DNA of 64,000 nucleotides, taken from contig NZ_CP121668.1 in NCBI RefSeq assembly GCF_029714425.1, positions 3,617,501 to 3,681,500 of the forward strand, written 5' to 3'. Of this stretch, positions 1 to 64,000 are shown piece after piece. Every line of letters starts with the position of its first letter. Positions within the stretch are counted from its first letter, which is position 1. The notes below the pieces were generated by a model that saw nothing but the letters and a program-made list of their open reading frames with translations, was not told the origin of the DNA and did no database searches. This DNA is from Bradyrhizobium sp. CB2312. GTDB taxonomy: Bacteria; Pseudomonadota; Alphaproteobacteria; Rhizobiales; Xanthobacteraceae. The translations under genes were made by a program, and so were the position numbers.

Positions 1-447
1 ATCGCTCACCGCCAGGCGCTGGCGCAGACCTCCGACCTGCTCGACCAGCTGCGCGGCCGCAAGGGCGGCGCCAAGAATGCCGCGGCAGCGTTGGCCGAGC
101 ACCAAGGCACGCCGTTCCTGGAAGGCCCGACGGTAACGGTCGCGGGCGCCAACCTGTTGCAGCGGGTCGCGGCCGCCGTCGGCAATGTCGGCGGCTCGGT
201 GCAGTCCTCGCAGGTCGACGTCACAGGCGCACAAGTGAAGGACGGCTTCGTCGGTCTCGTCGTGAGTTGCGAGCTGGACCAGCCGGCGCTTCAGAAGCTG
301 CTCTACAATCTCGAAGCCGGCATGCCGTTCCTCTACGTCGATCAGCTCGACGTTCAGGTGCCGCAGACCACCGCGCTGAACGAGGCCGGCACCGGCCGCG
401 TCAGGGTAATCCTGGGTGTCTCCGGCCAATGGCAGGCAGGCAAGTAG
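1..447 (+). CDS. gspM: Type II secretion system protein GspM-like, C-terminal part
   Basis: The reading frame is open from the first base of the window, so the true start lies upstream; 148 residues are visible. The fragment starts with a helical, Gln/Leu/Ala-rich stretch and ends in a ferredoxin-like region with alternating strands (LLYNLEAGMPFLYVDQLDVQV, then RVRVILGVSGQW). This resembles the periplasmic half of GspM/PilO-type proteins (T2SSM_b family), which link the inner-membrane platform to the GspL-GspE motor in type II secretion. The next gene is a GspN/GspC-like protein in the same direction, which supports the assignment. The N-terminal membrane helix is outside the window. The GspM call rests on fold-like features and context. 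Confidence 0.7.
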   Translation: MAHRQALAQTSDLLDQLRGRKGGAKNAAAALAEHQGTPFLEGPTVTVAGANLLQRVAAAVGNVGGSVQSSQVDVTGAQVKDGFVGLVVSCELDQPALQKLLYNLEAGMPFLYVDQLDVQVPQTTALNEAGTGRVRVILGVSGQWQAGK

Positions 448-554
448 GGGCGTTGGCCGGGCCGCCGGTTCCGGTTCGATGCGGGTTGATGGCGGGCCGC
501 ATCGGAACTAGTTTGCTGGGACGAGCGTGCCGCGAGCTTCCAAGGGAATTTTCC

Positions 555-1148
555 ATGTCCGGGTGGCTGAGACCGACAGGATGGGCCGCGCTGTGCGCGG
601 CGGCCGCACTCGCGGCGCAGGGTATTGCCGAGAGCCCGGCCGCGACCTCGTCGCGCATGGATATCCTGTCCGACGATGCCGCCGGCAGCCCCGCTGAAGG
701 CATCGATGTCGGCGCGATGCGGCCGATCGCGGCGCCGGCGCAGCCTGTCAGCAAACCCGTCCCCCGCGGCAATCCGCTGTGGGCGGTGCCGTTCTCGGCG
801 CTAACGGCGACCCAGGAGCGTCCGGTCTTCTCGGCCTCGCGCCGGCCGCCGCCGCGCGCGGTTGCCGCCTCTCCGGTCGAAGAGGTGCAGGCACCGCTGC
901 CGCCCAAGCCGGCCGAGGCGCCACCGCCGCTGCTCCTGGTCGGGGCCGTGGTGGGCGAGGGGGATGCGATCGCGATCCTCGTCAACCGCACCGACCAGTC
1001 GGTCGTGCGCTTGCGGCAGGGCGACACGCTGGGTGGCTGGTCGCTGACCTCGGTGCAGCCGCGCGAGGTGACGTTCAGGCAGGGCGATCGCAGCGAGATG
1101 TACTTGCTGCAGCGGAAGGTTGAACCCGCAAGTCCACCCGTCGAATAG
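555..1148 (+). CDS. Type II secretion system GspN/GspC-like protein
   Basis: A 197-residue protein. The chosen ATG is preceded by AAGGGA about seven bases upstream; an in-frame ATG at 489 is possible but has no such site. The N-terminus holds one hydrophobic segment (residues 8-21), followed by a long Pro/Ala-rich linker. The C-terminal domain of about 70 residues begins at LLLVGAVVGEGDAIAILVN and resembles the homology region of GspC/GspN proteins, which contacts the secretin in the periplasm. It lies about 107 bases after the gspM-like gene and is probably its operon partner. It could equally be named GspC-like. The linker is low-complexity, so only the C-terminal domain is informative. Confidence 0.65.
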   Translation: MSGWLRPTGWAALCAAAALAAQGIAESPAATSSRMDILSDDAAGSPAEGIDVGAMRPIAAPAQPVSKPVPRGNPLWAVPFSALTATQERPVFSASRRPPPRAVAASPVEEVQAPLPPKPAEAPPPLLLVGAVVGEGDAIAILVNRTDQSVVRLRQGDTLGGWSLTSVQPREVTFRQGDRSEMYLLQRKVEPASPPVE

Positions 1149-1461
1149 CGCCCCGCCTGCACGGTGCGTTCCCGGCTGACAGCCGATCGGGCCTATTGGC
1201 CTTCTGGGGTCTTTGATCGATTGCAGTCCATCTCGCCAGCAGCGAGACGCCATCTGTCGCGACCGGAGCAAAGCGCAGAAGATCGATTGCGCCCAGGCGC
1301 TTGCAATCCATCTCATTCCAAAGTCATAAGCGGTGCGGTGCCGGCCCGGCTTGAACTGGCCGGTATTCGCCCGCACAATGCAATCCGCGATACTTCGCGA
1401 ATTGCCAATCCGAACAAGAACATAGGCAAATAACTTGGGGAAGACGCGCGTGGGACATGGA
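1149..1461. other. Intergenic gap before the tct operon
   Basis: About 310 bases with no supported gene. A short stem (CGCGA-TACT-TCGCG, 1386-1399) lies 63 bases before the tctC start. The leader of tctC must begin in this gap, but I see no promoter hexamers worth defending. Confidence 0.4.
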
Positions 1462-2436
1462 ATGAAGGCCGCAATCACGCTGGCGGTCGCGCTTTGCGGC
1501 ACGCCGGCCTTTGCGGGGTGGGAGCCGACCAAACCGGTCGAGATCGTGGTGGCAGCGGGCGCGGGCGGCGCCTCCGACCAGATGGCGCGCATGATGCAGG
1601 CCGCGATCCAGAAGAACAATCTGATGAAGCAGCCGATCGTGGTCTCGCTCAAGGGCGGCGCCTCGGGCGCGGAAGCGCTGATGTACATGAAGTCGAGCGA
1701 GGGCGATCCGAACAAGGTGCTGATCGCCTATTCGCTGATCTACATGCTGCCGCTGTCGGCGAAGATCCCGTTCAACTGGCGTGAGCTGACCCCGGTCTCG
1801 GTGATCGCGCTCGACCAGTTCGTGTTGTGGGACAACAGCGCAGGCCCCAAGTCCGTGAAGGAGTTCGTCGAGGCTGCGAAGGCCGCGAGCTCGCCCTTCA
1901 AGATGGGCGGCACCGGCTCCAAGCGCGAGGACCACGTGCTGACCGTGTTCCTGGAGCAGAAGACCGGCGCGAAATTCTCCTATCTGCCCTACAAGTCCGG
2001 CGGCGAGGCCGCGACCCAGCTCGTCGGCAACCACACCGAGTCCAACGTCAACAACCCATCCGAAAATCTCGAGGTCTGGCGCGCAGGCCAGGTCCGTCCG
2101 CTCTGCGTGTTCGACAAGGAGCGCATCTCCTACACCAGCAAGGTCACGGACACGCAGTCCTGGGCCGACATCCCGACCTGCAAGGAGGAGGGGGTCGACG
2201 TGCAGTATCTGATGCTGCGCGCGATGTTCCTGCCCGGCAAGGTCACGCCGGAGCAGCAGGCATTCTATGTCGAGCTGTTCCACAAGGTGACGCAGACCGC
2301 CGAATACAAGGACTATATGGAGAAGCAGGCGTTGAAGCCGATCTTCCTCACCGGCAAGGACATGGTGCAATTCCTCGAAGAGGACGATGCCCAGAATAAG
2401 TCGTTGATGACGGAAGCCGGTTTCGTCGCGAAGTAA
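1462..2436 (+). CDS. Tripartite tricarboxylate transporter substrate-binding protein (TctC/BugT family)
   Basis: A 324-residue periplasmic binding protein. The first 18 residues form a Sec signal peptide (MKAAITLAVALCGTPAFA, cleavage before GW), which is why ATG 1462 was preferred; GTG 1450 and TTG 1435 are in-frame alternatives, and GTG 1450 follows GGGGAAG at a workable distance. The mature start WEPTKPVEIVVAAGAGGASDQMAR is the usual first strand and loop of the TctC/Bug family, and the length fits. It should capture a carboxylate or related anion and deliver it to TctB/TctA. The two membrane genes follow on the same strand, giving a complete C-B-A transporter. The substrate cannot be read from the sequence. 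Confidence 0.88.
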   Translation: MKAAITLAVALCGTPAFAGWEPTKPVEIVVAAGAGGASDQMARMMQAAIQKNNLMKQPIVVSLKGGASGAEALMYMKSSEGDPNKVLIAYSLIYMLPLSAKIPFNWRELTPVSVIALDQFVLWDNSAGPKSVKEFVEAAKAASSPFKMGGTGSKREDHVLTVFLEQKTGAKFSYLPYKSGGEAATQLVGNHTESNVNNPSENLEVWRAGQVRPLCVFDKERISYTSKVTDTQSWADIPTCKEEGVDVQYLMLRAMFLPGKVTPEQQAFYVELFHKVTQTAEYKDYMEKQALKPIFLTGKDMVQFLEEDDAQNKSLMTEAGFVAK

Positions 2437-2453
2437 GATGCTGTACTCCCTCG

Positions 2454-2469
2454 CCCCGTTCTTACGGGG
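2454..2469. other. Short stem-loop after tctC
   Basis: CCCCG (2454-2458), loop TTCTTA, CGGGG (2465-2469). It lies 18 bases after the tctC stop and has no T-tract. It may reduce readthrough or protect the tctC transcript, giving more binding protein than permease. That role is inference. Confidence 0.4.
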
Positions 2470-2568
2470 GGCGCGACGAGCTTCGCTCGCGCTGGGAGGG
2501 TCGGGGTGAGGGGCTCTCTCCACGAGCTCAACTCTCACCGTCCCCGTGGAGACTCCCCCTCACCCCAA

Positions 2569-2594
2569 CCCTCTCCCCGCAAGCGGGGAGAGGG
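2569..2594. repeat. Perfect 12-bp palindromic repeat (REP-like) between tctC and tctB
   Basis: CCCTCTCCCCGC (2569-2580) pairs perfectly with GCGGGGAGAGGG (2583-2594) around a two-base AA loop. The flank CCCCTCACCCCAACC is the form I know as a dispersed intergenic element of Bradyrhizobium and relatives. It sits inside an operon, 31 bases before the tctB ATG, so it probably acts as an mRNA-stabilising or attenuating hairpin rather than a full terminator. Confidence 0.75.
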
Positions 2595-2625
2595 GGAATT
2601 GACCGCACTCCGTCCCTGACAAAGC

Positions 2626-3168
2626 ATGTCTCAAACCGAACTTGAAATCGTCGTCGACGATCCGACCGCGCCTGAAGACGACTCCCCCTCCGTCGTTTCC
2701 TCCGGCGCGATCGAGATATGCGTCTGCCTGCTGCTGCTCGCGCTCGCAGCAACGCTCGGCTACGACAATTGGCGCACCGGCGCGTCCTGGGACGCGACCG
2801 GGCCCGAGCCAGGCTATTTTCCGTTCTATCTCTCCGTCATCCTCGGCGGCGGCAGCCTCTATGGCCTGGTCGTGGCGCTGATCGCCCATCGCAAGGCGTC
2901 CGAGATCTTCGTCACGCGCGCGCAGGCCCGCCGCGTCATGGCGGTGTTCGTGCCGACGCTGCTGTTCTGCGTGGTGACGCAGTTCCTCGGCCTCTATGTC
3001 GCGAGCTTCCTCTTGATTGCGGGCTTCATGCGCCTCGTCGGCAAGATCGCGCTGTGGAAGTCGCTGCTCACCGCTTTCCTGTTCACGGCGATCATGTTCG
3101 TCACCTTCGACATCGCCTTCGACGTCATCATGCCGAAGGGGCCGCTCGAAGCGGCCTTCGGCCATTAG
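2626..3168 (+). CDS. Tripartite tricarboxylate transporter TctB-family small membrane protein
   Basis: A 180-residue inner-membrane protein with about four predicted hydrophobic segments: residues about 27-45, 62-88, 105-122 and 133-160. An acidic cytoplasmic N-terminus (EIVVDDPTAPEDDSP) precedes them. The motif GPEPGYFPFYLSVILGGGSLY between helices 1 and 2 is typical of TctB. TctB is the small membrane subunit that pairs with TctA. The gene lies between tctC and tctA, with only 12 bases separating its stop from the tctA start, so it is clearly cotranscribed with tctA. Confidence 0.87.
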   Translation: MSQTELEIVVDDPTAPEDDSPSVVSSGAIEICVCLLLLALAATLGYDNWRTGASWDATGPEPGYFPFYLSVILGGGSLYGLVVALIAHRKASEIFVTRAQARRVMAVFVPTLLFCVVTQFLGLYVASFLLIAGFMRLVGKIALWKSLLTAFLFTAIMFVTFDIAFDVIMPKGPLEAAFGH

Positions 3169-3180
3169 GACAGACGCGCG

Positions 3181-4695
3181 ATGGAAGCTCTCGGTCTCCT
3201 GCTTCACGGCTTCGCCGTCCTGCTGACGTGGAAGACGCTCGTGCTGATGATGGTCGGGCTCGTGCTCGGCATCTTCGTCGGCGTGCTGCCCGGCCTCGGC
3301 GGCCCCAACGGCGTTGCGATCCTGCTGCCGCTGACTTTCACGATGGACCCGACCTCGGCCATCGTGATGTTGTCCTGTATCTACTGGGGCGCGCTGTTCG
3401 GCGGCGCGATCACCTCGATCCTGTTCAACATCCCCGGCGAGGCCTGGTCGGTCGCGACCACCTTCGACGGCTATCCGATGGCGCAGCAGGGCAGGGCGGC
3501 GGAGGCGCTGACCGCAGCGTTCACGTCGTCCTTCGTCGGCTCGCTGGTCGCGGTGCTCTTGATCACCTTCCTCGCGCCGATGATCTCGTCCTTTGCGCTG
3601 AGGTTCGGCCCGCCCGAGTTCTTCGCGGTATATCTGTTGACCTTCTGCTCCTTCGTCGGCCTCGGCCGTGAAGCCAAGCACAAGACTGTCATCTCGATGG
3701 CGCTGGGCCTGCTGCTCGCCGGCATCGGCATGGACACGGTGTCGGGCAATCTGCGCATGACCTTCGGCTCGTCCGAGCTGCTCCGCGGCATCAATTTCCT
3801 CGTCGCCGTCATCGGCCTGTTCGGCATCAGCGAGATCCTGCTGACGATGGAGGAGCGCCTCGCGCTGCGCGGCCACGCCGCGAGCATCTCGCTCCGCGTG
3901 GTGCTCGGCGTCTGGAAGGATCTGCCCAAATACTGGGTGACGCTGCTGCGCTCCTCCTTCATCGGCTGCTGGCTCGGCATCACACCGGGCGGTGCGATCG
4001 CGGCGTCCTTCATGGGCTACAATCTGGCAAAACGCTTCGCCAAGGAGCCCGAGAGCTTTGGCAAGGGCCGCATCGAAGGCGTGTTCGCGCCGGAGACGGC
4101 GGCGCATGCCTCCGGCACTTCGGCGCTGCTGCCGATGCTGGCGCTCGGCATTCCCGGCTCCGGCACCGCCGCGATCCTGCTCGGCGGCCTCATGGTGTGG
4201 GGACTCAATCCGGGCCCGCTGCTGTTCGTCGAGCACAAGGATTTCGTCTGGGGCCTGATCGCATCGATGTATCTCGGCAATGTCGTCGGCCTCGTGCTCG
4301 TGCTGACGACGGTGCCGATCTTCGCCTCGATCCTGCGCGTGCCGTTCGCGGCGGTGGCGCCGATGATCGTGGTGTCCTGCGCGATCGGCGCCTATGCGAT
4401 CCAGAACGCGATGTTCGACATCTGGCTGATGCTCGGCTTCGGCGTCGTCGGCTATGTCTTCAAGAAGATCGGCGTCCCCTTGGCGCCGTTCACGCTGGCG
4501 CTGGTGCTCGGCAACCGCGCCGAGGATGCCTTCCGTCTGTCGATGATCGGCTCCGGCGGAAATCTGAAGGTGTTCTGGTCGAACGGACTGGTCGGTTCGA
4601 TCACGACGCTGGCGATCGTGCTGCTGTTTTGGCCGGTGATCGATCGCTTGCTCGCCCGCGTCCGATCGCCGGAACCGACGTGCGCAAGACGGTGA
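3181..4695 (+). CDS. Tripartite tricarboxylate transporter permease TctA
   Basis: A 504-residue polytopic membrane protein, the full family length. Two family motifs are visible: the first repeat GVLPGLGGPNGVAILLPLTF, followed by ALFGGAITSILFNIPGE, and the second repeat LALGIPGSGTAAILLGGLMVWGLNPGP. These re-entrant glycine/proline loops shape the translocation path. It uses the ion gradient to import the anion captured by TctC. The gene ends the tct set; a 285-base gap follows. No frameshift or missing segment is seen. Confidence 0.92.
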   Translation: MEALGLLLHGFAVLLTWKTLVLMMVGLVLGIFVGVLPGLGGPNGVAILLPLTFTMDPTSAIVMLSCIYWGALFGGAITSILFNIPGEAWSVATTFDGYPMAQQGRAAEALTAAFTSSFVGSLVAVLLITFLAPMISSFALRFGPPEFFAVYLLTFCSFVGLGREAKHKTVISMALGLLLAGIGMDTVSGNLRMTFGSSELLRGINFLVAVIGLFGISEILLTMEERLALRGHAASISLRVVLGVWKDLPKYWVTLLRSSFIGCWLGITPGGAIAASFMGYNLAKRFAKEPESFGKGRIEGVFAPETAAHASGTSALLPMLALGIPGSGTAAILLGGLMVWGLNPGPLLFVEHKDFVWGLIASMYLGNVVGLVLVLTTVPIFASILRVPFAAVAPMIVVSCAIGAYAIQNAMFDIWLMLGFGVVGYVFKKIGVPLAPFTLALVLGNRAEDAFRLSMIGSGGNLKVFWSNGLVGSITTLAIVLLFWPVIDRLLARVRSPEPTCARR

Positions 4696-4980
4696 ACTTC
4701 CGCGACCTCAGCCTCTTCTGATTTTGGAAATCAGGCCGGCCCGATCGGCGGACAAGTGTGATCGAGTTGGAGCGATCGACGTTCGATCGCGCGCGCTCAT
4801 CGTTCGAGCGGGTGGACGGGCAACGTCGTCTCGAAAAGCCCGGCGGCGACGTCGGGCTTCGTTATTTGATGGTGAAACAGTCAGAGCCCGTGACGCTTCT
4901 CTCGCTTGTCGGCGACGTTAATCAGGATCACAATGCAAGCGTAGATAGAATTTTTCCGACCTGATTTTTCGGAGGATATC

Positions 4981-5829
4981 ATGAGCATTGAACGTTATCG
5001 TGCTCGCAAGGGCGCCGAGATTTCACACGCGGTCGCGGCCGAAGCCCGCGGAGGCTACACGATCGAGGTCCATTTTCTGGGTGGACTGACAACCAAGCAG
5101 AAGGCTGCTTTCAAGCTCGCAGCAAACCGGTGGACGCACGCCATCGTGGGCGATCTGCCTGACGTCACGGTCGGTGGCGAAAGGATCAACAATCTTCGCA
5201 TCACGGCGCAGGGCACCGACATCGACGGTCCCGGCAACGTTCTCGGCCAGGCGGGGCCGAACCGTTTGCGTCCGAAGAATGCCGGCGCCGCTGCGTTCCT
5301 GCCGGCAACCGGCGACATGCAGTTCGACACGGCCGATCTCGCAGCGATGGAAGCCGATGGCACGCTGAACGACGTCATCACCCACGAGATGGGGCACGTG
5401 ATCGGCATCGGAACGATCTGGACGAACAAGAAATTGTTGAAGGGGGCCCTCACCAGCAATCCGACATTCGTCGGTACCAACGCCATGCGCGAATACGGTA
5501 AGCTCCGCGGCTCAGCGACGCTGCCCGTTCCCGTCGAAAACACCGGTGGTGAAGGGACGCGGGATTCGCATTGGCGCGACACGGTGTTCGGCGCGGAACT
5601 GATGACTGGCTTCGTCAATGAAGGCGGCAATCCGATGAGCCGGGTGACGATCGCCAGCTTGCAGGATCTCGGCTACGAGGTGAATATGGACGTTGCCCAG
5701 CCGTACCATCTGCCGGATCATCTGCACATGGCGGAGGCGGGGCTCCTCGCCGCGCGTGCCGCCATGACAAGAGGTATCGTGCTGCGGCGGATTCCGATCA
5801 CGTTGCCCGAGGAAAGCTTGGGCGCTTAG
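4981..5829 (+). CDS. Leishmanolysin-like (M8-type) zinc metalloprotease
   Basis: A 282-residue metzincin. The zinc motif HEMGHVIGIG lies near residues 134-143, with the third ligand probably His in RDSHWRDTVFG, about 60 residues later, followed by the Met-turn ELMTGFV. The large insertion between HExxHxxG and the third histidine is the hallmark of peptidase family M8. The start has a strong site (CGGAGGATATC then ATG). There is no signal peptide, no membrane helix and no RTX repeat, so the export route is unknown; the protein may act in the cytosol or leave by a non-Sec route. The palindromic repeat at 5835 closes the gene. It sits alone between the tct operon and a small unknown gene. Confidence 0.8.
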   Translation: MSIERYRARKGAEISHAVAAEARGGYTIEVHFLGGLTTKQKAAFKLAANRWTHAIVGDLPDVTVGGERINNLRITAQGTDIDGPGNVLGQAGPNRLRPKNAGAAAFLPATGDMQFDTADLAAMEADGTLNDVITHEMGHVIGIGTIWTNKKLLKGALTSNPTFVGTNAMREYGKLRGSATLPVPVENTGGEGTRDSHWRDTVFGAELMTGFVNEGGNPMSRVTIASLQDLGYEVNMDVAQPYHLPDHLHMAEAGLLAARAAMTRGIVLRRIPITLPEESLGA

Positions 5830-5834
5830 GCCTA

Positions 5835-5951
5835 AAGCATGATCCGGACCCGAAGGGCCGCGTTGCGCAAAGTGCGAAGCGGTTTTCCGAAAAGATCATG
5901 CTCAAACAACACCTAAAGCGTGATGATGATTCATCAATCTCATCGCGCTTT
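5835..5951. repeat. Bradyrhizobium-type bipartite palindromic repeat, copy 1
   Basis: Two nested inverted repeats. AGCATGATC (5836-5844) pairs with GATCATGCT (5894-5902), enclosing a GCGCAAAGTGCGAAGCGG core. AAAGCGTGATG (5915-5925) then pairs imperfectly with CATCGCGCTTT (5941-5951). Further copies lie at 9410, 18081, 23643 and 43947. It begins six bases after the protease stop and probably forms transcript ends. Confidence 0.85.
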
Positions 5952-6020
5952 GGGGCCTGCCAAGCCAAAGGCCTGCCAAGCGAGGCGCTATCGGGCCGCA
6001 AAACTTAGGGAAACCGGATC

Positions 6021-6302
6021 ATGGAGGGCATGAAGCGGCCGGAAGCGATCGTGCTTCCAGATTCGTCATTGATCCCGTCGGGCTGCCTGATCTCGCCACC
6101 GCCCAATCAGTTCACCCACGAGGTGGCGAGATCGCAGCCGTTCTATGCCTCGCGCGGTCTGCCGAGCGGACCACCGGCCGGACAGTTCGAGGCTGGAGAC
6201 AAAGTCGTTCTGCTCTATCATGACGGCGGAGAGCTTTGCCGGGTTGTCGATGCCGCCGGCCATTATGTCGACACGCGGTTCGACGGCTTGCGCAAGATGT
6301 AG
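6021..6302 (+). CDS. Small protein of unknown function
   Basis: A 93-residue protein with no recognised domain, signal peptide or membrane helix. Two in-frame ATGs compete (6021 and 6030); GGAGGG between them could serve the second. The C-terminal half (GDKVVLLYHDGGELCRVVDAAGHYVDTRFDGLRKM) has the alternating pattern of a small beta-sheet. It is transcribed towards the convergent CoA-transferase gene. The sequence is not low-complexity and looks like a real conserved small protein, but I cannot name a function. Confidence 0.55.
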   Translation: MEGMKRPEAIVLPDSSLIPSGCLISPPPNQFTHEVARSQPFYASRGLPSGPPAGQFEAGDKVVLLYHDGGELCRVVDAAGHYVDTRFDGLRKM

Positions 6303-6368
6303 ACGATCGCGCAAGCCGTCGGTGCCGGCGCTCGTGATGACAGGATCGGGCGAGGAACGGCCGCGCCG

Positions 6369-7562
6369 TCACACCACCTTGGCGTCCCGCAGTTTTGCGA
6401 TCTCGTCCGCCCCGAATCCGAATTCCTTCAGCACCTCTTCGGTCTGCTCGCCGAATTCCGGCGGCCGCGCCACCATCCTGCTCGGCGTGCGCGACAGCGT
6501 CACGGGCTGGCCGACCAGGCGGATGTGGCGGTCCTCGTCGTTCGGCACGTCCTGCGCGATGCCAAGATGCTTGACCTGCGCGTCCTCGAACATCTGGTCG
6601 ATCGCGTAGATCGGCCCGCAGGGCACCCCGGCCTCGTTGAGCTCCCGAACCCAGGTCTCGGTCGATTTCGTCACCGTGCGCTTCTCGATCTCGGCGTTGA
6701 GCGCATCGCGGTTCTTGGAGCGGGCAGGGGCCGTTGCATAGTCGGGATGGCCAAAGAGCTCTGGTGCGCCGATCGCCTGCGCGCAACGTTCCCAGATTCG
6801 GCCGCCCGTGGTGGCGATGTTGATGTAGCCGTCGGAGGTCTTGAACACGCCGGTCGGGATGCTGGTCGGATGATTGTTGCCGGCCTGCTTGGCGACCTCT
6901 TTCTCCATCAGCCAGCGCGCGGCCTGGAAGTCGAGCATGAAGATCTGGGCCTGGAGCAGCGAGGTCTGCACCCACTGGCCCTTGCCGGAGACCTCGCGCT
7001 CGAGCAGCGCGGTGAGGATGCCCATGGCGCAGAACAGGCCCGCGGTGAGGTCGGCGACGGGAATGCCGACCCGCATCGGGCCTTCGCCCGGCGCGCCGGT
7101 GATCGACATCAGCCCGCCCATTCCTTGCGCGATCTGGTCGAAGCCCGGCCGCTTGTGGTAGGGGCCGTCCTGGCCGAAACCGGAGATGCTGCCATAGACG
7201 ATGCGCGGGTTGATCGCGGCGAGGCTCTCATAGTCGATGCCGAGCTTCTTCTTCACGTCGGGCCGGAAGTTCTCGACCACGACGTCGGCCTTGGCGGCGA
7301 GACGCTTGAACACAGCGAGCCCGCGCTCGTCTTTCAGGTTCAGCGTCATGGCCCGCTTGTTGCGGTGCAAATTCTGGAAGTCCGAGCCGCGCCGCGGTCC
7401 GCCCGGCTGTTCGCCACCGGCATCCTCGGTCAGCGCGTCGATCTTGACGACATTGGCGCCCCAATCCGCAAGCTGCCGCACGCAGGTTGGCCCGGACCGG
7501 ACGCGGGTCAGATCGAGCACGGTGAAGCGTGACATGGCTTCCGAGGCATGCGGAAAGGGCAT
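6369..7562 (-). CDS. CaiB/BaiF-type (class III) CoA-transferase
   Basis: A 397-residue class III CoA-transferase. The N-terminus VLDLTRVRSGPTCVRQLADWGANVVKID is the family's Rossmann half. The catalytic aspartate, which forms the acyl-anhydride intermediate, is in GIPVADLTAGLFCAMGILTALLEREV. The enzyme moves CoA between an acyl-CoA donor and a carboxylate such as formate, oxalate, succinate or carnitine; the substrate cannot be assigned. A second ATG at 7535 (MSRFTVLDL) could be the true start, because the family usually begins close to the VLD motif. The gene is monocistronic here, convergent with the small gene at 6021 and divergent from the flippase at 7831. Confidence 0.88.
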   Translation of the reverse strand: MPFPHASEAMSRFTVLDLTRVRSGPTCVRQLADWGANVVKIDALTEDAGGEQPGGPRRGSDFQNLHRNKRAMTLNLKDERGLAVFKRLAAKADVVVENFRPDVKKKLGIDYESLAAINPRIVYGSISGFGQDGPYHKRPGFDQIAQGMGGLMSITGAPGEGPMRVGIPVADLTAGLFCAMGILTALLEREVSGKGQWVQTSLLQAQIFMLDFQAARWLMEKEVAKQAGNNHPTSIPTGVFKTSDGYINIATTGGRIWERCAQAIGAPELFGHPDYATAPARSKNRDALNAEIEKRTVTKSTETWVRELNEAGVPCGPIYAIDQMFEDAQVKHLGIAQDVPNDEDRHIRLVGQPVTLSRTPSRMVARPPEFGEQTEEVLKEFGFGADEIAKLRDAKVV

Positions 7563-7830
7563 CGTGAAAGGCTCCAGGACCAGATTGTTAGCTCACCATA
7601 GTGCCGAAAGACCGAGCGGCAAGCCCGACCCAACGCGGACGTCGCCTGTCGAAATGCAAGGCCCGAGGGCAATGCCGCGGAGGGGCGGCAGCGACGTGCT
7701 GGTGCGGTCGTGGCAGTGGACTGCTGATCTGGGGCCCTGTGGGTGGGAGTGTGTTTGGAAGGCATTGCACAAGCGGTCTAATCACCTTAAGAGGCGGCTT
7801 CAACGCGCTGATCGCCGGGAAGGATGCGGC

Positions 7831-9411
7831 TTGACCGACACGCAGACCGACGCGCCCGGCAAGCCCGATGGTCGCAGTGGGACCGGCGGTTCCGGACGCG
7901 TCCGGCGGCTCATGCATGGCTGGTCGGCGAACCTGGTCCAGATGGGGCTGGGGCTGACGCAGCAGCTGCTGCTGATCCCGGCCTTCCTCCACGTCTGGAG
8001 CGGCGACCTGCTCGCGGCGTGGCTCGCGATCTTTGCCGCAGGCGGCCTCGTCATCGTGGCGGATGCGGGACTGCAGCTCCGCGCGATCAACCGGTTTCTG
8101 GCCTTCAGGTCCTGCGTCGACTGCGACGGGCGCACCGCGCGCCTCTATCGCGACATGCTGCGGATTTATTTCGCCCTCGTCGCCGCTCTTGGTCTGCTGC
8201 TGTGCGGAGCCATCTATCTCGCGCCGCCCTCGTTGGTGCTTGGCTTTCATGCAACGCCGACCTTCGATGCCGCGATGCTGGTGATGACGCTCGGCACGCT
8301 TCTGAGCCTGCCCGCCAATCTTGCCGCTGGCCTCTATCGCGTGCGCGGTCAATATGGCCGCATCATCTGGCTGCAGAACGCCGCGCTGCTGCTCGGCCAG
8401 ATCGCACAGCTTGTTGCGCTGTTCGCGTTCGGAAGCCTGTTCGCGGTGGCGATCGCCTGCGTGTCGATGCAGCTGCTGTTCACGATCTTCGTCGTGGCCT
8501 TCGATGCGCCGCGCCTGTTTCCGTTCCTGCGCCGTGCACACGGACTGCCGTCCGTCGCTGCGTCATGGCGCTGGAGCATCGGGCAGCTCGGCCGCGCGTT
8601 ACCCTTCGCGGTCGCCAACATCTCAGAGCTCGCGCTCGTCAACGCTCCGGTCCTGCTGGTCTCGGCGCTCGTCGCCGACCGCGTCGCGGTCGCGCAATGG
8701 GGGCTGACGCGCGTGATCGCGAGCTTGGTGCGCGGACTCAGTCTCCAGCTTGCCCTGCCGTTCGGCGCCGAGCTAGGCCATGATCACGCGATCGGCGACA
8801 AGGAGCGGCTGCGCCGCCACTACGCCTACGGATCGGCGTTCGTGACCGGGCTCGCCTGCCTGGTTGTTGCGGGCATGCTGCCGCTCTGGCCCGACTTCTT
8901 CGTGCTGTGGACCCATGGCAGCATTCCCTATGACGGCCCGCTTGCGGTGATGCTGCTGCTCGGCTCGGCCGCGGCCGCGCCCTCGCAGCTGGCGCTGGTC
9001 TTCGCCAGTCATAGCAATCGCGGCGAGCTCCTGATCCGGATCAAGGGGCTCCAGCTCGTCGTTTTCTTGGCTCTGTCCTTCGTCCTGATCCCGCGGTTCG
9101 GACCGCTGGGCGCGGCCTTCGCCGTGGTCGCGAGCGACATCCTGATTCAGTTCGGCCTGCTTGGACTGGTGATCATGCAACAGACCCTGCGCCGCCCGCT
9201 GAGGCACATTGCGTTCCTGCTGCTCATGGCAGTCACCGTCGTGGCGTCCGGCTGGCTGATTGGGACAGCGATCGGGGAGGTCATGCCCGGGAGCGGGCTT
9301 GCAAACTTCATCGCAAAATGCGCGGCCTGGCTGATCGTGGTTGGCGCGCTCGCAAGCCCGCTGCTGAGCAAGCCCTTGCGCGAGCGGCTGCGGGCGCTGG
9401 TCCCGGCCTAA
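7831..9411 (+). CDS. Polysaccharide flippase (Wzx/MATE-like membrane protein)
   Basis: A 526-residue multispanning membrane protein with roughly 12 hydrophobic segments from residue 30 on, beginning MHGWSANLVQMGLGLTQQLLLIPAFLHVWSG, as in O-antigen and exopolysaccharide flippases. TTG 7831 was chosen because GGAAGGA lies six bases upstream; ATG 7912 is the alternative. It probably moves an undecaprenyl-linked oligosaccharide across the inner membrane. It faces the glycosyltransferase operon at 9517-13050 tail to tail, and its stop codon is the first part of the repeat at 9410. The cytoplasmic N-terminus is Gly/Asp-rich and unstructured. Confidence 0.8.
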   Translation: MTDTQTDAPGKPDGRSGTGGSGRVRRLMHGWSANLVQMGLGLTQQLLLIPAFLHVWSGDLLAAWLAIFAAGGLVIVADAGLQLRAINRFLAFRSCVDCDGRTARLYRDMLRIYFALVAALGLLLCGAIYLAPPSLVLGFHATPTFDAAMLVMTLGTLLSLPANLAAGLYRVRGQYGRIIWLQNAALLLGQIAQLVALFAFGSLFAVAIACVSMQLLFTIFVVAFDAPRLFPFLRRAHGLPSVAASWRWSIGQLGRALPFAVANISELALVNAPVLLVSALVADRVAVAQWGLTRVIASLVRGLSLQLALPFGAELGHDHAIGDKERLRRHYAYGSAFVTGLACLVVAGMLPLWPDFFVLWTHGSIPYDGPLAVMLLLGSAAAAPSQLALVFASHSNRGELLIRIKGLQLVVFLALSFVLIPRFGPLGAAFAVVASDILIQFGLLGLVIMQQTLRRPLRHIAFLLLMAVTVVASGWLIGTAIGEVMPGSGLANFIAKCAAWLIVVGALASPLLSKPLRERLRALVPA

Positions 9412-9516
9412 AGCGCGATGGCATGAAGATGAACCATCATCTCATCATCGCGCTTTAGGTTATTGTTTGAGCACGATCTTTTCGGAACACCGATACGCAT
9501 TTTTCCGGATTATGCT
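9410..9516. repeat. Bipartite palindromic repeat, copy 2, at a convergent gene end
   Basis: AAAGCGCGATG (9410-9420) pairs with CATCGCGCTTT (9446-9456), followed by the second module with GAGCACGATCTTTTCGGA and TTTTTCCGGATTATGCTC. It fills the whole space between the flippase stop (TAA 9409-9411, overlapping the repeat) and the glycosyltransferase stop (9517-9519). A bidirectional terminator is the simplest role. Confidence 0.82.
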
Positions 9517-10725
9517 CTAGCGAGGCGTCAGCGCCAGGCGGTGTTTCAACCGCTCGAGGTGCCGGGCGAATTGCCGGCGTCCGACCTCGGTCTCCTCAGT
9601 GAACTGGGCGAGGCGGAGCTCGCCGGCGGCGCGCAGCCGCTCGCGTGTGCCCTCGTTGCCAAGCTTGGCGATCGCATCCGCGAGCGAGCGCGGATCGTCG
9701 TAGTCGAACAGGATCGCGGCATCGCCGGCCTGCGCCTTGAAGGCTTGAGGATAGATCACCGGCGTGCCGACCGCCCAGGCCTCCAGCGGCGGCAGATTGG
9801 TCGGGCCGAAATAGCTCGGCATCACCAGCGCGGCGGCGCCGCGGTACAGCGCGGCGAGCTCGGCGGACTCGACGAAGCCGATGATGGAAATCTGGTCGGA
9901 CAATCCGTAGCTCTGGATCGCCCTGTCGAGCTTGTCGCGGCCGCTCCGGTTCGAGCCGCACAGCACCAGCCGTTCGATGATGCCCTGCTCGCGCAGCAAA
10001 GCGAGCGCGGCGAGCAGCGTGATGTGGTTCTTGTGCGGCCAGAACTGCGCCGGGTAGAACAGATAGCCCGGCTCGAGCTTGTATTTCGCCAGCACGGCCG
10101 CGTCGGCCGCTGCATCGGGGGCGGACCGGCTGACATAGGTCGAGGGCGAGAACGGGATGCAGATCGCGCGCTCCCGTTCCATGGCGTAGCGCCGGCAGAG
10201 ATCGTCGATCAGCTCGGGTGCATTGACGATCACTGCAACGGCCTTGGTGCTGGCGAGGCGGAACAGGATCTCGCGGCGCTCGAATTCGCCGAAGGTGCGG
10301 ACCTCCGGAAACTCCGGCGCATCGCGGTGGCAGCCGTCGAAGATCGTGATGATGAAGGGCAGCTCGTAGAGCAGCAAATGCCGCTTCGAGGTCGAGGTGA
10401 AGTGCACGACGTCGATGCCGTCGCGGATCAGCGCGCGCTCCAACGGCGATTTGAGCTCTAGCGCGATCTGGACGAGATCGAAGGGACCGCAATATTTCAG
10501 GAACAGGAAAAGGTGGTCGGAGAAGCCGAACTTGCGCAGCCGCGCCTCGATGCCGAATTCCTTCAGGATCGCCAGCGTCTTCGGGTAGGGCGAGTAGACC
10601 ACGATCTCGTTGCCGGACTCCGCGGCCCACTCGCGCAGCCAGAGCAGGTCGTTGAGCGGCTGCTGGAAGCCGCCGCCGAGTTCGAGGGCCTGTTCGAGCA
10701 TGACGGCGAGCCGTAGTGGTCTCAC
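9517..10725 (-). CDS. GT-B glycosyltransferase (GT4-like)
   Basis: A 402-residue glycosyltransferase. The C-terminal nucleotide-sugar domain has GYLFYPAQFWPHKNHITLLAALALL (about residues 234-258), then SIIGFVESAELAALYRGAAALVMPSYFGPTNLPPLEAWAVGTPVIYP, the GT4 donor-site loop. The start is GTG 10725, which overlaps the stop of the upstream methyltransferase as GTGA, so translation is coupled. It is the last gene of a four-gene operon (cupin, aminotransferase, methyltransferase, glycosyltransferase) and probably adds the sugar made by that operon to a surface glycan. Donor and acceptor are unknown. Confidence 0.85.
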   Translation of the reverse strand: MRPLRLAVMLEQALELGGGFQQPLNDLLWLREWAAESGNEIVVYSPYPKTLAILKEFGIEARLRKFGFSDHLFLFLKYCGPFDLVQIALELKSPLERALIRDGIDVVHFTSTSKRHLLLYELPFIITIFDGCHRDAPEFPEVRTFGEFERREILFRLASTKAVAVIVNAPELIDDLCRRYAMERERAICIPFSPSTYVSRSAPDAAADAAVLAKYKLEPGYLFYPAQFWPHKNHITLLAALALLREQGIIERLVLCGSNRSGRDKLDRAIQSYGLSDQISIIGFVESAELAALYRGAAALVMPSYFGPTNLPPLEAWAVGTPVIYPQAFKAQAGDAAILFDYDDPRSLADAIAKLGNEGTRERLRAAGELRLAQFTEETEVGRRQFARHLERLKHRLALTPR

Positions 10726-11489
10726 GGCGTGGGGCTCTTTCTGGCCACCGCATAGGCCGCCCAAATCTTCGAATTCGGCGCGTCCTGCGTCAGCCATGCG
10801 GCGTGCGCGGCAGGCTGGAAGCCGCTCGCGGCAAGCGCCGCGTCGATCTCGAACGGAAACCAGTAGCGCATATGGTGCGCTTCATCGACCCGGCGGATCG
10901 TGGCGCTCTTGGTGTCCTCGCAGAACAGCGTGTAGTTCACGGTGACGGTCGCGGCCCGTTCGTCATGGTCGGATTGCGCGATGCGGGTGAGGCGGAGTGG
11001 CGTCTGCTCGATCACCTTGACCCGGGTCTCGACGCCCTGCGCCAGCACGGCGCCGCCATACCAATAGTCGAAGAAGAATACGCCGCCCGGCTTCAGCGCG
11101 GCATAAGCGGTGCGGAACATCGCCGCCAGTGCATCGCGGCTGGTCTGATAGCTCGCAACGTGGAACAGCGACACCACGGCGTCGAAGTCGCGTTCGGGGC
11201 CGGCCTTGCAGGCATCGCCTTGCCGGAACGGGATCGACAGCCCGGCTTGCTCGGCGCGCGCCTTCGCGCTCGCGATCATCTCGTGGCTGAGATCAATGCC
11301 GGCAACGCTCCACCCCTGGCGCGCGAAGGAGAGTGCGTGCAGACCGGTGCCGCAGCCGAGATCGAGCAGCTTGCCGGAGGAAACGCCGTAATCGCGCAGG
11401 CGCGCTTCGACAAACGCCGTCTCCGCCGCGTAGTCTTTGTCGCGGTAGAGGAGATCGTACCAGGGCGCGTAGTCGGCGAACACCGTCAC
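10722..11489 (-). CDS. Class I SAM-dependent methyltransferase
   Basis: A 255-residue methyltransferase with motif I LLDLGCGTGLHALSFARQG (about residues 41-59), the acidic motif II VAGIDLSHEMIASAKARA, and motif III in FDAVVSLFHV. The start is GTG 11489, overlapping the aminotransferase stop as GTGA; its own stop overlaps the next GTG in the same way. In this operon it most likely methylates the amino group or a hydroxyl of the amino sugar made by the aminotransferase. N- versus O-methylation cannot be told from the sequence. Confidence 0.85.
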   Translation of the reverse strand: MTVFADYAPWYDLLYRDKDYAAETAFVEARLRDYGVSSGKLLDLGCGTGLHALSFARQGWSVAGIDLSHEMIASAKARAEQAGLSIPFRQGDACKAGPERDFDAVVSLFHVASYQTSRDALAAMFRTAYAALKPGGVFFFDYWYGGAVLAQGVETRVKVIEQTPLRLTRIAQSDHDERAATVTVNYTLFCEDTKSATIRRVDEAHHMRYWFPFEIDAALAASGFQPAAHAAWLTQDAPNSKIWAAYAVARKSPTP

Positions 11490-12607
11490 GCCAGGATCTC
11501 CGTCAGCGCCTGCGCCGAGCAAGCGATCTCGTCGGCGGTCAAGGCAAGCCCGCTTGGCAGGTAAAAACCGCGCCGGGCGATGTATTCCGCGTTCGGATGA
11601 CGCTCCTCGAGCATCAGGCCCATCCGGCGTAATACCGGCTGCTCGTGCATGCACCAGAAGAACGGCCGCGTGCCGATGCCCTTCTCGCCGAGCCGGCGCA
11701 TCGCCTCCTTGGCGTCGAACGGCACGTCGTCGTTCAGCACGATGCCGTAGACCCAGTAGATGTTGTCGGCATAGGAGGTGCGGGCGACGGGACGTCGGAT
11801 GCGGTTGAGACCGCCGAGATGCTCGTCATAGAGCCGGCCGATCCGGCGCTTGAGCTCGACGGTGCGCGGCAGGCGCTCGATTTGCGCGACGCCGAGCGCG
11901 GCCTGGAGATTGGTCATGCGCGCGTTCCAGCCGAGCTCCTCGTGGACGAAGCGCTGCTGCGGCTGGAAGCAGAGATTGCGCAGGCTTTGGAGCCGGTCGG
12001 CGAGCGCGGCGTCGTCGGTGAGGATCATGCCGCCTTCACCGGTCGTGACGTGCTTGTTGGGATAGAAGCTGAAGGTCGAGACGTCGCCGAAGCCGCCGCA
12101 GGGCGCGCCGCGATAGGTCTGGCCGTGCATCTCGGCGGCGTCCTCGATCACCTTCAGATCGTGCTTGCGCGCGAGCGCCAGGATCGGATCGAGATCGACC
12201 GGCAGGCCGTAGATGTGGACCAGCATGATCGCGCGCGTGCGCGGCGTGATCGCGGCCTCGACGCCTTCGGCCGTCATGTTCCAGGTCGCAGCGTCGCAGT
12301 CGACCCCGACCGGAACGAGGCCGGCGCGCACGATCGCGGCGGCGCAGCTGATGATGGTGAAGGTCGGGACGATGACCTCGGAGCCCTCTTCGAGCCCGAG
12401 CGCATGAACGGCGATGTCGAGCGCGACCGAGCCGTTGGTCACGGCGACGCCGTGACGCCGTCCGGCGGCCTCGGCCATCGCCTGCTCGAAACGCTTGATG
12501 AACGGCCCCTCCGAGGAGATCCATCCAGTGCGGATGCATTCGGCGAGATAGTCGGCCTCGTTGCCGTCGAGCAGGGGCGTGTTGACGGGAATGAACGGCG
12601 CGCTCAC
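11486..12607 (-). CDS. DegT/DnrJ/EryC1/StrS sugar aminotransferase
   Basis: A 373-residue PLP enzyme of the sugar aminotransferase family. The Schiff-base lysine lies in FSFYPNKHVTTGEGGM, and the phosphate-binding part is VAVTNGSVALDIAVHALGL. The start is GTG 12607, overlapping the cupin gene stop as GTGA. It transfers an amino group from glutamate or glutamine to a nucleotide-linked keto-sugar. With the cupin upstream, which may be a ketoisomerase, a 3- or 4-amino-deoxyhexose is plausible. The keto-sugar precursor enzymes (RmlA/RmlB type) are not in this block and must come from elsewhere. Confidence 0.9.
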   Translation of the reverse strand: MSAPFIPVNTPLLDGNEADYLAECIRTGWISSEGPFIKRFEQAMAEAAGRRHGVAVTNGSVALDIAVHALGLEEGSEVIVPTFTIISCAAAIVRAGLVPVGVDCDAATWNMTAEGVEAAITPRTRAIMLVHIYGLPVDLDPILALARKHDLKVIEDAAEMHGQTYRGAPCGGFGDVSTFSFYPNKHVTTGEGGMILTDDAALADRLQSLRNLCFQPQQRFVHEELGWNARMTNLQAALGVAQIERLPRTVELKRRIGRLYDEHLGGLNRIRRPVARTSYADNIYWVYGIVLNDDVPFDAKEAMRRLGEKGIGTRPFFWCMHEQPVLRRMGLMLEERHPNAEYIARRGFYLPSGLALTADEIACSAQALTEILA

Positions 12608-13050
12608 AGGTTGGGGCCCTTGATCCGGATTTCGGACGGCGCGGCTTCCGGGAAGCGGGTCTTGTCGTTCTCGCCGGAATAGGGACCTTGCTTGACCTCG
12701 AACATCTCGAGCGGCTCGAGCACGTGGAAGCCGTGTGCGCCGCTGCACAGCAGGATGAGGTCGCCCGCACCGAGCACGCGGCTTTCGAGATATTTTTCCT
12801 CGACCGTGTAGAAATCGACTTGGAGCTTGCCCTTCTGGATCAGCAGGACTTCCTGGGTGTAGTGCACTTCGCGCGTCACCTTGTTGTGGCGATGCGGCTC
12901 GATGCTCTTGCCCTTCGGATGGCTCATGAAGGCGAGCTGCTGCGACAGTTCCGGCGTCGAAAAGAAATGGATACCCGGCTCGCAGAACGAGGCGCGCACG
13001 ATGATCGCATAGAGCTGGTCGCCGAATCGAACATGTTCGACGTGTTCCAT
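12604..13050 (-). CDS. Cupin-fold protein, possible sugar ketoisomerase (WxcM/FdtA-like)
   Basis: A 148-residue single-domain cupin. Core motifs are KSIEPHRHNKVTREVHYTQEVLLIQKGKLQVDFY and VLGAGDLILLCSGAHGFHVLEP. ATG 13050 is preceded by GAGG at a good distance; a TTG at 13065 is less likely. Cupins of this size in sugar operons include dTDP-4-keto-6-deoxyglucose 3,4-ketoisomerases and WxcM-like proteins, but I do not see enough of their specific motifs to choose. It is the first gene of the four-gene operon and ends in a GTGA overlap with the aminotransferase, which argues for a joint pathway. Confidence 0.7.
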   Translation of the reverse strand: MEHVEHVRFGDQLYAIIVRASFCEPGIHFFSTPELSQQLAFMSHPKGKSIEPHRHNKVTREVHYTQEVLLIQKGKLQVDFYTVEEKYLESRVLGAGDLILLCSGAHGFHVLEPLEMFEVKQGPYSGENDKTRFPEAAPSEIRIKGPNL

Positions 13051-13176
13051 CCTGAGCCTCGACAAAAACCGCTGTGATTAGAGTGAGATAGATATCTCGC
13101 GGTGCACTTTGGTCATTTTGGCCGGGACCGTCAAGGGCGAACGCAATATGACGGTCGCTGCGCGCTCAATGCGGAT

Positions 13177-14355
13177 TTATCCGACGAAAGCCAGGATTTC
13201 CTCGACGCGCCTGCGGAAGGTGTGGGCGGCAAATGTCCTGGCTTGTCCCGACTTTGCAATGGACAGGCGCGCCGCGTCGTCGGCGAGATACCGATCGATC
13301 ACTGCAAGGCAGTCCTCGACGGTACGCCACGCAACGACCTCGCGGCCGGGCTCGAACAGCGTGTGCAGATTGTCCTTGAAGTCGGTGAGCAGGAATGCGC
13401 CGACGCCGGTCGCTTCGAACAGGCGCGCATTGCCGGCCTCGCGGCCGGCCAAGTCGATATGCGAATTGAGCGTGACGCGCGAGGCGCGCAGCGCCTGGTA
13501 CATTTCGACACCCCACACCTCGCCCTGGTAGCAGCTGTGCAGCGGCGAGGAGGCGGGAAGGCTTTGCAGTCCGCTGCCGAACAGTTTGAGGTCGTAGCGC
13601 TGCGCCACCGCCTCGAGCTGCGCGACGCGGAGCTGGTGATCGGCCGAGACCGCGCCGACGAAGGTCACGTCGAACTCTTGCGCCGGCGGCGGAGGAAGCG
13701 TGTCAAGGATCCCGGGCTCGAAGGCGAGATGGACTACTTCCGCGCGCGCACCGCGAGAACGGAAGAAATCCACGACGGCGCCCATTTGCGAGATCATGAG
13801 ATCGTAGACTGACCAGTCCTCGCCGCGCGAAGGCGAGATGCCGGTCTGACCGACTAGGATCGGGCGGCCGATCTGTTTGATCCGGCGTGCCAGGCCCGTA
13901 TCGACGTGAAACAGATCCTGATTGAGGACGAGATCGGGTTTGAAATCCTCGATCTGCGCCAGCAGGATCTTTTCCGCTTCCGTATCGAGTCGCGGGCTGA
14001 GCCCGACCTTGCGCGCAAGCGGTCTCAGCATTGGCTTGAACGGCGCGACCGCGCGTTGTAGCCAGCCAGGAACCGCATCGCGCCCGGCGGGGGCGCCGGG
14101 CGGCGGCGGCTCGACGACGTCAAGACCATGCTCGCGTGCCCAGGCCGCTCGCATCCACGGATTGTTGACATGGATGTCGGCGGCGACATGCCCAAGACCG
14201 GCCAAATTGCGCGAATAGAAATCGGCAACGCCGAATAAGCTGGCGTTCCGCGCGGCCATCTGCGCCGCATAAGCCTCGTTCTTTAGGCTAGGCCGACGCC
14301 GGTAGAGCCACGCCAAAAAGCGAGGATAATCGGCGTTCAAGACGAGGATGCGCAT
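13177..14355 (-). CDS. CgeB-like glycosyltransferase
   Basis: A 392-residue protein with a GT-B layout. The N-terminus MRILVLNADYPRFLAWLY carries the first strand; the C-terminal domain contains VTFVGAVSADHQLRVAQLEAV, VEMYQALRASRVTLNSHIDLAGREAGNARLFEATGVGAFLLTD and a terminal helix, as in the Glycos_transf_1_3/CgeB family. ATG 14355 is preferred over TTG 14370. It lies 126 bases upstream of the cupin operon on the same strand and may share its transcript. Asn/Arg/Glu in GNARLFEATG would bind the nucleotide sugar. Acceptor unknown. Confidence 0.75.
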   Translation of the reverse strand: MRILVLNADYPRFLAWLYRRRPSLKNEAYAAQMAARNASLFGVADFYSRNLAGLGHVAADIHVNNPWMRAAWAREHGLDVVEPPPPGAPAGRDAVPGWLQRAVAPFKPMLRPLARKVGLSPRLDTEAEKILLAQIEDFKPDLVLNQDLFHVDTGLARRIKQIGRPILVGQTGISPSRGEDWSVYDLMISQMGAVVDFFRSRGARAEVVHLAFEPGILDTLPPPPAQEFDVTFVGAVSADHQLRVAQLEAVAQRYDLKLFGSGLQSLPASSPLHSCYQGEVWGVEMYQALRASRVTLNSHIDLAGREAGNARLFEATGVGAFLLTDFKDNLHTLFEPGREVVAWRTVEDCLAVIDRYLADDAARLSIAKSGQARTFAAHTFRRRVEEILAFVG

Positions 14356-14517
14356 TATCGGGGAGCCCAACCGAACATTGAAGCCACATAGCAGATTGGC
14401 GCGTGGAACAAAATTGCGGCTCGATGACTGTTATGGCCGGTGCGCGAATTGCCGCGGCAGCGATGGGACAGGAGATTTGGGAAGGTGCGCTCTTCCGTAT
14501 GCCGTTGCGCTATGCGG

Positions 14518-14832
14518 TCAGCGCGACAGGCGCTTCAGCTCGGCGCGCGCCTGCTCGGCCAGCGGGTCATCGCTGTGGCGCGCAATGAATAGCTCGAATG
14601 CCTCCCGGGTTCCCTTTCGCCGGGCGGCTTCGTATTCCTCCGCCACGGCGGCGGCGGGATCGCGCGCCATCGGCATGGAGGCTGCGCATCCTGCTTTCGC
14701 GCTTTCCTTGGCTCTATCGTCCGCTTTGGCTTTCCCGACCATGACAGGCTGTTCTCCGAAAGGCCTTTGATCAGGCCCGGCGAGCACCGCCAGCACCCCG
14801 ATCAGACCGGCTAAGAGCGGGCCCAGTCTCAT
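14518..14832 (-). CDS. Small exported protein of unknown function
   Basis: A 104-residue protein. ATG 14832 follows AAGGGA at five bases. The N-terminus MRLGPLLAGLIGVLAVLAGPD is a signal peptide or membrane anchor. The rest is charged and helical (EEYEAARRKGTREAFELFIARHSDDPLAEQARAELKRL); the last 30 residues resemble the fragment of a TPR or Sel1-like helix pair often seen in periplasmic proteins. No enzymatic motif is present. It stands alone, upstream of the glycosyltransferase and divergent from the RTX protease. Confidence 0.55.
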   Translation of the reverse strand: MRLGPLLAGLIGVLAVLAGPDQRPFGEQPVMVGKAKADDRAKESAKAGCAASMPMARDPAAAVAEEYEAARRKGTREAFELFIARHSDDPLAEQARAELKRLSR

Positions 14833-15028
14833 GATTTCCCTTACCGTTACAGATAGGCGGAACCTGCATCCCGCCTTGCCCCGTATCACTACGGAATTTG
14901 ATGGCCAACACGGTATTATGGAAGGGGAATGCGCGCCGATGCCCAATTTAAACCAAATGTATAGCTCTCAAGCTAGAATGATGCGCCTGCACTTCGAATC
15001 TTGCTGAAGCGCTGCTCCGGAGAGTTCC

Positions 15029-18007
15029 TTGGCTAACTCTGTCACTGGCGGTGCCACCAACAACGCCGAGATCGACGGCGTGCTGTCGGGCTACAAATGG
15101 TCCGGCACGATCACCTACAGCTTTCCCGACTCGCCCAGCGACTACGCCAATCCCTACAGTGGCGGCAGCAGCGAGCCGACGCAGGCCGGCTTCGCCACGG
15201 CGCCGAGCCAGATGCAGGCGGCGATCAATTACGCGATTGGACTGATCCTCAGCTACACCAACGCCGACATCCGGTACGCGGGCACAAACGGCGCCGATAT
15301 CATGATCGCGCAGTCGCCCGCAGCCAATCCGACATCTTATGCCTATTATCCCGGCAATTACGCGTCCGGCGGCGATATCTGGTTCGGCACCAAATACAAT
15401 TATTCGCAGGCGCAGCTCGGCAATTACTACTTCACGACCGCGCTGCACGAGCTCGGTCACGCGTTTGGCCTCAAGCACAGCCAGGAGACCGGCGGCCCGG
15501 CCAACATCGCGGTGCCGAGCGCGCATGACGACAGCGAATACACCGTCATGAGCTATCGCAGCTATGTCGGTGCTTCGACGACGTCTGGCTACACCAACGA
15601 GGCCTACGGATATCCGCAGACCTACATGGCCAACGACATCCTCGCGCTGCAAACCATGTACGGCGCGGACTACACGACCCAGAACAGCAACACGATCTAC
15701 ACCTGGAGCCCGACGACGGGGCAGGAGTTCATCAACGGCGTCGGACAGCTCGCGCCGGGCGGCGGCGCCGGCGGCTCGGCCAACCGCATCTACGAGACGG
15801 TCTGGGACGGCGGGGGCGTCGATACCTACGATCTGTCGAACTACACGACGAATTTGAGTATCAATCTCAATCCGGGCGCGGCGTCGGTGTTCTCCGCCGT
15901 GCAACTCGCCAATCTCGGCGACGGACATTACGCGTCAGGCAATGTCTACAACGCCTATCTCTATAATGGCGACGCGCGCTCCTATATCGACAACGCCACC
16001 GGCGGCTTCGGAAACGACACCATCATCGGCAACATCATCGCGAACGTGCTGAATGGCGGCGCCGGCAACGACACGATCACCGGCGGCGGAGGCAACGACA
16101 CCATCATCGGCGGCGCGGGCGCCGACACGGTGGTGTACTCGGGCAGCGAGCTCAGCTACGGCATAACGTACAGTTCGAGCACCCAGACCTTCACCATCAG
16201 CGATCTGCGCTCAGGCTCCCCCGATGGGAACGATACCGTAACGGGGGTCGAACAGTTCCAGTTTGCCGACGGTACGATCTCGAGCGCGGCGCTCGTTGAC
16301 CAGATCACGCCAATCACGATCGAGGCGATCGGCGCGACCAGCCTCGTGCAGGTCGGAGGCCATTATTCCCTGAATCCCGTTGGCGCCCCTGCGGGACCTC
16401 TGCTGAAGGTCGGTGGCTTGGCGGTGACGGTCGGTCAGTTCGGCCTCTCGCCGATCGGTGCGGAACAGGTCGCAGGTGGTGGATATGACTTAGCGTGGAA
16501 AGCAGCCGGTGCGGATCAGTACGCCGTATGGTCCGTCGACAGTAGTGGCAACTTCGTCTCTAACCTCACTCCAGGCGGGGTGGCGGGTGGCAGTACCAGC
16601 TTGGAATCATTCGAGACGGCCTTCCAACAGGATCTGAACGGCGACGGATTTATCGGAGTCCCCCCGACGATCGTGATCGAAGCGATCGGCGCAACCAGCC
16701 TCGTGCAAGTGGGTGGTCAGTATCTGCTGAACCCCGTTGGCGGTGCTGCTGGACCATCGCTGAAAATCGGTGGCGCGGCGGTCACGGCCGGTCAGTTCGG
16801 CCTCTCGCCGATCGGTGCGGAACAGGTCGCAGGTGGTGGATATGACTTAGCGTGGAAAGCAGCCGGTGCGGATCAGTACGCCGTATGGTCCGTCGACAGT
16901 AGTGGCAACTTCGTCTCTAACCTCACTCCAGGCGGGGTGGCGGGTGGCAGTACCAGCTTGGAATCATTCGAGACGGCCTTCCAACAGGATCTGAACGGCG
17001 ACGGATTTATCGGATTCCCCCCGACGATCGTGATCGAAGCGATCGGCGCAACCAGCCTCGTGCAAGTGGGTGGTCAGTATCTGCTGAACCCCGTTGGCGG
17101 TGGTGCTGGACCTTCGCTGAAAATCGGTGGCGCGGCGGTCACGGCCGGTCAGTTCGGCCTCTCGCTCATCGGCGCGGAACAAGTCGCAGGTAGCGGATAT
17201 GGCGTGGCCTGGAAAGCAGCGGGCGCCGATCAGTACGCCGTCTGGTCTGTCGACAGCAGCGGCGAATTTATCTCCAACCTGACTCCCGGCGGGGTGGCGG
17301 GCAGCAGCGCCGCATTAGGGTCATTTGAGACGATCTTCCATCAGGATCTGAACGGAGATGGCATAGTCGGCTTTCCCAGCCAAACTGTGCAAATCGTGAT
17401 CGAGGCGTTTGGCGCGACCAGCCTTGTGCAGGATGGCAGCATCTATTTATTGAATCCCGTCGGTGGTGGGAGCGGCCCATCGTTGAAGATCGGCGGCTCG
17501 GCGGTGACATCCACTCAGTTCGGACTCCTGCCAATTGGTGCGGAGCAGCTTGCGGGCGGCGGGTATGACGTGGCTTGGAAAGCAGTGGGCGTCGATCAAT
17601 ACGCTGTCTGGTCGGTAGACAACAACGGCAATTTTATCTCGAACCTTACCCCTGGTGGGATGGCGGGTAACAGCGCCGCACTGAAGTCATTCGAAACGAC
17701 GTTCCATCAGGATTTGAGCGGGGATGGAGCGATCAGCATGCTGCCCGCGTCTACGAGCACGACGGCATTTACCGAGGGTGAAAATGGGGCGTCTGGCTTC
17801 GTCTTTCGCCCGAAATCGGGCACGAACAATGCGCCAGCTCAGAATACCGGTCCTGCGGAATTGACTTTAGGCACTACTCTCCCGAGTGAGTTTGGGTGGA
17901 TACTAGATAGCGCTCCATCTGAACATCTTCCCGCAACGGCCCACGAGCCCCTAAATTTGGGGATCGAGATGATTGCTGGTCATTTCGATCATTTCTTTTT
18001 TCACTGA
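15029..18007 (+). CDS. RTX-containing serralysin-type metalloprotease (M10) with four C-terminal repeats
   Basis: A 992-residue protein. The catalytic domain (residues about 10-215) has the full metzincin zinc motif HELGHAFGLKH (140-150) and Met-turn VMSY near residue 174. Glycine/aspartate nonapeptides (GGFGNDTIIGN, GGAGNDTITGGGGNDTIIGGAGADT, residues about 324-370) form an RTX calcium roll, as in Peptidase_M10_C. From about residue 429 four units of 119 residues follow, each starting IEAIGATSLVQ and ending DLNGDGFIG, a calcium-loop-like signature. There is no Sec signal, which fits type I secretion; no ABC exporter is nearby. The start is TTG 15029 with GGAGAG upstream. The last 80 residues are not repetitive and may hold the secretion signal. 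Confidence 0.9.
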   Translation: MANSVTGGATNNAEIDGVLSGYKWSGTITYSFPDSPSDYANPYSGGSSEPTQAGFATAPSQMQAAINYAIGLILSYTNADIRYAGTNGADIMIAQSPAANPTSYAYYPGNYASGGDIWFGTKYNYSQAQLGNYYFTTALHELGHAFGLKHSQETGGPANIAVPSAHDDSEYTVMSYRSYVGASTTSGYTNEAYGYPQTYMANDILALQTMYGADYTTQNSNTIYTWSPTTGQEFINGVGQLAPGGGAGGSANRIYETVWDGGGVDTYDLSNYTTNLSINLNPGAASVFSAVQLANLGDGHYASGNVYNAYLYNGDARSYIDNATGGFGNDTIIGNIIANVLNGGAGNDTITGGGGNDTIIGGAGADTVVYSGSELSYGITYSSSTQTFTISDLRSGSPDGNDTVTGVEQFQFADGTISSAALVDQITPITIEAIGATSLVQVGGHYSLNPVGAPAGPLLKVGGLAVTVGQFGLSPIGAEQVAGGGYDLAWKAAGADQYAVWSVDSSGNFVSNLTPGGVAGGSTSLESFETAFQQDLNGDGFIGVPPTIVIEAIGATSLVQVGGQYLLNPVGGAAGPSLKIGGAAVTAGQFGLSPIGAEQVAGGGYDLAWKAAGADQYAVWSVDSSGNFVSNLTPGGVAGGSTSLESFETAFQQDLNGDGFIGFPPTIVIEAIGATSLVQVGGQYLLNPVGGGAGPSLKIGGAAVTAGQFGLSLIGAEQVAGSGYGVAWKAAGADQYAVWSVDSSGEFISNLTPGGVAGSSAALGSFETIFHQDLNGDGIVGFPSQTVQIVIEAFGATSLVQDGSIYLLNPVGGGSGPSLKIGGSAVTSTQFGLLPIGAEQLAGGGYDVAWKAVGVDQYAVWSVDNNGNFISNLTPGGMAGNSAALKSFETTFHQDLSGDGAISMLPASTSTTAFTEGENGASGFVFRPKSGTNNAPAQNTGPAELTLGTTLPSEFGWILDSAPSEHLPATAHEPLNLGIEMIAGHFDHFFFH
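16313..17749 (+). repeat. Four tandem repeats of 357/366 bp inside the RTX protease
   Basis: Units begin near 16313, 16670, 17027 and 17393. The first three have a period of exactly 357 bases (119 codons); the third is followed by a nine-base insertion, so the last interval is 366. Bases 16432-16808 and 16789-17165 differ at only three positions, while unit 4 is clearly diverged. Units 1 to 3 are therefore homogenised by a recent tandem duplication or by recombination. Confidence 0.92.
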
Positions 18008-18028
18008 CTTCGGGCGGGTTGACCAAGG

Positions 18029-18064
18029 CGGGATGAGATCGAGATGAATCGTCATCGCGCTTTT
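18029..18064. repeat. Partial copy of the palindromic repeat
   Basis: GGATGAGATCGAGATGAATC then GTCATCGCGCTTTT matches the first module of the element, but the left AAAGCGC arm is missing. It lies 17 bases upstream of a full copy, so this looks like a decayed tandem element. Confidence 0.65.
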
Positions 18065-18080
18065 GAGCTGCCGTACGTTT

Positions 18081-18179
18081 AAAGCGCGATGAGATTAGGA
18101 TGAATCGTCATCGCGCTTTAGGTTGTTGTTTGAGCATGATCTTTTCGGAAAACCTCTGCGCACTTTTCCGGATCATGCC
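18081..18179. repeat. Bipartite palindromic repeat, copy 3, at a convergent gene end
   Basis: AAAGCGCGATG at the left pairs with CATCGCGCTTT; the second module has GAGCATGATCTTTTCGGAAA and TTTTCCGGATCATGCCTC. It ends directly at the stop codon of the UDP-glucuronate decarboxylase gene (18180-18182), between it and the protease. A bidirectional terminator role is likely. Confidence 0.82.
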
Positions 18180-19136
18180 TCAATCCAACACGCGCTTGAA
18201 ATACTTTATGGTTTCCTTGAGCCCGTCATCCAACGGTACCTTTGGTTGCCAGTCGAGCACCGCCTTGGCTTTTTCAAGATCAGGCTGCCGCTGCCGGGGA
18301 TCGTCCAGCGGCAATGGCTCGAAGATCAACTTGGAAGCCGAGTTGGTGAATTTGATCACCTTCTCGGCCAGCTCGAGAATGGTGAATTCCGAGCTGTTGC
18401 CGAGATTGATCGGGCCGGTGCACTCATCCGGGGTCAGCATCAGTCGAGTGATTGCCTCGACGAGGTCGTCGACATAGCAGAATGATCGAGTCTGCCCTCC
18501 GTCTCCGAAGATGGTGATGGGGTCGCCCTTCAGCGCCTGAACGATGAAGGACGAGACCACTCGTCCGTCATTGGGTTGCATTCGCGGACCGTAAGTGTTG
18601 AAGATGCGACCTACCTTGATCGGCAATCCATGCTGCCGCCAATAGTCGAAAAACAACGTCTCAGCGCATCGCTTTCCCTCATCGTAGCAGGAGCGAATGC
18701 CGATTGGATTGACGTTGCCCCAATAGTCCTCCTTCTGAGGATGAACAACTGGATCGCCGTAGACCTCGCTGGTCGACGCCTGGAAGATCCGGATCTTCAA
18801 TCGCTTGGCCAGCCCAAGCATGTTGATGGCGCCATGCACGCTGGTCTTGGTCGTCTGCACTGGATCGCGCTGATAGTGAATCGGCGAGGCTGGGCAGGCA
18901 AGATTGAAGATGGCGTCGACCTCGAGATAGAGGGGGAAGGTCACGTCGTGCCGTATCGCCTCGAATAGCGGATTGTTCAGAAGACTTGCGATATTGCGAC
19001 GGGTGCCCGTGTAGTAGTTGTCCACCGAAATCACCTCCGCGCCTTCAGTGAGCAACCGTTCGCACAGGTGCGAGCCGACAAAGCCCGCCCCGCCGGTTAC
19101 GAGGATGCGGCTGTTTCGATACTGATCAAGGGGCAT
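18180..19136 (-). CDS. UDP-glucuronate decarboxylase (UDP-xylose synthase type SDR)
   Basis: A 318-residue extended SDR enzyme. The NAD-binding motif [12 protein letters not shown] is near residue 12, and the N-terminal acidic loop [10 protein letters not shown] matches UXS proteins. The catalytic motif [13 protein letters not shown] is diagnostic of UDP-glucuronic acid decarboxylases (YxxxK within SCYDEGKR). ATG 19136 was chosen because the protein then starts like the family. It converts UDP-glucuronate to UDP-xylose (via the 4-keto intermediate) for glycan synthesis. It is the left border of the polysaccharide island and is divergent from the GT2 gene. Confidence 0.9.
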
Positions 19137-19633
19137 CGGTTTTCTCGTTCTTCCATTGGTGGTCCTGTGAACTAGTGGGCGGGGAGTGGTATCGATATCG
19201 ATCGGATTAGCAATACCTATCTCGGGTTGAGGTGTTATGGTACCTCCAAGGCTGATGGGGCGAGACAAGATGCGCGCGAGAACGCTGCGTAGGATCGCAT
19301 GCCGACCCTGGCAGCCTGCCGCCTGCCGTCGCTTCGACGCGCGGGCGTGGTTCCCGAAGGGCCGGGCCGTGTTTGCTCCAGCAACCATGGTCGATCGGGT
19401 GGCCAGCTAACCTTGTACGAAGCTGCTGTGGCTCTCGCGCAGCAGCATTTGAGACTGTACGGGATCGGCCCCGGTGAGCGAGAGTCTGGTACTGCAGCAG
19501 GCTTTCGGCTAAATGTGATTTGGCTTTGTCGCTTGTCGACTTCCGGACTGTAATCATCCGCGCAGCCCCGGGCCGCGTCTCTCATGCACAGTTCACAACA
19601 ATTGAAACTCAAGTGCTGAGGAGAGCACTTCAA
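19137..19633. other. Divergent intergenic region between UXS and GT2 genes
   Basis: About 500 bases without a supported gene. Short open frames occur on both strands but lack ribosome sites and domain-like composition. The region must hold the promoters for both flanking genes; I see no convincing hexamers or operators. Confidence 0.5.
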
Positions 19634-20386
19634 ATGGCTGAGCTCGTCTCCATCATAACCCCGGCTTACAAGGCGGCGGGGTACATAGAGAAAGCCATCA
19701 CGTCGGTCCAACAGCAGACCTACCCGCATTGGGAGCTGATCGTGGCCGATGACTGCTCCCCCGACGACACCGGCCGGATCGTCGCCCGCTATGCCGAGCA
19801 GGACCCACGCGTGAAGCTGGTCGTGCAGCCCGTGAATCAGGGACCGGCAATGGCGAGGAACGCTAGCCTTGGCAAGGCGCAGGGCAGGTTCATCGCATTC
19901 CTGGACTCCGACGATTGGTGGCTGCCGAGGAAGCTTGAGCTTCAGCTCGATTTTGCGGGTCGGTCAGGGGCGGCGCTAACATACACCCAATTCAAACGGG
20001 TCGATCAGGATGGCAACAACGAAGGTCGCCTGATGAAGGTGCCGGACCGGCTTACCTACCGCATGCTCCTCGGCAACACCGCGATCGCAACATCCACGGC
20101 AATGGTCGATCGGAAGCAGACAGGCGATTTTCGGATGACGAAAACCTACTACGACGATTTCGCCCTCTGGCTGAAATTGCTGCGCGCCGGACACGTCGCG
20201 AACGCGCTGCACGAGGATCTAATGCGCTATCGGGTACTGAAAGGGTCGGTATCGCGCAGCAAGGTCAATTCGGCAAAGAAGGTCTGGTCCACGTATCGAG
20301 AGATCGAGGGCCTCGGCATCGCAAGCTCGTCCGTCTATTTCTCTATGTATGCCTGCAACGCTCTTCTCAAATACCTCCGATTTTGA
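19634..20386 (+). CDS. Family 2 (GT-A) glycosyltransferase
   Basis: A 250-residue GT2 enzyme. The N-terminus ELVSIITPAYKAAGYIEKAITSVQQQTYPHWELIVADDCSPDDT is the canonical nucleotide-binding half, and FIAFLDSDDWWLPRKLE holds the DxD metal site. The position of the general base is less clear; YDDFALWLKLL matches the usual ED/DD acceptor region. ATG 19634 follows GAGGAG ten bases upstream. It is a short single-domain cytosolic enzyme. Together with the decarboxylase it probably builds the repeat unit of the island's polysaccharide. Confidence 0.9.
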   Translation: MAELVSIITPAYKAAGYIEKAITSVQQQTYPHWELIVADDCSPDDTGRIVARYAEQDPRVKLVVQPVNQGPAMARNASLGKAQGRFIAFLDSDDWWLPRKLELQLDFAGRSGAALTYTQFKRVDQDGNNEGRLMKVPDRLTYRMLLGNTAIATSTAMVDRKQTGDFRMTKTYYDDFALWLKLLRAGHVANALHEDLMRYRVLKGSVSRSKVNSAKKVWSTYREIEGLGIASSSVYFSMYACNALLKYLRF

Positions 20387-20470
20387 AGCCCATGAAGCCG
20401 GCAAATGCATTGCCGCCATCAAAATGAGACGAGCGTTCGGTAGAGCGTCGGCTAGCAGGAAATCGAAGGA

Positions 20471-21160
20471 ATGAAGCAAGGCGTCGCCGGGAACATCGAG
20501 CGCGAGGTCATCGTCGGGAAAAACTCGACTGTCTGGCGCGAATTGGCGAGACGGCCGGATATCGCAGCAAAATTTCAAGTTGCGCTCGGCCACACCGAGA
20601 TTGCCGATGCTGGACTTCTGCCGACCGACCGTTTGTGGGTTTTTGCGTATTCGAGGAAGGTGGACGAGAACGCGGCGCTGATCGAAGAACTGGCACGCGC
20701 CGGCGCCGCCGAGTACGTCTACGTGTCGTCGGCAACGACAAACGTCGTTCCGTATACCAGATGCTACAACTATCCCACGGCCAAGCTGCTGGCGCAGAAC
20801 CTGGCGCGCGAGAAGCTGAACGCCCGCGTTCTAACCATCGGCGTTGTCTTTGCCCGAATCTCCGAACTGCCCGCCGGCGCAACGATCGCGACAAGCTACG
20901 ACGATCTGGCCGGTTTCATGCTGGCGCCGAAATGGCCCGATACCGTCGACCAGGCGGTTTGTCTGTTCAAGACTTGCGAGCGCCCTTTCAGCAGCAAGGT
21001 GGAAGCAATCGCATTCAGGCTTTACGGCTACGGCATGCGCGTGCTGCGAAAATGGCCTTGTATTCTCCGCCCGCTGGATTTCGTCCTGCGAGGAATGGGA
21101 TACAGATGGTACGGCTACCTCTATCTGAGTAACAAGACGTGGTTTACGACGACATCATAG
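20471..21160 (+). CDS. Atypical SDR-like protein
   Basis: A 229-residue protein with the late SDR motifs YVYVSSATTN (Ser) and YNYPTAKLLAQNLAREKL (Tyr-x3-Lys), followed by VLTIGVVF. The N-terminus, however, lacks the GxxGxxG dinucleotide loop (it reads EREVIVGKNSTVWREL), and the protein is short. It may therefore bind a nucleotide weakly or not at all. Its 3' end overlaps the start of the GMC-like gene by 22 bases, so the two are cotranslated and probably work together on a sugar intermediate. No specific reaction can be assigned. Confidence 0.65.
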   Translation: MKQGVAGNIEREVIVGKNSTVWRELARRPDIAAKFQVALGHTEIADAGLLPTDRLWVFAYSRKVDENAALIEELARAGAAEYVYVSSATTNVVPYTRCYNYPTAKLLAQNLAREKLNARVLTIGVVFARISELPAGATIATSYDDLAGFMLAPKWPDTVDQAVCLFKTCERPFSSKVEAIAFRLYGYGMRVLRKWPCILRPLDFVLRGMGYRWYGYLYLSNKTWFTTTS

Positions 21161-22335
21161 TTGGCTCTGGGCTGGCGGCGCTTGCGACCGCCCTTGGGCT
21201 GGCACCATCGCGAAAAGTTCTCGTTGTTGGCGGGCCCGAGACGGGGCAACTGGAATTCTATGCTGATCAGAAATCCATCCCCTCCTCCTATAGCGGGGTC
21301 GGGGGACTGGGCAATTTTTGGCACGGCGTCATCCCGACAGCAATGAGGGCTCCTTATGCCCGCGAATCCCGCAGCGAAATCGCCGAGCTCTTTCAGTATT
21401 TTTATCCCCGAACTTCAATCCAGGAGAAGATCGACCAGCGTTGGCTTTTTGTGCCAAGGAGGCCAGTGCGGCCGCGGCGGGAATGGGAAAGATTGTCGCG
21501 CGAGCGTGGTGACAATCTGCGGTTTGTGCCACTTGCCGTGGACCGATTTGACATGGGTAGTGGCGGCCAAACGGTCTTTGCTGCCGATGAAACGTTCAAG
21601 TCGAGACGGCTCTGGATAGCGGCAGGCGTGCTCAACTCGCCCAAAATCCTGTCCAGATCCGTCTCGCCCGATCTCAGGCGAGCGTTCGTATCGGACCATA
21701 TCATCTGCTATGCGGGACAGCTCCACCAGCATACGCCGGACTATTCTCCACCGCAGGTGGAAAGGGCAAGGGACGGGTTTTGGCTCGCTTTTGAATTCAG
21801 CTCGGATGGAGATGCGCTGCTCACCCGGCGACCTGCGCGCTTCGACTACCGCACGCTCGATCGCGGGATCGAGCAGCGGGCGGTATACGGCCTCCCAGCG
21901 ACCGGCGCGATGGTCAGGCTCCTGACGACGACTTCGCCGGGGCTGGTGGCGGAAGCGCTCTTCAACAAATTTGGATTGTTCCCGCGTGGGCCTGTGTTGA
22001 GTGTCTACGCCCAGCTGTTGGTCAGCGACGCGCTGGACTTCTCTCAAGAGGATGCTCCGTTGAACCCGGTCAACCACAACGCTGCGCAGGCCGTGTCTCG
22101 CTTGTCGCTTCCCTGGCCGGCGTTGCTCAAGACCCGGAGACCGGATTTATTCCTCCGCGGCATACACCTTCACCACTCGATCGACTTGGACGCTTTGAAA
22201 GCTGCAGGACTAGGGTCTGACGAATCGGCCGTCAGGGTCGTCGATGCTTCGACGATCAATGCTATCGGCCCTGAACACCATAGTTTCTACACGATGGCGC
22301 GAGCCTATCGCGTCGCCCGTGAGGCCAGTTCGTAA
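21139..22335 (+). CDS. GMC-like FAD-dependent oxidoreductase
   Basis: A 398-residue flavoprotein with the FAD-binding motif DDIIVGSGLAALATALGL at the very N-terminus. The C-terminal SAVRVVDASTINAIGPEHHSFYTMARAYRVAREA matches the end of GMC oxidoreductases, where the FAD and the catalytic histidine region meet. It is about 150 residues shorter than choline dehydrogenase-type enzymes, so the substrate domain is reduced. GTG 21139 overlaps the upstream SDR-like gene. A role in oxidising or epimerising a glycan sugar, together with the SDR-like partner, is my inference. Confidence 0.7.
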   Translation: MVYDDIIVGSGLAALATALGLAPSRKVLVVGGPETGQLEFYADQKSIPSSYSGVGGLGNFWHGVIPTAMRAPYARESRSEIAELFQYFYPRTSIQEKIDQRWLFVPRRPVRPRREWERLSRERGDNLRFVPLAVDRFDMGSGGQTVFAADETFKSRRLWIAAGVLNSPKILSRSVSPDLRRAFVSDHIICYAGQLHQHTPDYSPPQVERARDGFWLAFEFSSDGDALLTRRPARFDYRTLDRGIEQRAVYGLPATGAMVRLLTTTSPGLVAEALFNKFGLFPRGPVLSVYAQLLVSDALDFSQEDAPLNPVNHNAAQAVSRLSLPWPALLKTRRPDLFLRGIHLHHSIDLDALKAAGLGSDESAVRVVDASTINAIGPEHHSFYTMARAYRVAREASS

Positions 22336-22468
22336 GCGACGATCTGCTGGGTCCGCGGTCTGTCCGACAGACTACAACCTCAATGTCAGCTAGTCAGTTT
22401 TCAAGCGGGCAAGTCACGGCAACCTTCCGGCTTGCGCCCAGCGGGCATGAACGATAGGGGTATTAGCA

Positions 22469-23596
22469 GTGCACTTCTCCGGGGCGCTCGTGGACCACAA
22501 AAATACCGCCCATTTTGACGTGGTGCGAGGCGTGGCCGCGATTTTTGTGTTAGCCGCGCACGTTGCTCAGGCCTTCCTTTGGCGGCATTACGGCGCAGGC
22601 TCGTGGGCGGACCTGGCGTCCGGCTGGGCTGCACGCTTCGCGGTGTTGGCTTTCTTCCTACTGTCGGGGCGCCTGATTGTCGCCAGTATCGTTTCCAATG
22701 TCCGGAGGAACGGTTCCTTTGACCCTATCGATTATTTCCTCAACCGGATCGCCCGCCTTTATCCACCACTTCTATTTGCAATCGCGCTGAGCGCGGCAGT
22801 CGTCGCGACAATTCATCTATGCGGGTTACCGGGATCGCAGGGCAGCTCCCTCGGCACTCTGCGCCCGTCCGGCATTTCGCTTCGGCTCACTGACCTCGTG
22901 CAAAGCCTCTTAATTTACAACGGACTGACTATCGCGAACGGCCCGCTTTGGACTCTCTACATTGAGGTGAAGCTCTACATCGCGGCTTCAGGTGGCGCGA
23001 TGCTGACATTCGGACGAAACTTGCCAGCAAGAATGATCGGCTGTGCTTTGGTGCTGTTCGCCGTATCGACGGGCATAGACCATCATCGTTTCTGTTTTTT
23101 TGCGGTGATCTGGTGCCTCGGCGCGTTCACGAACCTGCCTGGCGCCAGGAAGCCGGGCATCTTCCTCGCGGCATCTACGGCGGCAGTAGCGCTTTGCTAT
23201 ATGACTCCGGGCTATTCCGACTATATCGATGGATCTTTTGGGACTTTGGCGCAATCTATAGGTTGCGCCGCAATTGCCTACGGCTTGCTCGTTTGGAACG
23301 GGGAGGGATGCGACTTCCCGAGATGGCTGTTAAAGACAGGTGATTTCTCCTACACGTTTTACGTGACCCATTTTCCTATTCTGGCGCTCGCCCTGTCGAT
23401 ATCGCTTGCAATCAGCGACAAGTCGTTTGTCGTAGCAGGGCTAGCTGCTTTTCTGGCTTCTGCAGCAGCGCTCGGGCTCTCCGCTTGCGCTGCGTCGCGG
23501 CTCGAGGATACGCCCAAAATCAAGCGAGCGCTGGTGACGGCCCTTGATCACAAATTGAACCTGATTGACTCCGCTCGATATTGCGGCCGGCAGTAG
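22469..23596 (+). CDS. Acyltransferase family 3 membrane protein (OafA-like)
   Basis: A 375-residue polytopic protein with about ten hydrophobic segments. The start has HFDVVRGVAAIFVLAAHVAQAFL, with the conserved Arg and His of acyltransferase family 3, then FFLLSGRLI and FLNRIARLYPPLLFAI. It should transfer an acetyl or other acyl group to a membrane-linked sugar during polysaccharide assembly. GTG 22469 has AGGGGT upstream. The C-terminal 40 residues are cytosolic and charged. It lies between the GMC gene and a palindromic repeat that ends the transcript. Confidence 0.85.
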   Translation: MHFSGALVDHKNTAHFDVVRGVAAIFVLAAHVAQAFLWRHYGAGSWADLASGWAARFAVLAFFLLSGRLIVASIVSNVRRNGSFDPIDYFLNRIARLYPPLLFAIALSAAVVATIHLCGLPGSQGSSLGTLRPSGISLRLTDLVQSLLIYNGLTIANGPLWTLYIEVKLYIAASGGAMLTFGRNLPARMIGCALVLFAVSTGIDHHRFCFFAVIWCLGAFTNLPGARKPGIFLAASTAAVALCYMTPGYSDYIDGSFGTLAQSIGCAAIAYGLLVWNGEGCDFPRWLLKTGDFSYTFYVTHFPILALALSISLAISDKSFVVAGLAAFLASAAALGLSACAASRLEDTPKIKRALVTALDHKLNLIDSARYCGRQ

Positions 23597-23642
23597 CGGC
23601 CACCAAGTGGAACAGGTGGTGTCCGAGGAGATTCATTTCTTT

Positions 23643-23742
23643 AAAGCGCGATGAGATTAGGATGAATCGTCATCGCGTTCAGTGATTGTGTGCGCATCAT
23701 CTTTTCGGAAAACCGCAGCGCACCTCTCCAGATTATGCTTTA
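23643..23742. repeat. Bipartite palindromic repeat, copy 4, overlapping a stop codon
   Basis: AAAGCGCGATG and CATCGCG arms followed by CATCATCTTTTCGGAAAACCG and CAGATTATGCTTTA. The right arm includes the stop codon of the FkbM gene (23740-23742). It is more diverged than copies 3 and 5. It lies between two convergent genes, as expected for a terminator. Confidence 0.75.
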
Positions 23743-24669
23743 GGTCTGTTGATTTTTCCCTTGGAGAGGGACCGGTACCATCAACACAAGCGGGTAGACC
23801 TCGTCCAATCGATCGGGATCGACAGGTTCCAACGTATTCTTTCTGCCCTTCAAGAGTAGCTTCAGAGATCGCCAGATCTTGGAGCGCCCGGTGTCATGCA
23901 TTCGAATGGCATGTAGCTCGTAGCCTGGTATCGAGCGCGCAATATTGACTAGGTTGGGCTGCGCCTTTGTGAAGAGCTCGAAACCCACGAGTGGCCTGTA
24001 TTGCCGCAGAAGTGGCTCAAGCGACTCGATGATCTCCTGCTCCATCCCCTCGACGTCTATCTTGATGAACGCGCGCGATAGTTGGTCCCCGTATTGCGCC
24101 ACGAAATCATGTGCTGATTTGAGTTGGATAGAATATCGATTTCCGAATTTCTCTTCGGAAAGGCCGAATGTCTCCGGCGGCAGCACAGACCTCTCTGCTA
24201 CGCGGCTGATGGAATGCTCGTCCGGAGACTCCTCGAGGGTCACGATTCCCTCGGTCTTGCCCAAACCGAAGTTGTGGCAGGACAAATGCGATATTCGGTT
24301 GCGCAATACATTGGCCTCCAGCACCCGATAGAGGATCGGATGAGGCTCGACCGCTTCCACCCGGCGGAACAGCGGCGCCAGCGCGATGCTGTGGTTACCG
24401 ATGTTCGCGCCGATATCGATCATCAACTCCGTGGTGCCGGAGCGGGAAAGGACGTAGCGTAACGTCTCTATCACGCCCTTTTCGAACAGGCCTTCCGACA
24501 GGATGTGCCGATCGACGGTGCTCGATACTTCGACAAACATCGTTGCGGGCCGCTTGCGGGCATGGCGCGCCAGGAGCGTGAGCAGTCCGAAGCTCGTAAG
24601 ATAGCGGATCGCATCGAAGCCGGGCTTCACCTCGAAGAAGGCGGTACGTTCTATCCTGTTTGACTGCAC
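23740..24669 (-). CDS. FkbM-family methyltransferase
   Basis: A 309-residue SAM methyltransferase. Motif I is ELMIDIGANIGNHSIALAPLF, followed by VEAVEPHPILYRVLEANV and the FkbM signature AFIKIDVEGMEQEIIESLEPLL. The start was set at GTG 24669 because GGGGAGG lies just upstream; an ATG at 24759 would overlap the upstream gene by 109 bases. FkbM proteins O-methylate sugars or polyketides. Here it overlaps the upstream unknown polysaccharide gene by 19 bases, so the two form an operon, and the likely target is a hydroxyl of the glycan. Confidence 0.85.
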   Translation of the reverse strand: MQSNRIERTAFFEVKPGFDAIRYLTSFGLLTLLARHARKRPATMFVEVSSTVDRHILSEGLFEKGVIETLRYVLSRSGTTELMIDIGANIGNHSIALAPLFRRVEAVEPHPILYRVLEANVLRNRISHLSCHNFGLGKTEGIVTLEESPDEHSISRVAERSVLPPETFGLSEEKFGNRYSIQLKSAHDFVAQYGDQLSRAFIKIDVEGMEQEIIESLEPLLRQYRPLVGFELFTKAQPNLVNIARSIPGYELHAIRMHDTGRSKIWRSLKLLLKGRKNTLEPVDPDRLDEVYPLVLMVPVPLQGKNQQT

Positions 24670-26069
24670 TCCACCTCCCCGACGGGTCTCTGGGAGACCG
24701 GCCTCTTTCGCACTGCTTCGAGCAACATCGCGAGATGCTGCGGATCGATCAATGGCCATCGTCGCCCCCCTGCGCGAGGAAAAATCGAGCTGGCAAGACA
24801 GGCTCTGATGAAATCATGCTTCTCGGTCTCCGACAATATCCGCGCCGACCGGAGAGTCGCGACGATAGTTTCGGCCCAACTGTCGATCGACGCGAGGTCG
24901 AGATAAACAGCGCCCGACCGCGCAAACCAATAGCTCGTGTTGCTGAAGGTAAATATGGGTTTGTCGCGAAGTGCGGCTTCGATGCCGACGCTGCCGGCGC
25001 CCAGCAGCACCGCATCGCTTCTTGCCATCACCTTCGCTGAATATTCGAGCGGCGGTACCATTACGACATTGGGGATCGATCTGAGCCGCTCGTAGAACAC
25101 CGGGTTGCGCGCCCCGAGCATGTGCGGGTGCTCTTTGATAGCCACCATGCAGCGGCCTGATAGTGCAGCGACGATCTCGACCGTCTTGTTTTCGTAGTCG
25201 ATGATCGATTTGTCCTTGATCCAGTAGTCGATCGCCGCTTCGGGAAAATAGGCCAGCGGCACGAATACGGTTGGAGAGGACGACTTCTTCTGCAGGGAGG
25301 TTAGCTCGGATTGCCAGTCGTCGCTGAAGCAATTCGCGGATGGAAAATCCCGAATTCTGCGCCGCTCAGCCAGATAGGGAGTTATCGCATAATGTACGTG
25401 AAGAGGATCGCGCTCCAGATATCCCTTGGCGAGAAAGACGATGCGCTTGACATAGTAGCGACCAATGCCGAGCACGTGGCGGCGCAGCGAATAGTTCAGG
25501 CGTTGGTTGTAATCCTGCCGGAAGAACGGCTTCACCACGGCGGCAATGGCTTTCTCGACCTCCTGCGAAGACGGAATCCTGATGTCAAATGCATCGCCGT
25601 TCGCAGAGCTGGTGAGCTGGAGAAGGCCCGGAAATAGCGAGTAGGCATAGCCCACGAACCGAATGCCGCGCCGTCGGGCGAGGATGCTCAGCAGATGCGT
25701 CACGTATTCGTCCACCCAGTGGCAGATGACGGCCTCGGGATTCAAGCGGTCCAGCCACTCCTGGAGCGTAGCCGCCATTGCATGAAGTCGTCGCTCGGCG
25801 TCCTCCCGGTCCAAGTTGCGCAGGAGGCGGCAGCGCCGAATGCAATCGTCGCTTTGATCTGCATCCAGCAGCGTCGGAGGCCGCCCGGATCGCAAATGGC
25901 GGTAGAAGGCCTCTCGCGTGTCGGCAGTCCCCTTTTTCCTGCCGTCCGTGAGAAAGAACAGCTTCTCCCCGCGCGGGAGCGCAGCGAAATTGGCCTTGAA
26001 ATCGTCGACCAGATACGGACGACAAAAAACAAGGATTCCAGAGGGATCTGATGAGGCTGCTTCGGTCAA
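24651..26069 (-). CDS. Predicted GT-B-fold polysaccharide synthesis protein, family not recognised
   Basis: A 472-residue cytosolic protein. The N-terminal half begins SGILVFCRPYLVDDFKANFAALPRGEKLFFLTDG, and CHWVDEYVTHLLSILARRRGIRFVGYAYSLFPG looks like a nucleotide-fold strand and helix. The C-terminal half has VAIKEHPHMLGARNPVFYERLRSIPNVVMVPP followed by SDAVLLGAGSVGIEAALRDKPIFTFS. This resembles the donor half of capsule-synthesis (KpsS/KpsC) or CDP-glycerol transferase-like GT-B enzymes. The HPHM and GSVGIEA segments suggest sugar-nucleotide handling. It starts the two-gene operon with the FkbM methyltransferase. Confidence 0.6.
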   Translation of the reverse strand: MTEAASSDPSGILVFCRPYLVDDFKANFAALPRGEKLFFLTDGRKKGTADTREAFYRHLRSGRPPTLLDADQSDDCIRRCRLLRNLDREDAERRLHAMAATLQEWLDRLNPEAVICHWVDEYVTHLLSILARRRGIRFVGYAYSLFPGLLQLTSSANGDAFDIRIPSSQEVEKAIAAVVKPFFRQDYNQRLNYSLRRHVLGIGRYYVKRIVFLAKGYLERDPLHVHYAITPYLAERRRIRDFPSANCFSDDWQSELTSLQKKSSSPTVFVPLAYFPEAAIDYWIKDKSIIDYENKTVEIVAALSGRCMVAIKEHPHMLGARNPVFYERLRSIPNVVMVPPLEYSAKVMARSDAVLLGAGSVGIEAALRDKPIFTFSNTSYWFARSGAVYLDLASIDSWAETIVATLRSARILSETEKHDFIRACLASSIFPRAGGRRWPLIDPQHLAMLLEAVRKRPVSQRPVGEVECSQTG

Positions 26070-26248
26070 CGGAGGTTACCTGCACTTTCCGGAATTGGCG
26101 TTTGCCATCGGCAGCCTGCCGGGGCTTTACTCACTGCGACGCAATCCGCTAAACATTGGAAGCAGTCAAAGTCAAGCGAGAGGATCAGGGTGTTTGTCAG
26201 CTCACATGTGCGGGAATCATCACGTTTGCGCTGCGCTGGTCGGCGCTA

Positions 26249-26797
26249 ATGTCCTATTCCGAACTTGGCGCTCGCTCGCTGCTCGACGCTGACTGGCAAC
26301 GGTTGATGGTTGCAATGGGCAAGCCATACCGAAACCGGAAATGGACGGACGCGTTTTCGCCCAGGTTCGCCCATATCGTACTGATTCGGTGGGCTTATGC
26401 CTTCCACAGATCGGGCTGGCGCCGGCTCGGAAAACTGACATCCCTGTTGAACTTTGGCCTGTTCGGCATGGAAATCCCGAGCAGTCTCGAAATTGGCCCT
26501 GGCCTGATCATACCACACACGAATGGAATTATCCTCGGCGCGGCGCGGATAGGGGCCAATGTGACCATCTACCAACAGGTGACGCTGGGGGCGAAAATGG
26601 CCGACTGGGACTACGACCTGGCCCAAAGGCCGGTGGTCGAGGATGGCGCTACCATCGCTGCCGGCGCCAAGGTGCTGGGGCCCGTTGTCCTGGGGAGCAG
26701 ATGTGTGGTCGGCGCGAACGCCGTGGTACTCAGCGACGTAAACCCAGGAGCGGTCGTGGGCGGAGTTCCCGCCCGCGTGCTCTCGTCCGAGAGGTGA
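26249..26797 (+). CDS. Serine acetyltransferase-like left-handed beta-helix acyltransferase
   Basis: A 182-residue hexapeptide-repeat enzyme. After an N-terminal helical region it shows LEIGPGLIIPHTNGIILGAARIGANVTIYQQVTLGAK and VVEDGATIAAGAKVLGPVVLGSRCVVGANAVVLSDVNPGAVVGGVPARVL, matching CysE-type acetyltransferases. The catalytic His in PHTNG is present, whereas the usual GHP/D signature of true serine acetyltransferases is not obvious. In polysaccharide clusters such proteins usually O-acetylate sugars. ATG 26249 was preferred; a TTG at 26156 would add 31 residues of unrelated composition. Confidence 0.75.
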   Translation: MSYSELGARSLLDADWQRLMVAMGKPYRNRKWTDAFSPRFAHIVLIRWAYAFHRSGWRRLGKLTSLLNFGLFGMEIPSSLEIGPGLIIPHTNGIILGAARIGANVTIYQQVTLGAKMADWDYDLAQRPVVEDGATIAAGAKVLGPVVLGSRCVVGANAVVLSDVNPGAVVGGVPARVLSSER

Positions 26798-26841
26798 TCG
26801 GGAGCTTCTCGGCTGCCGCGCTCGGGTGCGTGACTACAGGC

Positions 26842-27744
26842 CTAGCGAAGGTAGACTCGATTTACATATGGATCGAGCGCGACACCATTTTGCTCCGGCG
26901 TAAACTTTGCGACAGGCCGCTTGGGGCCGCCAACATATTCGACGAGAGAATAAAGGACCTGAAAAAGCAGACGGGTTCGCGTCTTTGGCGGGACACCGCG
27001 GTGAATGCCATAAGTGTTTTCGAGGAACGCAGTGCCGGCGGGTCCGGAAAAGGACAACATATTCTCCCTGCCGAACTCGCGGGCAACTTCCTCTTCCGAA
27101 AGCCTGCGGATGTTTGTCAGCTTGTCGATGTTGTGTGTGCCGCGCACAAAAGCGTGGGGACCTGACTCGTCGTCGACATCCGTCAAATAGATGAACAATT
27201 TGACGAAGCGATAGTCGTCGACATCGCGATGATAAAGTTCTGCTTCCTGGGCGCGCTCGCCGTGCGCGATGGACCACCAGGCGGCCATCAAGCTGATCGT
27301 CGGCTTGGCGCCGAGAACGTCCGCCACTGCGGAGAGCACGATAGGGTTGTTGGCTATGGCCAAAGCGTGGGGACAGCTAACGACGTCGAGGTGATCAAAG
27401 TGCGCAACGTGGGTGCCTTTTGGCGCGCCGTCCGGCACATTGAATTTGCCGAGATCGGGACGATACGGGTCAAAGGCGAGACAGGCCTCAAAATATCGAC
27501 GAATGTCGCTGACCTGCTGCGGCGATACCAACTCGGGAAGCATGGCATAGCCCTCGACGTTCAAGCGCTCGAATGTGTCGAAGGCCTGTGGCAGATTCAC
27601 GTAGCTGGGAAGCCGAGCGACAATGCGGTCCGCGGCCGCATTTCTCTCCTTGAGGCCAACCACGCGACGTTGGAGGTACATGTGCCGGTACCGAGGATCG
27701 TAGAGAAACTTCGCCCTGTTGCTGATCGCAGACTTAATTCCCAT
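26842..27744 (-). CDS. Phytanoyl-CoA dioxygenase (PhyH) family protein
   Basis: A 300-residue Fe(II)/2-oxoglutarate dioxygenase. The metal motif HxD appears as ELYHRDVDDYRFVKLFIYLTDVDDESGPHAFVRGTHN, with the distal histidine and arginine in YGIHRGVPPKTRTRLLFQV. Family members hydroxylate lipids, sugars or small molecules. Its place in a glycan cluster suggests hydroxylation of a sugar or lipid carrier, but that is inference. It is convergent with the acetyltransferase gene and follows the flippase gene by 57 bases on the same strand. Confidence 0.85.
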   Translation of the reverse strand: MGIKSAISNRAKFLYDPRYRHMYLQRRVVGLKERNAAADRIVARLPSYVNLPQAFDTFERLNVEGYAMLPELVSPQQVSDIRRYFEACLAFDPYRPDLGKFNVPDGAPKGTHVAHFDHLDVVSCPHALAIANNPIVLSAVADVLGAKPTISLMAAWWSIAHGERAQEAELYHRDVDDYRFVKLFIYLTDVDDESGPHAFVRGTHNIDKLTNIRRLSEEEVAREFGRENMLSFSGPAGTAFLENTYGIHRGVPPKTRTRLLFQVLYSLVEYVGGPKRPVAKFTPEQNGVALDPYVNRVYLR

Positions 27745-27801
27745 TTAATTCCCGTTCCATGATTTGCCCGCTGCGCAGAGTAGAATGCTGGAATCTCCTG
27801 G

Positions 27802-29061
27802 TCAATCAGCAGGGCGGGTCGTCATCGCTGCTCGATCCCTTCGCGCGACCATGGTAATTGCGACGGTCATCTGGGCCGCTCGCGCGCAACCCATCGACAG
27901 CATGTAGGCCTCGAATCCCAACTGGAAGAACGAGACAACGAGAAAGAGTGCTGTCCAGACAAGTACAAAGACCACCGCTCCGGCGAAGACTGCTCGCTCG
28001 CTGTCGAGCGCGATGAGGGCCCAATCGAAGACGGGGCTGATCTGAAGCGTCAGAGCCATAACGGTCAGGACTGCGTCGGACCAGGAGAGCCGGTATTTTG
28101 CCCAATATATGTCGGGATAGACCTGGTTCAGCAGTAGGAAGGAAGCCGCTGCTCCGACCGCCATGAAGACTGCCACTTCGGCCGAGCGCGCCATCGCGGC
28201 TTTGAGGATGCCGCCACGCTGGGCAAGTCTCGTACGAATAAAGTCCGGCCCCCATTTCTGAACAAATATGCTAGTCACAGTGTAGGCCGCGCTTAACCAG
28301 ATGCTAAGAAACGCATATTTCGCGCTATCAATTCCTGATGCGGAATGAAGTACCCAGCTTCGGTCGAAGCTGATCGGGATAAGCGCGGTACTCATCGCTG
28401 CAAAGAGCCAGACGCCATCTGCCTCCCGGCTGACGAAGGAATCCTTGTCGCTTACAACGAGATTCGGAACTTTGGCCCGCGAACGAATGATTGCCCGAAA
28501 ATAGAGGAGTACGGCAACGCCGATCAGTGCAGAAGACGCGGCTTCCGCCCACAGGCCCGCCTCCCAGTTGAACAGCGATGCAAACGTCGCGCAGAACACC
28601 AAGGCGCAAACCGCGCGCAACATCGTCGCAGCGCTCATTGCGAACAGTTTATCGTACGCCCTGAACAATGAAGCTGAAATCGCGAAGGCATTCGTGGCGA
28701 ACGCGAGCACGGCAACGGCGGAAGCCACGGTCGTCATTCGTGGTCCGTAGACGACGAGCGCGATCAGGGTAAGGATGCCCAACGCTGCCAGATGTCTCCA
28801 GGCGAGTTTTCGTACGTCCCATCCAAGTGTGCGGCGCAGTTCATCGGAGCGGCCGAACGCGACCAGGCGTGTGAATTTCTTGACCATGCCCTCGGCAAGG
28901 CCAAAGCTAATTGCGCTTGCTGCGAGACTCACGAAAGCAAACGCCGCTGAATATTGAGCAAAGTCCCCCGGTGATAGCATGCCTGCTAGAATCGCAGACT
29001 TGCCGAGGGTTACCACGCTCGCCAATGCCATGAGCGTGAAGAAGATGTAGTGGGACTTCAC
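27802..29061 (-). CDS. Wzx-like polysaccharide flippase
   Basis: A 419-residue membrane protein with about 12 hydrophobic segments. The N-terminal HYIFFTLMALASVVTLGKSAILAGMLSPGDFAQYSAAFAFVSLAASAISFGLAEGMVKKFTRL is typical of Wzx/MATE-like flippases. The start is GTG 29061, overlapping the stop of the upstream acetyltransferase gene as GTGA. It should flip the lipid-linked repeat unit of the island's polymer, working with the Wzy-like protein at 29621. A second flippase of the same class lies at 7831. Confidence 0.82.
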   Translation of the reverse strand: MKSHYIFFTLMALASVVTLGKSAILAGMLSPGDFAQYSAAFAFVSLAASAISFGLAEGMVKKFTRLVAFGRSDELRRTLGWDVRKLAWRHLAALGILTLIALVVYGPRMTTVASAVAVLAFATNAFAISASLFRAYDKLFAMSAATMLRAVCALVFCATFASLFNWEAGLWAEAASSALIGVAVLLYFRAIIRSRAKVPNLVVSDKDSFVSREADGVWLFAAMSTALIPISFDRSWVLHSASGIDSAKYAFLSIWLSAAYTVTSIFVQKWGPDFIRTRLAQRGGILKAAMARSAEVAVFMAVGAAASFLLLNQVYPDIYWAKYRLSWSDAVLTVMALTLQISPVFDWALIALDSERAVFAGAVVFVLVWTALFLVVSFFQLGFEAYMLSMGCARAAQMTVAITMVARRDRAAMTTRPAD

Positions 29062-29579
29062 CCTTTTGACTTCGGAAAGGTTTTCGCCGGACAACCGATT
29101 GCGATAGAATTCGGAGGAACATCTTTTGTGACGACCGCACCGGCGCCAACGACGGAGCCTTCACCAATAGTTACACCCGCAAGGACGGTTGACCGATATC
29201 CAAGCCAGACACCCTTTCCGAGAACAATCGGTTTGGACACATGCGAATAGGGTAACGGGCCGCCGATATCGAGACCGCCAGTCTCAACGCAGGCGCCCTC
29301 GGATAGCCTTACATAATCACCCATTGTGATGCCTCCCATCGCTCCCAGGACACAATTAGGGCCGATCCGAATACTGTGGCCTAGTACAATGCGGTCAGGA
29401 TACTTGACGCGGCAATTCCAGAATATATACGTATCCTTTCTCCATGAATCTGGCCATAAATAGCTGGAATAAGCTCGATTGGCTATTCCTTCGGCGGCCG
29501 AGTGCACTTTGGCAAGGGCGCGCATTAGGCCTCGTGAGCCGCTTGTCGCGAAGACGCGTGTGATCATTATTTTCGTCAT
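29058..29579 (-). CDS. Hexapeptide-repeat O-acetyltransferase (CatB/LacA-like)
   Basis: A 173-residue left-handed beta-helix enzyme: VLGHSIRIGPNCVLGAMGGITMGDYVRLSEGACVETGGLDIGG, then SKPIVLGKGVWLGYRSTVLAGVTIGEGSVVGAGAVVTKDVPPNSIAIGCPAK. The histidine in PYSHVSKPIVLG fits the catalytic position of maltose/xenobiotic acetyltransferases. It is the first gene of an operon with the flippase and the dioxygenase and would O-acetylate a sugar of the repeat unit. Only about 41 bases separate its start from the divergent Wzy gene. Confidence 0.85.
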   Translation of the reverse strand: MTKIMITRVFATSGSRGLMRALAKVHSAAEGIANRAYSSYLWPDSWRKDTYIFWNCRVKYPDRIVLGHSIRIGPNCVLGAMGGITMGDYVRLSEGACVETGGLDIGGPLPYSHVSKPIVLGKGVWLGYRSTVLAGVTIGEGSVVGAGAVVTKDVPPNSIAIGCPAKTFPKSKG

Positions 29580-29620
29580 GGTCCTGCCATAGTATCAGTA
29601 GCGCTAGTTCGATATCAATC

Positions 29621-31021
29621 ATGGACAATATGCCGGCTTTTTACATCAGCTGTCGCCTGTTGATTACTCTTGTCGCTGGAACTCTGCTTGTTCCGTTGGC
29701 CTTAGTCCTAAGCCTCCGATACATGACTGCATATGGCACGTGGCCATCCATTAGCGTCGGTTCTTGCGCTTTCTTTCTCGGATGGTATCTCGCGTTCTTT
29801 CTGGGGTTTTTCCTTCCGGTCCGATGGAAATCTACGATCGGCTGGAACGCGGCCGACCAGAAAATCTGGGATACAAACTTTTGGGTAATCAGTCTCTCAT
29901 GTGCCGCAGCCGTCGGTGCGGGACTCATGACCTATAATTTCGCGATTGTTCGCGGCTTTGGATTTGATGTCCAGGTAACAGAATTGCGTTCGATGGTGAT
30001 CGACGCTGCGTCTGCAGGCTATGTCGGTTCATGGTTGGGAGGGGTGGGCCGGCTTCTCATCTCTGCAATTGCGGTCGCGTGGATTGTCGCTTGTTTGAAA
30101 TGGAGAGATCTTTCGGCGCAGGCTCTGACATTGCTGCTAATCTCAACGACAGTCGTCTTTGCTTACCAAGCGAAATTTGAGGGAGGACGATTCTTTTCTT
30201 CAGCCATTCTGCTGGCGGCTTTTTTTGCAACGATCGGTTTCTTTGTTTCGGACGTCACGCGAGAGCGCCGCGTCAACATTCTCGCCGTCCGACCAACGCA
30301 CGTCGCGCCCGTCGCGATCTTGTTGCTGATGTTGGTCGGAGTAACTTCCTATAGTGAGCTGGTTTTCGTTTCTCGTGGCGCCCGATCCGCGCAAAGCTTC
30401 GCTCAGCTGAAGGCAGCCGACGCTCCGGCTGCAAAAAAGGTCGAGCAAATAGTCGGGGTGGAGAGACTTGCAGATGATCAACATCCCCTTGCCATTGCCT
30501 ATCTGCAGTATGCTGCCAACTTCGCTATCGATCTCTCATCTGCTCGCGATTCTCAAAGAATCGCAACGAGCTATGGCCAAGCGATGGCCTGGATCTACCT
30601 TACGCAAGGAATTGGCGAATTCGACAGAATTTTCCGCATCGAAAACCTACGCCACTCCTCGGGTTTCTACCAGTTTTCGCAAATCGCACAGGTGCTGAGC
30701 AAGCTGACTGGTGCCGACATGCGCTACGCAAACAATCTATCGAACTACGGCACGTACATCACACTGCCGGGTGCGCTCTATGTCGATTTCGGTACGGTCC
30801 TGGCGCTCGTTCTTGCAGCTCTCTCGGGGATCTGTTTGCGCGCCGGTGTTGAATCAATGTTCGCGGGCGCCGCGACCTTTTTGGCCATTCTGGCGCCGAT
30901 TCTCTTTGTGATCGTTGCTACGGGACCTGTCACCACATTGGTGACCAATCTCTGGCCGTGCGCTTTCTGGATAGCGCTCACGCAGATTCCGATCTCCACG
31001 AAATCCCTTGGATCGAGATGA
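29621..31021 (+). CDS. Wzy-like O-antigen/polysaccharide polymerase
   Basis: A 466-residue membrane protein with about 11 hydrophobic segments and one large periplasmic loop (residues about 245-360, SYSELVFVSRGARSAQSFAQLKAAD through GFYQFSQIAQVLSKLTG). This topology is the mark of Wzy polymerases, which link lipid-bound repeat units. Sequence conservation in Wzy is low, so the call rests on topology and context (Wzx divergent, glycosyltransferases nearby). AT content is visibly higher than in neighbouring housekeeping genes. Its TGA stop overlaps a small ORF start as ATGA. Confidence 0.7.
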   Translation: MDNMPAFYISCRLLITLVAGTLLVPLALVLSLRYMTAYGTWPSISVGSCAFFLGWYLAFFLGFFLPVRWKSTIGWNAADQKIWDTNFWVISLSCAAAVGAGLMTYNFAIVRGFGFDVQVTELRSMVIDAASAGYVGSWLGGVGRLLISAIAVAWIVACLKWRDLSAQALTLLLISTTVVFAYQAKFEGGRFFSSAILLAAFFATIGFFVSDVTRERRVNILAVRPTHVAPVAILLLMLVGVTSYSELVFVSRGARSAQSFAQLKAADAPAAKKVEQIVGVERLADDQHPLAIAYLQYAANFAIDLSSARDSQRIATSYGQAMAWIYLTQGIGEFDRIFRIENLRHSSGFYQFSQIAQVLSKLTGADMRYANNLSNYGTYITLPGALYVDFGTVLALVLAALSGICLRAGVESMFAGAATFLAILAPILFVIVATGPVTTLVTNLWPCAFWIALTQIPISTKSLGSR

Positions 31022-31200
31022 TTTGCCTCGTGATCGCCCTCTTCGAAGAGCCCCTTATTCTCGCGGAGTATGCTCTTAAGATCTTTGCAGCGCGTTCGTC
31101 TGATAATCGCAGTTGCGAAGAATTGGCCGGGAAAGCTACCCGGCATTCATTGCCTCGGACTGTGGAGGAGACACCGCAGGAACTCGCTACGGTAGGCTAG
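31018..31200 (+). CDS. Possible small membrane protein translationally coupled to the polymerase
   Basis: A 60-residue frame whose ATG overlaps the polymerase stop as ATGA, the arrangement used for coupled genes in this window. The first 22 residues (MICLVIALFEEPLILAEYALKIF) are hydrophobic, followed by a polar tail. Its end overlaps the 3' end of the convergent hisF-like gene by 14 bases. It has no recognised domain and could be chance. Confidence 0.3.
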   Translation: MICLVIALFEEPLILAEYALKIFAARSSDNRSCEELAGKATRHSLPRTVEETPQELATVG

Positions 31201-31969
31201 ACTTGGTCAGCCCTTTGCGAACCGGTATGCCTGCATCCGCCATAAATTTCTTCGCCTCAGCGGGCGTCTTGTCAGTGAAATGAAAAATGCTCGCTGCCGC
31301 CACAGCACTGGCCCCGCAGAGTTTAACGGCATCTACAAAGTGCTGATAGTTTCCTGCGCCGCCTGAAGCAATGACGGGAACGTTCACCGCGCTAACCACT
31401 GCTCCAATTAATTCAAGATCATATCCTTCCATCGTTCCGTCGCGCTCGACCGAAGTGAGCAAGATTTCTCCTGCTCCGAGATCGGCCACTTTTCGCGCAA
31501 AGGACACCGGATCCGTACTTTCTGATTTCGACCCGCATCGGCTCATACACACGTGCGTTCCGTCCTCATTCCGGACAACATCTATGCTGACCACAACACA
31601 CTGAGAACCGAAATAACGCGCGGCCTCCGAGACCAGCTTTGGGTTTTCATGAGCAGCGGTGTTGATGGAGACTTTATCGGCACCAGCTCCGAGTAAGCCG
31701 GCTATCTGGTGTATGTTGGTGATGCCGCCCCCGACCGTTAGGGGAACCGAAACACTCTTACCCAAGCTTCGTACAGTCGCCACATCTGGGTCTCTGCTTT
31801 CGGCAGTTGCAGCAATGTCCAAGAGCGCCAACTCATCGACATCCCTCTTGTCATATATCTTGATGGCCGGCAAAATCGAGCCAACGCGCCGCCAGCTATC
31901 AAAGCCAATGCCTTTGACCAGCCCATGTCCCTTCCACAGCAACGTTGGGATGATGCGGACCTTGAGCAC
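31187..31969 (-). CDS. HisF-like subunit of the sugar-amidation complex (HisF2/WbuZ type)
   Basis: A 260-residue TIM-barrel related to imidazole glycerol phosphate synthase subunit HisF. The second catalytic aspartate is kept (VVVSIDVVRNEDG), but the first, Asp11 in the standard CLDV motif, is replaced: the sequence is RIIPTLLWKGHGLVKG. The enzyme is therefore unlikely to make histidine. In Pseudomonas aeruginosa, HisF2 and HisH2 feed ammonia to WbpG for acetamidino-sugar formation. The GTG start lies two bases after the hisH stop, and wbpG and hisH precede it in the operon. Confidence 0.88.
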   Translation of the reverse strand: MLKVRIIPTLLWKGHGLVKGIGFDSWRRVGSILPAIKIYDKRDVDELALLDIAATAESRDPDVATVRSLGKSVSVPLTVGGGITNIHQIAGLLGAGADKVSINTAAHENPKLVSEAARYFGSQCVVVSIDVVRNEDGTHVCMSRCGSKSESTDPVSFARKVADLGAGEILLTSVERDGTMEGYDLELIGAVVSAVNVPVIASGGAGNYQHFVDAVKLCGASAVAAASIFHFTDKTPAEAKKFMADAGIPVRKGLTKSSLP

Positions 31970-31971
31970 GC

Positions 31972-32586
31972 CTAAACCTCTAAAAAGTTCTGTATTACGC
32001 GCGCGCCCGCCGTTGAACTCTTCTCGGGATGGAATTGAGCTCCAAAAATGTGCCCGCGCTCAATCGCAGAAGTAAACGGATGGCCATACTTGGTCGTGGC
32101 AGCGGTGCTGGAGGTATCCTTGGGCTCGAACGCAAAGCTGTGGACGAAATAGAAGTCGGTCCCGGACGCAATGCTCAGAAATAGGACGCTGTCGTTCATT
32201 GGATAGACGCTGTTCCACCCAACGTGAGGAATTCGAAGTGACGAATCCTTGGCCCTCAATGCGGTGACGCGACCCTTGATGAGGCCAAGACCGTTCGTGA
32301 TGCCGCCTTCCTCACTCTCGTCCGCAAGGAGCTGCATACCCAGGCAGATGCCCAAAAGCGGCATTTTACGATTCAGGACAGCATCACGTATCGGCCCCAC
32401 CCATCTGAATTCAGTCAAGTTGGCCATGGCCGCTGCGAAAGCTCCCACGCCGGGCAATATGAGCTTGTCTACCTGATTAATATCGCCTGGCTCGTCGAGG
32501 ACTACGGGAGTAGTACCCAGTCTCGCAAGCGAATTGCAGACCGAGGCGATATTGCCCATTCCATAGTTGATAATGCCAACGTTCAT
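31972..32586 (-). CDS. HisH-like glutamine amidotransferase for sugar amidation
   Basis: A 204-residue class I glutaminase. The catalytic cysteine is in LLGICLGMQLL, and the His-Glu pair in AQFHPEKSSTAGARVIQNFL. It releases ammonia from glutamine for its HisF-like partner. Its ATG overlaps the WbpG/PseA stop as ATGA and its stop lies two bases before hisF, so the three form one translational unit. A role in histidine synthesis is unlikely, given the partner's lost catalytic residue and the sugar context. Confidence 0.88.
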   Translation of the reverse strand: MNVGIINYGMGNIASVCNSLARLGTTPVVLDEPGDINQVDKLILPGVGAFAAAMANLTEFRWVGPIRDAVLNRKMPLLGICLGMQLLADESEEGGITNGLGLIKGRVTALRAKDSSLRIPHVGWNSVYPMNDSVLFLSIASGTDFYFVHSFAFEPKDTSSTAATTKYGHPFTSAIERGHIFGAQFHPEKSSTAGARVIQNFLEV

Positions 32587-33731
32587 CGGTTGTCGTAATT
32601 CTGCTTCTGAAGATTTCCGTGCTTATCCTTCTTGAGATTCCCCTTGCCATCACTTTGGAAGATGCGCCGGTTCGTGAACTGGTCGCAAATATCGATGAAC
32701 TCGTCCACTGTGAGGTCTAGCGGTTCAAGGATATCTTCCAGCGATTTGCCCAGGTAACTCCAGGGAAACTTGCCATCGTGACGGCGAACCATTTCGAGCC
32801 CGTCTTCCCGAGAGATCCGACCGCGGCGAATATGAAGACATGCTATGTCCGTAGCACGCCCGAAGCCAAACTTCAGAAACTTGAAGTAATCGTGGATGCC
32901 AGTTTGATAGTTGTCAAGATTCTCATAATCGACTACCGACCCTTCGATGGCCTTGCCGTAGGTTCTGAGCCCGTTTGCTTGCGCAATCAAGGCGTTCGCC
33001 AAGCCGTCCCACGGCATGTAGTGCCCGAGAAACAGGCCGGTGACGCCTACTCGCTGTAGATCGTCGTCGGATGGATATTGGTAGGGGATAATATCCCCGG
33101 GTGTAAAGCCATACACGTCGCAGAGGTCCGAAACACGCAGACCCAGAAGCCCGCCGAATTCCTCGAGCCAAGCTCGCGATAGAGTATTGTTCTCGGCTGC
33201 GGCTGCTGGTCCACCATATTCATTTTGCGAGTTCTCACCCCAAACTATGAGTGGAACGTCAAACTGGACGGCTGCCCGAACCGGAATAGTGAAAATTCCG
33301 ACGTGCTCGGGCCATGAGATGTCACCAACTTCGGTCAGTCCAATTCTGTTCAGCCTTGCGCGGACGAGAGGGTTCGGTGACATCTCGATGAGGTCGACAC
33401 CTAGCCGCTTAATATTATCGAGATTGTGCCGGCCGATATCCGACAAGTCGCACGTCGTTGACGTGACACAGAGAGGCCGCAGTCCGAGTTGCAGCATTCT
33501 GACGACTTGTGTGGTACTATCCTTACCGCCACTCACCGGGACGATGCAGTCCCAGTTCGTTCCACCGCGACGATATTTCTCCAGAATCCTCAGCAGCTCA
33601 TCTCGCCGCGCGTCGAAATCGATGACTTTCCTGTTCTCGTAAGAGCGGCAAGCGCTACAGACGCCATGATCGTCAAAGTGTAGGTCCGGCTTTGTGCTCG
33701 GCATCACGCATCGCTTGCAGTAGATCAGCAT
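32583..33731 (-). CDS. N-acetyl sugar amidotransferase (WbpG/PseA family)
   Basis: A 382-residue ATP-PPi type amidotransferase. The PP-loop SGGKDSTTQVVRMLQLG (about residues 68-84) is clear, and an N-terminal CxxC pair (YCKRCVMPS, GVCSACRSY) suggests a metal site. Family members convert an N-acetyl group into an acetamidino group using ammonia from HisH/HisF partners: WbpG for uronic-acid sugars, PseA for pseudaminic acid. The gene lies four bases after the methylase gene and overlaps hisH. With all Pse genes adjacent, a Pse5Am-type product is the leading prediction. Confidence 0.88.
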   Translation of the reverse strand: MLIYCKRCVMPSTKPDLHFDDHGVCSACRSYENRKVIDFDARRDELLRILEKYRRGGTNWDCIVPVSGGKDSTTQVVRMLQLGLRPLCVTSTTCDLSDIGRHNLDNIKRLGVDLIEMSPNPLVRARLNRIGLTEVGDISWPEHVGIFTIPVRAAVQFDVPLIVWGENSQNEYGGPAAAAENNTLSRAWLEEFGGLLGLRVSDLCDVYGFTPGDIIPYQYPSDDDLQRVGVTGLFLGHYMPWDGLANALIAQANGLRTYGKAIEGSVVDYENLDNYQTGIHDYFKFLKFGFGRATDIACLHIRRGRISREDGLEMVRRHDGKFPWSYLGKSLEDILEPLDLTVDEFIDICDQFTNRRIFQSDGKGNLKKDKHGNLQKQNYDNR

Positions 33732-33735
33732 CGGT

Positions 33736-34368
33736 TTACGCGCCTTTCTTCATCAGGAACCAACTGATATCGTCTTGGGGAAAAGCGGGGTCACGATGGT
33801 ACGCGAAACCGTAGTCGACCAGACGCAGATCAGAAAACCTATCCATGATCTCCCCGGCGAAGTCGCGCTTGAAAAGTCGATCATGGTGGCCGCGGTAAGG
33901 TATCGAAACCGGGCTCGGATTGTAATACTCGCAGACCAGGAGATAGCGAGACGTCGCGCCGTACAGTTTGTCGTACACCAAGGGAAGCTGTTCTGGATTG
34001 ATGTGAATAAGTACGCCCTTGATCAGCGCCAACTCGGAAGCTTCGGCACAAGCGTAATCCAGGATCGAACCGCAGAAGACGTTCGATACGCCGATTTCGT
34101 TGCCAAGCAGTGCAGCGGCCTTTTCGTTGATTTCCACACCCCTCAAGGTGCAGTCGGGATATAGGTGACGGATCGCCTTCAGGTTCATTCCTATGTTCGC
34201 GCCGAACTCAATGCAGCTCTTGGGAGGGAGGGCAGCATCGAGGCCTTTGCTGAAGAACTTGATGTTAGAAGCAAGAAGCGCGGGGCTCATGTTTCTCGCG
34301 ATATAATCATTCCCGAAATCGCCAGCCCAGAAGGCTTCCTGAGCACTGTGAGGATCAGATTTCGGCAT
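33736..34368 (-). CDS. Pseudaminic acid biosynthesis-associated methylase
   Basis: A 210-residue SAM methyltransferase: SCIEFGANIGMNLKAIRHLYPDCTLRGVEINEKAAALLG is motif I with its acidic partner, followed by GVLIHINPEQLPLVYDKLYGATSRYLLVCEYYNPSPVSIPYRGHHDRLFKRDFAGEIMDRF. This arrangement is that of the methylase family named for its association with Pse loci. It heads the four-gene unit with the amidotransferase set. It could N-methylate the acetamidino group, giving an N-methyl-acetimidoyl sugar, or methylate an oxygen; the sequence does not decide. Confidence 0.82.
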   Translation of the reverse strand: MPKSDPHSAQEAFWAGDFGNDYIARNMSPALLASNIKFFSKGLDAALPPKSCIEFGANIGMNLKAIRHLYPDCTLRGVEINEKAAALLGNEIGVSNVFCGSILDYACAEASELALIKGVLIHINPEQLPLVYDKLYGATSRYLLVCEYYNPSPVSIPYRGHHDRLFKRDFAGEIMDRFSDLRLVDYGFAYHRDPAFPQDDISWFLMKKGA

Positions 34369-34509
34369 GGTTTCATTCTCTTTCGGTTTTGATCAACGGC
34401 TCCGTCGAGGAATAGTCAACGGTAGACGTTGGTGGGGCGGCTTGTAGGCGCACAGGTCGGAGGCCAAGCGAGGGCGCTAGGTCCCGCGGGCACGTTGCTG
34501 CATCGTCGA

Positions 34510-35217
34510 CTATCGGGTTCCCCTCAGGCGATACTGAAAGATGCGTTCCGCGATTTCAAGGTCCTCGGGCGTATCAATGTCAACGGCCGTGTCGCGCGGG
34601 ACCGGAAGGATGGCTGATGAAACGACGTCGTACGAAGCGCCTGCAAGGGCGGTCTCGGTTTTGGACAGGTAGAATTGCCCGGCATCGTGATATGCGGTGG
34701 GCAGATCCTGCGACCGCGCAGAATAATATTCGGGATGCGCCATTCGCACGCGCCCGTCGTCGTTCATGAAGAGAGCGCGCTGGATTCGCGAGGGAAACTC
34801 AACGGCCGAGAAGACCATTTCGCAATTCAGTCTCTCGATCGCATCCACGGCGCTTTTGATGTCATCGGCGGAAACGAACACGGCGGTTGGATAGACGGTA
34901 AGGATCAGATCGGGCCGACAGCGGTTGCTGACGAACCAGTCGACCGCGTGCTTTGTCACGGCCGCAGTGCCCGTGTAGTCGTCTGACAGCGAGGCAGGAC
35001 GCATAAACGGCACCTCGGCGCCGATGTTCCGGGCCACCTCCGCGACCTCCTCATTGTCCGTCGAAACCAGAATAGTCGCGACGAGACCGGACGACTTCAG
35101 CATGCCTATGGGCCAAGCCATCATCGGCTTGCCATGAAAGAGGGTTATATTCTTGCGAGGAATTCGCTTGCTTCCGCCGCGTGCGGGGATGACCGCCAAT
35201 ATCGTTGGTAGCGTCAC
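34510..35217 (-). CDS. pseF: Pseudaminic acid cytidylyltransferase
   Basis: A 235-residue CMP-sugar transferase. The signature AVIPARGGSKRIPRKNITLFHGKPMMAWPIGML (CTP-binding) starts a few residues after GTG 35217, which was chosen for that reason. ILVSTDNEEVAEVARNIGAEVPFMRPASLSDDYTGT matches PseF/NeuA-type enzymes. It activates pseudaminic acid to the CMP-sugar, the last step of the pathway. It is separated from pseC by a 451-base gap and from the methylase by 141 bases. Confidence 0.87.
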   Translation of the reverse strand: MTLPTILAVIPARGGSKRIPRKNITLFHGKPMMAWPIGMLKSSGLVATILVSTDNEEVAEVARNIGAEVPFMRPASLSDDYTGTAAVTKHAVDWFVSNRCRPDLILTVYPTAVFVSADDIKSAVDAIERLNCEMVFSAVEFPSRIQRALFMNDDGRVRMAHPEYYSARSQDLPTAYHDAGQFYLSKTETALAGASYDVVSSAILPVPRDTAVDIDTPEDLEIAERIFQYRLRGTR

Positions 35218-35668
35218 GCCGAGTGCACCTTGGAAAATGATCTCATGGCTCGCTTCAGCGCCCCCATCGAAACGAAACGATCTCGAACACTCGCCTTCGC
35301 CGCAAGGGTCACTTCCAGGTTCGGCCAAAGTGCGGAGCCCGTCCTGTAGGGTGTTCTGATTCGGGAATACAGAACGAGCGAAGTTCGTTCTTAATCGTCG
35401 GACGTCTTGTGATCGGCCCGTTTGCTCTGCAATTCCGATTACACAGCGCAAGCATGAAGATCAACCCTGCCGGTAAGCACTAGTAAGGGGGAAATTGCCG
35501 ACTTGGCCGTCGATCGCTATGGATGTTGCACGGCCTTCCGACTCATGCGTTCTCTGAATGTTCCATTTGAGGCAAGGGCACACCAGGCTGCTTCCATCAG
35601 GCAGGTCCGAGGGGAGGGTGTTGGCCGTGGGGCGCTCCAGATCGTGCGCAACCCACGGGCACCTCTGC
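35218..35668. other. Gap between pseF and pseC
   Basis: About 450 bases on the leader side of pseF. Only short open frames without ribosome sites are present on either strand. A promoter for pseF and the downstream amidation genes may lie here. No repeat or RNA structure was recognised. Confidence 0.45.
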
Positions 35669-36820
35669 CTAGCGGAGGTGCTTAAGTTCGCCGACGGTCT
35701 TGACGACGTAGTGCTGCTCGGCGTCCGACAACGTCGGGAACATCGGTAGGGTCAGGATTTCTCTATAGGCAGCCTCGGCTTGGGGACACAACCCGGGCTG
35801 ATATCCGAAGCGTTCGCGGTAAAAACTGTGATGATAGACCGGGGCATAGTGGACGTTCGCGCCGATCCCGGCTGCCCTGAGATGATCGAACGCCCGACGC
35901 CGATCGATCTTGAGCTGAGCAAGGTCGAGGCGGATTACATACAGGTGGTAGGCATGAGATCGGCCTGGATGGTTCGCGAGTGGACGCACAAAGGGAATTT
36001 CCGCAAACATCTCGTCGTAGCGGGCGGCGATAGCGCGACGTCGATCCAGCCACACCGGCAAATGCTTCAGCTGCGCGATTCCAAGCGCGCATTGCACGTC
36101 CGGCAGTCGGTAATTGAAACCGAGTTCGACCATATCGTAGGAAAATATGCCGCTCTTTTCCCTCGACCTATGATCAGAATCGATCCCGTGGTTGCGGAAG
36201 CGGCGCATGTGCGCAGCCATCTCGGGGTCGTCTGTCAACACCATCCCCCCTTCGCAGGTCGTGAGGTGCTTCACAGGATGGAATGAGAAGGCCGAGAGGT
36301 CGGCTAGCGTCCCCACCTTGCCGCCCTTGTAGGTTGCTCCCGGAGCATGGCAGGCGTCGGCGATCAGCCTGATGCCGCGGCCGGCGAGAAGTGCGCGCAG
36401 GGCGTCGTAGTCGGCCGGCTGTCCGCCGTAGTCGACGGCGATGATGGCGCGGGTGCGGGCAGTTATTTTCTGGTCGACGGATGTCGGGTCAATCAGTAGC
36501 GTTTCCGGTTCTACATCAGCGAAGACGGGAGTGCCTCCCTCATAGACCACCGCATTTGATGAAGCCGCAAACGTGATCGCCGGAACGATCACCTCGTCGC
36601 CGGAACTGATTTTCACGGCGCGCACGGCGGCATGAAGCGCAGCGGTTCCGCTGTTGACAGCAACACCTTCGCGCGCCCCGCAGAACTCCGCGAATGCACG
36701 CTCGAAATCGCCGACTTTTGGGCCGGTCGTGAGCCAGGCCGAGCGCAACGTCTCGGCTACCGACGCGATATCCTCATCGTCTATGATTTGTCGGCCGTAA
36801 GGAATTGAACTGCTAGCCAT
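35669..36820 (-). CDS. pseC: UDP-4-amino-4,6-dideoxy-N-acetyl-beta-L-altrosamine transaminase
   Basis: A 383-residue PLP aminotransferase. The lysine lies in FSFHPVKHLTTCEGGM, and the N-terminus IPYGRQIIDDEDIASVAETLRSAWLTTGPKVGDFERAFAEFCGA is typical of PseC. It aminates C4 of the keto-sugar made by PseB. It overlaps the end of pseB by eight bases (36813-36820), so the two are coupled. The second DegT-type enzyme in this window (11486) is only moderately similar and belongs to another sugar. Confidence 0.92.
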   Translation of the reverse strand: MASSSIPYGRQIIDDEDIASVAETLRSAWLTTGPKVGDFERAFAEFCGAREGVAVNSGTAALHAAVRAVKISSGDEVIVPAITFAASSNAVVYEGGTPVFADVEPETLLIDPTSVDQKITARTRAIIAVDYGGQPADYDALRALLAGRGIRLIADACHAPGATYKGGKVGTLADLSAFSFHPVKHLTTCEGGMVLTDDPEMAAHMRRFRNHGIDSDHRSREKSGIFSYDMVELGFNYRLPDVQCALGIAQLKHLPVWLDRRRAIAARYDEMFAEIPFVRPLANHPGRSHAYHLYVIRLDLAQLKIDRRRAFDHLRAAGIGANVHYAPVYHHSFYRERFGYQPGLCPQAEAAYREILTLPMFPTLSDAEQHYVVKTVGELKHLR

Positions 36821-37805
36821 GCAGGCTCGCGGGATTTTCGAGCATGGCCTTCAGCGCCGCGGCGTTGAGCCATTCCGGATTGTTGTCGCTGGCGTAACGG
36901 AAGCCTTCGGGGACTAGCCGGCCAATATCGCCGTACCCCTTGTAGCTCCACCAGGCGAGCGCCGGCTGCACGACGTAGCGGTCCTCCAATTCAATCGTGA
37001 AGCGCGCATCGTCTTCGGTGATCATCACCTCGTGAAGCTTTTCGCCCGGCCGAATACCCACGATCTTGTGCGGACAGTCCGGCGCCATTGCCTTGGCCAG
37101 ATCGACGATTGACATCGACTTGATCTTCGGAACGAACAATTCCCCGCCCTGCATCATCCTGGCGCTCGAGAGCACGAAGTCCACGCCTTGGTCGAGCGTG
37201 ATCCAGAAACGCGTCATGCGCGGATCGGTAATCGGCAGATGGTCACTTCCCTTGGCAATGAGATCTCGGAAATACGGAACGACCGAGCCACGGGATCCGA
37301 CCACATTTCCGTAGCGAACGACGGCAAATTTGGTCCCAGTGTTGCCGGACAAATTGTTGGAGGCGACGAATATCTTGTCCGAGGCGAGCTTGGTGGCGCC
37401 ATACAGATTGACCGGGTTGCAGGCCTTGTCCGTCGACAGCGCCACGACCTTGGGAACGCGGTTCGCGATTGCAGCCTGGACGACGTTTTCGGCGCCGACG
37501 ACGTTAGTCTTGACGCACTCCATGGGATTGTACTCCGCGATCGGAACGTGCTTCATGGCCGCCGCGTGGACCACGAGGTCAACTTCGCGCATGGCCATGT
37601 TCAAGCGGTTGAGATCGCGGACGTCGCCGATGAAGAAGCGCAGCCGGTCATCGGGCAACGCCTGCGCCATGATGGCCTGCTTGTACTCGTCGCGCGAGTA
37701 GACGATGATCTTGCCGAGGTTATGATCCCGCAATAGAGTCTTGACGAGCTCCGTGCCGAAGGAGCCGGTACCCCCGGTGATGAGAATGGCCTTGTTGTCG
37801 AGCAT
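36813..37805 (-). CDS. pseB: UDP-N-acetylglucosamine 4,6-dehydratase (C5-inverting)
   Basis: A 330-residue SDR enzyme. The NADP-binding motif ILITGGTGSFGTELVKTLL is followed by IIVYSRDEYKQAIMAQ, a PseB/FlaA1 feature. DLVVHAAAMKHVPIAEYNPMECVKTNVVGAENVV and STDKACNPVNLYGATKLASDKIF carry the modified catalytic set (Lys in ALSTDKA, YGATK). It makes UDP-2-acetamido-2,6-dideoxy-beta-L-arabino-hexos-4-ulose. It is about 166 bases downstream of pseI in the same direction and overlaps pseC. Confidence 0.92.
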   Translation of the reverse strand: MLDNKAILITGGTGSFGTELVKTLLRDHNLGKIIVYSRDEYKQAIMAQALPDDRLRFFIGDVRDLNRLNMAMREVDLVVHAAAMKHVPIAEYNPMECVKTNVVGAENVVQAAIANRVPKVVALSTDKACNPVNLYGATKLASDKIFVASNNLSGNTGTKFAVVRYGNVVGSRGSVVPYFRDLIAKGSDHLPITDPRMTRFWITLDQGVDFVLSSARMMQGGELFVPKIKSMSIVDLAKAMAPDCPHKIVGIRPGEKLHEVMITEDDARFTIELEDRYVVQPALAWWSYKGYGDIGRLVPEGFRYASDNNPEWLNAAALKAMLENPASLHG

Positions 37806-37971
37806 GGTTCCGATCGTGGATCGTTGAAAAATCGATCGGTAGTAGTCAGTTCAGGCCAATATTGCAAGGGAGAGTGGTTGAAGAGAGTTGCTGGCCGCCT
37901 CTGGACGTTCCAGCTTGCGAGGGCTCAGGGCGATCGATGGCCTCGAGTGCCAAGGCGGTTCAGGTCGTTGA

Positions 37972-39027
37972 TCAGGTGATCGCTGACCACGTCAACGCCT
38001 CACCATAGGCGATGTCGCGCGCGGCCGTACGTCCAATGATGTCGGGCAGGTGCTTCGGTGGCAGACCAAAACCGGGTCTGATCACGCGCACATTCTCCGG
38101 CGTGAACGGTTGGCCCGCCTTGATCGACTTGACCGCGTAAATCGAGCGCCGGAAGCGAGTATTGGCGGCTTCGCTCGGGGCCAAGCTGTAGTCGACCCTG
38201 CCAAGAGCGGACCATGCCGACTTGCAGTCAGAGACCAACTTCCTGAATTCATTCGGTTCCAGCGAAAAAGCTGCGTCGGGCCCTCCCTCGGCACGAGAGA
38301 TCGTGAAGTGCTTTTCTATGATGGCGCCCCCCAGCACAGTGGCGGCGACACACGCGGCGGAGCCAGGCGCATGATCCGAAAGGCCTGATACCACGCCGAA
38401 CGCATCTCCAAGGTGCCCCACCGTGCGAACGTTGGCTTCCTCGATTGGCGCAGGATAGGCGCTGGTACAGTGCAGCAGGGCGATGCCGCCAGCGCCATGG
38501 CTGCGCGCTGTTTCGAGCGCTTCCTGGATCTCGCCCAGATTCGCCATGCCAGTCGAGATGATCATGGGCTTGCCGCGCTTAGCGACATATTTGATCAGCG
38601 GCAGATCAGTCACCTCGAAAGAGGCTATTTTATAGGCCGGGGTCTCGAGACCGGCGAGCAGGTCGACTGCGGTTTCGTCGAAGGGCGTCGAAAAGATCGT
38701 GATGCCGACCTCGCGCGCCTTCGCGAACATCTCTGCATGCCATTCGAACGGCGTGTAGGCTTCCTTGTAGAGCTGATGCAGTTGATAGCCGTCCCACAGT
38801 CCACCTTTGATTTGGAAGTCCGGACCGTCGTGCGGAATCGTCATAGTGTCCGGCGTGTAGGTCTGAATCTTGATGGCATCGGCTCCGGTCGCCGCTGCCG
38901 CCTCGATCAACTCCAAGGCTTTCGCAAGGCGTCCGCCATGATTGGCCGACAATTCAGCGATGATATAAGGGGGGTGATTGCGACCGATCTTGCGGCCGGC
39001 GATTTCGAGTTCCGCGTCCAGGCTCAT
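37972..39027 (-). CDS. pseI: Pseudaminic acid synthase
   Basis: A 351-residue NeuB-family enzyme. The N-terminus IGRNHPPYIIAELSANHGGRLAKALELIEAAAATGADAIKIQTYTPDTMTI is the TIM-barrel start of PseI/NeuB. The C-terminal SAF/antifreeze-like domain is clear (RSIYAVKSIKAGQPFTPENVRVIRPGFGLPPKHLPDIIGRTAARDIAYGEALTW). It condenses the 2,4-diacetamido-trideoxy-altropyranose with phosphoenolpyruvate. ATG 39027 was preferred to 39048 because the protein then begins like the family. Confidence 0.92.
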   Translation of the reverse strand: MSLDAELEIAGRKIGRNHPPYIIAELSANHGGRLAKALELIEAAAATGADAIKIQTYTPDTMTIPHDGPDFQIKGGLWDGYQLHQLYKEAYTPFEWHAEMFAKAREVGITIFSTPFDETAVDLLAGLETPAYKIASFEVTDLPLIKYVAKRGKPMIISTGMANLGEIQEALETARSHGAGGIALLHCTSAYPAPIEEANVRTVGHLGDAFGVVSGLSDHAPGSAACVAATVLGGAIIEKHFTISRAEGGPDAAFSLEPNEFRKLVSDCKSAWSALGRVDYSLAPSEAANTRFRRSIYAVKSIKAGQPFTPENVRVIRPGFGLPPKHLPDIIGRTAARDIAYGEALTWSAIT

Positions 39028-39114
39028 CGTTGGCCTCTCGCAACACATTGCAGCATCTGCGCCAGAGGCTGCCGGCCGAGCGAAATTTCGCGTGTCATCC
39101 GCTGTTCCCGTGCT

Positions 39115-40629
39115 TCAGTTATTTCCTTCGGCCGCGGCGTGCAAAGAAAGCCGATAAACCAGGAACTCAGCCTCTTGGCCGGTAAGCATGAAGCCGGCCT
39201 TCAGGAAGATTCTCTGAGAGGCTAGATTTTCCCGCTTCACTCGTGCCTCGACGCGCTCGCAGAACCCCTGGCCAAATGCCTCCTGGCAGGCCAAGGCGAG
39301 GGCAGTGCCACCGTAACCCCGTCCGCGGACGTTACGAGCCATTGCAATACTGACCACGGCCGTCCCCGTCAATTCGATGTGAAATCGCACGTTGCCGCAA
39401 GGTCTTCCATCGACCTGGAGGATGAAAATCAGGGTGTTTGCATCCACGATGCGGTTGTTGAACCATTTCGTGTGGGTATCCCAAGGCAGGGGCCGGCTAT
39501 CGCCGGACATTGTGCGGGCGTCGGGATCGTTGCGCCAGAGCCAGAGCCGCCGTGCGTCATCGGCAGTAGCACGGCGCAGCGTTAGCTGGCCGGTTCGTTC
39601 CTGCTGCACGAGCGCATCGATGGCCTCGCCGACGCGTTGCGCGCCAGCGCCGTCGCAAACTTTGGCCGCCCGCCGCGACATCCGGGCGAGTTCGTCGGGC
39701 TGTCGGGTGAGCTCAGCCAGGATGCGCGCAATCGCATCAGGGACGTCGCCAGCGAGTGGAACGATCCGGGCTGCACCCGTCTGCTCGAGCGCGCGAGCAT
39801 TCTCGCGCTGGTTCTCAGCTACAACGAGCTGGATCGACGGAAGACCGAGGCAGCACCGCTCCCAACTCGACGTGCCAGGCGTTCCGATCGCGATGTCGGC
39901 ATTTGCCATCAACGTGGCAATCTCGGGAGGATCGACATGGACTTGAATCCGCGTTGTTTCTTCCCGAAGGGCGACGATCTCATCGAAAGATGATGCGGTC
40001 GGGCCGATCACCACGATGATGCGCGAAAACGTCCCCGCGGTTACCAGAGACCGGGCGATGGCCGCCGTCTGGCCTCCGACATCGGTGAGCCCAAGCGAGA
40101 CGAATATCGATCTCGGCTCAAATGCCGTACATCGTCGCGCAAGCGAAACGGCGCGCAGCTCACCGAACGCACTGCGCAGCAGCGCATAGGACGAGCCGGC
40201 GAGCACGCGGCAGTGCTGCGGGATCAATCCGGCGTAGTCGTCGGCGCTCCGGCCCAGCGTCGTGTCTACGAGAAGGTCGCAATCATGTGGGCGCACGGGC
40301 GCATCGTCGATCACGAGGATCGGAGATCCATGTCGGCGTAGCGAGCGCTCGAACGCTTCGCCGAGCCGATAGGAGTCGATGACGATTAGGTCGATCCGCG
40401 TCCGCGCAAGCTCGCCGTCCACGAGCTCCATATTCCAGCCGTACTGATCAGCCTCGAGGCAGCGGATGCCGCTGTGAGCGAGGGCGGGCACGGTATCGCA
40501 GGTTCCCGAACAACACACGAAGAGAACATCCGCGCCACGCTGTTGCATTTCGGTTGCCAGCGTCAGGCATCGCATGACGTGGCCGCCGCCAGTGGCCGGA
40601 TCGGCATCGGCTCGGAAAACGATCAGCAT
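39115..40629 (-). CDS. Fused PseG UDP-sugar hydrolase and PseH-type N-acetyltransferase
   Basis: A 504-residue two-domain protein. Residues 1 to about 325 form a PseG-like GT-B hydrolase: MLIVFRADADPATGGGHVMRCLTLATEMQQRGADVLFV at the start and ADIAIGTPGTSSWERCCLGLPSIQLVVAENQRENARALEQTGAA in the donor half. Residues from about 340 form a GNAT domain: LRRATADDARRLWLWRNDPDARTMSGDSRPLPWDTHTKWF, then IAMARNVRGRGYGGTALALACQEAF and RVKRENLASQRIFLKAGF. Together they supply two consecutive-type steps of the Pse pathway: PseH (N-acetylation of the 4-amino group) and PseG (UDP removal). No separate pseH is seen nearby. Confidence 0.88.
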   Translation of the reverse strand: MLIVFRADADPATGGGHVMRCLTLATEMQQRGADVLFVCCSGTCDTVPALAHSGIRCLEADQYGWNMELVDGELARTRIDLIVIDSYRLGEAFERSLRRHGSPILVIDDAPVRPHDCDLLVDTTLGRSADDYAGLIPQHCRVLAGSSYALLRSAFGELRAVSLARRCTAFEPRSIFVSLGLTDVGGQTAAIARSLVTAGTFSRIIVVIGPTASSFDEIVALREETTRIQVHVDPPEIATLMANADIAIGTPGTSSWERCCLGLPSIQLVVAENQRENARALEQTGAARIVPLAGDVPDAIARILAELTRQPDELARMSRRAAKVCDGAGAQRVGEAIDALVQQERTGQLTLRRATADDARRLWLWRNDPDARTMSGDSRPLPWDTHTKWFNNRIVDANTLIFILQVDGRPCGNVRFHIELTGTAVVSIAMARNVRGRGYGGTALALACQEAFGQGFCERVEARVKRENLASQRIFLKAGFMLTGQEAEFLVYRLSLHAAAEGNN

Positions 40630-40666
40630 CGCACTCTTGGCTCAGGCCGGGGTCAATTCGGAGCGT

Positions 40667-41959
40667 TCAGTCCCGCTTCAGTGCTACGCGGGGGGTAATA
40701 TACCAAAGCACGAGCAAAACGAGAAATCCATGGGTCAACAGGATCACCGTGAGGGGTACATTGAGAAAAATCTGCGGTAACAAAGCTGCGGACATCAGGA
40801 CAAAGCGCGGCGGCAGTCCCGCGGACACGCGGTTTCCAAGCGCGACCACAAGTCCGCCAGCGAAGGCCGTCGTCGGCGCCCACCAATTACCCACTGACGC
40901 AATTCCCTCGGTAGCGAATAGTGAGGCATTGAAATACCCGCCAATTCCGAACGCCTTGTAGATGACAATGCCCAGCGGCTCGCGATATGGGCAGGTGGCA
41001 AGGGCTTTCAGAACGCTTATTTGGCAGAACAGTGTGAGGTCATTCTTAGAGAAGAATTCATTATAGTAGTCCATGGCCAGCGAGGGAAATGTCATCGTGC
41101 GGAGATTGATCAACGCGAAATAAGGGTGCGCCTCTGAAGTCTGCAATATCCCGAATTTCCACAGGATAATCATCAATATGCCAATCACTGTGGGAGCCAG
41201 GAGAGAAACGACTACGAGCAATCGTGCTTCTATGAGCCGGGCCGCCAACGCGATCAGGCTGATCCAGGCGGCACTGAACAGGGCGAACTTGCTAAGGGTA
41301 ACCGGATAAATGAGAAGCAGAAGTCCCAATGTCGTTGCAGCCCGCTTGATCATGCGGCGTTCCACAAAACAGGCGAATGCGAAAGGCAGCAGTGCGCTCG
41401 CGGTAATTGCAAGAAGATAGTCGAGGAGCTTCGGGAACTTGAGCGTGTCGCGCGAGATGTAGATGTCGCCGTCAAGCCTGATCAGCTTGAGCAATTGGCC
41501 AACATCAAAATGGTACGCTGCGCCGGCGAGTAGCGTCGCTCCAGCGCCTAACAGGACCGCATCGAGAAGGCGGTCGAACCCAACCCGAGAGGGCGTCCAG
41601 AGCTGCCTGAGGGGAGCTTTCAGAAGTACCGCAGGCAAGATAAAGGCAACCGCAGAAGCGTACGCCGAGACGCCTGCCAGCCGATGGTCGTATTGGAATT
41701 CGGAAAAACAGTTCAACCAAAGATAGCCCGCTATCATCGAGTAGAAATAGAACCCGATGAGATAGCCGAAGCTGAATTCGGAAATCGCAAAGACAGCGGC
41801 GACCGGGAGGAATGCCGCCACGGCGGCCAGCGCGAAAGGCAGGCCGTCCCTCCGAAAGGCCATGTGATACGCGGGGTAGAGCTGTGAGGCTATAAACAGC
41901 GTGAGGCAGAGTGCAGCCACATGGAGGTAAATCGGCGCAAGAAGTCGAATATGTCGCAT
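40667..41959 (-). CDS. Wzy-like polymerase or other polytopic polysaccharide membrane protein
   Basis: A 430-residue membrane protein with about 11 hydrophobic segments and a loop near residues 290-335 (ILQTSEAHPYFALINLRTMTFPSLAMDYYNEFFSKNDLTLFCQISVLKALATCPYREPLGI). ATG 41959 was chosen because the upstream extension is unlike a membrane protein N-terminus. It lies 37 bases upstream of the pseG/pseH gene on the same strand and is likely cotranscribed with it. Topology suggests a Wzy polymerase or a membrane glycosyltransferase-like protein for the Pse-containing polymer. A second Wzy-like gene exists at 29621. Confidence 0.6.
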   Translation of the reverse strand: MRHIRLLAPIYLHVAALCLTLFIASQLYPAYHMAFRRDGLPFALAAVAAFLPVAAVFAISEFSFGYLIGFYFYSMIAGYLWLNCFSEFQYDHRLAGVSAYASAVAFILPAVLLKAPLRQLWTPSRVGFDRLLDAVLLGAGATLLAGAAYHFDVGQLLKLIRLDGDIYISRDTLKFPKLLDYLLAITASALLPFAFACFVERRMIKRAATTLGLLLLIYPVTLSKFALFSAAWISLIALAARLIEARLLVVVSLLAPTVIGILMIILWKFGILQTSEAHPYFALINLRTMTFPSLAMDYYNEFFSKNDLTLFCQISVLKALATCPYREPLGIVIYKAFGIGGYFNASLFATEGIASVGNWWAPTTAFAGGLVVALGNRVSAGLPPRFVLMSAALLPQIFLNVPLTVILLTHGFLVLLVLWYITPRVALKRD

Positions 41960-42310
41960 GGTTGCTGCCTGATGTCGTTTTCCTCGTCTGCCTAGCGTAA
42001 AGCTCAACCTCGTATCCGAATCAGGACACGTGAACAAGTCGGAAAGATCGGACCTGCGTCGTGCCCCGAACGATCAAGACAAGCCGACGCCGCCCGCACG
42101 ATCGCCGTTGGTGAGACACGCGATAAGCTGTGGAGGGGCGCACATGGCTTACATCATGGCATTCGTCGAGGACGCATTGCAATTAGGAGACGGCGGCCGC
42201 ATCCAGCTTCAATTCGACGTCACGAGACTGTGCCAAGCCCGGCGCATCACGCTGCGCTCTTGATTGCATTAATCTTAGTTTCTATAGAGGCCCTCCAAGG
42301 GATAGCATAG
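41960..42310. other. Divergent gap between polymerase and carbamoyltransferase
   Basis: About 350 bases. It holds a good promoter candidate for the carbamoyltransferase (see 42260-42288) and no supported gene. A 77-codon frame at 42030-42263 has no ribosome site and low-quality composition. Confidence 0.5.
42260..42288 (+). promoter_or_regulatory. Candidate sigma-70-type promoter of the carbamoyltransferase gene
   Basis: TTGATT (42260-42265), a spacer of exactly 17 bases, and TATAGA (42283-42288). The expected start point leaves a leader of about 16 bases with AAGGGA ahead of ATG 42311. Both hexamers match the consensus at four or five of six positions, and the geometry is right. Confidence 0.5.
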
Positions 42311-43948
42311 ATGTATGTGATCGGGATCAGCTCAGGTATTAAACACGGGCATCATGACGGTGCGGCCGTGTTGTTGCACGATGGCGAACTGATTGCGGCC
42401 GCCGAAGAGGAGCGTTTTACGCTGGCCAAACATGCGCGCGGCGAGCTGCCGCGCGGCGCCATCGGGTACTGCCTGAAGCAGGCCGGCATCACCATGCGCG
42501 ACGTCGACTGGATCTGCTCGCCGCTGAAGACCTATACGAACTACACGCAGCGCCTCACCGAATATTTCAAGTACCAGTTCGGGCACAGCCCGAAGATCGA
42601 GCTCTACGACCATCACCTCTGTCACGCCGCGAGCTCGTTCTACGGGTCCGGTTTCTCCGAGGCGACCGTTGCCTGTTTCGACTTCTCCGGCGATTCCAGC
42701 TCCGGTCTCGTCGCCCATGCGCGCGGCAACGATTTTCGCGTGCTGACGCGGTTCGGCCGCCACAACAGTCTCGGACTCTATTACGGGATGCTGACGCAGT
42801 ATCTCGGCTATCAGATGACCAATGACGAGTACAAGGTCATGGGCCTGTCGTCGTATGGCAGCCCCGAATATCTCGACAAGTTCGCCAAGCTGCTGCGCCC
42901 GGCCGGTATCAATTACGAGCTCGATCCCGAGCTCGACAAGCGCAGGCGCGACGCCGACATCTTCACCAGCGATTTCTCGACGCGGCAGGAGCGCATCTTC
43001 ACCGAGAAGATGGAGGAGATATTGGGCCCGCGGCGGCTGCGCGGCGCGCCTCTCGACCAGCGGCTGACCAACATCGCCGCGAGCGGCCAGAAGCAACTCG
43101 AGATCGTCACCACCGAGGTGATCCGCTCCGCGATCGCCGAGACCGGCTGCGGCGACGTCTGCATCGCCGGCGGCGTCGGGTTGAACTGCAAGATGAACAT
43201 GGAGATCGCGGCCGAGCCGTCGGTGAAGCGTCTCTACGTCCCGCCGGTGCCGCACGATGCAGGCGTGGCGCTGGGTGCCGCGATGATGAAGTGCGCGGAG
43301 GCCGGCCATGCGATCGCACCGCTGACCCACGCCTACTGGGGACCGGAATATTCCAACGACACGATCCGGGAGACCCTGGACAAGATCGGCGCGAAGTTCG
43401 AGCTGCTCGACGATCCCGTGGCGCGCTGCGTCAGCGACCTGACGGAGCAGAAGACGGTGGGCTGGTTCCAGGGGCGGATGGAATACGGTCCGCGGGCGCT
43501 CGGCAACCGCTCGATCCTGGCCGATCCGCGCCACGCGGGCATGAAGGACCGCATCAACCTCACGATCAAATATCGCGAGGAGTTCCGTCCGTTCTGCCCC
43601 TCGGTGCTGTACGAGCGCCAAGCCGAATATTTCGAGGACACGTTCGACGCGCCCTTCATGGTGGTGACGTTTCCGGTCAACGAGAAGGTCGCCGAGACCA
43701 TGCCGGCGGTGGTCCACGTCGACAACACCGCACGCATTCAGAGCGTCCATGCGGACAGCAATCCGCTCTACAGCCGCCTGATCGGTGAGTTCGCGAAGGC
43801 GACCTCGCTACCGGTCCTGATCAACACCAGCCTCAACATCAACGAGCAGCCGACGGTGAACGCACCGCTGGAGGCTCTGCATACCTATTTTTGCTCCGGT
43901 CTGGACGTGCTGTATCTCGGGCCCTACCGGCTGTCGAAGCCGCGCTAA
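42311..43948 (+). CDS. NodU/CmcH-family carbamoyltransferase
   Basis: A 545-residue protein of the O-carbamoyltransferase family. The N-terminal domain starts YVIGISSGIKHGHHDGAAVLLHDGELIAAAEEERFT, and the metal/ATP region is IELYDHHLCHAASSFYGSGFSEATVACFDFSGDSSSG. The C-terminal domain has YGPRALGNRSILADPRHAGMKDRIN, typical of NodU/TobZ. It transfers a carbamoyl group, via carbamoyl-AMP, to a sugar hydroxyl. NodU decorates Nod factor in rhizobia, but without other nod genes here a role in surface-glycan carbamoylation is more likely. It stands alone between two gene groups. Confidence 0.9.
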   Translation: MYVIGISSGIKHGHHDGAAVLLHDGELIAAAEEERFTLAKHARGELPRGAIGYCLKQAGITMRDVDWICSPLKTYTNYTQRLTEYFKYQFGHSPKIELYDHHLCHAASSFYGSGFSEATVACFDFSGDSSSGLVAHARGNDFRVLTRFGRHNSLGLYYGMLTQYLGYQMTNDEYKVMGLSSYGSPEYLDKFAKLLRPAGINYELDPELDKRRRDADIFTSDFSTRQERIFTEKMEEILGPRRLRGAPLDQRLTNIAASGQKQLEIVTTEVIRSAIAETGCGDVCIAGGVGLNCKMNMEIAAEPSVKRLYVPPVPHDAGVALGAAMMKCAEAGHAIAPLTHAYWGPEYSNDTIRETLDKIGAKFELLDDPVARCVSDLTEQKTVGWFQGRMEYGPRALGNRSILADPRHAGMKDRINLTIKYREEFRPFCPSVLYERQAEYFEDTFDAPFMVVTFPVNEKVAETMPAVVHVDNTARIQSVHADSNPLYSRLIGEFAKATSLPVLINTSLNINEQPTVNAPLEALHTYFCSGLDVLYLGPYRLSKPR

Positions 43949-44049
43949 AGCGCGATGAGATTTGGATGAATCGTCATCGCGCTTTAGGTTGTTATTTACG
44001 CATGATTTTTCCGGAAAACCGCTTCGCACTTTTCCGGATCATGCTTTAG
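43947..44049. repeat. Bipartite palindromic repeat, copy 5, overlapping a stop codon
   Basis: AAAGCGCGATG (43947-43957) pairs with CATCGCGCTTT, followed by GCATGATTTTTCCGGAAAACCG and TTTTCCGGATCATGCTTTA. The first bases lie within the TAA stop of the carbamoyltransferase (43946-43948). It ends the polysaccharide island and is convergent with the gmhB-like gene. Confidence 0.82.
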
Positions 44050-44173
44050 GTCGCAGTCCGTCCCTTGTGGCTGGGCTTCTCGCGAAGCGAGCCGCCTCAC
44101 GTCGCAGGCTGCTCGATCTCCGTCGCCGCGATGAGCCAGGTTGGCAGGCTCACTTGGGTTGAAGAGCGCAGGT

Positions 44174-44692
44174 TCAGCGCATGGAGAGCGCTTGCCGCAC
44201 GAAGGCTTCGAGGTTTCCGTCCTGGAACAAGAGGCCCTGAATGCCCGCAGCCTCGGCCGCTTCCAGGTCGCTTGGCTTGTCCCCGATCAGGATGCTTCTG
44301 TCGGCTGCCACCGGGAAGCGCTTGAGGAGGTCGGTGATCATGCCCGGCGCGGGCTTGCGACGGTCGCTTACGCGCCGATAACGCTCGATGATGGCTTCGG
44401 GATGGTCGGGGCAATATTCGAACGCGTCGATATGCGCGCCAATCATCGCCAGCTCCTGCGAGATCCAGCGGTGGAGAGCCTGGACGTCGCTCTCCTCGAA
44501 GAACCCGCGGGCCACACCCGACTGGTTGGTGACGACAAAGGCAAAATAGCCCGCGTCGTTGACGAGCTTGACCGCTTCACGGGCGCCGTCTCTCCACTCG
44601 AACTTGCTCGTCTCGAAGACGTAGCCGTGATCGTGATTGAGCACGCCATCGCGGTCGAAAAAGACCGCCGGGCGCACCATTGTCGCTGCCAT
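44174..44692 (-). CDS. GmhB-like HAD phosphatase lacking the zinc ligands
   Basis: A 172-residue HAD phosphatase. The nucleophile motif VFFDRDGVLNHDHGYV and motif II VVTNQSGVARGFF match D-glycero-D-manno-heptose bisphosphate phosphatase (GmhB), and ILIGDKPSDLEAAEAAG is motif IV. The zinc region is altered: CPDHPEAIIERYRRVSDRRKPAPGM lacks the two cysteines that follow in zinc-binding GmhB (VCDCRKP in Escherichia coli), so this is a zinc-free form. ATG 44692 was preferred to 44725. No other heptose gene lies nearby, so the exact substrate (heptose or another sugar phosphate) is open. Confidence 0.8.
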   Translation of the reverse strand: MAATMVRPAVFFDRDGVLNHDHGYVFETSKFEWRDGAREAVKLVNDAGYFAFVVTNQSGVARGFFEESDVQALHRWISQELAMIGAHIDAFEYCPDHPEAIIERYRRVSDRRKPAPGMITDLLKRFPVAADRSILIGDKPSDLEAAEAAGIQGLLFQDGNLEAFVRQALSMR

Positions 44693-44928
44693 CTGCCGCC
44701 CCTGATCGTTGTGATCTTCCCTCACAGCTCTTCAAGCGGTTTGTCAAGGAGGCGAAGCCGGCCGCGAGCTGCGTCGCGAGGAGCCTTCCGCTGCAATCTC
44801 GAGCGCCGGAACGCCCGCAGAATGGCACGCCCGCTCGATGCTAGCGGATGGAATGACAGCCCTTGTCGGCGTCGTCGGATCGGCCGCGCAATCTCAGCAG
44901 TTTTTGGACGCGCCACGCCATTGAGCGG

Positions 44929-46152
44929 TTACCGCTCGTCCGCGATCATCTTGCCGTCGTTCGGCAGCGCGCCCGGGTTGACCAGCTCGACGGTGCCGCC
45001 GAGTTTCGTCACCGCGCGCAAGGTGGTGGCGATCTCCTCGCGTAACACATCGCTCGCGGTGGCCGTTTCCACTTTCAGCGTCATCGCGTCGGTCTCGTCC
45101 TGGCGCGTGACGACGAGGCGCAGGCGGCCGAGCGCGGAATGGCGCTTGCCGATCTCGGCGACCTGTTCGGGCCGGACGAACATGCCCTTGACCTTGGTGG
45201 TCTGGTCGGCGCGGCCCATCCAGCCCTTGATCCGCATGTTGGTGCGACCGCAGGGGCTGGCGCCCGGCAGCACTGCAGTGAGGTCGCCGAGCGCAAGCCG
45301 GATCCAGGGATGGTGCGAGTCGAGCGAGGTGACGACGATCTCGCCGACATCGCCCGGAGCCACGGGATCTCCGGTGCCGGGCTTGACGATCTCCATGATC
45401 AGGTCCTCGTTGACGACCATACCCTCGCGCGCTTCGGTCTCGAAGGCGATGAGGCCGAGATCGGCGGTTCCGAAGGCCTGGTAGGCGTCGATGCCGCGCG
45501 CCCTGATCTCGGCCTGGAGCGAGGGCGGGAAGGCCGCGCCCGAGACCAGCGCGCGCTTGATCGAGGAGACGTCGCGGCCCGCGTTTGCCGCTGCGTCGAG
45601 CAATATCTTCAGAAAGTCCGGTGTGCCGCTGTAGCCGACCGGGCGATAGGCCTCGATCAGCTCGAATTGCTGCTCGGTATTGCCGGGGCCGGCGGGGATC
45701 ACCGCACAGCCGAGCGCGCGCGCCGAGGCGTCGAAGATGAAGCCGCCTGGGGTGAGGTGATAGCTGAAGGTGTTGAGCACGACGTCATCGGGGCGGAATC
45801 CGGCCGCAAACAGCGCCCTCGCGCCGCGCCAGGGATCGGCCTGCCGCCCCTCCGGCTCGAAGATCGGGCCGGGCGAGGTGAAGAGGCGGGCGAACGATCC
45901 CGGGGCCGCCGTGACGAAGCCGCCAAAGGGCCGGGAGGCCTTGTGCAGGGCCGGCAGCTCCGACTTGCGTAGCACCGGCAAGCCCGCCAGCGCCGCCCGG
46001 GAGGTCACGGCGGTGGGATCGATGCCCTTCAGCCGCGCGGCATAGGCGGGCGCTGCCATCGCGCTGCGCAGCACCTCCGGCAGGCGGGAGAACAGCTCGG
46101 TCTCGCGCGCGGCCGGTTCGCGCGTCTCGCGGGCGTCGTAATGGGCGGTCAT
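44929..46152 (-). CDS. PaaK-like (phenylacetate-CoA ligase family) adenylate-forming enzyme
   Basis: A 407-residue protein of the AMP-binding superfamily with the layout of PaaK-like enzymes: GYSGTPDFLKILLDAA and AYQAFGTADLGLIAFETEAREGMVVNEDLIMEIV in the core, then GRADQTTKVKGMFVRPEQVAEIGKRH, which opens the mobile C-terminal domain with its hinge. It should activate an aryl or short carboxylic acid as an acyl-AMP and then as a CoA thioester. The N-terminal ATP loop is shorter than in acetyl-CoA synthetases. It is divergent from the AGE epimerase and near the Liv operon that carries a further ligase. Confidence 0.85.
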   Translation of the reverse strand: MTAHYDARETREPAARETELFSRLPEVLRSAMAAPAYAARLKGIDPTAVTSRAALAGLPVLRKSELPALHKASRPFGGFVTAAPGSFARLFTSPGPIFEPEGRQADPWRGARALFAAGFRPDDVVLNTFSYHLTPGGFIFDASARALGCAVIPAGPGNTEQQFELIEAYRPVGYSGTPDFLKILLDAAANAGRDVSSIKRALVSGAAFPPSLQAEIRARGIDAYQAFGTADLGLIAFETEAREGMVVNEDLIMEIVKPGTGDPVAPGDVGEIVVTSLDSHHPWIRLALGDLTAVLPGASPCGRTNMRIKGWMGRADQTTKVKGMFVRPEQVAEIGKRHSALGRLRLVVTRQDETDAMTLKVETATASDVLREEIATTLRAVTKLGGTVELVNPGALPNDGKMIADER

Positions 46153-46238
46153 GGTGGGTCTTTCCGGGTTGGCATCCGTTGCGCGCCGCCGCCGGCATGG
46201 GTATCAGACGGCCATTGGCTCGGCTTGAAGAGGACGTG

Positions 46239-47381
46239 ATGGCGGACGAAGGAATGATTGCGGCGGACGTCGTCCCGCGCCTGAAGCGCCGCATGATCGA
46301 GGACGCGCTGCCGCTGTGGTCGACGATCGGCTGGGATGATGCCGCAGGCGGCTTCATCGACCGGCTGCACCGCGACGGCACGGCGGACGCCGCCGCGCCG
46401 CGGCGCGTGTTCGTGCAGGCGCGTCAGATCTGGTGCTACGCCAAGGCGGCGCAGATGGGCTGGTATCCGCAAGGTCGCGCCATCGCGCTGAAGGGGCTGG
46501 AGCATCTGCTGGCCAAGGCGAAGGCGCCCGACGGCAAGCCCGGCTATGTGCACCGGCTGACGCCGGAGGGCGCGGTGCTGGATGCCCGGCGCGATGCCTA
46601 TGACCACGCCTTCATCCTGTTTGCGCTCGCGGCCGTCTACGCGCTCGACCAGGACGTCCAGGTGCGCGCCGAGATCGACGCGCTGCTCGCTTTCCTCGAC
46701 GGCCACCTGCGCTCGCCGCATGGCGGCGTCCACGAAAGCCTGCCGGTCTCGCTGCCGCGGCGGCAGAATCCGCACATGCACCTGTTCGAGGCGATGATCG
46801 CGTGTTTCGACGCGACCCACGATCTGTCGTTCCAGAACCGCGCCGGCGACTTCTTCGCGCTGTTCCTCGCCAATCTCTACGACAAGCAGAAGCACATCCT
46901 GACGGAGTATTTCGAGGAGGACTGGTCGAAGATCGAGCCGGTCAGCGTCGAGGCCGGCCATCAGGCCGAATGGGTCTGGCTCTTGAAGGGATTTGAACGC
47001 ATCACGGGCTGCCCGACCGGCCAGCGCCGCGCCGAGCTGCTCGCGACCGCGCTGCGCTATCGCGACGAGGCGACCGGTTGCCTCACTGACGAGGGTGATG
47101 CGAGCGGCAACATCCGCCGCGCGACGCGCCGGCTGTGGCCGCAGACCGAGATGGCGAAGGCGTGGATCGCGCAGGCCGAGTCCGGCGAGGCGGGCGCGGC
47201 GGACGAAGCGCGCGCGGCGCTGGTGCTGCTCGAACGGCATTATCTCAGCCATCCCGTCAAGGGCGGCTGGTACGACCAGTTCGATCGCGACGGCAAATCG
47301 CTGGTCGACACCATTCCTGCGTCGTCGTTCTATCATGTTCTCTGCGCAGTCACGGAAGCTGAGCAGGTTTTGGAAGGTTAG
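46239..47381 (+). CDS. AGE-family sugar epimerase/isomerase
   Basis: A 380-residue (alpha/alpha)6-barrel enzyme of the N-acylglucosamine 2-epimerase/mannose isomerase family: RVFVQARQIWCYAKAAQMGWY, YDHAFILFALAAVYAL, EAGHQAEWVWLLKGFERITG and LVDTIPASSFYHVLCAVTEAEQVL contain the barrel's conserved aromatic, histidine and glutamate residues. ATG 46239 follows GAAGAGGA. It could isomerise mannose and fructose, or epimerise N-acyl hexosamines; the sequence does not decide. Its 3' end overlaps the livF stop by four bases, tail to tail. Confidence 0.88.
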   Translation: MADEGMIAADVVPRLKRRMIEDALPLWSTIGWDDAAGGFIDRLHRDGTADAAAPRRVFVQARQIWCYAKAAQMGWYPQGRAIALKGLEHLLAKAKAPDGKPGYVHRLTPEGAVLDARRDAYDHAFILFALAAVYALDQDVQVRAEIDALLAFLDGHLRSPHGGVHESLPVSLPRRQNPHMHLFEAMIACFDATHDLSFQNRAGDFFALFLANLYDKQKHILTEYFEEDWSKIEPVSVEAGHQAEWVWLLKGFERITGCPTGQRRAELLATALRYRDEATGCLTDEGDASGNIRRATRRLWPQTEMAKAWIAQAESGEAGAADEARAALVLLERHYLSHPVKGGWYDQFDRDGKSLVDTIPASSFYHVLCAVTEAEQVLEG

Positions 47382-48217
47382 AGCCACCGCTTGCGCCGCT
47401 TGAAGCTCTTGAGGTTCTTGAAACTCTTGCGCTGGTCGCCGGCGCCGCCGAGGTAGAACTCCTTGACGTCCTCGTTGTCGCGCAGCTCGTCGGCGGTGCC
47501 GTCGAGCACGACCTTGCCCTGCTCCATGATGTAGCCATGGCTCGCCACCGACAGCGCGGCGCGCGCGTTCTGCTCGACCAGCAGGATGGTGACTCCGAGG
47601 TCGCGGTTGATCTTCTGGATGATGGAGAACACCTCTTTCACCAGCAGTGGCGACAGGCCCATCGACGGCTCGTCCATCAGGATCATCTTCGGGCGCGCCA
47701 TCAGCGCGCGGCCGATCGCGAGCATCTGCTGCTCGCCGCCGGAGAGATAGCCGGCAAGGCCAGTGCGCTCCTTCAGGCGCGGGAAATAGTTGAAGACCAT
47801 GTCGAGGTCGGCATCGACCTCGCGGTCCCGGCGGGTGAAGGCGCCGAGCCTGAGGTTTTCCAGCGACGTCATGTCGGCGACGATGCGCCGGCCCTCCATC
47901 ACCTGGAAGATGCCGCGGCGGACGATCTTGTCGGGATCGATGCCGTTGATGCGCTCGTCCTCGAACAGGATCTCGCCGCGCGTAACCTCGCCGTCCTCGG
48001 TCTTGAGCAGCCCCGAGATCGCCTTCAGCGTCGTCGACTTGCCGGCGCCATTGGCGCCCAGCAGCGCCACGATCGCGCCCTTGGGGACGTCGAGGCTGAG
48101 GCCGCGGAGCACCAGGATCACGTCGTCATAGACGACCTCGATGTTGCGCACGGCAAGGAGTGCGGCGGGTGCCACGGCGATGGGAGTGGGACGGGTTGCT
48201 TCAATGGTTTGGGACAT
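47378..48217 (-). CDS. livF: Branched-chain amino acid-type ABC transporter ATP-binding protein LivF
   Basis: A 279-residue ATPase. Walker A is GANGAGKST, the signature YLSGGEQQMLAIGRALM, and Walker B KMILMDEPSMGL. The C-terminus has HGYIMEQGKVVLDGTADEL and an unusual basic tail (RKSFKNLKSFKRRKRW). It is the last gene of the six-gene liv operon, 161 bases after livK, with the palindromic repeat in between. It pairs with LivG to drive uptake through LivH/LivM. Confidence 0.92.
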   Translation of the reverse strand: MSQTIEATRPTPIAVAPAALLAVRNIEVVYDDVILVLRGLSLDVPKGAIVALLGANGAGKSTTLKAISGLLKTEDGEVTRGEILFEDERINGIDPDKIVRRGIFQVMEGRRIVADMTSLENLRLGAFTRRDREVDADLDMVFNYFPRLKERTGLAGYLSGGEQQMLAIGRALMARPKMILMDEPSMGLSPLLVKEVFSIIQKINRDLGVTILLVEQNARAALSVASHGYIMEQGKVVLDGTADELRDNEDVKEFYLGGAGDQRKSFKNLKSFKRRKRWL

Positions 48218-48238
48218 GCGTCTTCATTCTCCGCCGTC

Positions 48239-48350
48239 GTCACCCGCGAAGGCGGGTGACCCAGTATTCCAGAGACGCCTGACGTTCCCCGAGAGACCGC
48301 GGCGTACTGGATCCCCCGCTCCAGTGCGCAATGCGCACAAGGCGGGGGAT
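48239..48350. repeat. Double palindromic repeat between livK and livF
   Basis: GTCACCCGC (48239-48247) pairs with GCGGGTGAC (48252-48260) around GAAG. ATCCCCCGC (48311-48319) pairs with GCGGGGGAT (48342-48350). This pair of hairpins within an operon resembles a dispersed Bradyrhizobium element and may weaken readthrough into livF. Confidence 0.75.
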
Positions 48351-48378
48351 GACAGTTGTCGTTGGGTGAGCGCCAGGC

Positions 48379-49662
48379 TCACCAGCCCAGCAGCTCCGGC
48401 TTGCGCGGCAGCTCGACGGTCTTGACCTTCTCGAGCTTGATCGTGCCCTTGGCCATGAGGTCGTTGAGGTCGCCGTCGGTCGCGCCCGACACCTTGGTGC
48501 GGTAGAGGTCGACCTTCAGCGTGCCGCGATGGTCCTTGTCGGTCCAGGTCGAGGGATTGCAGACGCCCTCCATGCCGGCCGGCACCCAATCCTTCTTCTG
48601 GTAGAAGCCCTTGGCGACGTTCTCGCCTGTGGCGCCGCCGTTCTTGGCGGCCCAGTCGAGCGACTCCTTCATGTACAGCGCCGAGCAGACCGCCGCGATG
48701 TAATGCACCGGGCGATAGACCTTGCCGGTGGGGTCCGACATCTTGGAGATCTCCATCACCGTCTTCATGCCGGGCGCATCGCCGCCCCAGCTCACCGCGG
48801 TGCGCAACGGGAAGATCACGCCATTGGCGGCGTCGCCTGCGGTCTTGGCGGCGTTCTCGTCCATGCCCCAGACATTGCCGAGGAACTGGATGTCGACGCC
48901 GGCGGTCTTGCAGGCCTTCATCACCGAGATGTTGGAGGCCGCGGTGTTGCCGAGATAGGCGTAGTTGGCGCCCGAGGATTTCAGGCTCAGGCACTGCGCG
49001 CTGTAGTCACCCGGCGAGAGCGCGAACACCAGCGGCGGCAGCACCTCGAAGCCGAGCTCCTGCGCCATGGCTTCGCCGGCGGCCTTCGGCGCGTTCGGAT
49101 AGGGATGGTTGGCACCCATGTGCACGAATTTCGGCTTGCCGGACTTGCCTTTGGCCTTCCAGTCCTCGGCGGCCCATATCAGCATCGCGCGCAGCGAGTC
49201 CGAATAGCTCGGGCCGTAGAAGAAATTGTACGGCGCGGGCTTGGCCTTGCCGCTGACTCCTTCGGGATCGGTGAGAGCGGCGGCATAGGAACCGGAAAGA
49301 TCGGGGATCTTGTCCTGCGCAAGGAAGCCGGTCAGCGCCTCGGTATCGGCCGTGCCCCAGCCCATGATCGCGGCGACCTTGCTGTCCGGCGCCGACCATT
49401 TCTTGTACAGCGCGATCGCGCGCGGCACCTGGTAGCCATAGTCGTTGGTATCGACATTGAGCTGCTTGCCATTGACGCCGCCATTCTTATTGACCCAGGC
49501 GAAGGTGTCGGCGACGGCCTGGCCGTAGGGCGTACCGACGTCGGAGGTGCCGCCGGAATAATCGGCGAGGTGGCCGATCGCGATCTGCGCTTGCGCGCCC
49601 GCCGAGAATGCGGCAATCGCGATCGCGAGCGACGCGGTGCTCAAAAAGGATTTTGTCTTCAT
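48379..49662 (-). CDS. livK: Liv-type ABC transporter substrate-binding protein
   Basis: A 427-residue periplasmic binding protein. The signal peptide is MKTKSFLSTASLAIAIAAFSAGAQA, and the mature start QIAIGHLADYSGGTSDVGTPYGQAVADTFAW is the LivK-like first lobe. AGGAGG lies nine bases before the ATG. It is larger than amino acid-binding LivK and matches the organic-acid/aromatic-acid binding branch of the family. It is cotranscribed with livM upstream and livF downstream. The embedded acyl-CoA synthetase gene suggests a carboxylic acid ligand. Confidence 0.9.
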   Translation of the reverse strand: MKTKSFLSTASLAIAIAAFSAGAQAQIAIGHLADYSGGTSDVGTPYGQAVADTFAWVNKNGGVNGKQLNVDTNDYGYQVPRAIALYKKWSAPDSKVAAIMGWGTADTEALTGFLAQDKIPDLSGSYAAALTDPEGVSGKAKPAPYNFFYGPSYSDSLRAMLIWAAEDWKAKGKSGKPKFVHMGANHPYPNAPKAAGEAMAQELGFEVLPPLVFALSPGDYSAQCLSLKSSGANYAYLGNTAASNISVMKACKTAGVDIQFLGNVWGMDENAAKTAGDAANGVIFPLRTAVSWGGDAPGMKTVMEISKMSDPTGKVYRPVHYIAAVCSALYMKESLDWAAKNGGATGENVAKGFYQKKDWVPAGMEGVCNPSTWTDKDHRGTLKVDLYRTKVSGATDGDLNDLMAKGTIKLEKVKTVELPRKPELLGW

Positions 49663-49708
49663 TGGTTGCCTCCTCCTGTTTTATTCGTTGGTTCGTCAGT
49701 TTCCGTGC

Positions 49709-50782
49709 TCAGTGCGAGAACGGGTAGAGTTTCCAATACGCCTTGATCTGCCGCCAGCGATGCGCAAGCCCGTCGGGTTCGAACATCAGGAATGCGATGA
49801 TGATCACCCCGATCGCAATCTCGCGCAGGAAAGTGATGTTGTTGTTGAGCGAGAGCGCCTTGTCGATCGCGCCGCCCTTCAGATAGAGGCTGATGAACTC
49901 CATCGTCTCCGGCAGCAGCACCACGAAGGCGGTGCCCATCAGCGTGCCCATGATCGAGCCGGTGCCGCCGATGATGATCATGGCCAGGAACAGGATCGAG
50001 CGCTCGATGCCAAAACCCTCCTGCGACACCACGAGCTGGTAATGCGCGTAGAGCGCGCCGGCGATGCCGGCGAAGAAGGCGGCGAGGCCGAACGACAGCG
50101 TGCGGTACTTGGTGAGGTTGATGCCCATGATCTCGGCGGAGAGATAATGGTCGCGGATCGCCACCAGCGCGCGGCCGTCGCGCGTTCGCATCAGATTGGT
50201 GACGAGGATGTAGCTCGCCAGCACGTAGGCCAGCACGACGTAGAAATACTGCTTATCGCCGCGTAGCGTGTAGCCGAAGATCGAGAACGGCTCGGCGCTG
50301 GCCGGCACCGAGCCGCCGGAGAACCATTCGGCGCGGGAGAAGAAGTCGAGCAGGATGTATTGCGCGGCCAGCGTCGCGATGACGAGGTAAAGGCCCTTCA
50401 GCCGCGCCGCGGGGATACCGAAGATCAGCCCGACCAGCGCGGTGACTACCCCTGCGAGCGGGATCGCGAAGAACACCGGAATCGGCGCGTTGTTGGAGAT
50501 GTAGGCCGAGGTGAAGGCGCCGAGCAGGAAGAAGGCGGCGTGCCCGATCGAGATCTGGCCCGTGAAGCCGACCAGGATGTTCAGCCCGAGTGCCGCGATC
50601 GAGAAGATACCGATCTGGATCAGGATGCTGAGCCAGTATCCGCCAAGGAATTGCGGCACGAGGCAGAGCAGCAGCACGCCTGCGATCGCAAAGTTGCGGC
50701 TGGTGTTGGTCGGAAAAATTGTGGTGTCGGCCGCATAGGAGGTGCGGAAATCACCAGCGGGAATGAGGGCAGGGCCGGCCAT
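49709..50782 (-). CDS. livM: Liv-type ABC transporter permease LivM
   Basis: A 357-residue permease with about ten hydrophobic segments. It contains GLNILVGFTGQISIGHAAFFLLGAFTSAYI and the late GGTGSIMGTLMGTAFVVLLPETMEF, both typical of LivM. It lies 46 bases before livK and three bases after livH. It forms the membrane channel with LivH. Confidence 0.92.
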   Translation of the reverse strand: MAGPALIPAGDFRTSYAADTTIFPTNTSRNFAIAGVLLLCLVPQFLGGYWLSILIQIGIFSIAALGLNILVGFTGQISIGHAAFFLLGAFTSAYISNNAPIPVFFAIPLAGVVTALVGLIFGIPAARLKGLYLVIATLAAQYILLDFFSRAEWFSGGSVPASAEPFSIFGYTLRGDKQYFYVVLAYVLASYILVTNLMRTRDGRALVAIRDHYLSAEIMGINLTKYRTLSFGLAAFFAGIAGALYAHYQLVVSQEGFGIERSILFLAMIIIGGTGSIMGTLMGTAFVVLLPETMEFISLYLKGGAIDKALSLNNNITFLREIAIGVIIIAFLMFEPDGLAHRWRQIKAYWKLYPFSH

Positions 50783-50785
50783 GAG

Positions 50786-51679
50786 TCAGATCCGCTCGAT
50801 GTCGTGGGTGCCGAACAGCCCGTAGGGCTTGATCATCAGCACGATGATGAGGACGTAGAACGGCGCGATCTCGTAGAGATTGCCCCAGTGCAGATATTGG
50901 CTGTCGACATATTGGGCGACGTTCTCGAGCAGCCCGATGATGATGCCGCCGAGTACGGCGCCGCCGACTGAATCGAGCCCGCCGAGGATCGCCGCCGGGA
51001 ATACCTTGATGCCGTAGGCGGCGAGGCCCGAGGACACGCCGTTGACGACGGCGACGACGACGCCGGCGACGGCCGAGACCGTCGCCGAGATCGCCCAGGC
51101 CATCGCGAACACGCTCTTGACGGAAATGCCGAGCGACTGCGCGACCTGCTGGTTGAACGCGGTGGCGCGCATCGCAAGGCCGTATTTCGAGGCACGGAAG
51201 AACCAGGCCATGCCGATCATCATGGCGACCGAGACCACGAGGCTCATGACATAGACGGTCTGGATCTGGAGGCCGAACAGGCTGACCGACTGGCTCTCGA
51301 ACACACGCGGGAACGGTTGCGGGTTGACGCCGAACATCCATTTCAGCGTCGCCTGGAGCACGGTGGAGAGACCGATCGTCACCATGATCACGGAGATGAT
51401 CGGCTCGCCGATCATCGGCCGCAGGATCAACACCTGGATCGCGATACCGAACACGAACATGAACACCAGCGTGATCGGCATGCCGATCCAGAACGGCACC
51501 TGGTATTTGGCGAGCAGCGCCCAGCAGACCCAGGCGCCGACCAGCAGCAATTCACCTTGCGCGAAGTTGACGACCTGCGTCGCCTTGTAGATCAGCACGA
51601 ACGACATCGCGACTACGCCATAGAGCGTGCCGACCACGAGGCCGTTGACCAGGAGCTGGATGAGGAAGGCGGTGTTCAT
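50786..51679 (-). CDS. livH: Liv-type ABC transporter permease LivH
   Basis: A 297-residue permease with about eight hydrophobic segments. The start FLIQLLVNGLVVGTLYGVVAMSFVLIYKATQVVNFAQGELLLVGAW is the LivH N-terminus, and the C-terminal half has GIKVFPAAILGGLDSVGGAVLGGIIIGLLENVAQYV. It is separated from the acyl-CoA synthetase gene by a palindromic repeat and from livM by three bases. Confidence 0.92.
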   Translation of the reverse strand: MNTAFLIQLLVNGLVVGTLYGVVAMSFVLIYKATQVVNFAQGELLLVGAWVCWALLAKYQVPFWIGMPITLVFMFVFGIAIQVLILRPMIGEPIISVIMVTIGLSTVLQATLKWMFGVNPQPFPRVFESQSVSLFGLQIQTVYVMSLVVSVAMMIGMAWFFRASKYGLAMRATAFNQQVAQSLGISVKSVFAMAWAISATVSAVAGVVVAVVNGVSSGLAAYGIKVFPAAILGGLDSVGGAVLGGIIIGLLENVAQYVDSQYLHWGNLYEIAPFYVLIIVLMIKPYGLFGTHDIERI

Positions 51680-51699
51680 GTCGGTTGACCCAGCTCGTC

Positions 51700-51783
51700 A
51701 TTGCCGGGCTTGACCCGGCAATCCATCGATGCGGAAGGAAGATTATTCGGAAGAGGATGGATGCGCGGGTCAAGCCCGCGCAT
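51700..51783. repeat. Palindromic repeat pair between the acyl-CoA synthetase and livH genes
   Basis: ATTGCCGGG (51700-51708) pairs with CCCGGCAAT (51714-51722), and ATGCGCGGG (51761-51769) pairs with CCCGCGCAT (51775-51783). It is a Bradyrhizobium-like element inside the operon, 14 bases before the synthetase stop codon region. Confidence 0.75.
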
Positions 51784-51797
51784 GACGACCAATTGTA

Positions 51798-53729
51798 TCA
51801 CTCCGCAGCCTCCGCCATATGCCCGTGTCCGCCGAGATCGACGACGCGCAACGTGGTGCGCACCCTCTGCGTGGTGCCGTCCTGGAAGCGGATCACGGTG
51901 TCGACGGGGATGTCGGCATCGCCGCGGTAAATGGCGTCGATGATGCCTTCGTATTTCTCGTTGATGACGCCGCGGCGCACCTTCCTGGTGCGGGTGAGCT
52001 CGCCGTCGTCGGCATCGAGCTCCTTGTAGAGCAAGAGGAAGCGCGAGATGCGCTGGGCCGGCGGCAGCGTGGCGTTGACGGTCTCGACCTCCTTCTGGAG
52101 CAGCGCATAGACCTCGGGCCGCGAAGCGAGGTCGCTGTAGGTGGTGAAGGAGAGGCGGTTCTTCTCCGCCCATTTCGAGATGATAGAGTAGCGGATGCAG
52201 ATCATCGCGGCGAGCGCGTCGCGGCCGGCGCCCAGCACCACGGCTTCGGCGATGTATGGCGAGAACTTCAGCTTGTTCTCGATGAACTGCGGCGAGAAGC
52301 GTTCGCCGCGCGAGGTCTCGGCGAGATCCTTGATGCGGTCGATGACGACGAGCTGGCGGTTGGCGTTGAAATAACCGGCGTCGCCCGACAACATCCAGCC
52401 ATCCTTGATGTCCGCGACGCTCGCCTCGGGGTTCTTGTAATAGCCGAGGAACATGTTGGGATGCCGCACCACGATCTCGCCAACGCCGTGGACGTCGGCA
52501 TTGTCGATGCGGATCTCGACGCTGTCGGCCATCGGCACCCCGGTCGTGTCGGGATCGACCTTGCCCTCGGGGTGTAGCGTATAGGCGCCCAATAGCTCGG
52601 TCTGGCCGTAGAGCGTGCGCAGCGGCACGCCCATCGCCTGGAAAAACTTGAACGTATCAGGGCCGAGCGCGGCGCCGCCGGTCGCGGCCGAGCGCAGGCG
52701 GGTGAAGCCGAGCCGGTCACGGAGCGCACGGAACAGGATCGCGTCGGCAAAGCTCGAGCGCTTGCCCTGTTCGAGCGCGGCAAGACCCGACTTCATGCCG
52801 ATGTCGAACAGGCGCTGCTTGAAGGGCGTCGCGTCCATCACCTTGGCGCGGACGTCGGCGGCGATCGACTCCCAGACCCGTGGGGCAAAGAGCACGAAGG
52901 TCGGCGCGATCTCGCGCAGATCGTTCATCATCGTGTCCGGCTCTTCGACGAAGTTGATCTTCATCCGGCAGAGCAGGCCTTTGCCGAGCACGTAGACCTG
53001 CTCCATGATCCAGGGCAGCGGCAGCACCGAGACGTATTCGTCGTCCGGGCCCTTCGGATCGAAGGCGAGATAGGTCGCGCAATGGCCGAGCACGCGCCCG
53101 GCGGCGAGCATCGCGAGCTTGGGATGCGAGGTGGTGCCCGATGTGGTGCAGAGGATCGCGACGTCCTCGCCCCTCGTGGCATCGACGAGCTTGTCGTAGA
53201 GCTCCGGCTCCCGTGCGGCCCGCGCGCGGCCGAGCTCGGCGAATTGTTCCGCCGACATCAGGCGCGGGTCGTCGTATTTCCGCATCCCGCGCGGGTCGGA
53301 ATAGATGATGTGCCTGAGTTTTGGCACGCGGTCGGCCAGCGTAAGCAGCTTGTCGACCTGCTCCTCGTCCTCGGCGAAGACGAGCTGCGCTTCGCCATAG
53401 TTGAGAAGATAGGAAGCCTCTTCATCCAGCACATCGCGGTAGAGACCGAGGCTCAATCCGCCGATCGCGTGCGTCGCGACTTCCACCGCGACCCAGTCCG
53501 GCCGGTTGTCGCCGATGATGCCGATGACGTCACCGCGGACGAGACCGAGCTCGACTAGGCCGAGAGCGAAATCGCGCACCCGCGTCTGGTAGTCGTTCCA
53601 GGTGAACAGGCGCCAGAGGCCGAGATCCTTCTCGCGCAGCGCGATCTCGTTGCCATGCTCCTTCGCGTTGAGCCGGAGCATTTTTGGATAGGTGTTGGCC
53701 TGCGCGACGCGCCCTGCGTAATCCATCAT
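51798..53729 (-). CDS. AMP-dependent long-chain acyl-CoA synthetase
   Basis: A 643-residue adenylate-forming ligase. The ATP-binding loop is VAILCTTSGTTSHPKLAML, then PLRTLYGQTELLGAYT as the substrate core, DGWMLSGDAGYFNANRQLVVIDRIKD as the hinge region and RFSPQFIENKLKFSPYIAEAVVLGAGRDAL near the C-terminus. It is longer than PaaK-type ligases and matches long-chain or branched-chain ACS-like proteins. Its ATG overlaps the livG stop as ATGA, so a transporter and a CoA ligase are made together, which suggests import followed by activation of the same acid. Confidence 0.9.
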   Translation of the reverse strand: MMDYAGRVAQANTYPKMLRLNAKEHGNEIALREKDLGLWRLFTWNDYQTRVRDFALGLVELGLVRGDVIGIIGDNRPDWVAVEVATHAIGGLSLGLYRDVLDEEASYLLNYGEAQLVFAEDEEQVDKLLTLADRVPKLRHIIYSDPRGMRKYDDPRLMSAEQFAELGRARAAREPELYDKLVDATRGEDVAILCTTSGTTSHPKLAMLAAGRVLGHCATYLAFDPKGPDDEYVSVLPLPWIMEQVYVLGKGLLCRMKINFVEEPDTMMNDLREIAPTFVLFAPRVWESIAADVRAKVMDATPFKQRLFDIGMKSGLAALEQGKRSSFADAILFRALRDRLGFTRLRSAATGGAALGPDTFKFFQAMGVPLRTLYGQTELLGAYTLHPEGKVDPDTTGVPMADSVEIRIDNADVHGVGEIVVRHPNMFLGYYKNPEASVADIKDGWMLSGDAGYFNANRQLVVIDRIKDLAETSRGERFSPQFIENKLKFSPYIAEAVVLGAGRDALAAMICIRYSIISKWAEKNRLSFTTYSDLASRPEVYALLQKEVETVNATLPPAQRISRFLLLYKELDADDGELTRTRKVRRGVINEKYEGIIDAIYRGDADIPVDTVIRFQDGTTQRVRTTLRVVDLGGHGHMAEAAE

Positions 53730-54550
53730 GCCGCGCTCTCCTGTGCGGGCGGGGCATCGTCGGGATCGACCAGCACCTCGTCTTCTTCACCAAGGTAGGC
53801 GCGCTTGACGTGGGGATCGGCGAGCACGGTCGCCGGATCGCCCTCGGCGATTTTGCGGCCGAAATCCAGCACCATGACGCGATGGGAGATGTCCATCACC
53901 ACGCCCATGTCGTGCTCGATCATCACGACCGTCATCCCGAACTCCTCGTTGAGATCGACGATGTAGCGGGCCATGTCCTCCTTCTCCTCGAAGTTCATGC
54001 CGGCCATCGGCTCGTCGAGGAGGATGAGGCGCGGCTCCAGCGCCATGGCGCGGGCGAGTTCCACGCGCTTGCGCAGGCCGTAGGGCAGGGTGCCGGCGGT
54101 CGCCTTGCGCACCGACTGGAGGTCGAGGAAATCGATGATTTCCTCCACCTTGCGGCGGTGCTCGAGCTCCTCCTTGCGCGCGCCGGTGAGCCAGTACAGC
54201 GAGCCCGTAAGGAAATTGTTCTTCAGGAGGTGATGGCGCCCGACCATGATGTTGTCGAGCACGCTCATGTGGTGGAACAACGCCAGATTCTGGAAGGTGC
54301 GGCCGATGCCGAGGGTCGGACGCGCATTCGGCGTCAGGCCGGTGATGTCGCGGCCCTGGTAGAACAGCTGGCCCTCGGTCGGCTTGTAGCGACCGGAAAT
54401 ACAGTTCACGATCGAGGTCTTGCCGGCGCCGTTGGGGCCGATGATCGAGAACAGCTCGCCCTCCCTGATGGCGAAGCTGACATCGGTCAGCGCGCGAACG
54501 CCGCCGAATCGCAAGGACACGCCGCGCACTTCGAGACTGGTAGCCACCAA
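53726..54550 (-). CDS. livG: Liv-type ABC transporter ATP-binding protein LivG
   Basis: A 274-residue ATPase. Walker A is GPNGAGKTS and Walker B LILLDEPMAGM, with the LivG-typical signature LPYGLRKRVELARAM in place of the classical LSGGQ. The start is placed at TTG 54550, six bases after GGGAGGGA; GTG 54547 is nearly as good. It is the first gene of the operon. The coding region begins VRGVSLRFGGVRALTDVSFAIREGEL, as in the family. Confidence 0.9.
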   Translation of the reverse strand: MVATSLEVRGVSLRFGGVRALTDVSFAIREGELFSIIGPNGAGKTSIVNCISGRYKPTEGQLFYQGRDITGLTPNARPTLGIGRTFQNLALFHHMSVLDNIMVGRHHLLKNNFLTGSLYWLTGARKEELEHRRKVEEIIDFLDLQSVRKATAGTLPYGLRKRVELARAMALEPRLILLDEPMAGMNFEEKEDMARYIVDLNEEFGMTVVMIEHDMGVVMDISHRVMVLDFGRKIAEGDPATVLADPHVKRAYLGEEDEVLVDPDDAPPAQESAA

Positions 54551-54670
54551 ACAAATCCCTCCCGGTGATGGCGCATTCAGTGGCGCTCTTCGTCCGTTCG
54601 TCGGTGCGATCCTAGTACGGCCGAGCCGGCGAGGCCATGCAGCGATTGGTCCCGTCCGGAGCCGCGCCAC

Positions 54671-54690
54671 TTGATCCCGAACGGGATCAA
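54671..54690. promoter_or_regulatory. Candidate Crp/Fnr-type operator (20-bp palindrome)
   Basis: TTGATCCCGAACGGGATCAA is a nine-base perfect inverted repeat around AA. Its outer TTGAT/ATCAA halves are the core of FixK/Fnr sites, but the spacing is ten bases rather than the usual four, so it may belong to another regulator. It lies 121 bases upstream of livG. Confidence 0.5.
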
Positions 54691-54825
54691 AAGCCGCATC
54701 GCCCAAGGTGGCTCTCAATAGGGGAAAGCGCTATTTTGAAATGTCTCCGGCCTGACAATTCTGCGACAAAGTTTTTCGGACCGAGGCGGCCTCCATCTTT
54801 CGTCGGATGGCAGCGGAATTAATCA

Positions 54826-54840
54826 TGTTGCAATGCAACA
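54826..54840. promoter_or_regulatory. Candidate operator palindrome upstream of the Crp/Fnr gene
   Basis: TGTTGCA-A-TGCAACA, a perfect seven-base inverted repeat with a one-base centre, 41 bases before the regulator's start codon. The TTGC/GCAA halves are plausible for a Crp/Fnr-family site and the position suits autoregulation. Confidence 0.5.
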
Positions 54841-54881
54841 GAAGGGTGGAGTGACAAGACGGTGCGGCTGGCCTCGGGATC

Positions 54882-55556
54882 ATGATTTCAGAGGATCATC
54901 TGAAGCGCGTCGCCGCCTGGTCGCGCGAGCTCACGCCAGTGGAGATCGAGGTCGCCCGCGCCGGGATCACGGAGCGGTCCTACGGCACCGGCGAGACCGT
55001 GTTCATGCGCGGCGACACATTTGCCTATTGGGCCGGTATGGTCAGCGGTCTCGCGCGGATGGGCGGGGTCTCGCGCGACGGCAAGGAGACGAGCCTTGCC
55101 GGGCTGACGGCGGGGGCCTGGTTCGGGGAGGGCAGCGTGCTCAAGAACGAGCCGCGCCGCTACGACGTGGTCGCGCTGCGCAACTGCCGCGTCGCGCTGA
55201 TGGAGCGCAGCGCCTTCATGTGGCTGTTCGAGAACAGCGTCGGCTTCAACCGCTTCCTGGTGCGCCAGCTCAACGAGCGGCTCGGCCAGTTCATCGGCAT
55301 GCTCGAGGTCAATCGTACGCTGGACGCCACCGCGCGTCTCGCCCGCAGCATCGCCTCGCTGTTCAATCCGATCCTGTATCCGGAATCGACCCGGCATCTG
55401 GAGATTACCCAGGAGGAGATCGGCGCGCTCTCGGGCATGTCTCGCCAGAACGCCAATCGCGCGCTGAACAGGCTGGAGAAAGAAGGTCTGCTGCGGCTCG
55501 AATATGGCGGCGTCACCATCCTCGATATCGACCGGCTGCGCGGTTACGGGGATTAG
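54882..55556 (+). CDS. Crp/Fnr-family transcriptional regulator
   Basis: A 224-residue regulator with an N-terminal cyclic-nucleotide-binding-like domain (residues about 20-140: YGTGETVFMRGDTFAYWAGMVSGLARMGGVSRDGKETSLAGLTAGAWFGEGSVL) and a C-terminal winged helix (LEITQEEIGALSGMSRQNANRALNRLEKEGLLRLEYGGVTILDI). No Fnr-type cysteine cluster is present, so it is unlikely to be an oxygen sensor of that kind. It is divergent from the liv operon and probably controls it together with itself. Its stop adjoins a terminator-like hairpin. Confidence 0.87.
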   Translation: MISEDHLKRVAAWSRELTPVEIEVARAGITERSYGTGETVFMRGDTFAYWAGMVSGLARMGGVSRDGKETSLAGLTAGAWFGEGSVLKNEPRRYDVVALRNCRVALMERSAFMWLFENSVGFNRFLVRQLNERLGQFIGMLEVNRTLDATARLARSIASLFNPILYPESTRHLEITQEEIGALSGMSRQNANRALNRLEKEGLLRLEYGGVTILDIDRLRGYGD

Positions 55557-55650
55557 AGCGTTTTCGAGCAAAGTGGATACCTGTTCGCGTCAAGAAAACG
55601 CGCCCAAACGAGAATCTAGAGCCCGTTCCGATTCATCGGAGCGGGCTCTA
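55554..55650. repeat. Terminator-like palindromic repeat at a convergent gene end
   Basis: The 15-base arm TAGAGCCCGTTCCGA (55617-55631) pairs, with one mismatch, with TCGGAGCGGGCTCTA (55636-55650) around TTCA. Upstream lies the GAGCGTTTTCGAGC module typical of a second Rhizobiales element. The left edge touches the Crp/Fnr stop and the right edge contains the stop of the MFS gene (55648-55650). Confidence 0.8.
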
Positions 55651-56910
55651 GCGCGCGTTCGCCGGTGCGTGCACCGGCCAGAGGTCGGCGCGCCAGCGGA
55701 TCGCGATCGCCAGCATCGCGACGAAGCCGGCTGCGGCGTAGAGCGAGCCCGTCGCGGAATAGCCGATGATGTCGATCAGGCTGCCGGCCGCGAGCAAGCC
55801 GATCGGCAGGCCGTAGATCACCATCATGCGCACGCCCATCACGCGGCCGCGCAGATGCGCGCTCGCGGTGCGCATCAGGATCACGGCTGCCGAGATCATC
55901 GACATGCTCTGGGCGATGCCCGCGAGCACGAGGCAGGCCATCGCCACCGGCATGGTCCTGATCTCGACGAACACCAGCAGCATGGCGTACCAGGCCAGCG
56001 TCGCGCCGATCAGCAGCCGGGCGATGCGCAGTCCGCTGACGAGGCTGAGCGTGATCGAGCCGATCAGCGAGCCGACGGCGAAGCTCGCCGAGAGGTAGCC
56101 GAGGCCGGTCTGGTCGGTGTGAAAGATCTCCCGCGCGATGTAGGGCAACAGTCCACCGGTGAAGGGAAACGCCGTGAGATTGGCCAGGAAGGCAACGCAG
56201 AGCGCCGCGCGCATTCCCGGGCCATTCCAGGCGTAGACGATCCCTTCCTTCAGATCGTCCAGCAATCGCGACATCGCGTGGCCGTTTGCCGGAAGATCGC
56301 TCGTGGCGACAATCCTTTTGGGCCGGGTCAGGCAGAGCATGAGAAGCGCGGCCACGAGATAGAGGCAGGCGATCGCGACATAGACGAGGCCGATGCCGAG
56401 CACGGCGAACAGGCTTGCGCCCGTCAAGGCTCCGGCGATGCGCGCGCTGTCCTGGGTCGTACGTGCCACGCTGATGGCGCCCACGAGGTGCTCGGCCGGC
56501 ATGATGTCAGCGAGCAGCGCGCCGCGCACGCCGAGATCTGAGGGCCGGATCAGGCCCATGATCGCGACGATGATCATGACGCCCAGCGGCGACAAATGAC
56601 CGGTCAGCGCCAGAGCCATGATGGTCGACGAGAGCACGGTGTAGGCAAGACGCATCACGACCAGGAGATCGCGATGACCGATGCGGTCGCCGATCATGCC
56701 GAATACCGGCGCGACCAGGGTCCCGACGAACTGGAGCGAGGCAAGCACGGTCAGCAGCAATACCGAGCCGGTCTCGACCATGATGTACCAGCCAAGCACC
56801 AGCGTCTCGACCTCGAACGCCCAGGAGGTGAGCAGATCGGATGGCCACTGGAAACGATAGTTGCGGATGCGGAACGGCGCGAGCGCGGAAGGTCTCGTGG
56901 GTGTGCTCAA
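55648..56910 (-). CDS. Major facilitator superfamily exporter (EntS-like)
   Basis: About 420 residues and 12 hydrophobic segments. The start FRIRNYRFQWPSDLLTSWAFEVETLVLGWYIMVETGS and the loop GDRIGHRDLLVVMRLAYT after helix 2 match the MFS_3/EntS-like exporters. TTG 56910 was chosen because the family begins close to FRIRNY; an upstream TTG at 56997 would add 29 unrelated residues, and no ATG with a ribosome site is visible. Substrate (siderophore, drug or other compound) unknown. It is convergent with the Crp/Fnr gene. Confidence 0.8.
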   Translation of the reverse strand: MSTPTRPSALAPFRIRNYRFQWPSDLLTSWAFEVETLVLGWYIMVETGSVLLLTVLASLQFVGTLVAPVFGMIGDRIGHRDLLVVMRLAYTVLSSTIMALALTGHLSPLGVMIIVAIMGLIRPSDLGVRGALLADIMPAEHLVGAISVARTTQDSARIAGALTGASLFAVLGIGLVYVAIACLYLVAALLMLCLTRPKRIVATSDLPANGHAMSRLLDDLKEGIVYAWNGPGMRAALCVAFLANLTAFPFTGGLLPYIAREIFHTDQTGLGYLSASFAVGSLIGSITLSLVSGLRIARLLIGATLAWYAMLLVFVEIRTMPVAMACLVLAGIAQSMSMISAAVILMRTASAHLRGRVMGVRMMVIYGLPIGLLAAGSLIDIIGYSATGSLYAAAGFVAMLAIAIRWRADLWPVHAPANAR

Positions 56911-57205
56911 GATGCGTTGACGGGTTTCAGGGCGATTCCCGGTCCTTATTATTTGTTCTTCTGTTCGGCAGCGTAGCCCCGGCGATGCGTCTGTCAATTG
57001 GCGCTACAGCATGCCGCCATGCTTGCCGATGATCTACGGTGCGTCTGTGCGTCTGCAGCATTGCCTCGTTGCCCAGCCGATACGAAGAGGTAGACGAGCC
57101 ACCGCTTGCTCTTCCGGCGCACAAAGCCCATTCTGGTCCGCAATTGAGGCCCGTTTGAAAGGGCCAACAGATCGCGCCATCGCGGCTTCCGCGAGGTCTT
57201 GGGCC

Positions 57206-60200
57206 ATGAACTGCTCCGGTTGCGGTTTCGAGGTTCAGAGCGGCTTTGCCTTCTGCCCGAAGTGCGGCACGAAGCAGCCGAACGCGTGCCCCGGCTGCGC
57301 CTTTCCATGCGCACCGGATTTCGCGTATTGCCCGAAATGCGGCGCGCTGGTCGGCGAGGTCCCTCAACCCCGAGCAGAGGCGCGGCCGACGGCGCCGGTC
57401 AGGGCATCCTCACCGCCACTGGCGCCGACAGCAGACCCTCAACAGGCATTTCGACCGCAGCCGGACAAGATCGACAGCGAAGCCAATCGCCGCACCATCA
57501 CCGTGCTGTTTGCCGATCTCAGCGGCTTTACCGCAATGAGCGAGCGTCTCGACCCCGAGGTCATGCAGACGCTTCAGAACGAGTTGTTCGAGGAGCTGAC
57601 GGCGGCCGTGCAAGGCTTTGGCGGCTTCGTGGACAAGTTCATCGGCGATGCGCTGCTGGCGCTGTTCGGTGCGCCGGCTGCGCACGAGGACGATCCGGAG
57701 CGGGCGGTCCGCGCTGCCATCGACATGATCGAGCGGACGGCGCAGCTCAGCGAACGGGTGAAGGCGTTTGCCGGTTCACCCCTGCTGCTCCATGTCGGCG
57801 TCAACACCGGGCACGTGGTCGCGGGCGGACTGGGTGTAGGCGTTGCCAAATCTTACTCGGTGACCGGCGACACGGTGAATACCGCTCAGCGGTTGCAGTC
57901 GATGGCGCCGCCGGACCAGGTGCTGGTCGGGCCGTTGACCTACCGTCTGACCCGGCACGCATTCGCGTATGAATCGCTTGGCGAGATCTCGCTCAAAGGC
58001 AAGATGGGCAGCGTCCTGGTCCATCGTCTCAAGGGGCTGCTCGACATGCCGCGCGCGGCACGAGGCCTCGACACGCTGGGCCTCAGTGCGCCCCTGATCG
58101 GCCGCGACGCCGAACTTGCCCGCGTGATCGGCAGCCTCGATCGCGCGTGCGGCGGGGCGGCGCAACTGGTGCGGCTGGTCGGCGAAGCGGGCATCGGCAA
58201 AACGCGCCTGGTGAACGAATTCGTCGCCCGTGTCCGCGATGAAGACCGCTTCGAAGGCGTGGCGATCCGGCAGGCGGTCTGCTCGCCGCTCGGCGAACAA
58301 TCCTACGGCACGCTCGCCGCAGTGCTGCGCAGCGCCTATGGCATCGCGCAGAAGGCCAGCGCCGCGGAGACTGAGGCCAGACTGACTGAAGCGCTGTCAG
58401 AGCTTGGCCTTGCGGCCGAGGAGGCGGAGCGGTTGATGCCGCTCTATGTCCACGTTCTCGGTCTCGGGGGCGCGGACGCCGTATTGCAGCATATCGAGCC
58501 CGAACAGCTCCGGCGGCAGATATTCTTTGCGATCCGGACCGTCTTCGAACGGCGCCTGGCCTTGTCGCCGCTCCTGATCATTGTCGAGGATCTGCACTGG
58601 GCGGATGCCGTATCTCTCGAAGCGCTGCGATTCCTGATGGACCGGCTGGAGCGCACGCGGCTGATGCTGCTGTTTACGCATCGGCCAATGCTGGAGCTGG
58701 ATCAGTTCGGTTCGGGTCGGATCAGCCACACGACCATCCGATTGCCTCCACTCGGTGACGCCGACGGACAAAAGCTGCTCTCGGCTTTTTTCAGTCTCGG
58801 TTGGCGTGAGCCGCCCGGAAGTCTGTTCAGTCGCATCCTGGAGCGCGCGAGCGGCAATCCACTTTTCCTGGAGGAGATTATCCGCGGTCTCATCGAAGCT
58901 GGCGCCCTGGAGTGCGACGGCTCGCAATGGCGGATCAAGTCGGATGAAGCCGCCGCCGATATCCCGGCGAGCATTCAAGCTCTGTTGTTGGCGCGCCTGG
59001 ATCGGCTGCCGCAGGAGGTGCGTCGGTTGGCGCAGGAGGCCGCGGTGATCGGCCCCCGCTTCGATGTGGCTCTGCTTGGCGCGGTAGCCACTGGGCAGGC
59101 GAAGGTCGAAGTGGGAGTAGAACGTCTGTGCGACGCCGAGATTGTCGAGGAAGTCGCGGGCGCTAATTCGATTTCGCTGCGATGCTACCGTTTCACGCAG
59201 ACCATGCTTCAGGACGTGATCTATCAAAACCTGCTCTTGCAGCGGCGGATCGAGCTTCACGGACGCATTGGTGCCGCGCTGGAGCAGCTCTACGGCAACG
59301 AGCCCGAGCGGCTCGAAGACCTCATCCTGCTCGGACACCACTTCAGCCTCAGCGCGCGCAAGCCGAAAGGCGCGCGTTATCTGCGCGCGGCCGGCGATCG
59401 CGCGCGCACAACCTATGCCAATGACGATGCCATCCGCCTCTACCAACAGGCTCTCGCCGTGCTGTTGACCGGTGGCGAATGCGACCCGGAGCGGCTGGTT
59501 CTGTACGAGCGGATCGCGGATCTCTGTGGCGCGGCCGGCCGTCGCAACACGGCCGAGGAGCACTACCAGAGCGCGCTGGAAGGGTATCGCGTCGCTGCCG
59601 ATCGCGTTGGCGAAGCGCGAATTCTTCGCAAGCTTGGCCGGTTGTTGTGGGACGCCGGCAAGCGGATCAAGGCCGAGACGCATTACGCCGAGGCGGCGGA
59701 ACGGCTTGGAGGGACCGAAGCGCCCATCGAGCGCGCGCACCTGTCGCAGGAACGTGGCCGTCTCGCTTTTCGCATGGGCGATCATACGGCCGCCGCGAGA
59801 TGGGCCGACCAGGCGCTTGGCTACGCCCGATCCGCGCCTGCGGCCGCGGACGAACAGACCGGACTCGAGGCGGCGCGCGCCATTGCCGAGGCCCTCAATA
59901 CCAAGGCGGTTGCCCTGGCGCGCCTTGGACGACACCAGGATGCGGTGCGCGAAGTGGAGCAAAGTGTCGCGGCAGCCGAAGCCGCCGGCCTTCTCAACGT
60001 GGCATGCCGCGGCTATACCAATCTCGCGGTGCTCTACACCATTGTGGACCCGGCGCGGGCCATGGAAGTTTGTCGGCGCGGGCTGGATGTCGCGCATCGT
60101 ATAGGCGACCTCGGGTTCCAGGCGCGCCTTCTTGCCAATTTTGCCGTCGCCTGTTGCACCTTCACGGATAAATGCACCGACGAAGGTGTGCCCGCTGCCG

Positions 60201-60514
60201 AAAAGGCGATCGAGATCGACCGGGCGCTCGATCAGCGCGAGCATCTCGCCGTACCCCTGATCGTACTCGGGCAAATCCATCAATGCCATTTCCGGCCCGA
60301 TCAGGCTGCCCGCTGCTACAATGAGGCCATCGAGGTCGCGAGCGAAACCGGCGAGCCGCAACAGCTCTTTCCATGCTATGATGGCCTAGCGACATTGAAC
60401 CTTGATCGCGGCGACATGCCTGAAGCCGAGCGCTATTTCGCGCTGGCTGATGATGTCTGCACCAGGCACGGGCTTGATCCCGCCGGACTGATTGTACTGC
60501 CATTTCTCGACTAG
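57206..60514 (+). CDS. Zinc-ribbon class III adenylate/guanylate cyclase with ATPase and TPR domains
   Basis: A 1102-residue signalling protein. Two zinc ribbons start it (Cys 3, 6, 17, 20 and Cys 28, 31, 42, 45). The class III cyclase domain (residues about 96-260) keeps both metal aspartates (LFADLSGF and FIGDALLALFG), the purine-pocket lysine (VDKFIG) and the transition-state pair (TVNTAQRLQ), so it looks catalytically active. An AAA-type ATPase follows (P-loop VGEAGIGKTRL, Walker B LIIVEDLHWAD), then about 450 residues of TPR-like helices. This is the layout of MalT/LuxR-like STAND cyclases. ATG 57206 puts the ribbon first. Confidence 0.87.
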   Translation: MNCSGCGFEVQSGFAFCPKCGTKQPNACPGCAFPCAPDFAYCPKCGALVGEVPQPRAEARPTAPVRASSPPLAPTADPQQAFRPQPDKIDSEANRRTITVLFADLSGFTAMSERLDPEVMQTLQNELFEELTAAVQGFGGFVDKFIGDALLALFGAPAAHEDDPERAVRAAIDMIERTAQLSERVKAFAGSPLLLHVGVNTGHVVAGGLGVGVAKSYSVTGDTVNTAQRLQSMAPPDQVLVGPLTYRLTRHAFAYESLGEISLKGKMGSVLVHRLKGLLDMPRAARGLDTLGLSAPLIGRDAELARVIGSLDRACGGAAQLVRLVGEAGIGKTRLVNEFVARVRDEDRFEGVAIRQAVCSPLGEQSYGTLAAVLRSAYGIAQKASAAETEARLTEALSELGLAAEEAERLMPLYVHVLGLGGADAVLQHIEPEQLRRQIFFAIRTVFERRLALSPLLIIVEDLHWADAVSLEALRFLMDRLERTRLMLLFTHRPMLELDQFGSGRISHTTIRLPPLGDADGQKLLSAFFSLGWREPPGSLFSRILERASGNPLFLEEIIRGLIEAGALECDGSQWRIKSDEAAADIPASIQALLLARLDRLPQEVRRLAQEAAVIGPRFDVALLGAVATGQAKVEVGVERLCDAEIVEEVAGANSISLRCYRFTQTMLQDVIYQNLLLQRRIELHGRIGAALEQLYGNEPERLEDLILLGHHFSLSARKPKGARYLRAAGDRARTTYANDDAIRLYQQALAVLLTGGECDPERLVLYERIADLCGAAGRRNTAEEHYQSALEGYRVAADRVGEARILRKLGRLLWDAGKRIKAETHYAEAAERLGGTEAPIERAHLSQERGRLAFRMGDHTAAARWADQALGYARSAPAAADEQTGLEAARAIAEALNTKAVALARLGRHQDAVREVEQSVAAAEAAGLLNVACRGYTNLAVLYTIVDPARAMEVCRRGLDVAHRIGDLGFQARLLANFAVACCTFTDKCTDEGVPAAEKAIEIDRALDQREHLAVPLIVLGQIHQCHFRPDQAARCYNEAIEVASETGEPQQLFPCYDGLATLNLDRGDMPEAERYFALADDVCTRHGLDPAGLIVLPFLD

Positions 60515-60535
60515 GTCATGTGAAGGAGTTCAACC

Positions 60536-61216
60536 ATGTCAGAACGCCATGTCGATGGACCGCTTCAACCGGGCGATCGCGCACCCAATATCGTGCTGGA
60601 CGCCATCACACGCGAAGGGAAGGTCGCACTCGAGGATTTTCGCGGGCGCAGTCCGATATTGGTAGGCCTGTTTCGAGGTTTGCATTGCCCGTTCTGCCGC
60701 CGCCATATTGCGGCACAGGCGCAGCTTGACGCAGCCCTGCGCGACAAGGGTGTCGAAAGTCTCACCGTCGTCAATACGCCGACCGATCGGGCGCGGCTCT
60801 ACTTCCGATATCACCCGTTGCCCAATCTGCTCGCCGCGTCTGATCCCGAACGGGTCTCGCACCGCGCGTTCGGCCTGCCAAATCTCGAATTCACGGAGAA
60901 CGAAACCGAGTGGCCGCGCAAGGTGGCCGTGGACGCGGTCATGAGCATGCAAGTGGATATGCCCGGCGAACTGCCCAGCCCGATGAACCGGCCGGCGGCG
61001 GCAGAGTACCTCAACAACAAGGACGGTTACGAGATGACGGAGGCCGATCAGCGCATGGCGGCAACCGGCACGGGCCAGCTGTTCGGCCAGTTCCTGCTCG
61101 ACCGGGAAGGGATCGTGCGCTGGACGTTCACCGAGGTCCCTGACGGCGGCCATCGCATGTTCGGGATGCCGAGCCCGCAGGAGTTGATGTCGGCTGCCTC
61201 GCAGGTGGTAGGTTAG
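60536..61216 (+). CDS. Peroxiredoxin-like redoxin
   Basis: A 226-residue thioredoxin-fold protein. RGRSPILVGLFRGLHCPFCRRHIAAQAQL carries the CxxC-type peroxidatic/resolving pair (CPFC). The N-terminus QPGDRAPNIVLDAITREGKVALEDF is the AhpC/TSA start. GAAGGAG lies eight bases upstream. It starts 22 bases after the cyclase stop and is probably cotranscribed with it, so it may reduce peroxide in the same response. The C-terminal 100 residues are longer than in simple peroxiredoxins. Confidence 0.82.
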   Translation: MSERHVDGPLQPGDRAPNIVLDAITREGKVALEDFRGRSPILVGLFRGLHCPFCRRHIAAQAQLDAALRDKGVESLTVVNTPTDRARLYFRYHPLPNLLAASDPERVSHRAFGLPNLEFTENETEWPRKVAVDAVMSMQVDMPGELPSPMNRPAAAEYLNNKDGYEMTEADQRMAATGTGQLFGQFLLDREGIVRWTFTEVPDGGHRMFGMPSPQELMSAASQVVG

Positions 61217-61228
61217 AGATCTCAGCGA

Positions 61229-62068
61229 TTAACGCGCCACCTTCGGGCGTTTCTCGGCGAGCGCTGCCGCCATCGCCGAGATCAGCGGGCGCATGAAATA
61301 AGCGTCCTCGGGAGGCGAGACGTCGGCGCGCAAGCCATGTCCGGCGAGTTCGCCGGACACCGCGGGCCCCACCGACGCGATCAGCGTCCGCGCGAAGCCC
61401 TTGCGCAACTTCGCCTCGCTGCCGCCGGCCTTCGCCGCTTCGATCAGGCGGCGGACCTGGCCGAGATTGGTCAGAGCGATGCAATCGATCCGTCCCTCAG
61501 CCATGTCGTCGATGGCAGCGATGATATTGGCATCCGCGGCCTTGGAATCGTAGACATAGGGCAGCACGCTATCGACCTCGGCCCCCTGCGCCGAGAGCGC
61601 GCCGGTCAGCGTGCTGTGGTCCTTGTCCGGATAGAGCTGGAGGCCGAGGCGATGCCCCTTCAGGTCGAGCTTGCCCAGCATCTCGATCACGCCCTCGGTG
61701 GTCGGCTTCTCCGTGGTCTGCTGCGCTTCGAGCGAGACCTCGCGCAGCGCCTTGCCGGGCTTCGGCCCGCGGGTGAATTTTCGCGATTTGGCGAGCGAGG
61801 TGACAAGGGGCTGGTCGAGGCCGCGAGCGCGCGCGAGCTTCATGATCCGCCGCAGGCCTTCGCCGGTCATCAGCACGAGATCGTCGAGTGGCTCGTCGAT
61901 GGCGCGGCGGATCCAGGCTTCGACCGGGGCGGGGTCCGGCGCATCCTCGATGGTGAACATCGGACATTGCACGACCTCGGCGCCTTGCTCGGCCAGAAGC
62001 TTGGAAAACTGAGCCTCCTCGCGCGTTTCCAGGATCAGGATGCGGGTGCCATTCAAGCGGTCGGCCAT
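61229..62068 (-). CDS. Uroporphyrinogen-III synthase-like protein (HemD family)
   Basis: A 279-residue two-lobe protein: RILILETREEAQFSKLLAEQGAEVVQCPMFTIED in lobe 1, and LPYVYDSKAADANIIAAIDDMAEGRIDCIALTNLGQVRRLIEAAKAGG in lobe 2, as in HemD. ATG 62068 was preferred to 62104. HemD closes the tetrapyrrole ring, but Bradyrhizobium-type genomes also carry diverged HemD paralogues, and conservation here is only moderate. It is convergent with the redoxin gene and divergent from purU. Confidence 0.7.
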   Translation of the reverse strand: MADRLNGTRILILETREEAQFSKLLAEQGAEVVQCPMFTIEDAPDPAPVEAWIRRAIDEPLDDLVLMTGEGLRRIMKLARARGLDQPLVTSLAKSRKFTRGPKPGKALREVSLEAQQTTEKPTTEGVIEMLGKLDLKGHRLGLQLYPDKDHSTLTGALSAQGAEVDSVLPYVYDSKAADANIIAAIDDMAEGRIDCIALTNLGQVRRLIEAAKAGGSEAKLRKGFARTLIASVGPAVSGELAGHGLRADVSPPEDAYFMRPLISAMAAALAEKRPKVAR

Positions 62069-62212
62069 GGGCGTGCTCCGGTCAGTCAAATCGCAATGGA
62101 CCATTCATCCTGACTCCGCGGTCGGGATTGGCGCAAGGGCAGGGTCGGTGCTAGAGCAGGGCGCAAATCGCGGAGCGTTCCGCAGCCCTTGCACAAACCT
62201 TCATCAAGAGCC

Positions 62213-63076
62213 ATGCCCGACCATCAATATGTGCTGACCCTGTCCTGTCCGGATCGCCCCGGCATCGTCTCGGCGGTGTCGACCTTCCTGGCTAATTCCG
62301 GACAGAACATTCTCGACGCCCAGCAGTTCGACGACGTCGAGACCAAGAAGTTCTTCATGCGCGTGGTGTTCACCGCCGCCGATCTCGCCGTGGAACTGTC
62401 TGCGCTTCAGACCGGCTTTGCCGCGATCGCGGAGCGTTTCGGCATGGACTGGCAGATGCGCGATCGCGCTGCGCATCGCAAGGTGATGCTGCTGGTGTCG
62501 AAGTCGGACCATTGCCTGGTCGACATCCTCTATCGCTGGCGCACCGGCGAATTGCCGATGACGCTCGCCGCGATCGTCTCCAACCATCCGCGCGAGGTCT
62601 ATGCCGGGCTCGATTTCGGCGGCATCCCGTTCCACCATCTGCCGATCACGAAGGACACCAAGCCCGAGCAGGAGGCGCAGATCCTCGATCTCGTCGCCCA
62701 GACCGGGACCGATCTCGTCGTGCTCGCCCGCTATATGCAGATCCTGTCCGACGATCTCTCGGCAAAGCTTTCCGGGCGCTGCATCAACATCCACCACTCG
62801 TTCCTGCCGGGCTTCAAGGGCGCAAAGCCCTATCACCAGGCGCATGAGCGCGGCGTCAAGCTGATCGGCGCGACCGCCCATTACGTCACGCGCGACCTCG
62901 ACGAAGGCCCGATCATCGATCAGGACGTCGAGCGCATCAGCCATCGCGACACTCCGGAAGATCTCGTCCGCAAGGGCCGCGACATCGAACGCCGCGTGCT
63001 CGCGCGCGCGATCCGCTATCATCTCGATGACCGCGTGATCCTCAACGGGCGCAAGACCGTGGTGTTCGTAGATTAG
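62213..63076 (+). CDS. purU: Formyltetrahydrofolate deformylase
   Basis: A 287-residue enzyme. An N-terminal ACT domain (residues about 3-80, [36 protein letters not shown]) is followed by a formyltransferase domain with the catalytic loop [20 protein letters not shown] and the aspartate in [12 protein letters not shown]. It hydrolyses 10-formyl-tetrahydrofolate to tetrahydrofolate and formate, which feeds purine synthesis and one-carbon balance. ATG 62213 is preferred because the family begins close to YVLTLSC. Confidence 0.93.
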
Positions 63077-63142
63077 CGAATAGTGAGTGGCGAGTAGCGA
63101 ATAGAAGCGTGGCCATTCGCCACTTTTATTCGCCATTCGCTC
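63074..63142. repeat. Imperfect inverted repeat of GCGAATA heptamers
   Basis: Copies of the heptamer GCGAATA and its complement TATTCGC form a long imperfect hairpin between purU and the small lipoprotein gene (AGCGAATAGTGAGTGGCGAG on the left, CGCCATTCGCTCCC on the right). It fills the convergent gap and probably terminates both transcripts. Confidence 0.65.
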
Positions 63143-63144
63143 CC

Positions 63145-63429
63145 TTAACGCACCGCGCCGCCCGACGTTGACCCCGTCGCGCCCTTCTGCGCCTGCTCTT
63201 CCTTCTCGCGATCGGCCGCCGGCATCAGTCGCTTGCGTTCGCGTTCCTTCATGTAGGCGTCGTATTGCGGTGTGCCCGGCCGCGGCGGGGCATCCGCCGG
63301 CAGGCCGCCGGCCCATTGCGGAATGTAGTCGCCCATGCCGGACGACAGTCTCTCGTTGACCGTGCCGCAGCCGCACAGCCCCGCGGCGAGCACGGTGAGG
63401 GCGAGGACGGAGCGGAAAGGCTTGGGCAT
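63145..63429 (-). CDS. Small putative lipoprotein
   Basis: A 94-residue protein with a lipoprotein signal: LALTVLAAGLCGCGT, with the lipobox ending in Cys near residue 19-21. The mature part is polar (DAPPRPGTPQYDAYMKERERKRLMPAADREKEEQAQKG) and has no domain. It stands alone; function unknown. Confidence 0.65.
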   Translation of the reverse strand: MPKPFRSVLALTVLAAGLCGCGTVNERLSSGMGDYIPQWAGGLPADAPPRPGTPQYDAYMKERERKRLMPAADREKEEQAQKGATGSTSGGAVR

Positions 63430-63951
63430 TGTGGGAGCGCGGCTTCTGTCATGGGGCGCCAGTTCGGGCTGGCGTCGGGAGAGTAGCCTTCAACAAGGTA
63501 AAATAGGCTTATTCGAGGTAGGTAATTGGTTACCGAGTCTTAACCACCACGACCTCGCCGATGTCCGAATTCTGCAAAAGGTGGACGAAATCCTCCATCC
63601 ACGCGGCTGCTCACGTTCCTAGACTGCGACGGAAGGCTCGCGACAAATTGGCTTGGGCAGCGGAGGGGCTTTTTCGTTGACAGGTCCATTTTATTTGTAC
63701 AATCGTCCAAATGGAGGCGGGCACGAGCGGGAAACTCAGTTACCCTAACGTAACCGCGACACCGCTCCTTGCCGTCGGCAAATCGGAACGCTCGGCTTGC
63801 GCCGAAGGGTCGCCAAACGTCCGATTGACAATGAGGGCGCGAAAGACGCCATGTGGCGCGCGATATCGCGCGTGCGTGAGCTAAACTGAGGCAAGGACCG
63901 GGCACTCGGTCCGCCGCACAAGAGGTCAGGAATGAAGGGGAGGGACATTTG
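63430..63951. other. Intergenic region upstream of the last gene
   Basis: About 520 bases with no supported gene. It contains a small inverted repeat (GTTAC-N6-GTAAC, 63739-63754) and a weak promoter candidate (63677-63703). Frames in this region on either strand look like chance. Confidence 0.5.
63677..63703 (+). promoter_or_regulatory. Weak sigma-70-like promoter candidate
   Basis: TTGACA (63677-63682) and TACAAT (63698-63703) separated by 15 bases, two shorter than ideal. Both hexamers are good, in a locally AT-rich stretch, but the leader to ATG 63952 would be long (about 240 bases). Confidence 0.3.
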
Positions 63952-64000
63952 ATGTTCGAACGCAAAGTGTTTTCGCGCACCGCAGCAGCGGCCGCTATCG
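63952..64000 (+). CDS. Start of an unidentified gene, truncated by the window end
   Basis: ATG 63952 is preceded by GGGGAGGGA at a good distance. The visible residues are MFERKVFSRTAAAAAI, which look like the beginning of an exported or Tat-type signal region (FSRT then an alanine-rich stretch). Too short to identify. Confidence 0.5.
   Translation, partial: MFERKVFSRTAAAAAI

Follow-up and report, generated by a model that had tools for sequence, protein, structure and literature searches.

Which sugar is made by the genes at 31187-40629 of the window (the whole stretch of 64,000 nucleotides of Bradyrhizobium sp. CB2312 DNA analysed here), and on what does the methylase encoded among them act? 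Nine genes are aligned there on the minus strand, coding for PseB, PseC, a PseG-PseH fusion, PseI, PseF, a methylase of family TIGR03587, an amidotransferase of family TIGR03573, HisH and a HisF-like protein. The initial annotation had named this set, and had placed a four-gene unit (methylase, amidotransferase, HisH and HisF) in the same direction as the pseudaminic acid (Pse) genes; both statements were borne out by the NCBIfam scores and the shared strand.

CMP-Pse pathway and amidotransferase set

In the NCBIfam comparison (scores given as bits/curated cut-off), five pathway proteins exceeded their cut-offs: PseB (inverting 4,6-dehydratase, 330 aa, 36813-37805; TIGR03589, 521/408), PseC (aminotransferase, 383 aa, 35669-36820; TIGR03588, 440/424), PseI (pseudaminic acid synthase, 358 aa, 37972-39048; TIGR03586, 485/340), PseF (CMP-Pse synthetase, 34510-35217; TIGR03584, 245/206) and the PseG half of the 504-aa fusion of UDP-sugar hydrolase and N-acyltransferase (39115-40629; TIGR03590, 246/154). 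The methylase, the amidotransferase and HisH also scored above cut-off. PseI is the sole PseI-family match in the source genome, and the PseG half is similar to the solved PseG 3hbm (E 5.5e-17). The listed PseF ORF (34510-35451) was rejected as too long, homology beginning only at residue 85, and the likely start is the GTG at 35217. Below their equivalog cut-offs were two, the PseH half of the fusion and the HisF-like protein; with all other families above cut-off, an annotation artefact or chance was ruled out.

The PseH half scored 40.8 bits against a cut-off of 93.1 (TIGR03585), with an acetyltransferase domain present (Pfam Acetyltransf_3), and the acyl group may therefore differ from acetyl. 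Rhizobial Pse with hydroxybutyryl groups exists, in line with a non-acetyl acyl group, in which case the amidine, if formed, would not be acetamidino or would lie on the other nitrogen. The PseH domains of related cassettes, however, are equally divergent (22-38% identical where matched), so that the low score says little, and we regard this reading as unlikely.

The amidotransferase (382 aa, 32583-33731, minus strand; TIGR03573, 310.5/203.2) carries SGGKDS at residue 67, in agreement with SGGxDS, which we take to be the PP-loop motif of the WbuX/PseA family, and CxxC at residues 5-8 and 25-28. Grouping with unrelated sugar amidotransferases was sought in two trees and was absent. In the first tree, including only WbuX proteins above 80 bits with the Pse-clade profile, the enzyme lay within a Pse-linked clade of 85 of the 116 rows (SH-aLRT 100); in a more careful tree, with 13 proteins added, locus L185 skipped and 78 of the 133 collected sequences used, it again fell in the Pse-linked clade (33 of 78 rows, support 100/99). 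This position supports the earlier prediction of an acetamidino CMP-Pse. Since neither tree held a characterised PseA or WbpG (the C. jejuni and P. aeruginosa proteins were not among the sequences), the enzyme is tied to PseA through a C. drakei protein and database names. The C. drakei protein (P0121), 68% identical to the amidotransferase and within the Pse-linked clade, has a UniRef name beginning with 'Flagellin modification protein, Pse', and P0185 of the same clade is named PseA, 'putative Pse5Ac7Ac acetamidino synthase', at NCBI. Genes for Pse5Ac7Am are predicted in C. drakei according to PMC13317340, and the 68%-identical gene is taken to be one of them. A PDB sequence search gave 8wex (E 1.1e-36), followed by a chance-level match (E 0.33); in the careful tree 8wex falls in a presumed legionaminic acid (Leg)-type clade, apart from the Pse clade. 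A plasmid search gave 15 records (25.6-37.5% identical), none of which came close to the Pse clade.

For the conservation of the cassette, the best 80 of 215 confirmed loci, collected via the amidotransferase and including many MAGs, were compared. Within 2.5 kb downstream of the amidotransferase, HisH was found at 78 of the 80 loci and HisF at 77; the methylase was directly upstream at 62, absent from 12, and distant or divergent at 6 more. At least three of PseB, PseC, PseF, PseG and PseI were present at 65 of the 80, including all 53 loci of at least 17 kb. By these counts, the gene grouping at 31187-40629 is more than chance; the module occurs across phyla. The amidotransferase set might instead act on another N-acetyl sugar of the polymer. 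WbuX enzymes with substrates of the L-FucNAm or ManNAc3NAmA type exist, the other polymer sugars have no assignment, and one more sugar aminotransferase is encoded at 11486-12748. Against this stand the Pse linkage of the clade (65 of the best 80 of 215 loci, 53 of 53 long ones) and the Pfam scan of 30 window proteins, which revealed neither a FucNAc nor a Man(2,3)NAcA pathway in addition, and this alternative is considered very unlikely.

HisH2, the glutaminase partner (31972-32586, minus strand), keeps both active-site motifs, Cys (GICLG) and His-x-Glu (HPE), and its score (TIGR01855, 232/105) exceeds the cut-off of the histidine enzyme, as spare histidine genes present by chance would do. 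HisF2, the ammonia-channel partner (31187-31969, minus strand), scored below all three equivalogs (WbuZ, 277.1/299.7; AglZ/HisF2, 255.8/310; HisF, 255.7/294.55). Its D11, which we take to be the cyclase aspartate of HisF, is replaced by L in the window and in all 83 cassette HisF2 ORFs (those scoring above 300 in the best 80 of 215 loci), while R5, E46, K99 and E167, whose roles we presume from general knowledge of HisF, are kept in all 83. Among the other HisF-like ORFs of the fetched loci (score below 300), 16 of 32 retain D11. Canonical hisH and hisF lie elsewhere in the same genome, at 196.7-198.9 kb. Histidine duplicates were ruled out by this separate pair and the loss of D11, and the near-constant position of HisH and HisF after the amidotransferase likewise leaves chance presence with hardly any probability. 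The Pse-linked clade, the D11 loss of HisF2 and the separate canonical hisHF together make it well supported, at the level of sequence, that the genes at 31187-40629 would direct the synthesis of an amidino Pse.

The methylase and its predicted substrate

The methylase (33736-34368, minus strand), with amidinated Pse as its predicted substrate, is a class I SAM-dependent enzyme well above the TIGR03587 cut-off (266.5/112); whether a class I methyltransferase modifies N or O cannot be read from its fold. A PDB sequence search with it gave no match. Its distance correlation with the amidotransferase, 0.75, was the highest among 36 gene pairs; that with HisF2 was 0.70, against only 0.21-0.41 with PseB, PseC, PseF, PseG and PseI; the correlation with the amidotransferase exceeded that with PseF by 0.35 (95% range 0.16-0.54; one set of 35 loci). 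Over two genome samples, 8 of the 19 TIGR03587-positive genomes also encoded WbuX above cut-off, a co-occurrence with Fisher p of 2e-4 to 3e-5 depending on the assumed genome total and with relatedness ignored.

The other 11 of the 19 were without WbuX above cut-off, which rules out a strict tie between methylase and amidotransferase for the whole TIGR03587 family. Ten of these 11 have a PseI/NeuB-family match, indicating that for some TIGR03587 members the nonulosonate substrate carries no WbuX amidine. Seven of the sampled genomes encode a methylase of 46% or more identity to that of the window, and WbuX was found in just one of them, the window's own; in three sampled genomes with a Pse-clade amidotransferase, the TIGR03587 members were only divergent ones (37-40% identical) on other contigs. 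At locus L201, an ATP-grasp ligase gene directly follows the TIGR03587 member. Together with the 12 of 80 amidotransferase loci (best 80 of 215) lacking the methylase, these findings agree with a reading in which Pse is amidinated but the methylase acts elsewhere on it, for example as an O-methyltransferase at C4 or C8 or on an amide nitrogen, independently of the amidine.

In the methylase tree, from which rows below 150 residues were dropped, the window's group comprised 53 rows (SH-aLRT 94), 52 of them from amidotransferase loci, largely because most rows were collected via the amidotransferase. For the same reason, the 80 loci cannot gauge how often the methylase occurs without the amidotransferase. 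Five of the six close methylases from WbuX-free genomes fell outside this group. The sixth, L197 (genome G383, in which no PseI was found), directly adjoins PseG with no space between for the usual amidotransferase set; its contig ends inside PseG, so that the absence holds for that place and not for the genome. Considering this grouping and the co-inheritance with the amidotransferase and HisF2, a methyl site away from the amidine is regarded as possible but somewhat doubtful. Methylation of the amidine by the TIGR03587 methylase is plausible from the sequence comparisons. The suggestion in the initial annotation of possible N-methylation thus gains from adjacency and co-inheritance, while a strict tie between the two enzymes is contradicted by the loci without methylase and by the single WbuX-positive genome among the seven close ones.

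Among the literature matches listed for the methylase, only general methylase papers appeared, which proves no absence. In the available parts of the Tannerella and Shewanella papers the methyl site is not settled, and for T. forsythia an AnsB-like protein, not TIGR03587, is proposed for the acetamidino group.

Candidate CMP-Pse transferase and polymer island

The predicted surface polymer gains support from a candidate CMP-Pse transferase and from an island whose synteny is shared by G755, another genome of this genus. GT472 (24651-26069, minus strand), a GT-B-like protein of 472 aa without annotation or Pfam match, shares its fold with the retaining CMP-ulosonate transferases of GT99, GT107 and GT140, at 8-15% identity over the aligned part. 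The QxxxD nucleophile motif was not found; E277xxxD281 stands in its place, with E in 42 of 42 and D in 39 of 42. In the window the (K/R)xHP CMP-binding motif reads KEHP (K and H in 42 of 42, P in 16 of 42), and KrkA itself deviates from this motif. Relatives were detected in 24 other genomes (14 fetched, 10 not), and GT472 was present at only 4 of the cassette loci (best 80 of 215). From its fold, GT472 may transfer Pse from CMP-Pse; it could use CMP-Kdo instead.

Three membrane proteins without Pfam match were read by us as a Wzx-like flippase (27802-29094, minus strand; 55% identical in the G755 island), a polymerase-like protein (29621-31021, plus strand; 49%) and a second polymerase-like protein adjoining the PseG-PseH gene (40667-42037, minus strand, also without NCBIfam match; 69% identical beside PseG in G755). 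The island in G755 is syntenic but has a different amidotransferase set. Among the literature matches listed, no Bradyrhizobium Pse structure is reported in the available text.

Predicted product and related systems

Taking these observations together, we infer the chemistry as follows. By the standard route (PseB, PseC, PseH, PseG, PseI, PseF), UDP-GlcNAc would be converted to CMP-Pse. HisH2 would free ammonia from glutamine, HisF2 would channel it without cyclase chemistry, and the PP-loop amidotransferase would activate one N-acetyl carbonyl (at N5 or N7) with ATP for replacement of its oxygen by nitrogen, yielding acetamidino Pse. The methylase most likely N-methylates this amidine, by analogy with PtmH on CMP-Leg5Am7Ac. 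With the decorated CMP-Pse as donor, the KpsC/WbbB-like GT472 would add the sugar to a repeat unit, to be exported and polymerised by the Wzx/Wzy-type proteins. The whole scheme is considered probable. More tentatively, TIGR03587 may represent the N-methyltransferase of amidinated Pse, the methylase-amidotransferase-HisH-HisF set a mobile module (from the Bradyrhizobium group to cyanobacteria, Bacteroidota, Planctomycetota and Bacillota) making N-methylacetamidino-Pse, and GT472 the founder of a new family of retaining CMP-nonulosonate transferases.

The three-protein machinery is the same in principle as WbpG/HisH2/HisF2 of P. aeruginosa, of which the substrate is a ManNAc3NAcA-type sugar and of which no identified WbpG was in our trees. 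As in the Campylobacter PseA system, a Pse pathway is combined with an N-acetyl-sugar amidotransferase for the same predicted product class; unlike that system, to which ours is likened via C. drakei and database names, HisH2, HisF2 and a methylase are joined here in one module within a polymer island. Acetamidino Pse is described as Pse5Ac7Am (PMC13317340) and as Pse5Am7Ac (PMC3068675), and for Thermus pilin as Pse5Am7Ac with no methyl stated in the available text. The order of steps resembles PtmG/PtmH of Campylobacter and ORF28/ORF8 of Legionella, in which amidination and then amidine methylation take place on a CMP-nonulosonate to give N-methylacetimidoyl legionaminic acid (PMC3766260, PMC13306086); there the sugar is Leg, not Pse. 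In the careful tree the presumed Leg-type clade (with 8wex) stands apart from the Pse clade. N-methylacetamidino-Pse was not met in the available literature pairing N-methylacetimidoyl with pseudaminic, the N-methyl sugar there being Leg. GT472 shares the retaining CMP-Kdo transferase fold with KpsC (GT107), WbbB (GT99) and KrkA (GT140), and differs from them by the lack of a Pfam match, ExxxD for QxxxD and the low identity. An A. baumannii Pse transferase is reported to be a KpsC homologue (PMC12887879).

The amidine chemistry is known in outline, the methyl step and the predicted Pse-attaching enzyme being the new assignments. With an amidine, an acidic surface sugar acquires a positive charge. 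Acetamidino Pse is bound by a Campylobacter phage protein (PMC4690887), and loss of the N-methyl from the Legionella amidino sugar alters macrophage interaction (PMC13306086). If true, our assignments would supply the function of a methylase family so far known from its gene neighbourhood, and would make a protein that Pfam leaves unannotated a candidate CMP-Pse transferase. The prediction of methylation is testable as a 14-Da shift in pairs such as the Methylotenera loci L067, with the methylase, and L076, without it. The occurrence of the module across phyla suggests that more organisms carry this decoration than the few for which measurements exist.

The pseudaminic acid cassette and its relatives

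The nine-gene set for pseudaminic acid (Pse) synthesis and amidation recognized in the initial annotation is present on the minus strand at 31187-40629, in the transcription order PseG-PseH fusion, PseI, PseB, PseC, PseF, methylase, amidotransferase, HisH and HisF-like protein. The families were identified with NCBIfam, the curated cut-offs being exceeded by PseB, PseC, PseI, PseF, PseG, the TIGR03587 methylase, the TIGR03573 (WbuX) amidotransferase and HisH; scores stayed under the cut-off for the PseH domain (41 bits, cut-off 93) and for the HisF-like protein (277 bits, WbuZ cut-off 300). About 450 bp between PseC and the likely start of PseF (35218-35668) carry no assigned gene, possibly representing an internal promoter or a decayed gene. 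The window is part of a single-contig genome of 9.78 Mb, and its G+C content is 54-61% at 18-44 kb against 62-67% on either flank. A 97% identical amidotransferase is found in Bradyrhizobium sp. S3.9.2.

A contig scan with the amidotransferase as the query turned up 215 relatives; the analysis kept the best 80 (68-78% identity). These 80 loci come in many cases from MAGs; Burkholderiales, Pseudomonas, Alphaproteobacteria, cyanobacteria, Bacteroidota, Verrucomicrobiota, Planctomycetota and Bacillota are among the hosts. Within the same best 80, HisH was located at most 2.5 kb downstream of the amidotransferase in 78 loci and HisF in 77, and at least three of PseB/C/F/G/I were detected in 65, including all 53 loci of at least 17 kb. 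One frequently observed gene order is PseB-PseC-PseF-methylase-amidotransferase-HisH-HisF-PseG-PseH-PseI; these blocks recur in the window, with PseGH and PseI placed first. On a contig of a putative Lokiarchaeota MAG (locus L137), a Pse-clade amidotransferase of 71% identity is accompanied by HisH and HisF.

The amidotransferase and its HisF partner

The window amidotransferase, placed in a 116-sequence tree, fell inside an 85-row clade (SH-aLRT 100) that leaves out 31 WbuX homologues belonging to the order and phylum samples. Of the 133 collected sequences, 78 went into a careful tree, which yielded a Pse clade of 33 rows (support 100/99); a presumed legionaminic acid (Leg)-type clade, which holds PDB 8wex, and a deep third group stand apart from it. 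The anchors are indirect, standing in for PseA of C. jejuni and WbpG of P. aeruginosa: the Clostridium drakei protein and an NCBI-named PseA (P0185) both belong to the Pse clade. For C. drakei, Pse5Ac7Am is predicted in PMC13317340. By this phylogeny, proposed at the outset, the window amidotransferase is of the Pse kind; the predicted acetamidino Pse is well supported.

Canonical hisF and hisH are located elsewhere in the genome, at 196.7-198.9 kb. In the cassette copy, HisF2, the D11 position, the cyclase acid/base in Thermotoga HisF, is leucine, as in 83/83 cassette HisF2 ORFs scoring >300. R5, E46, K99, D130 and E167 are retained in all of these proteins; in the Thermotoga enzyme, R5/E46/K99/E167 form the ammonia gate. 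Among 32 other HisF-like ORFs from the fetched loci, D11 was retained in 16 and lost in 16. HisF2 thus reads not as a cyclase, but as a putative ammonia channel feeding the amidotransferase.

The methylase and the amidine

In 62 of the best 80 loci the methylase gene precedes the amidotransferase on its strand, at a distance of less than 150 bp; it is elsewhere or divergent in six and absent in 12. Among Methylotenera strains, the methylase is present in L067 and missing from L076. The pairwise-distance correlation between methylase and amidotransferase, 0.75, was the top of 36 gene pairs, followed for the methylase by HisF2 (0.70) and HisH2 (0.57), with 0.21-0.41 for PseB, PseC, PseF, PseG and PseI. 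In a common set of 35 loci, methylase-amidotransferase reached 0.68 against 0.33 for PseF, the other neighbour of the methylase (difference 0.35, 95% range 0.16-0.54); the highest pair there was amidotransferase-HisF2 (0.77). Of the 19 genomes in two samples whose TIGR03587 score exceeds the cut-off, 8 also have WbuX, above expectation when relatedness is ignored. Adjacency, distance correlation and co-occurrence together argue for a tie between the methylase and the amidine. N-methylation, raised as a possibility in the initial annotation, is the best reading, though a putative one. By mass, PMC7371886 gives quinoxaline ions (DMB label) of 451.182 for PseAc2 and 450.199 for LegAmAc, a nonulosonate with one amidino and one acetyl group; the calculated value for an N-methyl form is 464.215.

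In a genome without WbuX over the cut-off, an ATP-grasp ligase ORF directly follows a TIGR03587 methylase ORF (L201:8482-10410); this pair could represent N-methylation of an aminoacyl group rather than of an amidine. Fusions of about 800 residues, combining an oxidoreductase-like part with a NeuB-type synthase, were observed at L202:7333-9735, L208:3494-5899 and L200:1118-3682, the former two immediately adjoining a TIGR03587-family methylase.

The polymer island

The 472-residue protein at 24651-26069 on the minus strand has the retaining CMP-Kdo transferase fold without a Pfam match, and its relatives tend toward Pse and Leg-type loci; its counterpart in Bradyrhizobium sp. S3.9.2 is 94% identical. 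It possibly represents an unnamed family of CMP-nonulosonate transferases, a new assignment of candidate function; the whole locus combines known chemistry with new assignments. At the island edge, a NodU-like carbamoyltransferase on the opposite strand (42311-43948) may carbamoylate the polymer. Translations of two ORFs, 4981-5829 and 15029-18007, contain metalloprotease-like HExxHxxGxx motifs (HEMGHVIGIG and HELGHAFGLKHS), and the larger ORF carries internal repeats.

G755, a further genome of the genus that carries this island (L279, L280), has PseG-PseH, PseI, PseB and PseC (65-90% identity) in common with the window, as well as the polymer genes (49-86%). The block from PseF through methylase, amidotransferase and HisH to HisF is replaced there by genes that we read as a cytidylyltransferase unlike PseF, an aminomutase-like aminotransferase, a KidO-like oxidoreductase, a deacetylase-like protein and a GNAT protein. 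The WbuX of G755 is non-orthologous, being 35% identical to that of the window (TIGR03573 343/203), and has its own HisH and HisF. That this island occurs with two amidation sets that are not orthologous suggests that its polymer calls for an amidino sugar.
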